Origin: Tannerella sp.
GTDB lineage: Bacteria > Bacteroidota > Bacteroidia > Bacteroidales > Tannerellaceae
Assembly (NCBI GenBank): GCA_031271805.1
Contig: JAISUX010000122.1
Span: forward strand, 1 to 50,546
Direction: 5' to 3'
Length of the DNA: 50,546 nt
The notes below the pieces were generated by a model. It ran no database searches. It saw only the letters and a list, made by a program, of their open reading frames with translations, and was not told the origin of the DNA. Positions 1 through 50,546 of the stretch are shown in pieces. The position numbers were made by a program, and so were the translations under genes. Every line of letters begins with the position of its first letter. The stretch's first letter is position 1.

Positions 1-302
1 AGCAGTAAGGGGTTTGGAACGGCTTGCGATACCGAGCCGCTGTCGAGGATAGCATTGACGCAGAACGCTTCAAGATTGCTGACAGTCAGCGGAATAGCGT
101 AAGTCTCCGGTCTGCTGCCAGACACACGGAACGATAGTTCCGTACCCTTGTTCTCGGGCGTATCCGTATTTATTTCCGCCCCCTGCTCGCAGGCGCTAAG
201 TCCGAACATCCCCGCCGTCAGCATCGCAATCCCCAAAAGAACCGCCGCCGCTATCCGACCAATGTTTTCGCGTCTGTCATTATATATTCTAAACCTTTTC
301 AT
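1..302 (-). CDS. Fimbrillin-type lipoprotein, 3' end outside window
   Basis: About 100 N-terminal residues are visible; the rest lies beyond base 1. Translation from the ATG at 302-300 gives a basic N-terminus (MKRFRIYNDRR), a hydrophobic segment at residues 17-35 and a lipobox LSAC with Cys38, so it is a predicted lipoprotein. The mature start (CEQGAEINTDTPENKG, then ELSFRVSG) resembles Bacteroidales fimbrillin/Mfa-like surface proteins. It follows the fimbrillin-type gene at 345-2624 by 42 bp on the same strand, which suggests an operon for surface pilus or adhesin components. The fimbrillin assignment rests on this short piece and the neighbour. The lipoprotein call is firmer. Confidence 0.7.
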   Translation of the reverse strand, partial: MKRFRIYNDRRENIGRIAAAVLLGIAMLTAGMFGLSACEQGAEINTDTPENKGTELSFRVSGSRPETYAIPLTVSNLEAFCVNAILDSGSVSQAVPNPLL

Positions 303-323
303 AACCTTTATATTAAGAATTTT

Positions 324-352
324 CTAAAATCCTAAATCTAAAATCTAAATCT
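324..352. repeat. Short tandem repeat, unit AAAATCT, at a gene 3' end
   Basis: Near-tandem copies of (A)AAATCT. The repeat covers the stop codon (345-347) of the upstream minus-strand gene. The same motif recurs at 2666-2702, 3046-3066 and 45875-45890 in the same orientation. Confidence 0.7.
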
Positions 353-2624
353 CCCCCCGAATCTCATACCACTTTCCAATCTCGAACGCCCCGACAGGCA
401 GGGTCACCGTGAGCATTACCGAATATGCCTTCACATACTGCTCCGCCGCGCCAACGACCTCATACTCTTCGTATTCAAGATACACCTGCAAATCGCTGCC
501 GAACGTCTGCGGCAGCACATAGAGCGGTTCGGTAGCCGCCGACAGTTGGGTGTAAGTGTTCGGGAAGACCTGCACCGACGTACCGTCTAATGTGAGGCGC
601 ATAAAAGCCTGTTCGTCGTGAGCGTTCCAGAGTACCACCGGCGTAGCGTTGTCGTAATAGAAGCCACCCGTAGGCGGGATACCGGTGCTTAAGCTGCCGG
701 AAGTATTGTCGAAATTCATCTGCAGATTAGCCTTTGTATAGACGTTTATCAACTCCGCACGTGTTATGCGGTAACGTTTGTCCGTTGCAGCCGTCGCTGA
801 CGATACCCGCACGCTAACCGATACGCGGCTCAAAGCATGTTGAAAGTGCAGCGGCACGGGGTCTGTCTGCGGCGAGTGCAATTGCTTGACTGCCACGAGC
901 ATATCCTGCTGCCCCTTAGGGTCAACTATATAGTAATCGCCCGGCTCGGTCGTTCCCGGAGGCGGCGCCTCGCCACCACCTACTAACGGCATAGTGTACG
1001 TCAGTGTAGGCGGCGTGTCATACGCGCCGTTGTTTTTCAGACCCGTAGTAAGTCCATCCAAAGACGCCGGCGCAACGGCGAAAAACCGTATCTTGCCGTC
1101 CGAAGGCCAGTATTTCTTGGGATAATAGTCCCATCGTCCTTCCGTAAACGACTTATATATATACTCTTCGTTGAAGAGCGTCGCGCCCGTCTCCCACGAG
1201 GCCGTGTCATCGGGCAGCCCCGAGACGTAGAAGTTCGACAAGTTGGTAGTGTCCAACGGCGCGCGCACACGTGTTACAGCGCTACGCGTAGATCTCGTTT
1301 CGACCTTTGCTTTGAAACGGCGCGCGGCAGTACGAGTAGAAGTACGCACCGAGGTACCGCCCACCATTACCGGGTCGCCCCAGTCGTCGATATTCACATT
1401 GAAGCCGTCGTCGCTGCTACCGCCACCGCCCGCGTCTGCGTCGGGTATATCCAAACGCCCGTCGTTCCACACGATGATGTCGAAGCCGCCGTTCTTGTCA
1501 CGCCAATTAGGGTCGGTCAGAGCGCCTTTCATCTGGTCAGCGATAGTCTCTTCCCACTGACCGTGATAGTAGCCCCATGCCGATGGGTAATAGTTGTTCT
1601 TACCGGTTGCTATAACAGTGAGTCTGAACACATTAGCATCAGGATCGGTAACACCGAAGCATGAGAACGCACCCGTTATCCAGTCGCCCGTCCAGCCGCC
1701 CTTATGCGGGTCGGCATTGGCTTTTTCGCCCGTCTGCCACGTAGGGTTATACGCGGTGAAAAACAGTTTATGCGCCGCCAGTTCGGGATATTTGTCTATC
1801 TGATTGCGGGCGTCTTCATAGACCTTGAAACGTCCCTGGTCGAACAGCAGCGTCGTAGGCGTTGTCGCCACAACGCCGGTCACAGGGCGAAGCGTAGCCG
1901 CCAGACCCGACATCGCGCCGGTCAAGTACTTTATATTCTTGCTCCCGCTCACATCATATATCATAAATGTATATTCGTGAAGTTTGTTCTCGGGGTAGAA
2001 ATCCACCACTACAGTATCCGACGATGGAGTCGATTCGATGTCCAAGCCGGGGTTGACAGCGTCAATATAAAACCTGTAGGGCGATGATACGTCCAAGGCG
2101 ACCTTTTCATTCGGCAATTTCTCCCACAGGTCGTAAGGCGTGGAGCCTGTAGGCGCGCGGTTATAGACCTCAACATCACTGTATTTGCCGCTACTGCGGA
2201 AAGCAAGGTTTACATTGCCGTAGAAGTCGAGGCAAATAGGCATGAACGTATCGGGATAGAGGTAGTCAATGCCTCCGTAAGGGTTACTGAAGTCCACGCT
2301 CCACATCTCGCGCTTGTCTTCCGGATACCACCACACGCTCATCTGCGAGGGCAGAGGATCGTCAACAACCTTCCCGTCCCAATGGATATTAACTTTCACC
2401 GGCCTGTTATTGGCATAGGTGCCGCCACCACTGCCTCCGCCATCGGTAATGCAATCCGATATGTCGTCGTTCCAGACACATCCCGCTACCAACAACAGCA
2501 TAATTAAATTGATAATTGACAATGTCCGCCTCCCCGTCGTTCCGAGGTTTTTCCCCGTCATTGCGAGCATTTTCCCCGTCATTTCGAGGAACGAAGCAAT
2601 CCACCATTTAAATTCTAATTTCAT
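345..2624 (-). CDS. DUF5119-like plus fimbrillin (Mfa-like) two-domain lipoprotein
   Basis: A 759-residue predicted outer-membrane lipoprotein with a hydrophobic stretch and lipobox LVAGC (Cys49). Residues about 70-420 resemble the DUF5119/Mfa2-type anchor family (HWDGKV, WWYPEDK, YDLWEKLP). After a low-complexity linker near 400-450, the C-terminal part resembles Mfa_like_1 fimbrillins (NFYVSGL, YYPKKYWPSDGKIRFFA, VPLHFQHALSRV). The start is the ATG at 2624, not the in-frame TTG at 2630, because AGGAGG lies 8 nt upstream. The first ~48 residues are unusual: residues 15-34 hold a seven-residue repeat (EMTGKML, AMTGKNL, GTTGRRT) encoded by a 21-bp DNA repeat resembling intergenic repeats. Role inferred: cell-surface fimbria or adhesin component. 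The fusion order is seen directly; family names are from recognition. Confidence 0.78.
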   Translation of the reverse strand: MKLEFKWWIASFLEMTGKMLAMTGKNLGTTGRRTLSIINLIMLLLVAGCVWNDDISDCITDGGGSGGGTYANNRPVKVNIHWDGKVVDDPLPSQMSVWWYPEDKREMWSVDFSNPYGGIDYLYPDTFMPICLDFYGNVNLAFRSSGKYSDVEVYNRAPTGSTPYDLWEKLPNEKVALDVSSPYRFYIDAVNPGLDIESTPSSDTVVVDFYPENKLHEYTFMIYDVSGSKNIKYLTGAMSGLAATLRPVTGVVATTPTTLLFDQGRFKVYEDARNQIDKYPELAAHKLFFTAYNPTWQTGEKANADPHKGGWTGDWITGAFSCFGVTDPDANVFRLTVIATGKNNYYPSAWGYYHGQWEETIADQMKGALTDPNWRDKNGGFDIIVWNDGRLDIPDADAGGGGSSDDGFNVNIDDWGDPVMVGGTSVRTSTRTAARRFKAKVETRSTRSAVTRVRAPLDTTNLSNFYVSGLPDDTASWETGATLFNEEYIYKSFTEGRWDYYPKKYWPSDGKIRFFAVAPASLDGLTTGLKNNGAYDTPPTLTYTMPLVGGGEAPPPGTTEPGDYYIVDPKGQQDMLVAVKQLHSPQTDPVPLHFQHALSRVSVSVRVSSATAATDKRYRITRAELINVYTKANLQMNFDNTSGSLSTGIPPTGGFYYDNATPVVLWNAHDEQAFMRLTLDGTSVQVFPNTYTQLSAATEPLYVLPQTFGSDLQVYLEYEEYEVVGAAEQYVKAYSVMLTVTLPVGAFEIGKWYEIRGEI
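2532..2605. repeat. 21-bp tandem repeat, REP-like element inside a coding 5' end
   Basis: Three copies of CCCCGTCRTTBCGAG start at 2532, 2553 and 2574, exactly 21 bp apart, followed by GAACGAAGCAATCCACC. The GTCATTGCGAG...CGAAGCAATCC pattern is typical of interspersed repeats that normally sit between genes. Here it lies within the N-terminal coding part of the 345-2624 gene. Confidence 0.75.
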
Positions 2625-2632
2625 AATCAAAA

Positions 2633-2638
2633 CCTCCT
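2633..2638 (-). promoter_or_regulatory. Strong Shine-Dalgarno site deciding the start of 345-2624
   Basis: AGGAGG on the minus strand, 8 nt before the ATG at 2624. Such strong sites are uncommon in Bacteroidota, and this one argues that the repeat-derived N-terminus is translated. Confidence 0.65.
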
Positions 2639-2665
2639 AAACTATCTTTTTCGAGTGATGAGCAA

Positions 2666-2702
2666 TAAATCTAAACTCCAAAATCTAAAATCTAAAATCC
2701 AA
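2666..2702. repeat. AAAATCT repeat block
   Basis: Imperfect tandem copies of AAATCT/AAAATCT just upstream of the 345-2624 gene. Together with 324-352 it flanks that gene on both sides in the same orientation. Confidence 0.65.
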
Positions 2703-3045
2703 CCACTCTATACATTAATTATATAACATTAAATAGCATTTTTATTTTCTTCAAATCACTATGAAAGAATATAAAATAAATTTTATCTCTTTCGCGCTGC
2801 AAAGTAACGACGATTTCCAAACATATTTGTATCATTTTTTGAATAAAAAAAGTTAAAACTATGTTAAATTTTTTCGGATTTTGAAACTGGGTTCGTCGGA
2901 ATTATAAAAAACGATACAAATTTCCGGTTCAATATCGAAAAACGATACAAATTCTCCGAAATATGGATTTTTTTATCAAAAACCGATAATTACGCTTTTG
3001 CGGTTCAGAGGTAAAATTTATCTTCAGTCCGAAAAATTTGAACAT

Positions 3046-3066
3046 AAACTCTAAAATCTAAAATCT
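3046..3066. repeat. AAAATCT repeat block upstream of sufS
   Basis: Reads AAACTCTAAAATCTAAAATCT. It lies immediately before the sufS promoter. Confidence 0.6.
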
Positions 3067-3074
3067 TATGAGTT

Positions 3075-3105
3075 TTTGTCGGTTGACATTTTTTGATTAC
3101 TTTTG
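3075..3105 (+). promoter_or_regulatory. Bacteroidota-type promoter of sufS
   Basis: TTTG (3075-3078), a 19-bp spacer, then TACTTTTG (3098-3105), matching the -33 and -7 elements. It lies 23 bp before the start codon. Confidence 0.7.
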
Positions 3106-3128
3106 CAACGTGATTTAAAAACGATTTT

Positions 3129-4337
3129 ATGAACGACAATATTAGGAGCGACTTTCCGATACTCGGACGCAAAGTTTACGACCGGCCTTTGGTTTACCTC
3201 GACAATGCGGCGACGACGCAGAAGCCTCGCTGTGTGGTCGAAAAGATTGAGGAAGAATATTATAACGTGAACGCTAACATTCATCGTGGCGTGCATTTCC
3301 TCAGCCAGCAGGCTACCGAAGCTCATGAAGCAGCGCGTCGGACGGTGCAGCGCTTCCTCAATGCCGGGAAGCCAGAGGAAATTATTTTCACAAGAGGTAC
3401 GACCGAGGCTATAAATCTCGTAGCGTCGTGTTTCGTAACCGAGTTTATGTCCGAAGGCGATGAGGTGATTGTTTCCGCTATGGAACACCATTCCAATATC
3501 GTTCCCTGGCAGATCCGGGCTGCCCGTTGCGGTGTCGCTATCAAGGTCATACCCCTCAATGAGGCGGGAGAATTGGACATGGAGGCCTTGGAGAGGCTGT
3601 TTACTGAGCGGACGCGGTTAGTTGCCGTCACGCATGTGTCCAACGTCCTCGGCACCATCAATCCGGTCGGGGAGATCGTCCACATGTCGCACTCGCATGG
3701 CGTTCCGGTATTGATCGACGGCGCCCAGGCCGTAGCCCATCTCAAGGTTGATGTACGGGCATTGGACGCCGATTTCTATGCTTTTTCGTCACACAAGATT
3801 TACGGCCCGACCGGCATTGGCGTGCTCTACGGCAAGGAGGAGTGGTTAGACCGTATGCCCCCCTATCAGGGCGGAGGCGAGATGATTGCATCCGTTTCGT
3901 TCGAGAAGACCGTTTTCAATAACCTCCCCTACAAATTTGAAGCCGGCACGCCCGACTATATCGGCTCGACAGCCCTCGCCGTCGCCCTCGACTACGTCCA
4001 AGCCCTCGGTCTCGACAACATAGCCAGGCACGAACACGACCTCCTCTTCTACGCCACCGAACGCCTCCTGTCCGTCCCTGATATCCGCATCTTCGGACAC
4101 GCAGGCCATAAAAGCGGCGTCCTGTCTTTCCTCATCGGCAATATCCACCACTACGACACAGGCCTGCTCCTCGACCGCCTCGGGATTGCCGTCCGAACCG
4201 GTCACCACTGCGCCGAGCCGCTGATGCGCGCACTCGGCATCGAAGGCGCCGTCCGAGCCTCCTTCGCCCTATACAACAACCGAGGTGACATCGACGCCTT
4301 GTGCGACGGCGTCGCCCGCGTCGCCCGAATGTTCTGA
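3129..4337 (+). CDS. sufS: SufS-type cysteine desulfurase
   Basis: A 402-residue PLP enzyme that converts cysteine to alanine and leaves a persulfide on its catalytic Cys, normally feeding Fe-S cluster assembly in the cytosol. Visible motifs: LDNAATTQKP (24-33), EHHSNIVPWQ (119-128), SSHKIYGPTGIG with PLP-binding Lys223, and RTGHHCAEP with catalytic Cys361. Length and start are normal for SufS: the protein opens directly with the RSDFPIL segment. No sufB, sufC, sufD or sufE/U is adjacent; rnhB follows after 3 bp. From about base 3900 codon choice becomes visibly richer in C-ending codons than in the first half. The second SufS-type protein (41628-43022) is longer at its N-terminus. Confidence 0.93.
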   Translation: MNDNIRSDFPILGRKVYDRPLVYLDNAATTQKPRCVVEKIEEEYYNVNANIHRGVHFLSQQATEAHEAARRTVQRFLNAGKPEEIIFTRGTTEAINLVASCFVTEFMSEGDEVIVSAMEHHSNIVPWQIRAARCGVAIKVIPLNEAGELDMEALERLFTERTRLVAVTHVSNVLGTINPVGEIVHMSHSHGVPVLIDGAQAVAHLKVDVRALDADFYAFSSHKIYGPTGIGVLYGKEEWLDRMPPYQGGGEMIASVSFEKTVFNNLPYKFEAGTPDYIGSTALAVALDYVQALGLDNIARHEHDLLFYATERLLSVPDIRIFGHAGHKSGVLSFLIGNIHHYDTGLLLDRLGIAVRTGHHCAEPLMRALGIEGAVRASFALYNNRGDIDALCDGVARVARMF

Positions 4338-4340
4338 CCC

Positions 4341-4943
4341 ATGCTCATCCCGTATCTCGAACCTTCCCGCCTCGAAGCCGGCTGTGATGAAGCAGGGCGC
4401 GGTTGCCTCGCCGGTCCTGTCTATGCCGCCGCAGTCATCCTGACCCCAGGCTTCCGCAACGACAGACTCAACGACAGCAAGCAACTGACCGAACGGCAAC
4501 GCGACCACTTACGCTCAGTCATCGAAAACGAAGCCGCGGCATGGGCTGTCGGCATAGTCTCGCCCGAAGAAATCGACGGCATAAACATACTGAAAGCCTC
4601 TATCCTCGCGATGCACCACGCTATCGACAGCCTTAAAATCCGCCCCGAGCACCTACTTATCGACGGCAACCGCTTCGTTCCATACCCCGGCATCGACCAC
4701 ACGACCGTCATCAAGGGCGATAGCAAATACATGTCGATAGCAGCGGCTTCAATCCTCGCCAAAACCCACCGCGACGAATACATGTACCGCCTCGACGCCG
4801 AATATCCCGCCTACCGATGGCGCGAAAACAAAGGCTATCCCACCGCGGCGCACCGTAACGCAATCCGCCTCCACGGCGTCACGCCTCATCACCGCAAATC
4901 CTTTACCCTGCTGCCGCCTACGCAGTTATCGCTCGATTTTTGA
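4341..4943 (+). CDS. rnhB: Ribonuclease HII
   Basis: A 200-residue cytosolic endonuclease that cleaves the RNA strand of RNA-DNA hybrids and removes misincorporated ribonucleotides. Family signatures: [20 protein letters not shown] with the catalytic Asp-Glu pair near residues 16-17, [18 protein letters not shown] with another acidic residue, and [17 protein letters not shown]. Length is normal. It starts 3 bp after sufS and is probably cotranscribed. Codons are strongly C-rich, like the second half of sufS. Confidence 0.95.
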
Positions 4944-4960
4944 TTTTTTCCCGGTTTTTA

Positions 4961-4992
4961 TTTGCTTATTATCTCGAAACATTTTATCTTTG
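4961..4992 (+). promoter_or_regulatory. Promoter of the 5027 gene
   Basis: TTTG (4961-4964), a 20-bp spacer, then TATCTTTG (4985-4992). The start codon is 34 bp downstream. Confidence 0.7.
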
Positions 4993-5026
4993 CGCCGACA
5001 ATTACAAACATATAAATTAATGTACA

Positions 5027-5422
5027 ATGAAGAAAATTGTTTTGATATTGATGACAATTGCGCTGACAAATGTATTCGGGATAGTTCGTGCGCAGGATAA
5101 AACAGAACTTAGCGACAAGGCCTTGAGTGTCAAATATAAACAGGAAATTGACATCCTGGCGTCCGAGATTAAGACAATCAAACTCAAGCTGAAAGCCGAC
5201 AAGGACAACAGCGAACTGACCAAAGACTTAGCCGTCAAAACCGAACAACTCAAGGACTTGAAAGAGAAAAAACAAGTCATTGACACCGCCATCAAAAGTA
5301 AGGCGGCGTCGGAAAAAGCTGCCCTAAAAGCCGAACGGGCAGCCGAGAAAGCCGAACGGGCTAAACGAGATGCCGAACGAGCGGCTCAAAAATCACAGGA
5401 ACTCAAAGAGAAAGAAAAATAG
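5027..5422 (+). CDS. Small exported coiled-coil protein, unknown function
   Basis: 131 residues. An N-terminal signal peptide (MKKIVLILMTIALTNVFGIVRAQ) is followed by an almost entirely charged, helix-forming mature part. The C-terminal third is a Lys/Glu/Ala-rich heptad-like segment with repeated AAEKAERA units (about residues 105-120). No enzyme motif is visible. I infer a periplasmic coiled-coil or lysine-rich protein; the family is not recognised. It has its own promoter and ends 4 bp before the convergent stop of the gene at 5427-6317. Confidence 0.7.
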   Translation: MKKIVLILMTIALTNVFGIVRAQDKTELSDKALSVKYKQEIDILASEIKTIKLKLKADKDNSELTKDLAVKTEQLKDLKEKKQVIDTAIKSKAASEKAALKAERAAEKAERAKRDAERAAQKSQELKEKEK

Positions 5423-5426
5423 CCCG

Positions 5427-6317
5427 TTACACGTCGCATATCCGTATGCACTTCTCCAACGAGGCGATCTTATCTTCCTGCTTCGGGACAAACTCCTGCC
5501 CCACATAACCCTTGTAGCCTACGTCCACGAGCGCCCGCATTATCGCCGGATAGTATAGCTCCTGCGTCTCGTCGATCTCGTTGCGACCGGGATTGCCTCC
5601 GGTGTGCACGTGCGAGAAAAACTCATGGTATTTGCGGATATTTTCGATAATATTACCCTCCATAATCTGCATGTGGTAGATGTCGTACAGCAGTTTGAAC
5701 TTCGGAGATCCTACACGGCGGCACAGTTCGGCGCCCCATACCGTATGGTCGCACAAGTAATCCTTATGGCCGACGCTGTTCAGCAACTCCATCGTCAGCG
5801 TGACATTGTACTTCTCGGCAATCGGAGTGATGCGTTTCAGCCCCTTCTCGCAGTTCTGCCAGCCTTGCAAGTCGGTCACGCCGTTGCGCCTGCCCGAAAA
5901 ACAAATCAGATTCGGCAAGCCTGCTTCGGCAACCAAGGGTATCACTTTCTCGTAACTCGCAACTAACTCGTCATGAAGCGACGGGTCATTGAACCCTTTG
6001 TCAATACCCAAGCCTGCACCCTGAGCCATCGCCACCGTCAGGCCGTGAGCCTTAACCGTCGGCCAGTCCTTAGGGTCGAGCAATTCCACCGATTCTATGC
6101 CTATCTTCTTGCATATATCGCAAAACTCATCCAAAGGATATGATCCGAAACACCATTTGCTGACGGAATGATGTATATTCCCTTTCAGCGGCTCTTTCGC
6201 TTGTCCTTTATTAGTGTTTTCCGAGCGGCTGATAGCCGCGTTCACACCGCTTGCAGCCAATGCTGCCCCTCCTGCCAACGCCGTTTTAATGGCGGTTCTT
6301 CTTGTAATTATTTCCAT
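5427..6317 (-). CDS. Hydroxypyruvate isomerase-like TIM-barrel protein with Tat-type signal
   Basis: 296 residues resembling the Hyi/xylose-isomerase-like TIM-barrel family. Visible features: SVELLDPKDWP, TLTMELLNS with a probable metal-binding Glu, LLYDIYHMQIMEGN, HVHTGGNPGRNEIDETQELYY and GYVGQEFVP. Hyi interconverts hydroxypyruvate and tartronate semialdehyde, which fits the upstream glycerate kinase and GntP permease. The N-terminus has a twin-arginine motif (TRRTAIK) and an Ala-rich hydrophobic segment, suggesting export or an uncleaved anchor, which is odd beside a cytosolic kinase. Tat-tagged isomerases of this fold are common in Bacteroidota, so a periplasmic sugar-modifying role is also possible. 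It has its own -7 element. Confidence 0.78.
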   Translation of the reverse strand: MEIITRRTAIKTALAGGAALAASGVNAAISRSENTNKGQAKEPLKGNIHHSVSKWCFGSYPLDEFCDICKKIGIESVELLDPKDWPTVKAHGLTVAMAQGAGLGIDKGFNDPSLHDELVASYEKVIPLVAEAGLPNLICFSGRRNGVTDLQGWQNCEKGLKRITPIAEKYNVTLTMELLNSVGHKDYLCDHTVWGAELCRRVGSPKFKLLYDIYHMQIMEGNIIENIRKYHEFFSHVHTGGNPGRNEIDETQELYYPAIMRALVDVGYKGYVGQEFVPKQEDKIASLEKCIRICDV

Positions 6318-6340
6318 AGATTAATATTTATTTTGTCGTG

Positions 6341-6348
6341 CAAAGATA
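6341..6348 (-). promoter_or_regulatory. -7 element of the Hyi-like gene
   Basis: TATCTTTG on the minus strand, 23 bp before the start codon and after the gntP stop, so the gene may have its own transcript. No clear -33 element. Confidence 0.5.
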
Positions 6349-6365
6349 ATCATTTTTTGAATATT

Positions 6366-7610
6366 TCAATAAATTGCGGCAAAAATATATGATGATGCAG
6401 CGAGGACGATGCCTATCAAAGATTCGTACGCAATCAGTTTCAGGCGTTCGCGCAGATTCATTTCGACCGAGCCGGCTGTGACGTGGAAAAATGAGCCGTG
6501 AGGCAGGTGGTCGAGCACCGTAGCGCCGGAATTTATCATCGCGGCGCCCCATACGGCGGGGATTCCGGCGGCAAGGATTACGCCGGCAAACGATACCGAA
6601 GCAAGCGTAGCGCCGGCCGTCGTAGAGGCCGTTACCGCCGACATCAACGCACCGGCTACGGGAGCGACAAACGATTCGCCGAGCGATAGGCTATCCAAGC
6701 CGCTAATTATCACATCCTTAAGCGTCGAATTCTTGATGATGCCCGCTATCGTACCGGTGCCTATAAGCAGTACCGCTACCGACGACATCTTTTCGAGGCC
6801 ATAGGAGAGGCTTGCGGTAAGCTGCTTCGTGCGCGACATTGCGATAATGCCCGCCAAACCGCCTGCGGGCAGCGCAATCAACGGGTCGATGACTATACCG
6901 GTCAAGGGGCGAAGTATCAGCATTGCGATTGTGACTGCCGGGCCTAAGATACTGCACCAAAAAGCCGGCAAGCCTTCTTCATCCCTGCTTTCCTCGCTTA
7001 CCGTGACCCGCTCGCCTCCCTCAAACTTAAAAACACTTATTATCAGCACTGAAACGGCGAGGCCTATCACTGCCGGAATAATATTCACGTACATGACCGA
7101 GGGCAGGCTTGCATTGAAATTCTCTGCTGCGATTATGGTATTAGGATTAGGCGAGATGATATTTCCGCATTTCCCGCCGGCAATCATAGCGAGCAATATC
7201 CGCATTTTCGAGTAATCCATACCCTTACCTACAGCGATGGCGATAGGCGCGACCGTCAGGACGGCTACGTCGATGAAGACGCCGATGGCTGTGAGCAGGA
7301 ACACAGACAGAATCAGCGCTACAAGCGATTTTTTACGTCCAAGCGAACGTATTATTGTCAAAGCGATGCGTGACGCGGCGCCGGTCTTTATCAACACGCC
7401 GGACAGAACGCCTGCGGCAAGTATCCGTATTATCGCTGGGCTAATGTCTTTGACACCCTCTACCATGAACGTTATGGTCTCGGTCAGCGCAAAACCGCCT
7501 GCTACGCCACCTATAACCGCCCCAAGGATAAGGCTGTAGGCTGTATTGAATCGCCTAAGTATCAATATTATGGCTATTGCCAAACCGATTATCGCTCCTA
7601 TTGCTGTCAT
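6366..7610 (-). CDS. GntP-family permease, probably for glycerate or gluconate
   Basis: 414 residues, nearly all hydrophobic, with about 12 predicted membrane segments. Family features include an N-terminal AIGAIIGLAIAIILILRR, GGKCGNIISPNPNTIIAAENF and a C-terminal NSGATVLDHLPHGSFFH. GntP proteins are inner-membrane proton symporters for gluconate and related sugar acids. The start at 7610 overlaps the upstream glycerate kinase stop as ATGA (translational coupling), which argues that the substrate is glycerate or a related three-carbon acid. The assignment to glycerate is inference from context. Confidence 0.85.
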   Translation of the reverse strand: MTAIGAIIGLAIAIILILRRFNTAYSLILGAVIGGVAGGFALTETITFMVEGVKDISPAIIRILAAGVLSGVLIKTGAASRIALTIIRSLGRKKSLVALILSVFLLTAIGVFIDVAVLTVAPIAIAVGKGMDYSKMRILLAMIAGGKCGNIISPNPNTIIAAENFNASLPSVMYVNIIPAVIGLAVSVLIISVFKFEGGERVTVSEESRDEEGLPAFWCSILGPAVTIAMLILRPLTGIVIDPLIALPAGGLAGIIAMSRTKQLTASLSYGLEKMSSVAVLLIGTGTIAGIIKNSTLKDVIISGLDSLSLGESFVAPVAGALMSAVTASTTAGATLASVSFAGVILAAGIPAVWGAAMINSGATVLDHLPHGSFFHVTAGSVEMNLRERLKLIAYESLIGIVLAASSYIFAAIY

Positions 7611-8749
7611 ATTATAATTGTTATTGTACGACAAATCTGTGTTATTGTCCGTTTGACATTCCCGTAAGCCGTCTGCGGGTTCATTGCTTCTTCGAGCGAA
7701 CAGGGGCCGCTTGCTATCGGAAATACGCCTGTGAAGCCTTCATTATTAAGTATTTCCGCGTCCTCTACGCCTCCGGCAATAAGGAATACGGGAATATTAC
7801 GCGGTTTTGCCGCCTGAAGGATTCCAAAGGGAACTTTTCCCATGATAGTCTGCCGGTCGGCGCGTCCTTCGCCGGTAATCACCAAATCCGCACCTTCAAT
7901 TCTTTCATCAAAGCGATTATAATCAAGCAGTAACTTAATGCCGGGTTTGAGTTCGGCGTTAAGGAAGGCGAGGAAAGCGCCTCCTATACCTCCGGCCGCG
8001 CCCGCACCGCTGAAATTCTCAATATCCTTCCCAGTGACCCTCCGCACAACCTTAGCGAATGATTTCATTCCACGGTCGAGAGTTTCTATCATCTCATCGT
8101 CGGCGCCTTTTTGACGAGCGAAGATATATGCCGCGCCGTTCTTGCCGCAGAAAGGATTGGTGACGTCACATGCGACGGTGAAACGCGATTCGTTCAGCGC
8201 CGGGTGCCGGTCGGCAGAAATAATGTCGGTAACCTGCTCCATCGCTTCCCCGCAACCGTCCAATTCGTGTCCGAGGCTATCGACGAACTTATAACCCAAT
8301 GCCTGAAGCATACCCATTCCTGCATCGTTTGTAGCGCTGCCGCCGATGCCGATAATGAAATCACGGCAACCCCTGTCCAAGGCGTCACGGATAAGTTCTC
8401 CGGTGCCAAACGTAGTGGTTATCATCGGATTACGCTTGTCGGGAGGCACGAGCGTAAGCCCGCTTATCGCCGCCATCTCGATGAGCGCGGTCTTACCTTC
8501 GCTCAACAATCCGTAGCGGGTGTCGATGCGATTTTTTAATGGATCAGTCGCCTGTATATCAACAAAATAACCCTCATCGGCCATCAGCGCCTCCAAAAGT
8601 CCTTCGCCCCCGTCGGCGACAGGCACACACACCACCTCGCACGCAGGAAAAACATCCCTTACGCCCTCTAATGCGGCATGTCCCAACTCGACACTCGACA
8701 TACATCCTTTGAACGAATCTATCGCTACGACTACTTTTTTCAATTGCAT
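7607..8749 (-). CDS. glxK: Glycerate kinase
   Basis: About 380 residues of the GarK/GlxK family. It phosphorylates glycerate with ATP in the cytosol, feeding glycolysis. Motifs: VVVAIDSFKGCMSS at the N-terminus, VADGGEG, ALIEMAAISGL, IGIGGSATNDAGMG and GEGRADRQTIMGK. The start was taken at 8749 because the conserved N-terminus begins there and a -7 element lies 17 bp upstream; longer frames would run into the promoter. It is the first gene of an operon with the permease (4-bp overlap) and probably the Hyi-like gene: a glycerate/hydroxypyruvate utilisation module. Confidence 0.93.
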   Translation of the reverse strand: MQLKKVVVAIDSFKGCMSSVELGHAALEGVRDVFPACEVVCVPVADGGEGLLEALMADEGYFVDIQATDPLKNRIDTRYGLLSEGKTALIEMAAISGLTLVPPDKRNPMITTTFGTGELIRDALDRGCRDFIIGIGGSATNDAGMGMLQALGYKFVDSLGHELDGCGEAMEQVTDIISADRHPALNESRFTVACDVTNPFCGKNGAAYIFARQKGADDEMIETLDRGMKSFAKVVRRVTGKDIENFSGAGAAGGIGGAFLAFLNAELKPGIKLLLDYNRFDERIEGADLVITGEGRADRQTIMGKVPFGILQAAKPRNIPVFLIAGGVEDAEILNNEGFTGVFPIASGPCSLEEAMNPQTAYGNVKRTITQICRTITIII

Positions 8750-8765
8750 GGTAAAAATTTTAATG

Positions 8766-8773
8766 CAAAGATA
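8766..8773 (-). promoter_or_regulatory. -7 element of the glycerate operon
   Basis: TATCTTTG on the minus strand, 16 bp before the chosen glxK start. The -33 element is unclear. Confidence 0.55.
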
Positions 8774-8820
8774 GCATAAAATTTTCATATCACACACAAA
8801 AATCGGCAGGACGGCAAAAA

Positions 8821-11031
8821 TTATCCGCCGTAACTGTGCATGCCGCCGAGGATGTAGTTCACACCGAAATAGGTCATTAGGACGGATAGGAGGATTATTA
8901 GCGTGAAAATATGATAGACAACGGGGGTTCGGAAAAATTTAATCGACTTGCTGTGGAAAGTGAAACTCATTAACAGAAAGGTGATTAGCGCCCATACTTC
9001 TTTAGGATCCCAACCCCAGTAGCGTCCCCACGAAATATTTGCCCATATCGCGCCTACGAAAATCCCTGCTCCCATCAGGAAGGTCGCTGGGTACATGAAC
9101 AGTTCGCTTATTTCTTTCATCCTATCAAGATATTCACCGTCTTTTATGAATGCGTTGACTGTCAGCGCCGTAATGCCATTCAACGCCATAAATCCGCAGA
9201 GACCGTAGGATACCATGATAAGCAGCACGTGGATGTTGAGTAGCGGTGATTGCAGAACCGGCATCAATGGCGTGATATGCGGACTCATCGAACCGATATG
9301 CGCCACCAACAGCGTGAAGCCCGACAGCAGGAAACTGAAAACGACTATCAGCAACGAGTATCGACGCGCAAGCAAACCTGTCAGCAGACTGAGCCACGAC
9401 AGCAGAAGCATCGTCTCGTAGCCGTTACTGACAGGTATTGAGCCGCTTATGTAGGTGCGTAGCCCCAGACCAAGCGTCACGGCGGCGAAAAACAACCAAA
9501 GCAGGATGTGGAAAATGCGTTCCGCAATCTGGTATGTGCGATTGCGCATAGTGCTTAATATGAAGAAAAACAGGCAAATAAATCCCACTGTTAGGCAGAA
9601 CTTGAACATCCAAGAGAAGATATGCAGACGGTTGTAGAGGAGTTCGGTTTCGAGGCGCATTGAGGAAGGCAGGTATTTGCCCGCTTTTTTCTGCTGAAAT
9701 GCCTGTAATTTAGATAAATACATGTCGGCGTCTGCGGAACCTATAGCTTCATGATAGAGGTGTAAAAAGTGAGTGGCGAAGAGGACTTCAGAGCTGTCTG
9801 CCTGAGCAGGGAAACGCATGTCGGGCGACATCCATTGCAACCGCCCGTCGTTGCCTGTCATGGGGAAAATCTTCAACAGACTGCCGTCGAGAAGCATCTC
9901 TATGAGGTGCATCTTGTCGCTCGTTTTAGCCACTTCCTTCAATTGCGCGTCTTGCTTGCCGCCGCTGTAAATCTCTCTGTAATAAGGTTCTAACTTATCA
10001 TAGCCGTTTTTATCCGCAAAATCCGCCAGCGAAGCGAAGCCTTTCCTGCCTGTTAATTGCTGTAATTCGGCGCTTTTGACTTCAAACATCGGCTCGTAGC
10101 GCCACTTTTCCGGTCTGAAAAGCCAACCGAGAAAGACTTCCTCCGCCGAATAATCTTTGTAGCGGTCTTTTCCGGTCAGTTTGACGGTGAAATCATTGGC
10201 AACCGTCTGCAAAGGGCAAATCCGCCCGTTATACTCCACCCATACGCGCCCCCACAGCGCACACTGCTCCGGAGTAAAATCCTGAGCATAAGCATCTTTA
10301 GCGCTAAATGCCATGATACTTATAATAGCAACCTTTGAGGCTTTGGAAGACAGTTTTTTCAGCAGAAAACGAAACCGTTCTTTGCGGTCGAAAAGCACAA
10401 TGAGCATGGAGAAAAACAGCAGAAAATAGCCCGAATACGATAGCCCGATGCCCCAGGAATCGTGATTGACGCTCAAAACAGAACCGCGCATGTCCTCATC
10501 AAACGAAGCCTGATAAAAACGGTATCCCCGATAGTTAAGTATGTGATTCATAGATATTTCGTGCACCGAAGGCTCGGAGGAGGCGTCTTTGACTTCGACT
10601 ATGCTGATATAATTTGAAGGCGAACTTGTACCGGGATAGTATTCTATACGAAATGATTTGAGTATCAGCGAGAAAGGCAATGTGGAGACGCTGCCACGAT
10701 CGTCTGCAAACGAAGACAGTGGTTTGTTTTCGCGAAGATGTATCTGCCCTGTCCTGCCTGTAAGCCGTGTCGTCATTGCGCCTGCAAGGATAAGCAGCAA
10801 CGAGCCGTGAAGTAGCGCCACCGACAGCCTGCGATAGAGCCGCCTGCTAAGAATATAATAGCAAGCCGTAATAGTCATTATGAACCATAATACACTAAAC
10901 CACAGACTGTTATAAAACAATTTGAAAGCATGACGGCTGTCGAGTTTGTGCTCTGTCCAAGTCGCTAAGCCCATTGCCGCAACAAGTAGCGCCAACAGCC
11001 CGAAAGCGATATATCCTGTTTTTCTGTTCAT
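8821..11031 (-). CDS. ccsBA: Fused cytochrome c biogenesis protein CcsB-CcsA (system II)
   Basis: 736 residues, membrane protein. The N-terminal third resembles ResB/CcsB: membrane segments (GYIAFGLLALLVAAMGLATW) and a periplasmic domain with HEISMNHILNYRGYRFYQASF. The middle is a large soluble segment with no motif I recognise. The C-terminal third is CcsA: multiple helices and the Trp-rich haem-handling motif WGRYWGWDPKEVWALI. Together these carry haem across the membrane and attach it to CXXCH cytochromes. The start at 11031 (MNRKTGY) was preferred because a -7 element lies at 11060-11053. No cytochrome gene is adjacent in this window. Confidence 0.9.
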   Translation of the reverse strand: MNRKTGYIAFGLLALLVAAMGLATWTEHKLDSRHAFKLFYNSLWFSVLWFIMTITACYYILSRRLYRRLSVALLHGSLLLILAGAMTTRLTGRTGQIHLRENKPLSSFADDRGSVSTLPFSLILKSFRIEYYPGTSSPSNYISIVEVKDASSEPSVHEISMNHILNYRGYRFYQASFDEDMRGSVLSVNHDSWGIGLSYSGYFLLFFSMLIVLFDRKERFRFLLKKLSSKASKVAIISIMAFSAKDAYAQDFTPEQCALWGRVWVEYNGRICPLQTVANDFTVKLTGKDRYKDYSAEEVFLGWLFRPEKWRYEPMFEVKSAELQQLTGRKGFASLADFADKNGYDKLEPYYREIYSGGKQDAQLKEVAKTSDKMHLIEMLLDGSLLKIFPMTGNDGRLQWMSPDMRFPAQADSSEVLFATHFLHLYHEAIGSADADMYLSKLQAFQQKKAGKYLPSSMRLETELLYNRLHIFSWMFKFCLTVGFICLFFFILSTMRNRTYQIAERIFHILLWLFFAAVTLGLGLRTYISGSIPVSNGYETMLLLSWLSLLTGLLARRYSLLIVVFSFLLSGFTLLVAHIGSMSPHITPLMPVLQSPLLNIHVLLIMVSYGLCGFMALNGITALTVNAFIKDGEYLDRMKEISELFMYPATFLMGAGIFVGAIWANISWGRYWGWDPKEVWALITFLLMSFTFHSKSIKFFRTPVVYHIFTLIILLSVLMTYFGVNYILGGMHSYGG

Positions 11032-11052
11032 ATTTATTCCTGTTTTTGGCTG

Positions 11053-11060
11053 CAAAAGTA
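11053..11060 (-). promoter_or_regulatory. -7 element of ccsBA
   Basis: TACTTTTG on the minus strand, 21 bp before the start. Confidence 0.5.
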
Positions 11061-11098
11061 AGAAAAATAACCCTAAAAGTGATTTTTAACATAAAAAA

Positions 11099-11130
11099 TT
11101 TGGTTGTCTAAAAATTTAGACATACATTTG
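11099..11130 (+). promoter_or_regulatory. Promoter of the blaI-M56 operon
   Basis: TTTG (11099-11102), a 20-bp spacer, then TACATTTG (11123-11130). Confidence 0.7.
11105..11122. promoter_or_regulatory. Probable BlaI operator between -33 and -7
   Basis: TGTCTAAAAATTTAGACA has two perfect 8-bp arms around a 2-bp centre. It fills the promoter spacer of the blaI-like gene, the classic place for autorepression. Confidence 0.7.
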
Positions 11131-11164
11131 CCGCGTTTAACGAACATTTCAATTCGACAAGGAT

Positions 11165-11539
11165 ATGGATAAAGTACAATTGACAAAGGCTGAAGAACAG
11201 ATGATGCGGATACTGTGGGTGAAGGGTAGCGCCACGGTGCAGCAGGCTCTTGAAGGTTTTGAAGACCCCAAACCGGCGCGAACGACGGTCGCCACCGTGC
11301 TGACGATACTTGAAAACAAGGGATTTGTCAGCCGTGAAATGGTAGGTAAAAACAATGTGTATCAGCCTATTCTGCAAAAGGAGGCATATAGCAAGGCGCA
11401 ACTTTTCGGGGTGATGCGAAACTATTTCAACAACTCTTTCGCATCGATGGCTTCCTTCTTCGCAAAAGAAAATAATCTGACAATCAATGAGATGGATATA
11501 CTCATCGAAGATATAAAAAAAGAACTTCAAAACCGATAA
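11165..11539 (+). CDS. BlaI/MecI/CopY-family repressor
   Basis: 124 residues, a winged-helix DNA-binding repressor. Motifs: LTKAEEQMMRILWVKGSATVQQAL, RTTVATVLTILENKGFV and NNVYQPILQKEAYSKAQL. The C-terminal helices fit dimerisation. Such repressors are inactivated when a BlaR1-type membrane protease senses a signal, and that partner follows after 4 bp. A perfect palindrome in its own promoter supports autoregulation. No beta-lactamase gene is nearby, so the regulon is not evident from this window. Confidence 0.93.
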   Translation: MDKVQLTKAEEQMMRILWVKGSATVQQALEGFEDPKPARTTVATVLTILENKGFVSREMVGKNNVYQPILQKEAYSKAQLFGVMRNYFNNSFASMASFFAKENNLTINEMDILIEDIKKELQNR

Positions 11540-11543
11540 TACC

Positions 11544-12851
11544 ATGGAAAATTTCTTGATTTACATATTGAAATCTTCGCTTTGGATAGCGGTTTTTTAC
11601 CTGATTTACAGTCTGTTTCTGAAACGCGAGATTTTTTTCCGTTTCAACCGCATTTTTCTGCTTTCGGGTCTGGCGGCTGCTTTTGTAATCCCGATGTTGC
11701 AAATTTCGTATAAAGTTATAATTCCGACCTTGCAAAATCAGCAAGTTGTTGAATCAGAGACGATTACTGTACCGACTACTGTGGGCTTGTTCGATTTGCT
11801 TGCTGTTTTGTATTGCGCAGGCATCGTTTTTCTGGCGGCATATTATCTGTTTGGCTTATACCGAATACGGCTCTTAAGCAAAACCGGACGTGATGCTAAT
11901 ATTATTGAAAATAAGGATATTACATCTTCATTTTCGCTTTTCGGATATATTTTTCTCGAAGCCGGTTTGCCTGCGGTTGAGCGGCGACTGATTCTGGAAC
12001 ATGAGACGGCTCATATCCGGCAGCGGCATTGGCTCGACATAGCGCTTTGCCAGACAGTTTGCCTGCTGCAATGGTTCAATCCCTTCGCGTGGCTCTACCT
12101 GACGGCTATCAAGCAAAATCACGAGTACCTTGCCGACCGCGCCGTGCTTGAGAAGGGCGAACAGAGTGCGGTTTATCATGCCGCGCTGCTCAATACGGCT
12201 TTCAAATCGCCGATTTTTATACTCACAAATCCATTCAATTTTAACAAATATAAACGTATCACAATGATGAAAAAGAAAGATTATCGACCGGCTGCCAAGT
12301 TAGCCGTACTGTTTGTTGCGCCTGCTCTTGCGGCGTTTTTGTGGGCTTTTGCAAAGCCGGAATATGCTTTAGCTCAGGATAATAAGTCTGCCGGACAGAT
12401 AAATAAAATCAGCCTGCCATCGGATTCCGTCCCGAGGCTCATTCTTGTTGACGGAAAAGAAACGACGGAGGAGGAGTTGACAAAACTGTCTCCCGACAAA
12501 ATAAAAATAGTGACCGTGCTGAAAGGGGATAAAGCGGTCGAAACGTATGGCGACAAAGGGAAGAATGGCGTAATTACCATTACCACAAAGAAATCCGCCG
12601 ACTCTGATGGTGTCGGAGTTCTCTTTGTTACGTCAAAAGATGGCGCCGATACATTGATTCATTACGACAAAACGAATGTGATGGCGTCAAAACCGCTTGT
12701 CATCATAGACGGCAAACCCGCATCCGACATTGAAATGAATACTCTGGATCCGAGCGCTATCCAATCAATTACGGTGCTAAAGGATTCATCGTCATACGAA
12801 CTGTACGGCGATGAAGGTAAAAACGGGGTTATTATTATTGAAAAGAAGTGA
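11544..12851 (+). CDS. BlaR1-like M56 membrane metalloprotease with SusC-plug-like repeats
   Basis: 435 residues. Membrane helices near 10-25, 38-60, 83-105 and 250-270. The zinc site HETAH is at 153-157, with a possible further ligand in NHEYLADRAVL (192-202). After the last helix, two copies of a plug-like unit follow: residues about 299-350 (LVDGKETTEEE ... TVLKGDKAVETYGDKGKNGV) and 385-435 (IIDGKPASD ... TVLKDSSSYELYGDEGKNGV). They match the TonB-plug motif of SusC-type receptors rather than a penicillin-binding sensor. Likely role: signal-activated cleavage of the adjacent BlaI. What the plug-like domains sense or bind is unknown. The 3' end overlaps the convergent methyltransferase gene by 17 bp. 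Confidence 0.85.
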   Translation: MENFLIYILKSSLWIAVFYLIYSLFLKREIFFRFNRIFLLSGLAAAFVIPMLQISYKVIIPTLQNQQVVESETITVPTTVGLFDLLAVLYCAGIVFLAAYYLFGLYRIRLLSKTGRDANIIENKDITSSFSLFGYIFLEAGLPAVERRLILEHETAHIRQRHWLDIALCQTVCLLQWFNPFAWLYLTAIKQNHEYLADRAVLEKGEQSAVYHAALLNTAFKSPIFILTNPFNFNKYKRITMMKKKDYRPAAKLAVLFVAPALAAFLWAFAKPEYALAQDNKSAGQINKISLPSDSVPRLILVDGKETTEEELTKLSPDKIKIVTVLKGDKAVETYGDKGKNGVITITTKKSADSDGVGVLFVTSKDGADTLIHYDKTNVMASKPLVIIDGKPASDIEMNTLDPSAIQSITVLKDSSSYELYGDEGKNGVIIIEKK

Positions 12852-13377
12852 GGTGCGCACTTCTGAAAAACTCCCAGACGGCTATTCCGGCTGCTACAGA
12901 GACGTTTAATGAATGTTTTGTCCCGAACTGCGGGATTTCAAGGCAGACATCGCATACATCGACCACTTCCTGCCGTACGCCTTTGACTTCGTGACCTATG
13001 ACAAGAGCGTATTTCCGGTTTGCTTCGAGGGCAAAATCGTCGAGCGGCGTGCTGCCTTCGGTTTGTTCCAAGGCGCACAGCGTATAATTTTGCGCTTTTA
13101 GCTCGTTTACGGCGTCGATAGTATCCTTATAATACCGCCAGGCGACGTTATCTTCCGCGCCGAGGGCTGTCTTGTGGATTTCGACGTTGGGGGGAACAGC
13201 CGTTATGCCACACAGGTAAACCGCTTCGAGGCGGAAAGCGTCAGCCGTACGAAACACCGACCCGACATTATTCAGGCTGCGCACATGGTCGAGCACAACT
13301 ATCAACGGAATCTTTTCGCTTGTCCTGAATTGCTCCGGCGTTAAACGGTTCAATTCCGTGACTTTCAACTTCCTCAT
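12835..13377 (-). CDS. TrmH/SpoU-family RNA 2'-O-methyltransferase
   Basis: 180 residues. SPOUT-fold motifs are clear: PLIVVLDHVRSLNNVGSVFRTADAF, YALVIGHEVKGV and LEIPQFGTKHSLNVSVAAGIAVWEF. It transfers a methyl group from SAM to a ribose in tRNA or rRNA; which RNA cannot be told from sequence. Compared with RlmB it lacks the N-terminal substrate-binding domain. It lies 5 bp downstream of glmM on the same strand. Confidence 0.9.
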   Translation of the reverse strand: MRKLKVTELNRLTPEQFRTSEKIPLIVVLDHVRSLNNVGSVFRTADAFRLEAVYLCGITAVPPNVEIHKTALGAEDNVAWRYYKDTIDAVNELKAQNYTLCALEQTEGSTPLDDFALEANRKYALVIGHEVKGVRQEVVDVCDVCLEIPQFGTKHSLNVSVAAGIAVWEFFRSAHLTSFQ

Positions 13378-13382
13378 TCTCC

Positions 13383-14771
13383 CTACGAGCTTAATTCCTT
13401 GATTATTCCTATCATTTCGGCGCCGAGGTCTTCGGCTTCCCGCATTGTATGGGCTTCGGAATAGATACGAATAATCGGTTCGGTATTACTTTTGCGCAGA
13501 TGCACCCAACGGTCGGCGAAATCTATCTTCACACCGTCGATGTCCGTGATGTCATATTGTGCGAAACGCTCCTTGACTTTCGACAAAATAGCATCGACGT
13601 CAATTGAAGGCGTCAGTTCGATCTTTTGTTTCGAGATAAAATATTGCGGATATGAAGCGCGTAATTCACTGGTTTTAAGCTTTTTCTTAGCCAAGTGCGT
13701 CAGGAATAACGCTATGCCCACTAAGGCGTCACGACCATAATGGCTTTTGGGATATATGACCCCGCCGTTGCCTTCGCCGCCAATGACAGCGTTCGTTTCT
13801 TTCATCTTCGCGACGACATTAACTTCGCCGACTGCTGTAGCGTTGTATTGACCGCCGTATTTCAATGTCACATCACGGAGGGCGCGGCTCGAACTTAGAT
13901 TGCTGACGGTATTTCCTGGAGTGTGCGACAGCACGTAATCGGCTACCGAAACCAAAGTATATTCCTCGCCGAACATATCCCCGTTCTCGCAGACAATTGC
14001 CAAGCGGTCAACATCGGGGTCAACCACAAAGCCCACGTCCGCCTTCGCCTGCTTCATCAACGAAGAAATCTCTGTCAGATTTTCCGGTATCGGCTCGGGA
14101 TTATGCGAGAAATTGCCGTGAGGATTGCAATGCAATTTGAACAACTCTTTGACTCCCAGCGCATAAAGCAGATCAGGAATGACAATGCCGCCTACAGAAT
14201 TGACGCAATCAATGGCGACCCGGAATTTTGCCGCACGAATTGCCTCTACGTCAACGAGTTCGAGATTAAGGACGCTCGTGATATGCCGTTCTTTATATCG
14301 TAAGTCCGTAATAACTTTGCCGAGTTTTTCGACCGGCGCATATATAAACTTCTCTTTTTCAGCCAATTCAATGACTTTGCGTCCTTCGGCGTCGTTAAGA
14401 AATTCGCCATGTTCGTTTAGCAGTTTCAGCGCGTTCCATTGCTTTGGGTTATGGCTTGCGGTGATGATGATGCCGCCTAAAGCCTGTTCGTTGATGACGG
14501 CGAGTTCGGTTGTCGGTGTTGTTGCGAGGTCGATATCTACAACGTCAATTCCCATGCCTGTCAGGGTTCCGACAACGACCTGTTTTACCATCGGTCCAGA
14601 AACGCGCGCGTCGCGTCCTACCACAACGCAGTTAGACCGGCCGTCGGCTTTTCCTTTGATGAAGGTTGAGTATGCGGAAACGAATTTCACGATAGCGAGC
14701 GGATTAAGACCTTCGTCGGGCGCCCCGCCGATAGTGCCCCGGATGCCTGATATTGATTTTATGAGTGTCAT
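13383..14771 (-). CDS. glmM: Phosphoglucosamine mutase-type phosphohexomutase
   Basis: 462 residues. It belongs to the alpha-D-phosphohexomutase family and probably converts glucosamine-6-phosphate to glucosamine-1-phosphate for UDP-GlcNAc synthesis. Motifs: SGIRGTIGG, the phosphoserine loop ITASHNPKQWN with Ser106, metal loop DPDVDRLAI, sugar loop GEGNGGVIYP and a C-terminal phosphate loop RKSNTEPIIRIYSEA. Other phosphohexomutases (phosphomannomutase) have similar motifs, so the substrate is less certain than the family. It lies between a DUF4827-type lipoprotein gene (9 bp upstream) and the methyltransferase (5 bp downstream), apparently one operon. Confidence 0.88.
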   Translation of the reverse strand: MTLIKSISGIRGTIGGAPDEGLNPLAIVKFVSAYSTFIKGKADGRSNCVVVGRDARVSGPMVKQVVVGTLTGMGIDVVDIDLATTPTTELAVINEQALGGIIITASHNPKQWNALKLLNEHGEFLNDAEGRKVIELAEKEKFIYAPVEKLGKVITDLRYKERHITSVLNLELVDVEAIRAAKFRVAIDCVNSVGGIVIPDLLYALGVKELFKLHCNPHGNFSHNPEPIPENLTEISSLMKQAKADVGFVVDPDVDRLAIVCENGDMFGEEYTLVSVADYVLSHTPGNTVSNLSSSRALRDVTLKYGGQYNATAVGEVNVVAKMKETNAVIGGEGNGGVIYPKSHYGRDALVGIALFLTHLAKKKLKTSELRASYPQYFISKQKIELTPSIDVDAILSKVKERFAQYDITDIDGVKIDFADRWVHLRKSNTEPIIRIYSEAHTMREAEDLGAEMIGIIKELSS

Positions 14772-14780
14772 AAGTGTTTG

Positions 14781-15392
14781 TTAATAAAAGATATATCTAA
14801 TTTTATTGTAAAAAATCGGGTAATATTGGTTCCTGTTAGACGACTGGTAAGTGCTGCCTGCCGGTAGTTCGTTTATTTCGGAATAACCGGGGACGATCAT
14901 CTGTACTATTGCGCTGTCGCCGACATACGCAAGAGCGTGCTCTAAGGATTGACCGAACAGGAGTGCATAGCTGTCGCTATAAGAGGCGTGTTCGGAGACG
15001 ACGTTGTAAGCGAGGCCGTATTTGAACTCGAAGGGATATGCCGTGTTCGCGAACGTATTGAAATAATACGGTGTATCGGTAGTATCGTAGATGTATCCGC
15101 TTGTGCGAATCAGAATTGTTGTCGAATTGACCACTGCGCGGTTACCGTTACCAGAATCGACAACGTTGAGATATATGCCGTTATCCAACTCGACGAACTG
15201 TTTTTCACCGAATACCCCATCCACAGGATATTCGGAGAGAACTTCGATACCTTTTTCGGCGATAATCCTCTTGATTATAACCCTTTCTTCCTCCTTCAGT
15301 TCTTCGTAAGATTTGCTATCGTTACATGAGATAGAGAAAATGAGATTCAACACAATTCCTGCTGTCACTAAAAAATAAAAACTTTTCTTCAT
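14781..15392 (-). CDS. DUF4827-type lipoprotein
   Basis: 203 residues with a lipoprotein signal (MKKSFYFLVTAGIVLNLIFSISC; lipidated Cys23). The mature part begins NDSKSYEELKEEERVIIKRIIAEKG and includes YLNVVDSGNG and LIRTSGYIYDT. It resembles a Bacteroidales lipoprotein family (DUF4827) that I associate with glmM neighbourhoods, and I infer a loosely FKBP-like fold. No catalytic residues are evident. It has its own -7 element and precedes glmM by 9 bp, so it is probably the first gene of the operon. Confidence 0.75.
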   Translation of the reverse strand: MKKSFYFLVTAGIVLNLIFSISCNDSKSYEELKEEERVIIKRIIAEKGIEVLSEYPVDGVFGEKQFVELDNGIYLNVVDSGNGNRAVVNSTTILIRTSGYIYDTTDTPYYFNTFANTAYPFEFKYGLAYNVVSEHASYSDSYALLFGQSLEHALAYVGDSAIVQMIVPGYSEINELPAGSTYQSSNRNQYYPIFYNKIRYIFY

Positions 15393-15415
15393 AAGCTAAT
15401 TGAATATTTTGACCG

Positions 15416-15423
15416 CAAAAATA
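15416..15423 (-). promoter_or_regulatory. -7 element of the DUF4827-glmM operon
   Basis: TATTTTTG on the minus strand, 23 bp upstream of the start codon. Confidence 0.5.
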
Positions 15424-15452
15424 AGTATTATTTGCGACATACACACCTCTTT

Positions 15453-16490
15453 TCAGGATTTTTCAAAATTATTAGGATTAAACTGTTCCAATCCGTATTC
15501 AAAAACCGCCAGAGCCTCATCGAGAGAACCATGAAATTCTCCGCCGGAAGCGTTCTTGTGGCCTCCGCCGTTGAAATATTCGGAAGCGAATTTATTACAC
15601 GGAAAATCGCCTGTCGAACGCAGCGAAATTTTTATCAGGTTTGTCTCCTGGCGCATGAATGCCGAGAATGTTATTCCTCTGATACTCAGCGGCAAATTAA
15701 CGAAGCCTTCGGTGTCTCCGGCTCTGTATTTAAAGCGGTTAAGTTCCCTCTGTGAGAGCGAAAAGACGGCCGTATGCTTGTCGGGATAGACTTTCATCTT
15801 CTGATAAAGCACATAGCCCATCATTCGCAGGCGGCTTTCCGAATATACCTGATACACACGGCGATAGATCTCGTCTTTATCTATGCCTTTCTTTATGAGT
15901 TCGCCTATGATGACATAGATACTTTCGTTGTTGGAATTGTAGGTAAAGGAGCCGGTGTCGGTCATCATGCCGGTGTAGAAACATTCCGCGGAGTCTTTTT
16001 CTATCAGGTCGGCATCGCCGAGAGCGCAGATTATGCGGAAAACAAGTTCCGAAGTCGAACTCATTTGCGGGTTCGAGAGGGTGATATTGCAAAAATCTTC
16101 CGGCGCGAGATGATGGTCTATCAGCACTTTACGCGCGTCGGAAGCCAAAAGCGCCGAAGTCATCCATCCGACTCTTTTTGCCGTATTGAAGTCAAGGCAG
16201 AAAATGACGTCGGCCTCCGAAATCAATTGGGTGGCAAAATCGGGATACTGCTCATAGACTACTATGTCGCTCGCTCCGTTCATCCATTTAAGAAAGTCCG
16301 GAAAGGCGTTCGGAACAATGACCCTTATCGACTTTTTGTCGAACGAGGCCAAGTAATTATACAGTCCGAGAGAGGAGCCGATCGCATCACCGTCAGGCAT
16401 CTCGTGGGTCACAATGACAAATTTATCACCCTTGTCGATATAGGTTTTCAACTTGTGTACCTTCTCGCTGTCAATAGTTTTAGTCAACAT
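15453..16490 (-). CDS. nrnA: DHH-family oligoribonuclease / pAp phosphatase (NrnA-like)
   Basis: 345 residues, a cytosolic manganese-dependent phosphoesterase that degrades short oligoribonucleotides and can dephosphorylate pAp. Motifs: VTHEMPDGDAIGSSLGLY, CLDFN, LIDHH (the DHH-type motif) and, in the DHHA1 domain, FNGGGHKNASGG. Length is typical. Because pAp is a by-product of sulfate assimilation, this activity can link to sulfur metabolism, but nothing here shows that it does. It is divergent from the AlaX-like gene. Confidence 0.92.
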   Translation of the reverse strand: MLTKTIDSEKVHKLKTYIDKGDKFVIVTHEMPDGDAIGSSLGLYNYLASFDKKSIRVIVPNAFPDFLKWMNGASDIVVYEQYPDFATQLISEADVIFCLDFNTAKRVGWMTSALLASDARKVLIDHHLAPEDFCNITLSNPQMSSTSELVFRIICALGDADLIEKDSAECFYTGMMTDTGSFTYNSNNESIYVIIGELIKKGIDKDEIYRRVYQVYSESRLRMMGYVLYQKMKVYPDKHTAVFSLSQRELNRFKYRAGDTEGFVNLPLSIRGITFSAFMRQETNLIKISLRSTGDFPCNKFASEYFNGGGHKNASGGEFHGSLDEALAVFEYGLEQFNPNNFEKS

Positions 16491-16510
16491 AATTGTTATT
16501 TTTTAAGCGG

Positions 16511-16518
16511 CAAAGATA
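16511..16518 (-). promoter_or_regulatory. -7 element of nrnA
   Basis: TATCTTTG on the minus strand, 20 bp upstream of the start. Confidence 0.5.
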
Positions 16519-16592
16519 GCACTTTATTGTCGGATTATCATCATATTTTTCATAAATTAAGTTGCAAAAACACATATATTTTAAATATTTAT

Positions 16593-16600
16593 TATATTTG
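16593..16600 (+). promoter_or_regulatory. -7 element of the AlaX-like gene
   Basis: TATATTTG, 20 bp upstream of the start. No clear -33 element. Confidence 0.5.
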
Positions 16601-16620
16601 CACCAAAATTTTCAAAAAAA

Positions 16621-17082
16621 ATGGAAGAGATACCGGTTTTAAATTCTCACAACAAGGCGGAATATCCGCCCATGCATACGGCAGAGCATATCCTCAATCA
16701 GACGATGGGGCGTATGTTTGGCTGCCCTCGTTCGAAGAACGCGCATATCGAGCGGAAGAAGTCGAAATGCGATTATTACCTCCTTTCGGCGCCTACCGAC
16801 GAGCAGGTGGCCGAAATTGAGAGGCGAGTCAATGAAGTTATCGACAGTCATTTGCCGGTTACGATTGATTTTATGTCCCGTGATGAGGCGGCTAAGTATG
16901 TGGATATGAGCAAGTTGCCTGCAGATGTGTCGGATACCTTGCGTATAGTCAGGGTCGGCGACTACGATGCCTGCGCCTGCATAGGCGAGCATGTCGGCAA
17001 CACTGCGGAAATAGGGCATGTGCGGCTGCTTAACCATGACTTCGAGAACGGCCGGTGGCGGGTGAGGTTTAAGTTGGAATAA
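16621..17082 (+). CDS. AlaX-like tRNA-editing domain protein
   Basis: 153 residues. It matches the zinc-dependent second additional domain of alanyl- and threonyl-tRNA synthetases: HTAEHILNQT gives HxxxH (His19, His23), and CACIGEHVGNT gives CxxxH (Cys120, His124). Stand-alone forms hydrolyse mischarged Ser- or Gly-tRNA(Ala), or related tRNAs, in the cytosol. It lacks the AlaRS-like N-terminal beta-barrel, so it is a short form. Which tRNA it edits cannot be told. pgk follows after 92 bp with its own promoter. Confidence 0.88.
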   Translation: MEEIPVLNSHNKAEYPPMHTAEHILNQTMGRMFGCPRSKNAHIERKKSKCDYYLLSAPTDEQVAEIERRVNEVIDSHLPVTIDFMSRDEAAKYVDMSKLPADVSDTLRIVRVGDYDACACIGEHVGNTAEIGHVRLLNHDFENGRWRVRFKLE

Positions 17083-17096
17083 AAATAAGAAAATCG

Positions 17097-17126
17097 TTTG
17101 ATTCAAGGATTTTTTTATTACCTTTG
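17097..17126 (+). promoter_or_regulatory. Promoter of pgk
   Basis: TTTG (17097-17100), an 18-bp spacer, then TACCTTTG (17119-17126). Confidence 0.65.
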
Positions 17127-17174
17127 CGGCTTCAAAATTGATATTAGACATTAATCATTTTTAAAAGATAAGTT

Positions 17175-18437
17175 ATGCAAACTATTGAAAATTACAATTT
17201 TGCCGGTAAGAAGGCATTTGTACGAGTGGATTTTAACGTTCCGCTCGATGAAAATTTTGTTATCACGGATGATACTCGTATCCGTGCGGCTCTTCCAACA
17301 TTGAAGAAGATACTCGGTGACGGCGGGAGTGTCATCATCGGCTCTCACCTTGGCCGTCCGAAGGGCGTGACCGACAAATTCTCGCTGAAGCATATCCTTG
17401 ATCCTGTGTCCAAGCTGCTCGGTATTGATGTGCAATTTGCCAATGACTGCATCGGCGAGGAGGCTAAGATAAAAGCGGCCTCGTTGCAGCCCGGCGAAGC
17501 GTTGATGCTCGAAAATCTTCGTTTTTATGCCGAAGAAGAGGGTAAGCCCCGCGGTTTGGCCGACGATGCTTCGGACGAGGAAAAAAGCGCCGCCAAAAAA
17601 GCTATCAAGGAAAGTCAAAAGAAATTTACCGAGACATTGGCCTCATACGCAGATGCTTATGTCAATGATGCTTTCGGTACGGCGCACCGCGCCCATGCCT
17701 CGACAGCTCTCATCGCCGCTTACTTCGATGCCGACAACAAGATGTTTGGCTACCTTATGGAAAAAGAAGTCAAGGCGGTAGAGAAAATCCTGAACGACAT
17801 CAACCGTCCTTTCACTGCTATCATGGGCGGTTCTAAGGTGTCTTCAAAGATAGAAATCATTGAAAATCTGCTGAATAAAGTCGATAACCTCATCATTACA
17901 GGCGGTATGACTTACACTTTCAGTAAGGCTAAGGGCGGTAAGATAGGCAATTCTATTTGCGAAGACGACAAGCTCGACCTTGCGCTCGAACTCATAGAAA
18001 AGGCCAAGGCTAAGGGTGTCAATCTCGTCCTCTCGGTCGATGCGAAGATTGCCGACAGTTTCAGCAACGACGCCAATACCGGCTATTCGAGCGTTGATGC
18101 CATACCCGATGGTTGGGAAGGTCTTGATATAGGTCCCGAAACCGAGAAGATCTACGCCGAGGTAATCAAGAAGTCGAAAACCATACTTTGGAATGGTCCG
18201 ACGGGAGTATTTGAATTTGAGAATTTCACTCATGGTTCGCGCAGTGTAGCTGAAGCTATTGTGGAAGCGACAAAGAACGGCGCGTTTTCATTGATAGGCG
18301 GCGGCGATTCTGTCGCTTGCATCAACAAATTCGGTTTGGCCGACGGCGTTTCCTACGTCTCTACAGGTGGAGGCGCTCTTCTCGAAGCTATCGAAGGCAA
18401 AGTCCTGCCCGGTATCGCCGCCATACGCGGATTCTGA
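17175..18437 (+). CDS. pgk: Phosphoglycerate kinase
   Basis: 420 residues, the glycolytic enzyme moving phosphate between 1,3-bisphosphoglycerate and ADP in the cytosol. Motifs: [65 protein letters not shown] and a C-terminal [14 protein letters not shown]. Slightly longer than many family members owing to an insertion near residues 115-145 (lysine-rich, [11 protein letters not shown]). It is preceded by a good promoter and followed by a strong hairpin. Confidence 0.97.
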
Positions 18438-18454
18438 CACAATAAAACTTTATG

Positions 18455-18482
18455 CCCCCGCTTTCGCATGAGAAAGCGGGGG
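18455..18482 (+). terminator. Strong hairpin after pgk without a T tract
   Basis: Perfect 11-bp GC-rich stem, CCCCCGCTTTC / GAAAGCGGGGG, with a 6-nt loop (GCATGA), 17 bp after the pgk stop. No run of T follows, so it may be an atypical terminator or a transcript-stabilising hairpin. Confidence 0.6.
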
Positions 18483-18504
18483 ATATCGGCGCAAACATCG
18501 GGAA

Positions 18505-18512
18505 TATGTTTG
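18505..18512 (+). promoter_or_regulatory. -7 element of the hybrid two-component gene
   Basis: TATGTTTG, 23 bp before the start codon. No clear -33 element. Confidence 0.45.
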
Positions 18513-18535
18513 GTCAAGTATGATATTTCGGACGC

Positions 18536-21500
18536 ATGAAGGTATGTAATTCTATATGGCTGTTTTTAGTGATGCTGTCCTTGTCAATCACTTGCTTAGG
18601 ACAGCAAAGTCTTGAGTTTGACCATATTAGCGATAGGGACGGCTTGTCACAGAATACCGTCAGGTGTATTATTCAGGACAGGACGGGCTTTATGTGGTTC
18701 GGCACTATCAACGGTCTGAACCGCTATAACGGCAGGGAATTTGCCGTAATACGTTCGCAGCCCGACGGCTCGGAAACGATAAACGATAACCGCATACGTC
18801 TCATGGCCGAAGACCATGACGGATACCTTTGGATGCGCACAATGGGTAATACGGTTCAGTGCTATGACCCTAAAAAAGAGCGTTTTGTTGATTATAATAT
18901 CGGTGGCGACAAGCATTTTATCAACAGGAATATTGCGTCGAACGGCGATGTGTGGCTTTGGGGCAGGTATGGCGGCGCATGTCGTGTCATACATCAGGCT
19001 GACGGTTTACAGTCAATATATTACGGGCAAAATGAAATCGGTTCGCGACGTGTCAATTTCGTTCATGAAGATTTTATACACCGTATTATTATAGGTACCG
19101 ACCGGAGTGTCTTTGTCGTAGATAAAGATCAGCCAATCAAGGTTTTAGATGAGGGATTTGTGTTTATTCACGAGTATGGTGAAAATCTATATCTTATTAA
19201 CGAAGAACATATTATTGTTTTTAATCCTTCTACTCGCGAGGTTGTTTCGGAAATTCCTTATATGCGTGAGCCGCCGACATTGAATATGACCTCTATGCCC
19301 GATTCAGGCATAATTTTGATAGCCACGCGGACACAAATGTTGGCCTTGGATTGCAAAAACAACAATTTTATCTCAGCCGAGCAGCTATTTAACGGCGAAA
19401 CAGTCAATAATGCAACGTTTATCACTGATAATAAGGGCAATACTTATGTTTATAATCTTACCGGTGTGCTGTGGCGTTACACTAACGGCAGGCGCTTTTT
19501 AAAATACAACCTCATACCGCCGCATATTCTCGCCAACATTGATGCGGAACGTTATGAAGTATATCACGATTCCCGTGATATATTGTGGATTACGACTTAT
19601 GGCAACGGGCTTTTTGCGCTTAACCTGAACTATGGGGACGCCTCGTTGCAACATTATACCATGGATAACAGCGCATTGCCGTCGAATCATTTGCTTTGTG
19701 TGACCGAAGATCGTTCAGGCGAGATTTGGGTAGGCACCGAATTTGCCGGTACAAGCAGGATTTCGGTTAGCGATTATCCCGTCGATATTTTATATCCATC
19801 TGATAATGAGGGATATAATCGCAATAATGCTGTGCGTTTGATATATGAAGATTCGCAGGGGCGGTTTTGGCTGGGTACGCGCGGAGGTTCATTGCATGTC
19901 TATGACAGTCAATTACGCAAAATTAAAGAACATCGTATAGACGGCGGCTTGCCTTTTTGTATGCTGGAAGATCATAGCGGAAGACTTTGGCTGGGCACTC
20001 GCGGTAAAGGTATTTTGCTCTTTCCCCCGTCGGGCGACAAGCCGGAACGGGTGTATAATCTCAATGAAAATCAGCAATATACGGGTAGTAACAGCGTATT
20101 CGATATCCTGATTGACAGGAAGAATCGGCTTTGGGCGGCTACTTTCGGCGGCGGATTGCATTATGCTCAGCTGGATGATGCGCAACCTGTTTTTAATCAG
20201 ATCGTTATGCGCACGAACAGTCAGGATCAGACACGTGTTATCCTGCAAGACCACGAGGGCATTATATGGACCGGCACAAACGAAGGCGTTATCGCGTTTG
20301 ACCCTGATTCACTGATAAACGATCCTACCTGTTACGTCAATTTTCGTTATGAAGCCGACAATGACAGTTCGCTGAATAACAACGAAGTAAAGGCTGTTTT
20401 TGAGGACAGTCGGGGATGGTTATGGTTCGGTACGACAGGTGGCGGTTTGAACCTGCTAATGCGTCGTCAACCCCTTGCACGCTCATGGTTTCGTCATTTC
20501 AACGCCTATAACGGCCTGTCGAACGAGGTGATACAGAGCATTCTCGAAGACGACAATGGCAATATCTGGGTTAGTACCGAAGGCGGTAGCGGCATTGCGC
20601 GGTTTAACCCCGAAACCGAGCGCTTTGAAAACTTCAGGCTATCGAACAGTAAACAAGGCAATCTGTTTAATGAAGCCGCACGCTGGAAAAAGTCAAGCGG
20701 CGAGCTGATATTCGGCAGTTATTCGGGTGTTTTTATCTTCGACCCTTCAAAAATCAAAAACAATATTTATGCCCCGCCTGTTGTGATTACAGGACTGAAA
20801 ATCAATGGTATAAATGTTTATCCCGGCGACCGCAACTCGCCTCTGCACGAAAGCATCTCTACTACGCGCGAAATACGCCTCCGGCACGATCAAAACTCGT
20901 TTAATCTTGAGTTTGCGATGCTCAATTTTCATTCCTCGGCATTTAATCAATATACCTGTTTTCTTGATGGTTATGAGCGTGAGCCTAACCCCGTAACCCG
21001 TCATAATGCAGTAGCTTATCGTAACCTGCCGTCGGGCGAATATACTTTTCGCGTTAAAGGCAGCAACAGTTTCGGTGTCTGGAACGATAGCGATACTGAG
21101 CTGAAAATAACCGTTTTACCGCCGTTTTGGAAAACCATCTGGGCATATATCTTTTATATTTTAGCATTAATCATCGTCGCATATACCACATTCAGAATTA
21201 TAGTTAAAATCAATCGTTTACATGCCGAAGTCGTTGTTGAAAAGCAACTTACGGAATACAAACTGCGTTTTTTTACTAATATCTCGCACGAGTTTAGGAC
21301 GCCTCTGACGATTATCAACGGTGCCATTGAGAATTTATCGGCTCTCCGCGACCTGCCTGCCGCCGCGTTGCGTCATGTTGGGCAAATAACCAAGAGTTCG
21401 GCGCGTCTGATGCGACTTATCGACCAGTTGTTGGAATTTCGCAAACTGCAGAACCGCAAACTTGAGTTGCAAGTTGAGCGCACGGAAGTGGTTGACTTTT

Positions 21501-22774
21501 TCCGAGATATTTGCCGTACTTTCAATGAATCGGCTGAACGCAAGGGGATTGACTTGCAATTTGAATCATATTTCCGGCATCACGAGATGCTGATTGACAG
21601 AGGAAAGTGCGATAAGATTGCATGGAATCTGCTCTCCAATGCTATGAAATATACGCCGCAAGGTGGCACAATCAAGGTGAAAGTGGATATTTCGGAGGCC
21701 GACGACCGTATGATTTTAAGCGTTGCCGACAGTGGTTCTGGAGTGCCTAAAGAGAAGCAATCATCTCTTTTTGAGCGTTTTGCGCAGTTGGATTCGACTG
21801 TCGGCGGCACGGGCGTAGGATTGCACCTGACCGCCGAACTTGCCGTGATCCACAAGGGCAAAGTCGAGTATTGCGATTCTAAAGAGCTTGGCGGTGCATG
21901 TTTCAAGGTCAGTTTGCCGCTCGCCGACAGCAATTATGCCGATAATAATCACTTCAACCATGTCGAACAATCCGTCGATGATAACAATGAAGAGCTCGAT
22001 GCGGCATCCTTATTATTAGCTAATTACAGGATACTTGTCATTGAAGACGAGACCGAAGTGCGCGATTTCATTGCCGGTCAGTTGGCTGATCATTTCAGTG
22101 TCATAACGGCAAAAGACGGTACGGAGGGGCTTGAACAGGCCTCGAAGGAGCAGCCTGATTTGATAGTGTGCGACGTTATGATGCCGGGTGTGAGCGGTTT
22201 CGAGGTCACACGACGTTTAAAAGGTGATTTTCTGACCAGCCATCTCCCGATAATCCTGCTCACAGCCCATTCGTCGGAGGAATATCAACTTAAAGGCTTC
22301 AATGCGGGAGCCGATGCCTATATTACTAAACCATTCAGTACCAAATACTTGATAACGCGAATCATCAAACTCATCGAGCAGCGTGAGAAGTTACGCCTTA
22401 AGTTCGCACAGGAACCCGGTGCGCCCAAACATTTGATTACGTTTACCGACAGCGATAAGGAATTTCTCGAAAAGATAGACTTGCTGATAGAGAAAAACAT
22501 TGATAATGCTAACTTTACGATAGTTGAGTTTGTGCGTACCGTCGGCATAGGACGTACGAATTTCTTCAAAAAAGTGAAAGGTATTACAGGACATTCGCCG
22601 AATGAATACATGCGAATTGTCCGATTGAAAAAGGCTGCCGAGATGCTTGCCGAGGGCAACCTGAACGTATCCGAGATAGCTTACCGTGTCGGATTTGACG
22701 ATCCGTTCTATTTCAGCAAATGCTTCAAGGCGCAGTTCGGCAAAGCGCCTACGAAGTATTTGAATACTACCTGA
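18536..22774 (+). CDS. Hybrid two-component system sensor-regulator (HTCS)
   Basis: 1412 residues in one chain. In order: a signal peptide (about 1-22), a periplasmic sensor of two-component propeller repeats (DRTGFMWFGTINGLNRYNG, then similar D.xG.xWxGT units to about 740), a Y_Y_Y domain (about 790-860), a membrane helix (868-888), HisKA with phospho-acceptor His918 in ISHEFRTPLT, HATPase_c (WNLLSNAMKY, DSGSGVP, GGTGVGLHL), a receiver with Asp1213 in VCDVMMPG, and an AraC-type HTH (about 1300-1412). These proteins sense glycan fragments in the periplasm and switch on polysaccharide-use genes. The convergent GH28 gene suggests pectic ligands. No SusC/SusD pair is nearby, so the target genes may be elsewhere. 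Confidence 0.97.
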   Translation: MKVCNSIWLFLVMLSLSITCLGQQSLEFDHISDRDGLSQNTVRCIIQDRTGFMWFGTINGLNRYNGREFAVIRSQPDGSETINDNRIRLMAEDHDGYLWMRTMGNTVQCYDPKKERFVDYNIGGDKHFINRNIASNGDVWLWGRYGGACRVIHQADGLQSIYYGQNEIGSRRVNFVHEDFIHRIIIGTDRSVFVVDKDQPIKVLDEGFVFIHEYGENLYLINEEHIIVFNPSTREVVSEIPYMREPPTLNMTSMPDSGIILIATRTQMLALDCKNNNFISAEQLFNGETVNNATFITDNKGNTYVYNLTGVLWRYTNGRRFLKYNLIPPHILANIDAERYEVYHDSRDILWITTYGNGLFALNLNYGDASLQHYTMDNSALPSNHLLCVTEDRSGEIWVGTEFAGTSRISVSDYPVDILYPSDNEGYNRNNAVRLIYEDSQGRFWLGTRGGSLHVYDSQLRKIKEHRIDGGLPFCMLEDHSGRLWLGTRGKGILLFPPSGDKPERVYNLNENQQYTGSNSVFDILIDRKNRLWAATFGGGLHYAQLDDAQPVFNQIVMRTNSQDQTRVILQDHEGIIWTGTNEGVIAFDPDSLINDPTCYVNFRYEADNDSSLNNNEVKAVFEDSRGWLWFGTTGGGLNLLMRRQPLARSWFRHFNAYNGLSNEVIQSILEDDNGNIWVSTEGGSGIARFNPETERFENFRLSNSKQGNLFNEAARWKKSSGELIFGSYSGVFIFDPSKIKNNIYAPPVVITGLKINGINVYPGDRNSPLHESISTTREIRLRHDQNSFNLEFAMLNFHSSAFNQYTCFLDGYEREPNPVTRHNAVAYRNLPSGEYTFRVKGSNSFGVWNDSDTELKITVLPPFWKTIWAYIFYILALIIVAYTTFRIIVKINRLHAEVVVEKQLTEYKLRFFTNISHEFRTPLTIINGAIENLSALRDLPAAALRHVGQITKSSARLMRLIDQLLEFRKLQNRKLELQVERTEVVDFFRDICRTFNESAERKGIDLQFESYFRHHEMLIDRGKCDKIAWNLLSNAMKYTPQGGTIKVKVDISEADDRMILSVADSGSGVPKEKQSSLFERFAQLDSTVGGTGVGLHLTAELAVIHKGKVEYCDSKELGGACFKVSLPLADSNYADNNHFNHVEQSVDDNNEELDAASLLLANYRILVIEDETEVRDFIAGQLADHFSVITAKDGTEGLEQASKEQPDLIVCDVMMPGVSGFEVTRRLKGDFLTSHLPIILLTAHSSEEYQLKGFNAGADAYITKPFSTKYLITRIIKLIEQREKLRLKFAQEPGAPKHLITFTDSDKEFLEKIDLLIEKNIDNANFTIVEFVRTVGIGRTNFFKKVKGITGHSPNEYMRIVRLKKAAEMLAEGNLNVSEIAYRVGFDDPFYFSKCFKAQFGKAPTKYLNTT

Positions 22775-24074
22775 TTATAAACCTCTCGATCACATCGCGT
22801 TGAATCTCGTCGTCAACTGCCTGTATATCAAGATTTTCAAATATAAAATCCGACAGGCGGTATTGTTCGGAGGAGCTGACGTTGAACATCGTATTGCATT
22901 TCAGCCGGAGATTTCGCAAGGTGATGTTTGAAGCATAAGAGAGCGGAATTTCGCTTTGTCCCTTGAGGTCAAAAAACTGTGTCCAAGGCTTGATAAACAG
23001 CATATTATTAACTTCGCCTGTTATATCGCTCACAGTGATATATTCGTAATTTTGCGGCGTGTCCGGACGCATTTTTAGCCACAGAAGTCGCTCGGTATCA
23101 GCTATTTTACAACGGCGTAGAATGATATTGCGGTTGTGAATCGCTTCGCTGCCGCAGGTCAGGGCGCTATGGCAAAAACCGTAGGTACAGTCTTCGATTA
23201 TGATATTGTAATTACCACCGTTGTCGGGATTTTTGTCGGCTGTCGGGCCTTTCCCGCCCTTGAGTGCAATTGCATCGTCATTAACGGAGAAGAAACAGTT
23301 TTTAATCAGCACGTTATGACATGCGTCTATGTCAACAGCGTCCGAACTTGGGGCTTTGACCGGACTTGCGGGCGCAAAGATATGTAATCCGAGCAATTTT
23401 ACATTTTTGCATTTATATAGGTGAGTCGTCCAAAACGGCGAGTTAATAAGCTTTACATCAGACAGTTGTATGTCATTACAGTTTGAAATATAGACCAACC
23501 GCGGGCGCATCTCGTCCATGTTTGTGCATTGCGGGTTAAATTCGCGCCTAAGCCAGAACGCTTTCCAATAGCGCAGACCGTTGCCGTTGATTGTCCCTTT
23601 GCCGGAAATCGTGAACCCATCTACGCGGTCAACATTCACTAACGCCGCGAAATACTTCACTGTTTGTCCTTCGATGCGAGTTATAAGCAGTTTGAAGTTG
23701 CTGATGTCGTCACTTCCTTTTAGTGTTGCGCCTTCTTCAATATGCAGGTGTGTGCCAGGTTTGAAAAAAAGCGACCCGCTAAGGTATGTTCCGGCCGGTA
23801 TGACGACCACCCCGCCGCCGTTATCCGCCGCCATGTCAATAACTGCCTGGATTTCTGTCGTTTGTAAAACGAGGCTGTCATTCTTTACGCCGTAATCGGT
23901 TATCCGGTAGGGTTTTCCGAGTTTCTTTACGTCGGTTTTATTTGTTTCGCCGAACCATGCCGGAACAGGCAAGCCGTCGGGAAAAGTATCCCGCCGGTTT
24001 TGTGCGGCAGTATTATTGGCTAATACGACAAAAAACAGACATAAAATTCCGATAAATAATTCTTTAATTCCCAT
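22767..24074 (-). CDS. Glycoside hydrolase family 28 protein (polygalacturonase-like)
   Basis: 435 residues. A signal peptide (cleavage near residue 24, TAAQ) predicts export to the periplasm or surface. Right-handed beta-helix repeats are obvious. GH28 catalytic elements: SSDAVDID (counterpart of the NTD motif), VNDDAIALKGG with the paired Asp, HSALTCGSEA (counterpart of the GHG motif) and RLLWLKMRP (counterpart of RIK). The enzyme is expected to hydrolyse galacturonan or rhamnogalacturonan linkages; which one is not determined. It is convergent with the HTCS gene, the two overlapping by 8 bp. It has its own -7 element. Confidence 0.93.
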   Translation of the reverse strand: MGIKELFIGILCLFFVVLANNTAAQNRRDTFPDGLPVPAWFGETNKTDVKKLGKPYRITDYGVKNDSLVLQTTEIQAVIDMAADNGGGVVVIPAGTYLSGSLFFKPGTHLHIEEGATLKGSDDISNFKLLITRIEGQTVKYFAALVNVDRVDGFTISGKGTINGNGLRYWKAFWLRREFNPQCTNMDEMRPRLVYISNCNDIQLSDVKLINSPFWTTHLYKCKNVKLLGLHIFAPASPVKAPSSDAVDIDACHNVLIKNCFFSVNDDAIALKGGKGPTADKNPDNGGNYNIIIEDCTYGFCHSALTCGSEAIHNRNIILRRCKIADTERLLWLKMRPDTPQNYEYITVSDITGEVNNMLFIKPWTQFFDLKGQSEIPLSYASNITLRNLRLKCNTMFNVSSSEQYRLSDFIFENLDIQAVDDEIQRDVIERFIIR

Positions 24075-24095
24075 GTTAATTCATTTTTTATGATG

Positions 24096-24103
24096 CAAAG
24101 ATA
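24096..24103 (-). promoter_or_regulatory. -7 element of the GH28 gene
   Basis: TATCTTTG on the minus strand, 21 bp upstream of the start. The -33 element is poor, as expected for an activator-dependent promoter. Confidence 0.5.
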
Positions 24104-24165
24104 ACAAGAAGTATTTTCATCGACCATGAAAAATTGTCCGAAAAACATGGAAAATAGTATTTTTT

Positions 24166-25473
24166 TTAAGATAAATCCGCCATAAAGTCTTTAAATTCCT
24201 TAAAATCCTTACCGAGAGTGACGGATTGCTTCTCTCCCGACATGAAAGCGCGGAGTTTAGCCGGAATTTCAATATCGGTATTGAGGATGCCGTCAACTGT
24301 TTCCTTGAATTTGGCTGGGTGAGCCGTTTCGAGGAAAATACCTGTTTCGTCGGGTTTGAGGTCTTTAACAAGCGCCTGGTAGCCGCAAGCGCCGTGAGGA
24401 TCAAGCAGATAGCGATGTTCGCCCCATACGCGGCGGATGGTCGAAGCGATTTGGGTGTTGTCGTAAGCGGCGCCGGATATCAGGGTTGATATGGTTGTGT
24501 GGTTGTGATCGAAGAGGTCGAGAATACGGGCGAAATTGCTCGGATTGCCGACGTCCATTGCATTTGCGTAAGTCTCAACGGACGGGCGGGGTGTATAGAC
24601 GCCGGTGCGCAGGTATTCGAGGAATACGTCGTTGCTGTTGTTGGCGGCGATAAAGCGTTTTACGGGTAAGCCCATTTTGTAGGCGAAAAGTCCGGCGGTG
24701 AGATTGCCGAAGTTACCGCTCGGGACGCAGACCGCGAGACGTTCGGCAAGGCCTTGGCGGTCTAACTGAGCGTAGGCGTTGAAATAATAAAACGACTGTG
24801 GCAGGAATCTTGCGACATTGATGGAATTTGCTGACGTGAGGCGCATACGGGCGTTGAGTTCGGCGTCAACAAAAGCTGCTTTTACGAGCGCCTGGCAGTC
24901 GTCGAATGTCCCGTCTATTTCGAGGGCGGTGATGTTTTTCCCAAGGGTTGTGAACTGACATTCCTGTATCGGACTGACTTTTCCTTTGGGATAAAGCACG
25001 AAGACATGTATGCCTTCGACGCCGAGGAAGCCGTTAGCGACCGCGCCACCGGTGTCGCCGGAAGTAGCGACAAGGACGTTTATTTCGTTATCAGACCCAC
25101 TGCGGCGGACAAAATAGCCCAATACACGCGCCATGAAACGTGCGCCGACGTCCTTGAAGGCGAGCGTAGGGCCGTGAAAAAGTTCGAGAGTATAGATATT
25201 GTCGGCGATATGGACTACCGGAGTGTCGAAAGTCAATGTGTCGGCAACGATTTGCGAAAGGCTGTCGTGTGGGATATCCTCGCCGAAGAATGCCTGGGCA
25301 ACAGTATCCGAAATCTCGACAAAAGTCTTGTCCTTAAAGCCCTTGATCGTATCCGACGACAGTGTAGGAACCCTATCCGGCATGTATAGCCCTTTGTCGG
25401 GCGCAAGGCTGTGGATTACAACTTCTTCCAAGGACACATTTTCGACTTGTCCGTTTGTACTATAATATGTCAT
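24166..25473 (-). CDS. thrC: Threonine synthase
   Basis: 435 residues, a PLP enzyme converting O-phosphohomoserine to threonine in the cytosol. Motifs: MTYYSTNG at the start, LFHGPTLAFKDVGARF with the PLP Lys, ATSGDTGGAVANGF, CVPSGNFGNLTAGL and DPHGACGYQAL. The start at 25473 was chosen because thrA ends only 10 bp upstream and the conserved N-terminus begins there. Operon with thrA. No homoserine kinase or ApgM-type gene sits between the two. Confidence 0.95.
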   Translation of the reverse strand: MTYYSTNGQVENVSLEEVVIHSLAPDKGLYMPDRVPTLSSDTIKGFKDKTFVEISDTVAQAFFGEDIPHDSLSQIVADTLTFDTPVVHIADNIYTLELFHGPTLAFKDVGARFMARVLGYFVRRSGSDNEINVLVATSGDTGGAVANGFLGVEGIHVFVLYPKGKVSPIQECQFTTLGKNITALEIDGTFDDCQALVKAAFVDAELNARMRLTSANSINVARFLPQSFYYFNAYAQLDRQGLAERLAVCVPSGNFGNLTAGLFAYKMGLPVKRFIAANNSNDVFLEYLRTGVYTPRPSVETYANAMDVGNPSNFARILDLFDHNHTTISTLISGAAYDNTQIASTIRRVWGEHRYLLDPHGACGYQALVKDLKPDETGIFLETAHPAKFKETVDGILNTDIEIPAKLRAFMSGEKQSVTLGKDFKEFKDFMADLS

Positions 25474-25483
25474 AATTATCTTA

Positions 25484-27928
25484 TTATCTGATGTTTGCAA
25501 TAGAAATGATGTCGGCAAAAACACCGGCTGCCGTGACATCGGCGCCTGCTCCGTAGCCCTTTATAATCATTGGGTAGTCGTGGTAGCGTTCGGTCGAAAT
25601 CATGATGATATTGTTGCTGCCTTCGAGTTCGTAGAGGGGATGGGTTATGTCAACTTCTATCAATCCGACTTCGCATTTTCCGGCGTTCATGCTTGCCACG
25701 AAGCGCAAGCGGCGTCCCTCGGCGACGACTTTCTTCCGTTTGGCCTCGAAATAATCGTCGAGTTCCGGTATCCGTCGCCAGAAATCATCGAGCGACCCCT
25801 CGAAATACTCGCGAGGGATAAAATGATTGGTGCGGACGTCTTCCAATTCGACCACATATCCCGCTTCACGAGCGAGGATCACAAGTTTGCGTATCACGTC
25901 CTTGCCGCTCATGTCGATGCGTGGGTCAGGCTCGGCGTACTGCGCTTCGACGGCCATGCGAATAGCCCGACTCAGCGGAATTTCCTCGCTGATAGTATTG
26001 AAGACGAAGTTCAGCGTCCCCGAAAGAACGGCTTCGAGGCGCAAGATGTGGTCGCCGCTGTTGATGAGGTCATTCATCGTATTAATGATCGGCAATCCCG
26101 CACCGACATTGGTCTCAAAGAGAAATTTTATTCCGCGCTTACGGGCTGTATCCTTTAGCAGGAGGTAGTTTTTATATGAAGATGCGGCGGCGATTTTGTT
26201 TGCCGCTACAATCGAGATATTTTTGTTGAGCAGCGATTCGTAGAGAGCGGCGATTTTCTCGCTTGACGTACAGTCAATAAAGATGGAGTTGAAGATGTTC
26301 ATCTTGATGATTTCATCACGCAGTATCGACGGCGATGATTCCATTCCGTTGGCTTTAAGCTCCTTAATGCATGTCTTCAGGTCGAGACCTTCGCGCTTCA
26401 TCAACAGCCGTTTCGAGTTAGCGATGCCGACTACGTTGAGTTTGACGCCGTTTTGCTTCATCAGTTTCTTTTGTTGGCGCTCGATTTGCTCAATGAGATG
26501 GCCTCCGACCGTCCCTACGCCTGCAAGAAAAAGATTCAACATCTTGTATTCCGAGAGGAAGAACGAATCGTGGATTGAGTTCAGCGCCTTACGCAGAAAT
26601 TCAAGTTTGATGACAAAGGATATATTTGTTTCGGAAGCCCCTTGTGCACAAGCTATTACACTTATTCCGGCGCGTCCGAGTGTGCCGAAAAGTTTTCCTG
26701 CAATGCCCGGCGTCCGTTTCATATTTTCGCCCACGATAGCTACGGTTGCAAGGTCGCGTTCGGCCACCATATCGTCGATTTCGCCGCGTGCACGTTCGGG
26801 AGCGAACTCGGCGTTCAGAACATCGACAGCCAACTGCGCGTCTTCGTTCTTGACGGCGAAAGTTGTGTTGTTTTCCGAACTTGCCTGCGAAACCATGAAT
26901 ACACTGATCCCGCTTTCAGCTAAAGCCCTGAAAATACGGTGGTTGACGCCAATAACCCCCACCATTCCAAGCCCTTGAACAGTCACGAGGCAAGTATCGT
27001 TAATTGACGATATCCCCTTGATTATAGCCTTCTTTTCATTGTTTGAATGATTAATATCTTTGGATATATAAGTGCCTGGCGCAGAGGGATTAAACGTATT
27101 GCGGATGCGAATAGGTATGTTTTTGTGGAAAGCCGGATAAATCGTCGGCGGATAGATGACCTTAGCGCCGAAGTTACACAACTCCATAGCCTCCGTAAAC
27201 GATAGATGTTCAATCACATAAGCCGAATTTATGATACGCGGGTCGGCAGTCATAAAGCCATCGACATCGGTCCATATCTCAAGTATTGAAGCGTCGAGCG
27301 CGGCAGTGATAATTGACGCCGTATAATCGGAACCGCCGCGTCCTAAGTTGGTTATCTCGCCGTCGTCCATGCTCGAAGAAACAAATCCGGGCACGAGCGC
27401 AACCTTAGGCAATACGGCGAATGTCTTACGAATCAGTTTGTTAGTCTGCTCAAAATCAACAACATGTTTTGAAAATTGCCGGTGTGTCTTGATAAATTCG
27501 CGGGCATCGTATAACTTCGCGCCCGTGATGACGTTCGCGACGATGAGCGACGAAAGCCTCTCGCCGTAGCTGACAATCGTATCCGATGTTTTGGCCGATA
27601 AATCCTTGATTAAGAACACACCGCGGTAGATATTTTCAAGCTCCTCGAATGTCTCCATAATTTTTTTCACGACCGCTGCACGCTTTGTTTTCGGCACAAC
27701 GCTTTCAACGACATTCCTGTGCCGGCTTACCATCTCATCAAACTCTTTTTTATATGCCTTATCACCTTTCGATGCGAGTTTTGAAGTAAGAATCAGTTGG
27801 TCGGTAATCCCGCCGAGAGCCGAAACGACCACAATTACAGGTTCTTTGACGGCCTCGACTATCTTTTTGACATTCAGAATACTATCCGCGGAACCTACGG
27901 AGGTCCCGCCGAATTTCAATACTTTCAT
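25484..27928 (-). CDS. thrA: Bifunctional aspartokinase / homoserine dehydrogenase
   Basis: 814 residues. The N-terminal aspartokinase has MKVLKFGGTSVGSAD, LGRGGSDYTASI and EIWTDVDGFMTADPRI. Two ACT-type regulatory segments lie around residues 310-460 (VTVQGLGMVGVIGV; VAIVGENMKRTPGIAGKLF). The C-terminal homoserine dehydrogenase begins near 470 (LFLAGVGTVGGHL) and includes AANKIA, FETNVGAGLPII, LSGTLNFVFN and AEPDPRIDMSGKDV. It performs the first and third steps of threonine and methionine synthesis, and the ACT segments suggest feedback control by threonine. thrC follows 10 bp downstream. Confidence 0.97.
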   Translation of the reverse strand: MKVLKFGGTSVGSADSILNVKKIVEAVKEPVIVVVSALGGITDQLILTSKLASKGDKAYKKEFDEMVSRHRNVVESVVPKTKRAAVVKKIMETFEELENIYRGVFLIKDLSAKTSDTIVSYGERLSSLIVANVITGAKLYDAREFIKTHRQFSKHVVDFEQTNKLIRKTFAVLPKVALVPGFVSSSMDDGEITNLGRGGSDYTASIITAALDASILEIWTDVDGFMTADPRIINSAYVIEHLSFTEAMELCNFGAKVIYPPTIYPAFHKNIPIRIRNTFNPSAPGTYISKDINHSNNEKKAIIKGISSINDTCLVTVQGLGMVGVIGVNHRIFRALAESGISVFMVSQASSENNTTFAVKNEDAQLAVDVLNAEFAPERARGEIDDMVAERDLATVAIVGENMKRTPGIAGKLFGTLGRAGISVIACAQGASETNISFVIKLEFLRKALNSIHDSFFLSEYKMLNLFLAGVGTVGGHLIEQIERQQKKLMKQNGVKLNVVGIANSKRLLMKREGLDLKTCIKELKANGMESSPSILRDEIIKMNIFNSIFIDCTSSEKIAALYESLLNKNISIVAANKIAAASSYKNYLLLKDTARKRGIKFLFETNVGAGLPIINTMNDLINSGDHILRLEAVLSGTLNFVFNTISEEIPLSRAIRMAVEAQYAEPDPRIDMSGKDVIRKLVILAREAGYVVELEDVRTNHFIPREYFEGSLDDFWRRIPELDDYFEAKRKKVVAEGRRLRFVASMNAGKCEVGLIEVDITHPLYELEGSNNIIMISTERYHDYPMIIKGYGAGADVTAAGVFADIISIANIR

Positions 27929-27964
27929 TATAACGATAATTTAAATTTTCAAAGATTCAAGCCG

Positions 27965-27972
27965 CAAAGATA
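27965..27972 (-). promoter_or_regulatory. -7 element of the thrA-thrC operon
   Basis: TATCTTTG on the minus strand, 36 bp upstream of the thrA start. Confidence 0.55.
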
Positions 27973-28040
27973 AATATTTTTTTACAAAACAGTTGTAATA
28001 ACGAAGTTAAATTAATAAGAACATAAAGGCAAAAAAACTT

Positions 28041-28940
28041 TTATGCAATGATTTTGAGCGTATTATTAACTTTTTCTATTGCATCGTCTATTTGTGCGGC
28101 GGAGATCATGCCGAGGGTCATGCAGTGGATATTGGCCTCTGTCAGGGCATAGTTGATGGATTGCTTGCGTTCGCGTTCGAGGACGTTGCGCCCTTCGCCG
28201 AAGATTTTCATGCCGATGATGCCTTTGCCGTTAGCTTTGGCGACGCCGAGGATTTCGTTGACCTCGTCGGGAGCGCCGTCCATGAGTGTTTGGAAAGGAT
28301 TTATGCGAGCCATGATAACCTCGACCCAGGGGTTGACGGCCGCCTCGCGCAGGGCGTCGATATCGTGGCACGAGACACCGAGAGTGCGGATTTTACCTGC
28401 CTGCTTAGCCTTGGATAATTCGTTCATGTAATGGGTGCGGTTTTTGCCCCATTGGCCGTCGGTCATGCAGTGCATCAACAAGATGTCGATATAGTCGGTA
28501 TTAAATTCTTTGAGATAGCGGTTGACATTGTCGGATACCGATTCGATGCGGTCGGAGCCGTCTTCGAACGTCCACATCTTCGTCAGGACGGTGATTTCTT
28601 TGCGCGGCAGGCTTTTGATGACGTTGCCGGTGAAAGGGATTGAGCCGTAGGATTCGGCGGTGTCATAGAACCGGATGCCCCGCTCGTAGGCGTAATGGGC
28701 GAGTTTGGTGAAACGGTCGAGACCCATACGGGTAAAGTCGGATGACCTGTTACCGCCGTGGGTGCCTGTTCCCATTGCGATGCGCGAGACGGTAAGTCCC
28801 GATTCGCCGAGTTTAACGCTGTCAACGAGAGCGTCCGCCTGAAGTGAGACGTGGCAATTAGCCAAACCCGACTGTAAAACCGAAAGCCCTGCAAGCCCGA
28901 AAGCCCCGGCTTTGATGAATTTTCTTCTATTCATATCCAT
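28041..28940 (-). CDS. Aldo/keto reductase with Tat-type signal
   Basis: 299 residues. The N-terminus (MNRRKFIKAGAFGLAGLSVL) is a twin-arginine signal, so an exported or membrane-tethered oxidoreductase is predicted. The AKR core has GESGLTVSRIAMGTG, IRFYDTAESYG (Asp and Tyr of the tetrad), LTKMWTF (Lys), LLMHCMTDG (His) and TLGVSCHDIDAL. Substrate unknown. It lies 38 bp downstream of the SMP-30-like gene on the same strand and is probably cotranscribed, suggesting oxidation or reduction of a sugar or lactone. Two start codons (28940 and 28934) are equally plausible. Confidence 0.9.
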   Translation of the reverse strand: MDMNRRKFIKAGAFGLAGLSVLQSGLANCHVSLQADALVDSVKLGESGLTVSRIAMGTGTHGGNRSSDFTRMGLDRFTKLAHYAYERGIRFYDTAESYGSIPFTGNVIKSLPRKEITVLTKMWTFEDGSDRIESVSDNVNRYLKEFNTDYIDILLMHCMTDGQWGKNRTHYMNELSKAKQAGKIRTLGVSCHDIDALREAAVNPWVEVIMARINPFQTLMDGAPDEVNEILGVAKANGKGIIGMKIFGEGRNVLERERKQSINYALTEANIHCMTLGMISAAQIDDAIEKVNNTLKIIA

Positions 28941-28978
28941 AGTTGTTGTTTTTTGGGTGCATAGTGCACGGTTTATAA

Positions 28979-29890
28979 TTATTTTTCCGAATTTCTCACT
29001 CCCGCAACCCGTGTACGAATTGCGTAAAAACCATTAGAGGCCGTTATAAAGAGCGTTTTCATGTCTTTGCCGCCGAAGCAGACATTGGCTGTCCACTGTG
29101 CATCGACGGGGATATTGACGATTTTTTCGCCTTTGGGGTTGAACACCGTCACCCCTCTGCCTGTCAGGTAAATATTGCCTTTGCTGTCGATGGTCATGCC
29201 GTCGGAACCCATTTCGCAGAAAAGGCGTTTGTTCGTAAGCGTTCCATCTGCTTGAATATCAAAGGTATATGTCTTGCCGGCGCGGATATCGGCTACATAG
29301 AGCAAACGTCCGTCAGACGTCCCGATGATACCGTTGGGCTGTTGGAGACTGTTATCTACACGGATAGCTTTTGTGCTGCCGGGTGCGAGGTAATAGACGT
29401 GTTGCCCGTCCTGTTGCATCTCCGGGTCACGCTTCCAATAATCGCGTTTGTAGAGCGGGTCGGTGAAGTAGATGCCGCCCGACGGGTGCACCCACAGGTC
29501 GTTCGGCCCGTTGAGTTTTTTGCCGTCAAAGTCGGTCAGCACGACCTCATGACCTCCCATCATATCGAAGCGCCATATCTCGTTTTCAAGGTCGGAGCAG
29601 GCGAGCAACTTGCCGTCGAGGTCGAAATAGAGGCCGTTTGCACGCCCCGTATTATCGCTGAAAACGGTCATTTTCTTTTCATCAACCGACCATCTGAGGA
29701 TTTTGTCGTTAGGCTGGTCGGTGAAATAGATGTTGCCGTCGTGGTCAACTGCCGGCCCTTCGGTGAAACTAAAGCCGTCCGACAACAGTACGACCTGTTC
29801 GCCGGAAGCTGTGATTGCCTCGTTTGTCTGCGCTACCGCACTCGTTGCGGCAAGCATAATTGCAAGTGTTAAAAATAAATTCTTCGCCAT
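28979..29890 (-). CDS. SMP-30/gluconolactonase-like secreted protein
   Basis: 303 residues. A signal peptide (MAKNLFLTLAIMLAATSAVAQ) predicts a periplasmic location. Six-bladed propeller repeats: SFTEGPAVDHDGNIYFTD with a metal-binding Glu, GRANGLYFDLDGKLL, LNGPNDLWVHPSGGIYFTD, QQPNGIIGTSDGRLLYVAD and GSDGMTIDSKGNIYLT. The family hydrolyses sugar lactones using a divalent metal. It is divergent from the NUDIX-xylose operon and shares the intergenic region with the two TTGTA-N5-TACAA sites, so a link to aldose oxidation (for example xylonolactone) is possible but only inferred. Confidence 0.88.
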   Translation of the reverse strand: MAKNLFLTLAIMLAATSAVAQTNEAITASGEQVVLLSDGFSFTEGPAVDHDGNIYFTDQPNDKILRWSVDEKKMTVFSDNTGRANGLYFDLDGKLLACSDLENEIWRFDMMGGHEVVLTDFDGKKLNGPNDLWVHPSGGIYFTDPLYKRDYWKRDPEMQQDGQHVYYLAPGSTKAIRVDNSLQQPNGIIGTSDGRLLYVADIRAGKTYTFDIQADGTLTNKRLFCEMGSDGMTIDSKGNIYLTGRGVTVFNPKGEKIVNIPVDAQWTANVCFGGKDMKTLFITASNGFYAIRTRVAGVRNSEK

Positions 29891-29919
29891 AACTCATTGC
29901 TTTTCCGTGACTGATTTTG

Positions 29920-29927
29920 CAAATATA
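29920..29927 (-). promoter_or_regulatory. -7 element of the SMP-30-like gene
   Basis: TATATTTG on the minus strand, 29 bp upstream of the start. No clear -33 element. Confidence 0.5.
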
Positions 29928-29980
29928 AGCCTTTTGTTCCATATTTTTCGGTTTTACATGATTTTTAACATTTGAATATA

Positions 29981-29995
29981 TTGTATTTTGTACAA
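29981..29995. promoter_or_regulatory. Candidate operator, copy 1
   Basis: TTGTATTTTGTACAA, an inverted repeat TTGTA-N5-TACAA. It lies between the divergent promoters. Confidence 0.6.
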
Positions 29996-30013
29996 TAATA
30001 CTAACAAATGTTA

Positions 30014-30028
30014 TTGTATTATTTACAA
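30014..30028. promoter_or_regulatory. Candidate operator, copy 2
   Basis: TTGTATTATTTACAA, the same TTGTA-N5-TACAA pattern, centred 33 bp from copy 1 (about three helical turns). Confidence 0.6.
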
Positions 30029-30096
30029 TTTGTAATATCTTGAAATAATATGTTTTATAACATATAAAAAAATTTTTTTATGTGCTCTAAACGAAT

Positions 30097-30104
30097 TATT
30101 TTTG
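30097..30104 (+). promoter_or_regulatory. -7 element of the NUDIX-xylose operon
   Basis: TATTTTTG, 31 bp upstream of the start. The -33 position reads only TTTT. Confidence 0.5.
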
Positions 30105-30135
30105 CAGCATTGAAGTATAAGAAAATAATTAAAAA

Positions 30136-30858
30136 ATGACGATGAAGAGGCAATATAACCCTTATGTTTCAGTTGATTGCGTGGTGTTCGGATTCGACTG
30201 CCGCGACATAAACGTATTGCTTATAGAGAGGCGTATCAACGAGAACAATCACGATTACAACGACAAGAAGCTGCCGGGGAGCCTTATTTATATGGATGAG
30301 AATCTTGATGAGGCGGCGGCGCGTGTGTTGACCGAGTTAACGGGGCTGAAAAACATCCCATTGAGCCAGTTTCATAGTTTCGGCGATCCCGGGCGGTCGA
30401 GCAATCCGCGCGACGTGTTGTGGTTGGAGAAAACGACCCACACCAAGATTGGGCGCATCGTGACGGTAGGCTATGTTGCGCTGATAAAAATTAACCGTCG
30501 TATCACGTTGGATTCGCCCGACAGGTCGGCTAACTGGTTTAATGTCAGCGATATAGGCGGGATAAATCTTGCTTTCGACCATGCGCAGATTATCCGCAAG
30601 GGTTTGGAGTATATCAAACATTGGCTCAATGTCGAGCCTGACCTGATGTTCAAATTGCTGCCGCGCAAGTTTACCCTTTCGCAATTGCGATTGCTGTATG
30701 ACGCTGTAAATCAGACACATTCGGATGTTCGTAATTTTCAGAAAAAGGTCAAGAACTGGAATAACATCGTTGAACTCGACGAATTTGAAAAGAACGTCCC
30801 GCATCGTGCGGCGAGGCTTTACAAGAAGCTCGAGGGGCATAAAACCGCAACATTGTAG
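30136..30858 (+). CDS. NUDIX-type (NrtR/AraR-like) transcriptional regulator, probably of xylose use
   Basis: 240 residues. Residues about 10-140 form a NUDIX-like domain and about 150-230 a winged-helix part (RKFTLSQLRLLYDAV, RNFQKKVK, PHRAARLYK). In Bacteroidota this architecture regulates sugar catabolism (arabinose in Bacteroides thetaiotaomicron) by binding a sugar or intermediate. The NUDIX box (48-70) reads LPGSLIYMDENLDEAAARVLTELTG: compared with GX5EX7REUXEE, the RE and EE positions are altered (RV, EL), so hydrolase activity is unlikely. It directly precedes xylB (27 bp) and two inverted repeats lie upstream, supporting a xylose regulator. Confidence 0.85.
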   Translation: MTMKRQYNPYVSVDCVVFGFDCRDINVLLIERRINENNHDYNDKKLPGSLIYMDENLDEAAARVLTELTGLKNIPLSQFHSFGDPGRSSNPRDVLWLEKTTHTKIGRIVTVGYVALIKINRRITLDSPDRSANWFNVSDIGGINLAFDHAQIIRKGLEYIKHWLNVEPDLMFKLLPRKFTLSQLRLLYDAVNQTHSDVRNFQKKVKNWNNIVELDEFEKNVPHRAARLYKKLEGHKTATL

Positions 30859-30885
30859 ATTATTCAAAATTTTAAATAGAAATAT

Positions 30886-32382
30886 ATGTATTTACTTGGT
30901 TATGATTTAGGAAGTTCTTCGGTAAAAGCGAGTTTGGTAGATTCGGCAACGGGCGCTGTTGCGGCGTCCGACTTTTTCCCTAAGAAAGAGATGGAAATTA
31001 AGTCCGAAAAAGCGGGATGGGCGGAGCAGTCGCCCGAAACATGGTGGGTTAATCTCAAGGCGGTTACCAAGGCGGTTTTGAAAGCGGCCGGTGATGCGGA
31101 TGCGGCTTTCGACGTTGCCAAAATCGCTGCTATAGGCATCTCATATCAGATGCACGGATTAGTCCTTGTTGATGAGGCGATGCGCGTTATCCGCGATTCG
31201 ATTATTTGGTGCGACAGTCGCGCCGTGTCGTATGGCGAGACGGCTCTCAAGGAAATCGGCGTCGAGCAATGCCTTTCGCGAACACTCAACTCGCCGGGCA
31301 ATTTCACGCTCTCGAAACTCGCATGGGTAAAGGAAAATGAGCCTGATAACTACTTTCGTGCGAAGTATTATATGCTGCCGGGCGACTATATCGCGCTTCG
31401 TATGACGGGACAGGCTTGTACTACGGTGTCGGGACTGTCCGAAGGTATCGCATGGGATTTTTCGAGGAATGAGCCGGCGGGCTTCCTATATGACTACTTC
31501 GGTTTCAATAAGAGGCTTATCCCTGAGATCGCGCCGACTTTTGGCGTTCAGGGGCGTTTGACCGCAATAGCCGCTGCGGAATTGGGCTTAGCGGAAGGCG
31601 TTCCGGTGACATACCGCGCCGGAGACCAACCTAATAATGCCCTGTCGCTAAACGTATTAGAGCCTGGAGAGATTGCTGCTACGGCAGGTACGTCGGGTGT
31701 AGTTTACGGAGTGAATGGGGATGCGAAATATGACCCTCAGTCGCGCGTCAATTCCTTCGCTCACGTCAATCACTCCGTCTCTCGCGCGCGCGTGGGCGTA
31801 CTATTATGTATAAACGGCGCGGCGATTCTTAATGCGTGGATTAAGCATAATCTCGCGCCCGAAGGCATCACGTACGGCGAGATGAACGAACTTGCGAAAG
31901 CCGTTCCCACGGGCAGCGAGGGCTTGAGCATGATTCCGTTCGGCAACGGCGCCGAGCGAGTGCTTTGCAACAGTGAGCCGGGCTGCTCGGTACACGGCAT
32001 CAACTTCCTGCGCCACGGCTTGCCGCATCTGATACGCGCCGCCCACGAGGGTATAGCCTTCTCGTTCAAATATGGCATGGACATAATGAATAGCATTGGT
32101 ATTGAGACGAAAACGATTCGCGCCGGCTATGCCAATCTTTTTTTAAGTCCGATTTTCAGGCAGACGCTTGCGAACATTACAGGAGCGACAATAGAGCTTT
32201 ACAACACCGACGGCTCTGTCGGCGCGGCGCGTGGAGCCGGTATAGGCGCAGGAATCTACAAAACCCCTGCCGAAGCTTTCGCGACGCTGAAGAAAGTGCT
32301 TGTGGTTGCGCCGGAGCAAGCCGACATGCCGGCAAGCATGGACGCCTATGAATTATGGAGAAAACGAGGAAATTTAATATAA
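30886..32382 (+). CDS. xylB: Xylulokinase
   Basis: 498 residues, FGGY carbohydrate kinase family. It phosphorylates D-xylulose with ATP to xylulose-5-phosphate. Motifs: YLLGYDLGSSSVKASLVD (phosphate 1), GISYQMHGLVLVD, SIIWCDSRA, LPGDYIALRMTG, AGDQPNNALSLNVLEPGEIAATAGTSGVVYG (phosphate 2) and GSVGAARGAGIGAG. It precedes xylA by 29 bp in an operon with regulator, isomerase and transporter. Confidence 0.95.
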   Translation: MYLLGYDLGSSSVKASLVDSATGAVAASDFFPKKEMEIKSEKAGWAEQSPETWWVNLKAVTKAVLKAAGDADAAFDVAKIAAIGISYQMHGLVLVDEAMRVIRDSIIWCDSRAVSYGETALKEIGVEQCLSRTLNSPGNFTLSKLAWVKENEPDNYFRAKYYMLPGDYIALRMTGQACTTVSGLSEGIAWDFSRNEPAGFLYDYFGFNKRLIPEIAPTFGVQGRLTAIAAAELGLAEGVPVTYRAGDQPNNALSLNVLEPGEIAATAGTSGVVYGVNGDAKYDPQSRVNSFAHVNHSVSRARVGVLLCINGAAILNAWIKHNLAPEGITYGEMNELAKAVPTGSEGLSMIPFGNGAERVLCNSEPGCSVHGINFLRHGLPHLIRAAHEGIAFSFKYGMDIMNSIGIETKTIRAGYANLFLSPIFRQTLANITGATIELYNTDGSVGAARGAGIGAGIYKTPAEAFATLKKVLVVAPEQADMPASMDAYELWRKRGNLI

Positions 32383-32411
32383 TATACTAACTAATTAAAA
32401 ATTAAACATTT

Positions 32412-33731
32412 ATGAGTGCAAAAATTTATTTTCCGATGGTGGAAAAAATCAGGTTTGAAGGGAAAGAAAGCAAAAATCCCTTGGCATTTCGTTATTATGA
32501 CCCGGAAAAGGTCGTTTACGGCAAGAAAATGAAGGAATGGTTCAAATTCTCTATGGCGTGGTGGCATACACTCGGCGCCGACGGCGGCGACCCGTTCGGC
32601 CCTGGCACCAAGACCTTCCCATGGACCCAAGGGGTGAGCGACGTTATCGAACTTGCAAAGCAAAAGATGGACGCCGGTTTCGAGTTCATGCAGAAAATCG
32701 GGATCGAATACTACTGTTTCCATGACATCGACCTTGTGTCGGAAGGTTCGTCGATAGAAGAATATGAGTCTAACCTGAAGCAAATCGTCGCTTATGCCAA
32801 GCAGAAGCAGGCCGAGACAGGCATTAAACTGTTGTGGGGTACGGCCAATGTGTTCGGCCACAAGCGTTATACCAACGGCGCCGCTACTAATCCCGACTTT
32901 GACGTCGTAGCCCGCGTGGCGGTACAAATCAAGAACGCCCTCGACGCTACAATCGAGCTTGGCGGCGAGAATTACGTCTTTTGGGGTGGTCGCGAAGGCT
33001 ACTATTCGCTTCTTAACACCGATATGAAGCGTGAAAAAACGCATCTCGCACAGATGCTGAAGGCCGCCCGCGACTATGCCCGCGCTAAGGGTTTCAAGGG
33101 TAATTTCCTTATCGAGCCTAAACCTATGGAACCGACCAAACATCAGTATGATGTTGATGCAGAGACGGTTATAGGTTTTTTGCGCGCTAACGGCCTCGAC
33201 AAGGATTTCAAGCTCAATATTGAGGTCAACCACGCGACCCTCGCCGGCCATACCTTCGAGCATGAGCTGCAATGCGCTGCCGATGCGGGATTGCTCGGTT
33301 CGATCGACGCCAACCGCGGCGACGCGCAGAACGGCTGGGACACCGACCAGTTCCCCGTCGATACTTACGAACTCACTCAAGCCATGCTTGTGATACTACG
33401 TAACGGCGGCCTGCAAGGCGGCGGCACTAATTTCGACGCCAAGACACGTCGCAGTTCGACCGATCTTGAGGATATCTTCATCGCTCATATTGCAGGAATG
33501 GACGCATTTGCACGCGCCCTCGAAAGCGCAGCCGCAATACTTGAATCGTCCGAAATCCCCGCTTTGTTGCGCGAGCGCTATTCGTCGTTCGACAGCGGCA
33601 AGGGCAAGAGCTTCGAGGACGGTCAACTCACGCTTGAGGATCTTGTAGCTTACGCGAAAGCTAAGGGTGAACCGAAACAAATCAGCGGTAAGCAGGAATT
33701 GTACGAGGCTATTGTTAATTTTTATGTATGA
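32412..33731 (+). CDS. xylA: Xylose isomerase
   Basis: 439 residues, group II length. It converts D-xylose to D-xylulose with two divalent metals. Motifs: [22 protein letters not shown]-type YYCFHDIDL with the catalytic His, [37 protein letters not shown], and [17 protein letters not shown]. Together with xylB and the MFS transporter it forms a full xylose uptake and entry pathway. The transporter starts 1 bp after its stop. Confidence 0.97.
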
Positions 33732-33732
33732 C

Positions 33733-35181
33733 ATGAAAAGAGAATATAACCTCGCGTACATAGTTTGTATAACCCTTGTGGCGACCCTCGGCGGCTTGCT
33801 GTTCGGCTATGATACGGCCGTCATTTCGGGCGCCGAGAAAGGACTTGAAGGCTTTTTCCTTGGCGCAAAGGATTTTCAATATACTAAGGTCCTGCACGGT
33901 ATAACCTCGTCGAGTGCACTTATCGGATGCGTTGTCGGCGGGCTTATATCCGGATTTTTCGCTTCCCGTTACGGGCGGCGCGACTCGTTGCGTTTCGCGT
34001 CCGTGCTGTTTTTTCTTTCGGCTCTCGGATCGTGGTCTCCCGAATTTCTTTTCTTTGAAAAGGGCGTTCCTACATGGGATCTCTGGATAACATTCAACCT
34101 CTACCGCGTACTCGGCGGGATAGGCGTAGGGCTTGCCTCGGCGATAGTGCCGATGTACATAGCCGAGATTTCGCCCTCTAACATCCGCGGGACGCTCGTC
34201 TCGTGCAACCAGTTTGCAATAATTTTCGGTATGTTGGTGGTCTATTTCGTTAATTTCCTGATACTTGGCGATCATACTAATCCTATTGTCGATAAGGATG
34301 CGGCGGGAATACTGAGCGTTAATGCCGCTTCCGATCCGTGGACAATAGCGACCGGTTGGCGCAGGATGTTCGTCTCGGAGGCGTATGTAGCCTTTGTTTT
34401 CGGTATCCTGCTGTTTTTCGTGCCCCGCACGCCGCGCTATCTTGTGCTTGTCGGGCAGAACGAACGCGCGATGTCGATACTGACAAAAATCAACGGCATG
34501 ACGAAAGCTAAGGAAATCCTCGACGACATAGTCTCCACCTCAAAGGAAAAAACCGAGAAACTCTTTGCTTACGGCTCGCTTGTAGTCATCATCGGCATAT
34601 TGCTGTCGGTCTTCCAGCAGGCAATCGGTATCAACGCCGTGCTGTATTTCGCCCCCCGCATCTTCGACAGTGTAGGCGTTGAGGGCGGAGGTATGATGCA
34701 AACGGTTATTATGGGAATCGTCAACATCCTGTTCACCGTTGTGGCAATAGTCACCGTGGATAAGTTCGGTCGTAAACCGCTGTTAATCATTGGTTCCATA
34801 GGTATGGCCGTGGGCGCATTCGCCGTTGCCCTGTGCGATAATTTCGCCGTCAAGGGAATCGTTCCGGCGCTGTCGGTTATCGTTTATTCAGCATTTTTTA
34901 TGATGTCGTGGGGGCCGATTTGCTGGGTGTTGATATCCGAAATCTTCCCGAATACAATTCGCGGAAAGGCTGTGGCAATTGCCGTTGCTGCGCAATGGAT
35001 ATTCAATTATATCGTCTCATCGACTTTCCCGCCGCTCTACGATTTCAGTCCGATGCTGGCTTACGGCCTGTATGGAGTGATGTGCGTTTTCGCCGCCCTG
35101 TTCGTGTGGAAGTTAGTCCCCGAAACCAAAGGCAAAACCCTCGAAGACATGACGCGACTTTGGAAGAAACGGGCAAGTTGA
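33733..35181 (+). CDS. xylE: Sugar porter of the MFS family, probable D-xylose:H+ symporter
   Basis: About 482 residues, 12 predicted membrane helices. Sugar-porter signatures: GGLLFGYDTAVISGAEKG, SRYGRRDSLR, YIAEISPSNIRGTLVSCNQ, DKFGRKPLL and PETKGKTLEDM. The cytoplasmic loop near residues 245-285 is normal for XylE-like proteins. The start at 33733 (MKREYNLAY) gives a 1-bp gap after xylA; an in-frame ATG at 33724 inside xylA is possible. Xylose specificity is inferred from the operon. Confidence 0.9.
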   Translation: MKREYNLAYIVCITLVATLGGLLFGYDTAVISGAEKGLEGFFLGAKDFQYTKVLHGITSSSALIGCVVGGLISGFFASRYGRRDSLRFASVLFFLSALGSWSPEFLFFEKGVPTWDLWITFNLYRVLGGIGVGLASAIVPMYIAEISPSNIRGTLVSCNQFAIIFGMLVVYFVNFLILGDHTNPIVDKDAAGILSVNAASDPWTIATGWRRMFVSEAYVAFVFGILLFFVPRTPRYLVLVGQNERAMSILTKINGMTKAKEILDDIVSTSKEKTEKLFAYGSLVVIIGILLSVFQQAIGINAVLYFAPRIFDSVGVEGGGMMQTVIMGIVNILFTVVAIVTVDKFGRKPLLIIGSIGMAVGAFAVALCDNFAVKGIVPALSVIVYSAFFMMSWGPICWVLISEIFPNTIRGKAVAIAVAAQWIFNYIVSSTFPPLYDFSPMLAYGLYGVMCVFAALFVWKLVPETKGKTLEDMTRLWKKRAS

Positions 35182-35217
35182 ATAAACTTAAAATAATCAC
35201 AAATAAATTTAAAATGC

Positions 35218-35248
35218 TTTGTAGTAAAATAAACTTGTTGTATTTTTG
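35218..35248 (+). promoter_or_regulatory. Promoter of perR
   Basis: TTTG (35218-35221), exactly 19 bp, then TATTTTTG (35241-35248): a near-perfect Bacteroidota promoter. Confidence 0.75.
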
Positions 35249-35260
35249 TGTCGATTTTGA

Positions 35261-35279
35261 AAATGTAATTATTACAATT
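35261..35279. promoter_or_regulatory. Probable PerR/Fur box
   Basis: AAATGTAATTATTACAATT: arms of nine bases around a central T with one mismatch. It sits just downstream of the predicted transcription start and 5 bp before the perR start codon, a position suited to autorepression. Confidence 0.65.
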
Positions 35280-35284
35280 TAGAT

Positions 35285-35752
35285 ATGAGAATAAATTTTG
35301 AGGCAAGACAGAGGTTAATAGATGTAGGCGTGAAGCCTTCTCTGCATCGTATGGCTGTTATGGAATACCTTATGATGAATAGGGTTCATCCTACCGCCGA
35401 CATGGTTTATTCCAATCTTTACAATACGATTCCAACCCTGTCGAAGACTACGGTTTATAATGTATTGAAATTACTTGAGGAGAGGGGAGCTTTGAGGTCG
35501 GTGTATGTTGACGAGAAGAACGTCCGCTACGACGCAGATTTAACGGATCATGCTCATTTCAAGTGTGTTAAGTGTGGCGCGGTACGTGATTTGAAGCTAT
35601 ACAGGCCGCTTGAAAGCGGGGATGTCGAAGTTCCCTCAGGCATGGATCTTGGCAGTTGCCAGATATATTTCCGCGGCGTATGTGACAAATGCAAGCACGG
35701 AGTAAAAGCGGAAGACAATACGGAAGTAAAATTTACACAATGTGTTAATTAA
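35285..35752 (+). CDS. perR: Fur-family regulator, PerR type
   Basis: 155 residues. Winged helix: VHPTADMVYSNLYNTIPTLSKTTVYNVLKLLEERG. A structural zinc site is formed by CVKC (Cys94, Cys97) and CDKC (Cys133, Cys136). Regulatory metal candidates include His35, His89 and His91. Asp102 (GAVRDL) lies where B. subtilis PerR has its diagnostic Asp104, while Fur proteins usually have Glu, so a peroxide sensor is more likely than an iron regulator. The next gene, a rubrerythrin, fits a peroxide regulon. A palindrome lies just before the start codon. Confidence 0.88.
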   Translation: MRINFEARQRLIDVGVKPSLHRMAVMEYLMMNRVHPTADMVYSNLYNTIPTLSKTTVYNVLKLLEERGALRSVYVDEKNVRYDADLTDHAHFKCVKCGAVRDLKLYRPLESGDVEVPSGMDLGSCQIYFRGVCDKCKHGVKAEDNTEVKFTQCVN

Positions 35753-35783
35753 TTTATAGTCAAACATTTAAAAGTTATTAGAG

Positions 35784-36332
35784 ATGAAAAAGAAATGGAT
35801 TTGTACCGTTTGCGGGTACGTACATGAAGGAGACGAGGCGCCGGAGAAGTGTCCTCAGTGTGGACAACCGAAGTCCAAGTTTAAAGAATTGGTAGAAGGC
35901 GATGGTCTTAAATTTGCCGACGAGCATGTGATAGGTGTTGCAAAAGGCGTTGACCCTGTGATTGTTGAAGGCCTGAAAGCGCATTTTATGGGTGAGGCTA
36001 CCGAAGTGGGTATGTATATAGCCATGAGTCGCCAGGCCGACAGGGAAGGTTATCCCGAAATCGCAGAGGCGTTCAAGCGCTATGCTTTCGAGGAAGCCGA
36101 CCATTGCGCACGTTTCGCCGAATTGCTCGGCGAGGTCGTTTGGGATACCAAGACCAACGTTTACAAGCGTATGTTGGCAGAGCAGGGAGCTTGCGAAGAT
36201 AAAAAGCGTATTGCTACGCTCGCTAAGCAGCAAAATCTTGACGCCATACACGATACCGTTCACGAGATGTGTAAAGACGAGGCTCGACACGGAAAGGGAT
36301 TTGAAGGCCTGTATAACAGATACTTCAAATAA
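35784..36332 (+). CDS. Reverse rubrerythrin
   Basis: 182 residues. An N-terminal rubredoxin-like Fe(Cys)4 domain (Cys7, Cys10, Cys23, Cys26) is followed by a ferritin-like diiron four-helix domain with carboxylate and His ligands ([31 protein letters not shown]). Classical rubrerythrins have the opposite order, so this is the reverse type. It reduces hydrogen peroxide in the cytosol using NAD(P)H-derived electrons in anaerobes. It starts 31 bp after perR in a likely peroxide-responsive operon closed by a strong terminator. Confidence 0.93.
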
Positions 36333-36350
36333 TAGTGTTAATATTTTTCA

Positions 36351-36383
36351 GGAGGGTTTGTAGGCGATACAAACCCTCCTTTT
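36351..36383 (+). terminator. Rho-independent terminator after rubrerythrin
   Basis: GGAGGGTTTGTA / TACAAACCCTCC, a perfect 12-bp stem with loop GGCGA, followed by TTTT. Confidence 0.9.
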
Positions 36384-36436
36384 AGTCTCACTAAGGTTAA
36401 ATTTATCTTTAAAATGTAAAAAAAAAAAAAATAAAC

Positions 36437-36466
36437 GTTGCGTTCGAGAAATTATACTTATCTTTG
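36437..36466 (+). promoter_or_regulatory. Promoter of the 36487 gene
   Basis: GTTG (36437-36440), 18 bp, then TATCTTTG (36459-36466). A run of 14 A residues (36418-36431) lies just upstream, a possible UP-like or slippage-prone tract. Confidence 0.6.
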
Positions 36467-36486
36467 TACCCTTAAAATGGTTTCGT

Positions 36487-37458
36487 ATGAAGAATATAGA
36501 GCTTAAAATAAACGAAAAATTCGTCGAAATTCTCCGTACTATAGAGCCGGAGAAGGTAAAATTGGTGAGTCTGCTCTGCGAACTTATTGAGTGTGAGAAA
36601 CTCGCCGTGTATCGACGATTGAGAAGCGATATGCCTTTCACATTTGCCGAGATAGTAAAAATATCAATGCACATAGGGATATCCTTGGATAGAATTGCGG
36701 GAATATCAGACCAATACAGGAGTCAGCCGTATAATATGTTTTGGCAGGATTATTTCAATCTTACAGATGTGGATTATAATATGTCGGGTGATTATATTAA
36801 GGCTATTAATTTTGCTTCCAAATGTCCTCATTCGGAAATTGGCATAGCCATGACAACTCTGCCGTTGCATGCGATGGTGAATTTTCCTAATTTATATCGT
36901 CTTTACATACTCAAGAGTTTGTATCAACTCGGTTCCCCTAATGAGCCGGTGCCTTATTCCGGCATAGTCATTCCCAGTCGCATGATAAATGAGCATAAGC
37001 TATACAACAAGGCGGTCAGGGAGATAGCCTACACGTATGTTATTATGGATGAGTATATTCTTGAGACATATATCAGAGACGTCAAGTATTTCCAATCCAT
37101 CCGTCTTATATCGAAAAACGAAATAGATATAATAAAGCGGGATTTGTTAAATCTTATCAATTGTGTAGAGAAGATTGCCACTTTCGGGGCGTATGATAAC
37201 GGCAAGGAAGTGGATTTATACGTCACCGGTTTGACGTTTGAGACCACATACACATATATTTATTCCGATTCTGTGACCGTAAGTATGGTTGATGCATTCA
37301 CGACAGGCTCGATGGCGTCGGTCGATAAAGATGCTTGCGACCATATTCGCAAGTGGTTGCGTTCGATGAAGCGCACATCGACGATGATTTCGTCGTCGGA
37401 GAAAAACCGCATTATGTATTTCGACAAGCAACGGTCTATTGTCGAGAATATGTTGTAG
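36487..37458 (+). CDS. Unrecognised protein with an HTH-like N-terminus
   Basis: 323 residues. Residues about 20-75 ([23 protein letters not shown], then [22 protein letters not shown]) look like a XRE-type helix-turn-helix. The remaining ~240 residues are mostly helical with no motif I recognise; no signal peptide or membrane segment is evident. The arrangement resembles single-chain Bacteroidales regulators with N-terminal HTH and C-terminal sensor helices. It lies 86 bp upstream of the encapsulin operon on the same strand, with its own promoter, so it is a candidate regulator of that operon. Function not established. Confidence 0.6.
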
Positions 37459-37464
37459 AAAAAA

Positions 37465-37484
37465 AATACCACATTCTTGGTATT
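37465..37484. promoter_or_regulatory. Inverted repeat overlapping the -33 element of the encapsulin operon
   Basis: AATACCA and TGGTATT, perfect 7-bp arms separated by CATTCT. The right arm overlaps the -33 TTG. It could be an operator; alternatively, with the A tract before it and T tract after it, a weak bidirectional terminator for the preceding gene. Confidence 0.55.
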
Positions 37485-37513
37485 GCCGCATCATTTTTTT
37501 ATGCCTATTTTTG
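37483..37513 (+). promoter_or_regulatory. Promoter of the encapsulin/sulfur operon
   Basis: TTG (37483-37485), 20 bp, then TATTTTTG (37506-37513), 31 bp before the first start codon. Confidence 0.65.
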
Positions 37514-37544
37514 CAGCCGATTAATTAATTTTTTTATTGATTTT

Positions 37545-38492
37545 ATGGGAAAAATAGCTAAAAAATTGACTGACCTCGTGGGAAATACGCCTTTATTGGC
37601 ATTGGGGTCGTTTGGGAAATTACATTCTTTGGAATCGACGGTGATCGGCAAATTGGAGTATTTCAATCCGCTCGGCAGTGTTAAAGACCGTATTGCTCTT
37701 GCGATGGTCGAGGATGCCGAAAAGCAGGGGATACTCAAGCCCGGTGCGACGATTATTGAGCCTACAAGCGGTAACACGGGCATAGGCCTTGCGTTCGTAG
37801 CCGCTACTAAGGGCTACAAACTTATTCTTACGATGCCGGAGACGATGAGCCTTGAGCGTCGTAATCTACTGAAAGCCCTCGGTGCAACTCTCGTGCTGAC
37901 GCCAGGAGCCGAAGGCATGAAAGGGGCGATAGCCAAAGCAAAAGAGCAGCAGGAAAAGATCGAAGGCTCAATAATCCTGCAGCAATTCGACAATCCATCC
38001 AATCCTGAAATCCATCGCACAACGACGGCCGAGGAGATCTGGAGCGACACCGACGGCAAGATTGATATCTTCGTTTCGGGCGTCGGCACCGGCGGAACGG
38101 TCAGCGGCGCCGGCAAACGCCTGAAAGAGCTGAATCCGGCTTTGAAAGTCTATGCCGTTGAGCCTGATGCATCGCCGGTATTGTCGGGAGGAGCGCCGGG
38201 AGCGCATAAGATTCAGGGTATCGGCGCAGGTTTCGTGCCGAAGAACTATGACGCCGCTGTCATCGACGAGGTTATCCGCGTGACAAACGACGATGCGATC
38301 CGTACAAGCCGCGAATTAGCCAAGACCGAAGGCTTGTTGGTAGGCATCTCGTCGGGCGCAGCCGCATACGCAGCTCTCTCGCTCGCCAAAAAACCGGAAA
38401 ACAAAGGCAAAAACATAGTGGCTATCTTGCCCGACACGGGCGAACGCTATTTGTCAACGGTTCTTTACGCATTCGACGAATATCCGTTGTAA
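37545..38492 (+). CDS. cysK: Cysteine synthase, first copy
   Basis: 315 residues, PLP-dependent O-acetylserine sulfhydrylase family; makes cysteine from O-acetylserine and sulfide. Motifs: [20 protein letters not shown] with PLP Lys47, EPTSGNTG (substrate loop), [11 protein letters not shown] (phosphate loop) and [11 protein letters not shown]. The start at 37545 is at the conserved N-terminus; the frame remains open upstream through the promoter and into the preceding gene, which is not meaningful. It is the first gene of a six-gene unit with sulfur relay proteins, an encapsulin and a cysteine desulfurase, so it may supply cysteine to the desulfurase or refix released sulfide. Confidence 0.93.
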
Positions 38493-38520
38493 TTATTTTC
38501 GGAACCTTTGCGTATAAATT

Positions 38521-39462
38521 ATGGCAAAGATAGCAAGTAAACTTACCGATCTCATCGGCAATACACCGTTGCTGGAGCTTGGAAGAATAGAGGAACAGCT
38601 CGGTTTGGAGGCGCATATTCTGGCGAAAATAGAGTATTTCAATCCGGCGCGAAGCGTTAAAGACCGCATCGGGTTGGCTCTCATAGAAGAAGCTGAGCGT
38701 AAGGGGCTTATTAAGCAAGGTACGGTTATTATCGAGCCAACGAGCGGTAATACCGGCCTTGCGCTGGCTTTCGTCGCCGCCTCCAAGGGCTACCGGCTTA
38801 TCTTAGCGATGCCCGACACTATGAGTATTGAGAGGCGGGGGTTGCTGTTGGCGCTGGGCGCCGAACTTGTGTTGACGCCCGGTTTTGAGGGCATGAGCGG
38901 CGCGATACGCAAGGCTGAAGAATTGCAGCGGCAATACCCTAACTCTTTCATCCCGCAGCAGTTCCAAAATCCCGCCAACCCGCAGGTTCACCGCACGACG
39001 ACCGGCGAAGAGATATGGCGCGACACGGACGGAAAGGTCGATATCTTCATTTCGGGCGTCGGGACTGGCGGTACGGTGACAGGTAGCGGTGAGACGCTCA
39101 AACGGTACAACCCGGCGGTCAAGGTCGTCGCCGTAGAACCTTTCGATTCGCCGGTGCTGTCGGGAGGCAAGCCCGGACCGCATAAGATTCAGGGTATAGG
39201 CGCGGGCTTCGTGCCCAAGGTTTTCAATCCGAAAATCATTGACGAAATATATAAGGTAAAAAACGACGAAGCAGCCCTGACAAGCCGTAACCTCGCGCGT
39301 ACGGAAGGATTGCTTGTGGGAATATCGTCGGGCGCAGCCGTATATGCGGCCATTCAGATAGCTAAGCGTGTTGAAAACAAGGGGAAAAATATCGTCGTAA
39401 TCTTGCCTGACACGGGTGAGAGGTATTTATCAACGCCTCTTTATCAATTTGATAATAAATAA
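38521..39462 (+). CDS. cysK: Cysteine synthase, second tandem copy
   Basis: 313 residues, same family as the gene just upstream and clearly a divergent paralogue (shared [51 protein letters not shown]). The PLP Lys is Lys47 in [10 protein letters not shown], where the first copy has NPLGSVKDR. The bulkier Ala-Arg pair beside the lysine could alter cofactor or substrate handling. Gap to the first copy 28 bp, to the DsrE-like gene 12 bp. A near-match to a -7 element (AACCTTTG, 38503-38510) precedes it and might be a weak internal promoter. Whether it uses O-acetylserine, O-phosphoserine or a persulfide donor is open. Confidence 0.9.
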
Positions 39463-39474
39463 ATTACAATAATT

Positions 39475-39954
39475 ATGGCAGAAAACAAAAAACTTTCAAT
39501 AATCGCTTTCAGCGGCGATTTCGACAAACTGACGGCTGTTTTTACGCTTGCGACAGGCGCCGCCGCCGTGGGTTATGAGGTAAACATCTTTTTCACCTTC
39601 TGGGGTCTTGACGCTATAAAAATTAAACAGGGACGATCAGCGGTCGGCAAGGGTTTCTTGCCTAAGGTATTTGGCCTGTTTATGGGCGGTCTTAAGAGCG
39701 CTCCCGTCAGTCGGTTGAATTTCCTCGGCGCAAGTCCGAAAATTTTCCGTTACCTGATGCGCAAGAAGAACGTTGCGACCCTCGAAGAGCTTGTCGAAGC
39801 GGCCAAGGCGCTCGGCATTAACTTCTACGCCTGCGAGATGGCGATGCACATTCTCGGTCTCGAAAAAAGCGATTTTATACCCGAAGTAAAGGATGTGCTC
39901 GGCGTGGCATCGTTCCTTAACATCTCGGAGGGAGGTCAGACACTGTTTATTTAA
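39475..39954 (+). CDS. DsrE/DsrF-like (DsrE2-type) sulfur-carrier protein
   Basis: 159 residues. N-terminus KLSIIAFSGDFDKLTAVFTLATGAAAVGYEVNIFFTFWGL is typical of DsrE2-like proteins. The conserved sulfur-binding candidate is Cys120 in YACEMAMHILGL. A hydrophobic stretch near 62-74 (LPKVFGLFMGGL) may associate with membranes or a partner. Proteins of this group carry persulfide sulfur and commonly pair with TusA, which is encoded 5 bp downstream. The setting points to passing sulfur between the desulfurase and other acceptors in the cytosol. Confidence 0.85.
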   Translation: MAENKKLSIIAFSGDFDKLTAVFTLATGAAAVGYEVNIFFTFWGLDAIKIKQGRSAVGKGFLPKVFGLFMGGLKSAPVSRLNFLGASPKIFRYLMRKKNVATLEELVEAAKALGINFYACEMAMHILGLEKSDFIPEVKDVLGVASFLNISEGGQTLFI

Positions 39955-39959
39955 GAATT

Positions 39960-40187
39960 ATGGCAAGATATGATTTGGATGTGACGAATGAGCATTGCCC
40001 TATGACATTCGTCAAAACGAAAATTGCACTTAACAAACTGCAAAAGGGCGATGTGCTTGACGTCCGTTTGCTTGACGGCGAGCCGCTCGAAAATGTCCCG
40101 CGCAGCGCCGTTGAGCAGGGATTCAAGGTATTGTCGGTCAAAGAAACCGACACTAAAGGAGTTTATAATGTAGAAATTGAAAAATAA
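39960..40187 (+). CDS. TusA-like sulfurtransferase
   Basis: 75 residues, the small two-layer alpha/beta fold of TusA/SirA-like proteins. The persulfide-carrying residue is Cys13 in NEHCPMTFVKTK, where many TusA proteins have CPxP. The rest (LQKGDVLDVRLLDGEPLENVPRSA) fits the family. TusA proteins accept sulfur from a desulfurase and hand it to DsrE-type or other partners. Gene spacing: 5 bp after the DsrE2-like gene, 4 bp before the encapsulin gene. Confidence 0.88.
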   Translation: MARYDLDVTNEHCPMTFVKTKIALNKLQKGDVLDVRLLDGEPLENVPRSAVEQGFKVLSVKETDTKGVYNVEIEK

Positions 40188-40191
40188 AATT

Positions 40192-41631
40192 ATGGCACAA
40201 AACGATTTACAGCGTAGCATAACGACTGCGACGGCTAAAAAATTAGCGACGACAACCAAGACGCCCCCGCAAATGGGGTCTATCACTCCGCGACTGCTTT
40301 TGAAACTGTTGCCTTGGGTGCAGGTGGATTCGGGCACTTACCGCGTCAACCGTACCAAGGTCGAACTCAAGAAAGCGGAGCGTATCGAAGTGGAGTTCTT
40401 CAACGGCATACCCTCTTTTCGCGTCGAATCGTTCAGGCGGATACCTCTTTTCGCCCATATCGACGAAAATATCGTGACCCGTTTGGCGAAGAAGTTCCAA
40501 ATCGAAAACGTTGACCTCGGCGGGACGCTTATCGCTGCCGACAAAGACCCTCAAAAGTTCTTTATAGTCGGACAGGGACAGGTCGAGATTTCGAGCAAAG
40601 GCACTCACGGTGAGGATCTTCGCATAGCAATGCTGTCCGAAGGCGAGTATTTCGGCGAGGCTGATTTGCTGTCCGACAAACTGTCGTCGGTCACGGTTAA
40701 AGCCATCACGCCGACGGTCTTTTTCACTCTCAATCAGGCGGAATTGGAGGATATACTGAAAGAGATACCGACATTCCGCGAGCAGTTCCAAAAGGCTGTC
40801 GATGAGCACCTGCGCCTGCGGGCGACGGTCAACGCTCACGGTGAGAAGCATATCGACCTACTTTCGGGGCACGAAGAGGACAATGTCATCACGGAAACTT
40901 ATATTGATTACGAAGAAAATCCGCGCGAATATCCGCTCAACACCCTGCAAACGGTGGTGCGCGTGCATACCCGCGTGTCCGACCTTTACAACAATCCTTA
41001 CAACCAACTCGAACAGCAAATGCGCTTGAGTATTGAGGGATTGCGCGAGAGGCAGGAATGGGAACTCGTCAACAACAAGGATTTCGGTTTGTTGGCAAGT
41101 GTCGAGCCGGGCTACCGCATCACGACACGTTACGGCTCGCCGACGCCCGACGACCTCGACGAACTGCTTTCACTCGTTTGGAAGAAACCGTCGTTTTTCC
41201 TTGCGCATCCTCGTGCCATCGCGGCTTTTGAACGCGAATGTACCTGGCGCGGAGTGCCGCCCGTGACAACGACTATATTCGGCGAACCTGTCGTAACCTG
41301 GCGCGGAGTGCCGATTATTCCGAGCGATAAGGTGGAGATTCAGGGGCAATACCTGACTAATCGCGGCGTCGGGACAACAAGCATTATCCTTGTACGCACA
41401 GGCGAGGAAGACCAGGGTGTTGTAGGTTTGCACCAGGCAGGCGTTCCGGGCGAGATTGCACCAAGCCTCTCGGCAAGGATAATGGGTCTCGACAAGTATG
41501 GCGTGGCGAGCTATTTGCTGACGAAATATTTCTCGCTTGCTTCGCTGACCGACGACGCAATAGGCGTGCTCGAAAACGTCGAGGTGGGTTATTATCACGA
41601 TTACAATAACCGTAAGGCCGTTTTGAAATGA
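40192..41631 (+). CDS. Family 2B-type encapsulin shell protein with internal cNMP-binding-like domain
   Basis: 479 residues from the ATG at 40192 (an in-frame TTG at 40177 lies in the tusA end and is rejected). Residues 1-80 form an N-terminal arm; 80-205 a Crp-type cyclic-nucleotide domain (RIPLFAHID, FFIVGQGQVEIS, SEGEYFGEADLLSD); 245-479 the HK97-like shell fold (YPLNTLQTVVRVHTRVSDLYNNPYNQLEQQ, WKKPSFFLAHPRAIAAFER, TWRGVPIIPSDK, LTNRGVGTTSIILVRTGEEDQGVVGLHQAG). Such proteins self-assemble into hollow icosahedral compartments. In the phosphate-binding cassette FGE is kept, but the usual Pro-Arg reads Leu164-Ser165, so canonical cNMP binding is doubtful. Stop overlaps the desulfurase start (ATGA), implying coupled production of shell and cargo. 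Confidence 0.92.
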   Translation: MAQNDLQRSITTATAKKLATTTKTPPQMGSITPRLLLKLLPWVQVDSGTYRVNRTKVELKKAERIEVEFFNGIPSFRVESFRRIPLFAHIDENIVTRLAKKFQIENVDLGGTLIAADKDPQKFFIVGQGQVEISSKGTHGEDLRIAMLSEGEYFGEADLLSDKLSSVTVKAITPTVFFTLNQAELEDILKEIPTFREQFQKAVDEHLRLRATVNAHGEKHIDLLSGHEEDNVITETYIDYEENPREYPLNTLQTVVRVHTRVSDLYNNPYNQLEQQMRLSIEGLRERQEWELVNNKDFGLLASVEPGYRITTRYGSPTPDDLDELLSLVWKKPSFFLAHPRAIAAFERECTWRGVPPVTTTIFGEPVVTWRGVPIIPSDKVEIQGQYLTNRGVGTTSIILVRTGEEDQGVVGLHQAGVPGEIAPSLSARIMGLDKYGVASYLLTKYFSLASLTDDAIGVLENVEVGYYHDYNNRKAVLK

Positions 41632-43022
41632 AAGAAGATTTGGATTTGGCGAGCGTTTACGAGAGTTTGCAGCGTTTTGTGGGGCCTTTCACGGGTGAGG
41701 CCGATAATTTTAGTAGCGCTTTGGGGGGCAGTCTTGAGAACGTCGGAGATCTTCAAGGTTTTTTCTTCCCCGAAGACTACAACCTGCCGCGCAACGACGG
41801 TTTCGACGTCAATACCATACGCAAGGATTTCCCTATTCTTCATCAAAAGGTGCACGGCAAGGACCTGATATGGTTCGACAATGCCGCTACGACACAGAAA
41901 CCGAAAGTTGTTATCGACGCGCTTAAATACTACTACGAGCGCGACAACTCGAATATCCATCGTGCCGCCCACTCGCTTGCCGGTCGCGCTACCGACGGTT
42001 ATGAGGGCGCTCGTTCGAAGGTACAGCATTTCATCAATGCCTCGTCGCCCGACGAGATTGTCTTTGTCCGCGGCACCACCGAAGGCATAAACCTTGTGGC
42101 GCAGACCTACGGCAGGAAATTTGTCCGCGAAGGCGATGAAATAATCGTCTCGACCCTCGATCACCACGCCAACATCGTTCCGTGGCAACAATTGGCCAAG
42201 GAACGCGGCGCCATCTTGCGTGCAATCCCCGTCAATGACCGCGGCGAGATAATCCTTGATGAGTACGACCGACTGCTTAGTCCGCGCACGAAAGTCGTTG
42301 CGTTCGGGCATGTTAACAATACCTACGGAACAATTCTCCCCGTAAAATCGCTCATTGAGCGTGCTCATCGTTACGGGGCGCGGGTAGTAATAGACGGTGC
42401 GCAGTCGATAGCCCATACCCCTGTCGATGTGCAGGTTCTCGGCGCCGATATCTTCGTCTTTTCAGGACATAAGATCTACGCTCCGACCGGCATAGGCGTG
42501 GTTTACGGCAAAAAAGAATTGCTCGACATAATTCCGCCATGGCAATTCGGCGGCAACATGATAAAAGATGTGACGATAGAGGAAACGGTTTTCAACGTCC
42601 CGCCTGCAAAGTTCGAAGCAGGCACGCCTAACGTCGCCGACGCGGTCGGACTCGGCGCCGCCCTTGATTATGTGAGCCGTGTAGGTCTTGTAAACATTGA
42701 GAAATACGAGCATGAGCTAACCGAATACGCTCGTGCTGAACTTGGTCGTATCGACGGGGTGCGACTTATCGGCGACCCCCGCGAGCGAGTCAGCGTGGTC
42801 TCGTTCGTAATACCCGGCATACCGGCGTCCGAAGTCGGCAAATTGCTTGACCTTGAAGGTATAGCCCTTCGCGCCGGTCACCACTGCGCCCAGCCTGCTC
42901 TGCGAGCGCTCGGCGTCGAAGCAACCGTCCGCCCGTCTTTCTCGTTCTACAACACAAAAAGCGAAATAGACCGCCTGACCGATGCCGTCCGACGCATAGT
43001 CAACGGACAGCTCAAAGGGTAG
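41628..43022 (+). CDS. Encapsulin-associated cysteine desulfurase (SufS type), probable cargo
   Basis: 464 residues. The catalytic part equals SufS: WFDNAATTQKP, LDHHANIVPWQQ, SGHKIYAPTGIG with PLP Lys282, and RAGHHCAQP with Cys420. It releases sulfur from cysteine as an enzyme persulfide. Compared with the SufS at 3129-4337 it has an N-terminal extension of about 58 residues (MKEDLDLASV at the start, GFFFPEDYNLP before the fold), probably partly disordered and a candidate shell-targeting segment. The ATG overlaps the shell stop. No gap separates its stop from the convergent mltF stop (43023). Confidence 0.92.
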   Translation: MKEDLDLASVYESLQRFVGPFTGEADNFSSALGGSLENVGDLQGFFFPEDYNLPRNDGFDVNTIRKDFPILHQKVHGKDLIWFDNAATTQKPKVVIDALKYYYERDNSNIHRAAHSLAGRATDGYEGARSKVQHFINASSPDEIVFVRGTTEGINLVAQTYGRKFVREGDEIIVSTLDHHANIVPWQQLAKERGAILRAIPVNDRGEIILDEYDRLLSPRTKVVAFGHVNNTYGTILPVKSLIERAHRYGARVVIDGAQSIAHTPVDVQVLGADIFVFSGHKIYAPTGIGVVYGKKELLDIIPPWQFGGNMIKDVTIEETVFNVPPAKFEAGTPNVADAVGLGAALDYVSRVGLVNIEKYEHELTEYARAELGRIDGVRLIGDPRERVSVVSFVIPGIPASEVGKLLDLEGIALRAGHHCAQPALRALGVEATVRPSFSFYNTKSEIDRLTDAVRRIVNGQLKG

Positions 43023-44405
43023 TTATTTTTTTATCGTTTTGTAGAATTTATATCTTGCGAGGACTTCGCCGACGTACTTGTATGTTTCGATGCCGCGGAG
43101 GTAACCGTGTTTGCATACGGGGTCGTTGTAGTATTCCGGTTCGCTTTTAAGTCGGATGAACTCGGCTACGTTATTGTCCCATACCGAGGGGTTTTTGCCG
43201 TATTTCGAGGCCAATTTCTGGGCGTCGAGGATATGGCCGTTGCCGGCATTGTAGGCTGCGAGGGTGAATTTGATTTTTTCATCTCGGTCTTTGATAGACG
43301 AGAAAAAAGCGTTGAAATTCGACAGGCATTTTATGCCTGCTTGGATGGATATTTCGGCGTTTTCAAGGCTGTCGGGCGAGACGCCGAGGCTGCGCGCCGT
43401 ACTTGGCATGATGCCCATCAAGCCTTTTGCGCCCGCCCACGATTCGAGGTGGTTATGGAACTTGGACTCCTCGAAAGCGATTGACGCGAGTAGCCGCCAG
43501 TCCCAATCAGTGCCTTCTGCGTATTTGCGGAAAAGGTCGTCGTATGGCGAGATGTCGCCTTTCTTGATTATAAGTTGTTGACCGTCAGTGACGAAATCGT
43601 TTTTAGACTGTTCAAAATAACGCTTGGCGGTGGCCAGCAAAGCCGGGCTTTGTGAGATGCCGTTAGCCCATTCGTTGATTTTGGCGGCGAGTTCGGGGCA
43701 GTCCTTGCGCACAATCCATGAGGCGCGTTGCGGGAAGCTGATCGACAGGTTGATGTTAATATTCTGATAATAAGTGCTATTCAGGCGCGCGACATTGTTG
43801 TCGCTTACCGTGTATCGTATCTCGCCCGCGGCAACCATGCCTATCATATCTTCTACGGTGACGGTATCGCGTCCGATATTGCGTATTATTATCCCGCCGC
43901 CGAGTTCGTCGTTAAGCCTCATGAGGCGTTCGTGATAACGCGAGTTCTGTTTTACCCATATCTCCTTGCCTATAAGGCCGGTAACGTCATTAATTATTGT
44001 GTCGCCCCGATTGGATCGTTGTACGATAACGAGGTGATTCTGTTGCTCTACGCCGCAAAACAGGTAGCGTGTTTTCATCGTGTTGTCCATCTGGACGGGG
44101 TAGGCGACGATATCGACCTCGCCGGCGTCAAGCATTTCTTCAAGACGGGTGATGTTTTCGGCAATCCTGATATTCAGTTCGAGGCCGAGTGATGTAGCCA
44201 GATCCTCGACCAAATCATACTCGTAGCCCATCTGTTGCATCTTATATATAAAATATGTGGTCGATGTGTTAAGCGTGACGGCCGTTATTTCGCCTTTGGC
44301 TTTTATCTGCTCAAAATCATAAACTTCCGCCGTATTTTGTTTTTTCGGCAGAGAGCATGAGGCAAAGCTCAAAAACGATAAAAGAAACGGCAAAAACGGC
44401 TTCAT
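43023..44405 (-). CDS. mltF: Membrane-bound lytic murein transglycosylase F-like lipoprotein
   Basis: 460 residues from the ATG at 44405. Lipoprotein signal with lipobox ASC (Cys17). A periplasmic solute-binding-type domain (about 40-270; YEYDLVEDLATSLGLEL, VDIVAYPV) is followed by a lytic transglycosylase (SLT) domain with catalytic Glu in IAFEESKFHNH, and GAKGLMGIMPSTA and AYNAGNGHI. It cleaves peptidoglycan glycan strands, forming anhydro-muramic ends. The start overlaps the rlmD stop (ATGA). It ends directly against the desulfurase gene on the other strand. Confidence 0.9.
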   Translation of the reverse strand: MKPFLPFLLSFLSFASCSLPKKQNTAEVYDFEQIKAKGEITAVTLNTSTTYFIYKMQQMGYEYDLVEDLATSLGLELNIRIAENITRLEEMLDAGEVDIVAYPVQMDNTMKTRYLFCGVEQQNHLVIVQRSNRGDTIINDVTGLIGKEIWVKQNSRYHERLMRLNDELGGGIIIRNIGRDTVTVEDMIGMVAAGEIRYTVSDNNVARLNSTYYQNININLSISFPQRASWIVRKDCPELAAKINEWANGISQSPALLATAKRYFEQSKNDFVTDGQQLIIKKGDISPYDDLFRKYAEGTDWDWRLLASIAFEESKFHNHLESWAGAKGLMGIMPSTARSLGVSPDSLENAEISIQAGIKCLSNFNAFFSSIKDRDEKIKFTLAAYNAGNGHILDAQKLASKYGKNPSVWDNNVAEFIRLKSEPEYYNDPVCKHGYLRGIETYKYVGEVLARYKFYKTIKK

Positions 44406-45811
44406 ATCCTTATTAAAAGAGCTACGTTTTCTACATGATGAGTGTGGGGAAACATATCGACAGGCCTGATGCGTTCTACGCGATAGGCGCTGCTCATGCG
44501 GTTGAGGTCGCGTGCCTGGGTAGCGGGATTGCAACTGACATAGACTATTCGGCTCGGCATGGCGGCGAGGATAGTGTCGGTCACTTTGTCGTGCATGCCG
44601 GTACGCGGAGGGTCGGTAATCACGACATCCGGTCGGCCATTCTCGGCAATGAAAGCGTCGGACAGGAGATCTTTAATGTCACCGGCAAAGAAGCGGATGT
44701 TTGAGATGCCGTTGAGTTCGGCATTGATTTTTGCATCCTCAATGGCCTCCGGGACATACTCGATTCCGACAACCCGGCCTGCCTGACGGGCTATGAAATT
44801 GGCAATTGTACCCGTTCCGGTGTAGAGGTCATAGACCGTTTCCGTACCTGTCAGGGCGGCAAACTCGCGAACGACGGAGTACAACCTGTTGGCCTGCAAG
44901 CTATTAGTCTGGTAGAACGATTTCGGGCCGACTTTGAAGCGCAAGTCTTCCATCGTCTCAATGAGATGGTCTTTCCCGCAGTAGGACAAGATTTTGAGGT
45001 CGGTAATCGTGTCGTTGCATTTGCTGTTGACGACGTACATCAACGATGTTATTTCCGGGAAATTGTCCCTTACGGCATCAAGCAAAACGCAACGTTTAGC
45101 TTCGTCATCCTCAAAGAAAACGACTATGACCATGAGTTCGCCTGTTGACGAAGTACGGATAATGACGTTGCGGATAAACCCCGTTTGCGCTTTCAAGTCG
45201 AAGAACGGCCATTCGTTCGACAGGCATAAATTCTTTATAAACAGGCGAATACGGTTGGAAATGTCGTCTTGGAGCCAACATTTACGGATGTCGAGCACTT
45301 TGTCGAAGCGTCCGGGGATATGGAATCCGGCGCCGTTGAGTTCCGTCTCTTCGGGCGTCCGTCCCATCTCATCCGGCGGCAGCCATCTCCGGTTCGAAAA
45401 GGTGTATTCCAACTTGTTGCGGTAGCCAACGGTCGGTTCCGACCCCAATATCGGCAGCGTTTCACCTATCTCAACTTTGCCGATACGTTCGAGGTTGTCT
45501 ATGACCTGCTTCTGTTTATAACGTAGCTGTTCGTCGTAAGGAAGGTTTTGCCATTTACATCCGCCGCAAACGCCGAAATGTTCGCAAAACGGCTCCTGCC
45601 TAACAGCCGAATATTCATGAATCTCGACAATGCGCCCCTCGGCAAAATTCTTTTTTTTCTTCGTCAATTGAATATCAACCACATCGCCCGGCACAACGTA
45701 AGGTACGAAAACGACCATATCGTCCACCTTAGCGATGGCCTTGCCTTCGGCCGCCACATCGCTTATCAAAACCCGCTCTAACAGCGGTAAATTTCTCTTT
45801 TTTCTTCTCAA
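44402..45811 (-). CDS. rlmD: 23S rRNA (uracil-5-)-methyltransferase RlmD/RumA
   Basis: 469 residues, starting with TTG at 45811: the next upstream in-frame ATG is separated by a stop, and the conserved N-terminus RRKKRNLPLLERV begins here. TRAM domain (about 10-65), Fe-S cysteines (Cys76, Cys82, Cys85, plus one near RKCWLQ), SAM-binding YDLYTGTGTIANFI and catalytic Cys in VYVSCNPATQARDL. It methylates uracil in 23S rRNA (RlmD at U1939 or a related position). First gene of an operon with mltF. Confidence 0.92.
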   Translation of the reverse strand: MRRKKRNLPLLERVLISDVAAEGKAIAKVDDMVVFVPYVVPGDVVDIQLTKKKKNFAEGRIVEIHEYSAVRQEPFCEHFGVCGGCKWQNLPYDEQLRYKQKQVIDNLERIGKVEIGETLPILGSEPTVGYRNKLEYTFSNRRWLPPDEMGRTPEETELNGAGFHIPGRFDKVLDIRKCWLQDDISNRIRLFIKNLCLSNEWPFFDLKAQTGFIRNVIIRTSSTGELMVIVVFFEDDEAKRCVLLDAVRDNFPEITSLMYVVNSKCNDTITDLKILSYCGKDHLIETMEDLRFKVGPKSFYQTNSLQANRLYSVVREFAALTGTETVYDLYTGTGTIANFIARQAGRVVGIEYVPEAIEDAKINAELNGISNIRFFAGDIKDLLSDAFIAENGRPDVVITDPPRTGMHDKVTDTILAAMPSRIVYVSCNPATQARDLNRMSSAYRVERIRPVDMFPHTHHVENVALLIRI

Positions 45812-45840
45812 TCTAATCGTATTTTATGTCATTTCTTCTG

Positions 45841-45848
45841 CAAATATA
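45841..45848 (-). promoter_or_regulatory. -7 element of rlmD-mltF
   Basis: TATATTTG on the minus strand, 29 bp upstream of the TTG start. Confidence 0.5.
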
Positions 45849-45873
45849 CGATTTTTTTTGATTTTACATGCCA

Positions 45874-47337
45874 TCAAAATCTAAAATCTGAAATCCCTGA
45901 AATCAGTCGTTCGATATCGGATTTTATTTGTGACTGAGTGCAGTTAAAGTTATTGACGATGATTGTGACGGCGTAGATGCGGTCGTTTTTTGTTATGTAG
46001 CCGGCATAACTGCGGATGCGGCTCATGCTGCCGCTTTTAAGGCGGATATGGCCTTTCAAGGGGGAATTTACGAGAGTGCGGCGGACGGTGCCTTCGATTC
46101 CGGCGCGAGGAAGAGACTCAATAAAAGCCTGTCCCGTTGGGGATTTTACGGCCATATAACCCAGTATGTCGTTAAGGCAGCGGGCGGTAATCTTATCCGT
46201 CGGGGCGAGGCCGCTGCCGTCAAACATCCATAGCGAAGACGTGTCCAAACCCTTTTCCTGCCAGTGTTTCAGCAAGATCTTAACGCCTTTCCCGAATGAA
46301 GACAGAGGTTCATTGCCGGCATATTTCAAGCCGATAGTCTTGAGGAAAGCATCGGCATAGAGGTTATTACTCTCAAAATTAGCTATTTTCACCAAATCCT
46401 TCAATGGACGCGAATATGTGGTTATGAGCGTTTTGCACTCAGTGAGCGGATTCCGGTTGCCTGCTTGCGCGAGGATACGACGGCAAGTAGGCTCACAGGC
46501 TATGCTAATATCCTCTTTTTTAAGCAGTTTAGAGAAATAATGAGCTATGAATAATGCCGGTTCGGGGATATCGCCTACGAGCTTGTAGGACGAACGGTTG
46601 GCCGGAACAATACCGTAGATATAGCGTTCGTTTGAAAACGGGAAACCCACGATATAGGTACTATCCGAAGATATCTGACTGCAAGTAAGGTGATTATGAA
46701 AAACGACCGGTGGTATAAGTTCCGGATCGGTACGTTCGATCTTAGGGCTTTCGCCTGGCGCTTCGGTTTTCAGGTAAAGCGCATAGCGGTTGTCATAGAT
46801 ATTCAGGCCGTAGCAACCCTGTCCGTAGTAACTGCCGAGGTCTTCCCGCAGCCATTTCATCGAGACGCCCTCCGTATCAAAAATGCTTTCGTCGGCAATA
46901 ACCGCGCCTGTTATCGTCCGTATTCCCGCCGTCCTGACCGCCTCGACCCACTCATGAAGAACCATATCGCGGTCGGCGCCCAAATCGGCAGAACCGAGGG
47001 ACGGATCGCCGCCGCCGCGAATATACAAATTGCCGTTGAGAATGCTGTCAATGATCTCTCCGTCGTACAGGATTGAGGTCTCGTAAACGTAATTCTCGCC
47101 GAGTATTTCGAGCGCAGCGGAAGTTGTGACGATTTTCAGCGCCGAAGCGGGTATGACTTCCCTCTCGGCGTCGTAACTGCATATCACGGAATCGCTATTG
47201 ACATCCTTAACCATGATAGAAATCGACGCGCCCCTCAAATACGAAGCGCCAAGAAATCGATCCAATGCCGGATGCGACTGCGCAACTATCTGAAAAACAG
47301 AAAATAATAAGATCGACAAGAAATAAAATTTTTTCAT
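45874..47337 (-). CDS. dacB: D-alanyl-D-alanine carboxypeptidase/endopeptidase (PBP4 family)
   Basis: 487 residues from the ATG at 47337 (a TTG one codon upstream is ignored). Signal peptide ending near AQS (residue 21) predicts a periplasmic enzyme. Penicillin-binding motifs: SALK (Ser65-Lys68), SNN (323-325) and KSG (434-436). The large insertion between SxxK and SxN is typical of class C PBP4. It trims D-Ala and cuts peptidoglycan cross-links. The last codons (ISDFRF) are encoded by the AAAATCT repeat seen elsewhere in the window. Confidence 0.94.
   Translation of the reverse strand: MKKFYFLSILLFSVFQIVAQSHPALDRFLGASYLRGASISIMVKDVNSDSVICSYDAEREVIPASALKIVTTSAALEILGENYVYETSILYDGEIIDSILNGNLYIRGGGDPSLGSADLGADRDMVLHEWVEAVRTAGIRTITGAVIADESIFDTEGVSMKWLREDLGSYYGQGCYGLNIYDNRYALYLKTEAPGESPKIERTDPELIPPVVFHNHLTCSQISSDSTYIVGFPFSNERYIYGIVPANRSSYKLVGDIPEPALFIAHYFSKLLKKEDISIACEPTCRRILAQAGNRNPLTECKTLITTYSRPLKDLVKIANFESNNLYADAFLKTIGLKYAGNEPLSSFGKGVKILLKHWQEKGLDTSSLWMFDGSGLAPTDKITARCLNDILGYMAVKSPTGQAFIESLPRAGIEGTVRRTLVNSPLKGHIRLKSGSMSRIRSYAGYITKNDRIYAVTIIVNNFNCTQSQIKSDIERLISGISDFRF
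45875..45897. repeat. AAAATCT repeat forming the dacB 3' end
   Basis: Reads CAAAATCTAAAATCTGAAATCCC. It encodes the last residues and stop region of dacB on the minus strand and has the same orientation as the blocks near 324-3066. Confidence 0.6.
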
Positions 47338-47368
47338 CAAACAGTTTGAAAAGAATGAAACTCAGATG

Positions 47369-47376
47369 CAAAGATA
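47369..47376 (-). promoter_or_regulatory. -7 element of dacB
   Basis: TATCTTTG on the minus strand, 31 bp upstream of the start. Confidence 0.5.
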
Positions 47377-47406
47377 ATATAATTTTCGATAAAAACCGTG
47401 TTATTG

Positions 47407-47437
47407 GTTGAGATTGTTAAAAAAACAAGTACCTTTG
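47407..47437 (+). promoter_or_regulatory. Promoter of the M16 peptidase gene
   Basis: GTTG (47407-47410), 19 bp, then TACCTTTG (47430-47437). Confidence 0.65.
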
Positions 47438-47468
47438 TATTGAAATAAATTCATTAAATTATTAAAAT

Positions 47469-50318
47469 ATGAGATTGATAAAAGCGATTGCAATGCTATG
47501 CATGGCATTATTTATAGCGCCGGCTTTTTCACAGGAGAAACCAAAATCGGCGCAAACGACTAATCAGAAATTGATAATTGACCCTAAGGTTCGTTACGGT
47601 AAGTTATCAAACGGATTGACATATTATATTCGTCACAATGAGTTGCCCAAGCAACGCGCCGAGTTTTATTTGGTTAACAACGTCGGTTCGATGCAGGAAG
47701 AAGAGAGCCAGCGCGGATTGGCGCATTTCCTTGAGCACATGGCATTTAACGGGACGAAAAACTTCCCTGCGCAGGACGGCATACAGGATTATACCGAGAG
47801 GAAGGGCATGCGTTTCGGCGAAAACCTGAATGCCTACACAAGTTTCGATGAAACGGTCTATATGCTTATGAATGTGCCTGTTGACGAGGCAGGAATTATT
47901 GATTCAAGCCTGTTGATATTGCATGACTGGTCGTCGTTCCTATTGTTGCGCGACGAGGATATCGAGAAGGAACGCAACGTGATTCGTGAGGAATGGCGTT
48001 CCCGTAACGGTGCGCAATCCCGCTTGTGGGAACAGCAACTGCCGAAGATGTTTCCCGATTGCAAATACGGAGTGAGGATTCCGATAGGCAAAATAGACAT
48101 TATTAATAACTTTAAGGGCGACGAATTGAGAGCTTATTACAAGAAGTGGTATCGCCCTGATTTACAGGCAGCTGTCATCGTAGGCGACATTGATGTTGAT
48201 GAAGTTGAGGCCAAATTGAAGAAAGTTTTTTCCGACATAGCCAAGCCGATCTATCCCGCAAAGAAAGAGAAGACGATCGTCAAGGATAATGAAGTGCCAA
48301 TATTTTCAATAGCTAAAGATAAAGAGGTGACTAACACGCAGTTAACCATCTACTACAAGCATGAGCAAGAGCCTGAAGAAATAAAAGGAACCTTGGCTGA
48401 TTTCCTGATAAGTTATAACAAGACTGTTATTTCGATGATTATGAGCGAGCGCTTTGCGGACATAGTAAGGAAGGCAAATTCGCCGTTCGTATCGGCTTAT
48501 GCCGACGATGGGGATTATTCCGTTGCAAAAACCAAGGGTGCATGGACGACTACTGCGATTGTAAAACCCGGCGAATTGCAACGGGCAATGAACGCCTTAG
48601 TCGCTGAGACTGAGCGTATTAAGAAATTCGGATTCACAGAGGCAGAATACGACCGGGCGAAGAAAAATATCCTCCGGTCGTACGAAAACACTTATGAAGA
48701 GCGAGACAAGATGCAAAGCAGTACTTTTGCCGAAGAATGTGTCCGTAATTTCACAAATGGGGAAGCTATGCCGGGAATTGAGGCCGAATACGAGATTATA
48801 AAGAAAATAGCGCCCGATTTTCCTTTGGATGGGATAAACAACTATGCCGCTCATTTGTTTGACGAGACTCACAGGGGCGGGAATATTGTGATAAGCCTTA
48901 CCGGTCCGGACCAGTCTGACATAATGTATCCTACTGAGGAAGAGCTGTTTAAGATGTTTATTGAGGCTACTAAAGAGCTTATAGAGGAGAAAGAAAATGA
49001 AACCGTCAGCCTGGAGTTGCTTCCCGAACTCCCGACGCCAGGCACGATTGTCAGCGAGGTGAAAGACCCGCTTTTCGGCGCAACCGTTTTTACCTTGGGT
49101 AATGGAGTGCGCGTGATTGTAAAACAGACTGACTATAAGGCAGATGAAATAAAGATGACGGCGACAAGTCCGGGCGGATTGACGCTGTTCAAAGACGACA
49201 AGGATATTTGGAACATTAAACTCATCAATAATGCGATAATGGTAGGTGGTCTGGGTAAGTTTAGCGCAACGGATTTAAGCAAAGCCCTTGCCGGCAAGAA
49301 TGTGTCCCTGAATGCCGGTATAGGCGATTCCAATGAGAATTTTAACGGCTCGGCATCGCCATCCGACCTCAGGACGCTTTTTGAACTTATATATTTGCAA
49401 TTCAAAGGATTACGTGTGGACGACGAGGCTTACAAAGCATTTCTTGAGCGCGTGAAGCCACAACTTGATAACGCACAGTTGAATCCGAATATAGCCTTCA
49501 GCGATACGGTCGCGAAGGTTGCGTATAATGGCAATCCCCGCAACAGGCGCATTAAATCTTCGGATTTCGTCAACATAGATTATCATCGCATGATAGATAT
49601 GTACGCTGAGCGTTACGCCGATGCTTCCGACTTTGTTTTTACGTTTGTAGGCAACATCAATTTGGATTCTATCCGTCCTTTATTGAAACAATATCTCGCC
49701 AATGCTCCCGCATTGTATCGCAAAGAGAAAGGCGACGAAAACCGGATAACGCCATTCGTTAAAGGGATAAACGAGTATCACTTCACTCGCGCCCTTCAAA
49801 CGCCGAAAACGACAATAGGGCTTATTTATTCGGGTCAAATGCCTTATAATCTGAAGAATATCATCATTTCGCAATTAGTAAGCCAGATGCTTGACTTTGC
49901 ATATATATATAAGGTGCGCGAGCAGGAAGGAGCCTCGTATAGCGTAAATTCTGAGGTGAAACTTTACGATTTCCCGGAAGGACGCACGACGATTCAAGTA
50001 TATTTGGAGGCCGATCCAGCCAAAAAAGACAAGATACTGAATATTGTCAAGTCGGAATTAGACGGCTTAGCAAATAACGGCCCGGGTTCGGATACCCTTT
50101 TAAAGAGCGTTTTAAGCATAAAAAGAGCGCGTAAGGAGATCTTACAGGAAAACGATTATTGGCTCAATATCCTTGATGCTTACTATTATCGCGGATTCGA
50201 CGGTCATACTGAATATGATAAGATATTGGACGGAATAACGGCGGATGACATCAAGTCGTTTGTCAAAACGTTTCTTGATCAGGGCAATTTGATTGAAGTA
50301 GTTATGTCTCCCGAATAA
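47469..50318 (+). CDS. M16-family zinc peptidase, exported
   Basis: 949 residues with a signal peptide (cleavage near FSQ, residue 22), so periplasmic. The inverted zinc motif HxxEH is at residues 86-90 (AHFLEHMAFNG), and the second Glu ligand lies in the following RNVIREEW segment. Two tandem M16 halves are present; the second half (from about 530, VFTLGNGVRVIVKQTDYK) lacks the zinc motif, as in pitrilysin-type peptidases with one active and one inactive half. Substrates are probably small peptides. A good promoter lies 31 bp upstream; a glycosidase-like gene follows after 13 bp. Confidence 0.94.
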   Translation: MRLIKAIAMLCMALFIAPAFSQEKPKSAQTTNQKLIIDPKVRYGKLSNGLTYYIRHNELPKQRAEFYLVNNVGSMQEEESQRGLAHFLEHMAFNGTKNFPAQDGIQDYTERKGMRFGENLNAYTSFDETVYMLMNVPVDEAGIIDSSLLILHDWSSFLLLRDEDIEKERNVIREEWRSRNGAQSRLWEQQLPKMFPDCKYGVRIPIGKIDIINNFKGDELRAYYKKWYRPDLQAAVIVGDIDVDEVEAKLKKVFSDIAKPIYPAKKEKTIVKDNEVPIFSIAKDKEVTNTQLTIYYKHEQEPEEIKGTLADFLISYNKTVISMIMSERFADIVRKANSPFVSAYADDGDYSVAKTKGAWTTTAIVKPGELQRAMNALVAETERIKKFGFTEAEYDRAKKNILRSYENTYEERDKMQSSTFAEECVRNFTNGEAMPGIEAEYEIIKKIAPDFPLDGINNYAAHLFDETHRGGNIVISLTGPDQSDIMYPTEEELFKMFIEATKELIEEKENETVSLELLPELPTPGTIVSEVKDPLFGATVFTLGNGVRVIVKQTDYKADEIKMTATSPGGLTLFKDDKDIWNIKLINNAIMVGGLGKFSATDLSKALAGKNVSLNAGIGDSNENFNGSASPSDLRTLFELIYLQFKGLRVDDEAYKAFLERVKPQLDNAQLNPNIAFSDTVAKVAYNGNPRNRRIKSSDFVNIDYHRMIDMYAERYADASDFVFTFVGNINLDSIRPLLKQYLANAPALYRKEKGDENRITPFVKGINEYHFTRALQTPKTTIGLIYSGQMPYNLKNIIISQLVSQMLDFAYIYKVREQEGASYSVNSEVKLYDFPEGRTTIQVYLEADPAKKDKILNIVKSELDGLANNGPGSDTLLKSVLSIKRARKEILQENDYWLNILDAYYYRGFDGHTEYDKILDGITADDIKSFVKTFLDQGNLIEVVMSPE

Positions 50319-50331
50319 ATTTATATGTAGC

Positions 50332-50546
50332 ATGAAAAAAGTGAATTTTTTGCTGACCATAGCGTTTGTTGTCGGCGTTGTTTTTGAAGTTGTCGCGGAT
50401 AATCCGGAAAGATTGCGCCGCGACCAGAGTTTTCTCGGCATCCATTTCGATTTCCATGCCGGACCCGACTGCCACGAGATTGGTATTCACACCACTGCGG
50501 CGATGATAGACAGCATCATCGACATGGTTCATCCCGACTACATCCA
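50332..50546 (+). CDS. Secreted glycosidase-like protein, 3' end outside window
   Basis: About 71 residues are visible. A signal peptide-like start (MKKVNFLLTIAFVVGVVF) is followed by ERLRRDQSFLGIHFDFHAGPD and GIHTTAAMIDSIIDMVHPDYI. This opening resembles Bacteroidota proteins annotated as alpha-L-fucosidase or related TIM-barrel glycosidases, which begin with a similar LGIHFDFHA phrase. The active site is off the window, so the substrate cannot be judged. It follows the M16 gene by 13 bp and may share its transcript. Confidence 0.6.
   Translation, partial: MKKVNFLLTIAFVVGVVFEVVADNPERLRRDQSFLGIHFDFHAGPDCHEIGIHTTAAMIDSIIDMVHPDYI

Follow-up and report, generated by a model that had tools for sequence, protein, structure and literature searches.

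A Family 2B encapsulin and a cysteine desulfurase in the company of sulfur-carrier genes may form the shell half of a sulfur-handling system in Bacteroidales

In the stretch of DNA analyzed here (50,546 nucleotides of Tannerella sp., a gut member of the Bacteroidales, contig JAISUX010000122.1, hereafter the window), a Family 2B encapsulin (Enc) shell and a SufS-type cysteine desulfurase (CD) are encoded together with two cysteine synthases (CysK) and two sulfur carriers (DsrE2 and TusA), and linkage of the shell with TusA, DsrE2, CysK, a JAMM protease, an E1 enzyme and a ThiS-like carrier was observed across related loci. We put the chance that the window represents the shell half of a system for handling sulfur in Bacteroidales just short of even, and with the same reserve propose that shell and CD, fed by cysteine, may supply or store sulfur for a route running from TusA/DsrE2 through ThiS to CysK. 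A narrower reading, that the CD-loaded encapsulin serves as an exchangeable source of sulfur for a ubiquitin-like carrier, sitting in the operon slot of sulfite reductase (Sir) and discharging its stored sulfur as thiocarboxylate into cysteine and homocysteine, is a tentative possibility of distinctly lower probability; if true, a sulfur-storing protein compartment would for the first time have a known, dedicated discharge path. The pairing of a Family 2B shell with a CD was known beforehand, whereas the company of sulfur-carrier and thiocarboxylate genes is new here.

The six open reading frames, all on the plus strand and correctly placed in the sequence-only reading, encode CysK1 (37545..38492), CysK2 (38521..39462), DsrE2 (39475..39954), TusA (39960..40187), the shell (40192..41631, 479 aa) and the CD (41628-43022), with intergenic gaps of 28, 12, 5 and 4 bp followed by a 4-bp ATGA overlap between shell and CD. 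This tight unit lies behind one promoter-like site, TTG-N20-TATTTTTG (37483..37513, plus strand), which begins 62 bp ahead of CysK1. The site is a pattern match to TTG-N18..21-TAnnTTTG, which we take to be the Bacteroidota promoter type; in a scan of the whole window the pattern matched 10 times on the plus strand and twice on the minus strand, with none within 37545-43022 on either strand. The expectation that the gene order is conserved in Bacteroidota was borne out, CysK-DsrE2-TusA-Enc-CD being found in congeners, in other families and in rumen Prevotella-type genomes, and such recurrence indicates that the arrangement is not due to chance. Genes named by eye as Fur/PerR-like and rubrerythrin are situated directly upstream of the unit.

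Both cysteine synthases exceeded the TIGR01139 cut-off of 351 bits (CysK1, 447; CysK2, 460), consistent with their predicted role as the cysteine-forming end. Phylogenetic analysis placed CysK1 in a 15-row clade (support 100/99) with unlinked, housekeeping copies, and CysK2 in a 19-row clade (support 100/98) composed of 17 encapsulin-linked copies, one unlinked copy and that of the window; a recent tandem duplication was rejected, as each copy falls in a separate clade. DsrE2 matched PF13686 (136 bits; cut-off, 25) and retains Cys120 in 69 of 70 aligned relatives, the remaining one having a gap, while its score against the DsrE2 model of sulfur oxidizers (NF047629) was 72.9 bits versus a cut-off of 210. 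TusA matched PF01206 (70.7 bits; cut-off, 28.6), and its Cys13 was kept in all 73 aligned relatives; this cysteine lies in CPMTF, where threonine replaces the second proline of what we take to be the usual CPxP motif. These family matches and conserved cysteines suggest that DsrE2 and TusA are likely to act as a persulfide relay, as had been proposed.

The shell scored 565 bits against the Family 2B model NF041163 (cut-off, 400), also matched PF19307, and aligned to PDB 9bje_A across residues 7-466 (E = 3.3e-111), agreeing with solved Family 2B shells along its length; AF2 modeled it with low confidence (mean pLDDT, 42.9). A single shell match was present in the window's own genome (86% complete), unlike the two-component subtype with two shell genes. 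A PF00027 domain at residues 110-190 (40519..40761, plus strand), inside the shell match, is the predicted E-loop insertion of cyclic-nucleotide monophosphate (cNMP) type. Ser165 occupies the canonical Arg position of the phosphate-binding cassette, as known from PKA/CAP, and this column held Ser in 74, Ala in 5 and Arg in none of 79 aligned relatives, with one more gapped. In addition, Family 2B insertion domains are reported, in the available part of PMC12407261, without cyclic-nucleotide binding. Thus, the insertion is probably not a cyclic-nucleotide site, and on both grounds the idea of a canonical nucleotide switch was abandoned.

The SufS-type domain of the CD (41802..43022, plus strand) scored 551 bits against TIGR01979 (cut-off, 475) and 486 bits against PF00266, with Cys420 (RAGHHC) kept in 51 of the 54 relatives that could be parsed. 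It is preceded by an N-terminal extension, residues 1-58 (41628..41801, plus strand), a putative cargo-loading segment with EDLDLASVYESLQRFV and DLQGFFFPED. Extensions of 47 to 164 residues were present in all 54 parsed relatives (of 77 CDs, with 23 left out); the strict extension motif matched 23 of the 54, so looser blocks were described by eye. The score against the cargo model NF041166 (Family 2A-type CD) was 746 bits versus a cut-off of 800, covering only positions 222-623 of a model that includes the N-terminal domain. In the AF2 model (mean pLDDT, 77.3), a helix spans residues 8-17, and residues 19-56 fell below a pLDDT of 50. The presence of this extension and its conservation in relatives suggest that the CD is likely the cargo of the shell, in agreement with the sequence-only reading.

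To place the unit in a wider context, the best 80 of 369 related Bacteroidota loci, a set leaning to near kin, were compared. The shell was found in 80 of these, CD in 77, TusA in 73, DsrE2 in 70 and CysK in 68, and among the thiocarboxylate genes JAMM was found in 61, a rhodanese-free E1 in 52 and the ThiS-like carrier in 51. In the same 80 loci, MetY occurred in 29 (25 at ≥40% identity and 4 below), CysE in 11 and Sir next to the shell in 1, and ThiS, E1 and JAMM were all absent from 19, some contigs being short. Within the well-covered subset (42 of the 80, with ≥5.5 kb upstream and ≥3 kb downstream), CysK was present in 41, TusA in 40, DsrE2 in 39, JAMM in 35, and E1 and ThiS in 34 each; ThiS, E1 and JAMM occurred all together in 34/42 and a MetY-like gene in 21/42. 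The ThiS C terminus consisted of GGG plus 1 to 6 residues in 68 of 73 matches and therefore needs trimming. Three of the best 80 loci (L099, L108 and L118) carried the shell without DsrE2 despite long flanks, and family f58 showed CysK-(CysE)-Enc2B-CD without DsrE2 or TusA in all seven loci examined, five of them with CysE, indicating that not all such shells depend on the relay.

Moreover, the slot after JAMM holds Sir in some encapsulin-free relatives and shell plus CD otherwise. The order in locus L241 is CysK-ThiS-MetY-E1-DsrE2-TusA-JAMM-Sir, and L120 is identical except that Enc-CD stands where L241 has Sir; Sir also follows JAMM immediately in L240 and L246. In the E1 tree, Enc-linked and Sir-linked copies were interleaved, with at least eight Enc label changes forced by well-supported branches.

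Co-occurrence across genomes was determined, for close relatives after removal of 11 of the 22 genomes matching in the shell search, which matched through the cNMP-type domain alone (E = 1e-8 to 1e-3), and of 29 of 41 DsrE2 matches (E = 1e-32 or weaker, many within ORFs of ∼800 aa). A DsrE2 orthologue was detected in 10/10 Enc-positive versus 7/383 Enc-negative genomes of the order and, among close relatives, in 11/11 versus 1/89; these counts come from non-independent species, and the Fisher tests on them ignore descent. The only Enc-negative close relative with DsrE2 (G004) has a contig that stops 253 bp past TusA. E1 was found in 11/11 Enc-positive versus 17/89 Enc-negative close relatives, and Sir occurred together with the shell in 7 of the 11 shell-bearing relatives, the window's genome included; the two thus do not strictly exclude each other.

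In the window's own genome, another contig (C41) carries ThiS (ending FMGGGC), E1, JAMM and a Sir-TusA fusion, with MetY adjoining, and CysE is located on contig C40. The genes of a thiocarboxylate pathway are thus present in this genome, and none of carrier, E1 or JAMM lies in window region 33000-47500 with CysK2 and the shell. The ThiS-E1-JAMM set was dropped as a shell-specific module, since it stands beside Sir on C41 and E1 occurs in 17/89 shell-free relatives; the Sir-fused TusA domain could be its partner there. Of the sulfur compartment pathway first proposed, relay and CysK stood; that proposal had missed the ThiS-like carrier, E1 and JAMM, with which the route would be complete.

Building on the observed gene content, gene order, co-occurrence, conserved catalytic cysteines and carrier tails, we propose a mechanism in which shell assembly, CD loading, sulfur storage and each transfer step with its direction are predictions. 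The shell, made from a single shell gene, would enclose the CD through its N-terminal extension; the CD would strip sulfur from cysteine, and the shell would retain it in persulfide or elemental form. DsrE2 and TusA may then collect sulfane sulfur and hand it to the ThiS-like carrier, trimmed by JAMM to a Gly-Gly end and adenylated by the E1 (ThiF/MoeB type, no rhodanese domain). CysK would combine the carrier thiocarboxylate with O-acetylserine to give cysteine, or MetY would combine it with O-acetylhomoserine to give homocysteine, and JAMM would free the product from the carrier. Such a protein-bound return path would bypass free sulfide and be used alongside or instead of Sir. Running from cysteine to cysteine, it is a futile loop unless the two halves are separated in time or it ends in homocysteine.

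Several other explanations were weighed. An unlikely but still substantial one is an ordinary Family 2 CD encapsulin storing or insulating sulfur, the other sulfur genes being merely co-regulated, with CysK2 using free sulfide and the DsrE2/TusA relay feeding other acceptors. It is favored by the relay-free f58 loci with shell, CD, CysK and mostly CysE, by the linkage of the ThiS module to Sir in the window's own genome, and by Family 2 CD operons with serine acetyltransferase and rhodanese neighbors, as given in the available text of PMC8346489. However, the DsrE2-shell co-occurrence (10/10 versus 7/383), the physical linkage of the genes and the swap between Sir and Enc-CD all exceed what general co-regulation would lead us to expect. 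It is improbable that the shell insulates the CD while persulfide passes to TusA alone, for tRNA thiolation, a sulfur cofactor or selenium metabolism rather than cysteine or homocysteine. TusA elsewhere is a tRNA-thiolation relay, and the best NCBIfam match of the window's TusA was YedF (selenium metabolism; 45 bits, below the cut-off of 79), but a dedicated CysK (41/42) and a MetY-like gene (21/42) in the well-covered loci speak against this, and inspection of the cluster by eye brought up no genes for tRNA thiolation or selenium metabolism.

The presence of Sir in 7/11 shell-bearing relatives, and the upstream Fur/PerR-like and rubrerythrin genes, would also suit a scheme in which Sir alone feeds thiocarboxylate assimilation and shell plus CD detoxify surplus cysteine or persulfide without return; we regard this as quite improbable, since the cluster partners make cysteine, the CD being its sole consumer, and Sir adjoins the shell in only 1 of the best 80 loci. 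Most improbable is that the shell fails to assemble or to load the CD, which would then be a free enzyme translationally coupled by chance. The window's CD has only 63 residues before the IRKDFP core, shorter than the 225-residue Synechococcus loading domain as described in the available part of PMC8049743, and its extension lacks two blocks common in relatives (LR[EQ]IA and YSPYSFLRD). Nevertheless, an extension occurs in every parsed relative, the shell resembles Family 2B shells of known structure along its length, and a second SufS-type CD in one locus (L248, a single case) has a short lead at most and no such extension.

An elemental-sulfur-storing encapsulin compartment of Family 2A type, made of shell and CD, was reportedly described by Benisch in 2024. 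The available part of PMC8346489 (Giessen group, 2021) counts 199 Family 2B and CD operons in 9 phyla, so that the pairing, which the sequence-only reading regarded as unusual, is neither unusual nor new. Those operons likewise set a PF00027-insertion shell beside a SufS-type CD whose N-terminal extension is unannotated, but the enriched accessories named in that text are serine acetyltransferase and rhodanese alone, whereas DsrE2 and TusA occur here and ThiS, E1 and JAMM in relatives. SrpI/CyD of Synechococcus elongatus (Family 2A), linked to sulfur starvation and possible polysulfide storage, similarly combines an HK97-type shell with a CD; according to the available text of PMC8049743, it differs in the absence of the E-loop insertion, in a loading domain of ∼225 residues (∼60-residue extension here) and in a description without a dedicated relay, and that study weighs carrier mobilization against polysulfide storage as the fate of CD sulfur. 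The CysO/MoeZ/CysM/Mec+ system of Mycobacterium tuberculosis shares the ubiquitin-like carrier thiocarboxylate, E1, cysteine synthase and JAMM, as the available part of PMC3227635 describes it, although its E1 has a rhodanese domain and its sulfur source is unknown, whereas here TusA/DsrE2 and a putatively encapsulated CD are linked.

The Wolinella homocysteine pathway consists of HcyS, HcyF, HcyD, MetY and Sir. This pathway and operon classes 4c and 4e of Iyer 2006 (PMC1779556, available part) share with the present genes ThiS, a rhodanese-less E1, JAB/JAMM, SirA/TusA, Sir and O-acetylhomoserine sulfhydrylase, and C41 resembles this type. The text of Iyer 2006 describes ThiS/E1/JAB/cysteine synthase operons and has SirA (TusA) substituting for rhodanese where E1 lacks it; encapsulin and CD, present here, are absent from its classes as described. 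A literature search confined to the papers themselves found none joining an encapsulin with a sulfur carrier, and among the matches listed for an encapsulin together with TusA, DsrE or cysteine synthase, the two 2021 papers were the only ones on encapsulins. For the question of where the sulfur of a CD encapsulin goes, the cluster points to specific acceptors (TusA, DsrE2 and the ThiS-like carrier) and to a specific product (cysteine or homocysteine), and the same operon with Sir in the slot of shell and CD offers a comparison provided by nature; its gene set suggests a small rechargeable sulfur store with a testable exit route. The cluster is spread across gut Bacteroidales, among them lineages of the termite gut and the rumen, and its presence in the isolates Dysgonomonas capnocytophagoides and Parabacteroides sp. 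Marseille-P3160 makes it open to study in culturable strains.

The six genes lie on the + strand and encode two cysteine synthases (CysK1, 37545-38492; CysK2, 38521-39462), DsrE2 (39475-39954), TusA (39960-40187), a Family 2B encapsulin shell (40192-41631), and a SufS-type cysteine desulfurase (CD; 41628-43022), separated by gaps of 28, 12, 5, and 4 bp and then an ATGA overlap between shell and CD. The sequence-only reading had called the same six open reading frames (ORFs) and spacing, and each name was backed by family models. A promoter-like TTG-N20-TATTTTTG match of the Bacteroidota type starts 62 bp before CysK1 on the + strand. This pattern has 10 + strand matches across the window, of which 7 sit 49 to 87 bp ahead of a listed ORF start (one such ORF, at 26283, overlaps a longer ORF on the opposite strand), and 0 matches on either strand within the six genes. 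Considering the site before CysK1 and the lack of internal matches, the six genes are likely carried on one transcript.

The shell scored 565 bits against the curated model for Family 2B (cutoff, 400), with residues 7 to 466 matching solved Family 2B shells (9bje_A, E value of 3.3e-111), and the CD, which has an extension ahead of its catalytic core, scored 551 bits against the SufS family (cutoff, 475). The pairing of Family 2B with a CD, earlier regarded as unusual, proved not to be so according to the operon counts of a 2021 survey, in which CD-bearing operons comprised 1281 of Family 2A and 199 of Family 2B, the latter across 9 phyla, and serine acetyltransferases and rhodaneses were the most enriched accessories (PMC8346489). 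The Family 2B insertion domain reportedly lacks cyclic-nucleotide binding (PMC12407261). Its canonical arginine position is Ser165 in the window shell and Ser or Ala in all 79 aligned relatives, with 1 of 80 gapped there.

To describe the wider neighborhood, genome contigs were scanned, and 369 relatives were confirmed. Among the best 80 of these 369 loci, which come from termite-gut, rumen, and other Bacteroidota, the shell was linked to CD in 77, TusA in 73, DsrE2 in 70, CysK in 68, the protease JAMM in 61, an E1 of the ThiF/MoeB type without a rhodanese domain in 52, the ubiquitin-like carrier ThiS in 51, O-acetylhomoserine sulfhydrylase (MetY) in 29 (25 at ≥40% identity), serine acetyltransferase (CysE) in 11, and sulfite reductase (Sir) in 1. 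Many of these contigs are short; in the 42 loci whose contigs extend ≥5.5 kb upstream and ≥3 kb downstream from the shell, CD occurred in 42, CysK in 41, TusA in 40, DsrE2 in 39, JAMM in 35, E1 and ThiS in 34 each, MetY in 21, and CysE in 7. The complete carrier module (ThiS, E1, and JAMM) was present in 34/42. Congeners have the order CysK-DsrE2-TusA-Enc-CD (Enc, shell), while Parabacteroides sp. Marseille-P3160 and a second locus (L066), representing two other genera, have CysK-ThiS-E1-DsrE2-TusA-JAMM-CysE-Enc-CD. The module may stand before, inside, or after CysK-DsrE2-TusA-Enc-CD, or be inverted, with the genes nonetheless clustered; three shell loci with long flanks (L099, L108, and L118) have no DsrE2. 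A Candidatus Symbiothrix contig keeps these genes grouped in a permuted order, CysK-ThiS-JAMM-Enc-CD-E1-DsrE2.

The shell was found in 8/40 congeners, in 2 of 19 further genomes from the same family, and in the genome to which the window belongs. Of 100 close relatives (own genome included), 11 have the shell; DsrE2 orthologues (E < 1e-50) occurred in 11/11 shell-bearing versus 1/89 shell-free genomes, the one exception lying on a contig that stops 253 bp past TusA; the corresponding values were 11/11 versus 17/89 for E1 (E < 1e-90) and 7/11 versus 17/89 for sulfite reductase (E < 1e-60). Across 393 sampled genomes of the order (shell in 10, DsrE2 in 17), DsrE2 was present in 10/10 genomes with the shell versus 7/383 without it (Fisher P = 9e-16, genomes being counted as independent despite shared descent). 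Among these seven shell-free genomes, four (L240, L241, L242, and L246) carry the module with sulfite reductase, two (L244 and L245) have E1-DsrE2-TusA without sulfite reductase in the fetched stretch, and one (L243) has DsrE2 alone, close to a contig end. Among the genes searched for, L241 (CysK-ThiS-MetY-E1-DsrE2-TusA-JAMM-Sir) and L120 differ at a single slot, where Enc-CD replaces Sir. Moreover, Enc-linked and Sir-linked copies are interleaved in the E1 tree (72 rows), whose well-supported branches force at least 8 (Enc) and 6 (Sir) changes. The carrier module has thus repeatedly swapped partner between sulfite reductase and shell plus CD.

Mainly because of this exchange, shell plus CD is read as a sulfur source for the carrier module. 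We tentatively propose, at slightly short of even chances, that it feeds or stores sulfur for a route from TusA/DsrE2 through ThiS to CysK/MetY. The catalytic cysteines are conserved: TusA Cys13 in 73/73 relatives, DsrE2 Cys120 in 69/70 (the remaining one gapped), and CD Cys420 in 51/54 parsed relatives. ThiS ended in GGG plus 1 to 6 residues in 68 of 73 matches (at GGG in 1, with no GGG within the last nine residues in 4), so most carriers probably need trimming, as expected for JAMM-paired carriers. Beyond the gene linkage, co-occurrence, and conserved residues observed here, and by analogy with CysO/MoeZ/CysM/Mec+ (PMC3227635), carrier operons (PMC1779556), and Family 2 CD encapsulins, the shell would assemble, load CD, and supply or hold sulfur, TusA/DsrE2 would pass it to ThiS, and CysK/MetY would use it, each transfer and its direction being inferred from these families. 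The main objection is a futile cysteine-to-cysteine loop, which would no longer apply if the store were charged and discharged at different times or if homocysteine were the product. The strongest rival, an ordinary CD encapsulin whose sulfur-gene neighbors are simply co-regulated, seems less likely. The union of a CD encapsulin of Family 2B, a dedicated relay, and a ubiquitin-like carrier route appears to be new, no earlier description being found in the papers searched.

On contig C41 of the window's own genome, ThiS (ending FMGGGC), E1, and JAMM occur together, adjoining a 788-amino-acid (aa) ORF (L222, 4505-6871) whose sequence reads as sulfite reductase followed by a TusA domain at the C terminus, with MetY beside the module, opposite that ORF; CysE lies on contig C40. 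The C41 set resembles a sulfite-to-homocysteine operon, and its module matches the sulfite-reductase type, class 4e, in which, as that class is described, a SirA/TusA protein substitutes for the rhodanese domain absent from E1 (PMC1779556).

Across the phylum, the Family 2B model matched 62/395 genomes; 55 of these 62 belong to a single family, f58, which is not part of the window's class. All seven f58 loci examined (L069 to L073, L076, and L077; six genomes) link the shell with CysK and CD, and 5/7 with CysE, while DsrE2 and TusA were absent from all seven; in L070, weak matches to E1 and ThiS lie 1.4 to 4.3 kb past CD. Shell, CysK, and CD thus form the wider theme, with relay and carrier module a variant of the Bacteroidales examined here.

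The f58 CDs span 630 to 740 aa where complete in the fetched stretch. Among our relatives, the extension preceding the CD catalytic core measures 47 to 164 residues (54 parsed of 77), with blocks recurring by eye: LR[EQ]IA, D[ILV][DN]LxxV[YF]xS[FL], G[LF]FF[PD], and YSPYSFLRDQPITY. The window CD retains only the second and third, and its predicted structure has a helix at 8 to 17 and low confidence at 19 to 56. Block YSPYSFLRDQPITY resembles the AASPYYFLDG motif of Synechococcus cargo, although in that system a 29-residue piece containing the motif is described as insufficient for loading (PMC8049743).

In the CysK tree (102 rows), CysK2 groups with encapsulin-linked copies (19-row clade; support, 100/98), and CysK1 belongs to a 15-row clade (support, 100/99) of unlinked copies, in which the only encapsulin-side rows are the window copy and second CysK genes of L134, L136, and L157; these three loci, like the window, carry a housekeeping-clade CysK beside the cluster. 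No further CysK was found in the own genome (86% complete) at an E value of 1e-20.

Just upstream (35285-36332), a Fur/PerR-like regulator and rubrerythrin, named by eye, could link this region with oxidative stress. Between rubrerythrin and CysK1 lies a 323-aa ORF (36487-37458) without Pfam or NCBIfam matches at an E value of 0.001, separated from CysK1 by a palindrome, ATACCA-N6-TGGTAT (37466-37483), a candidate weak terminator or operator.
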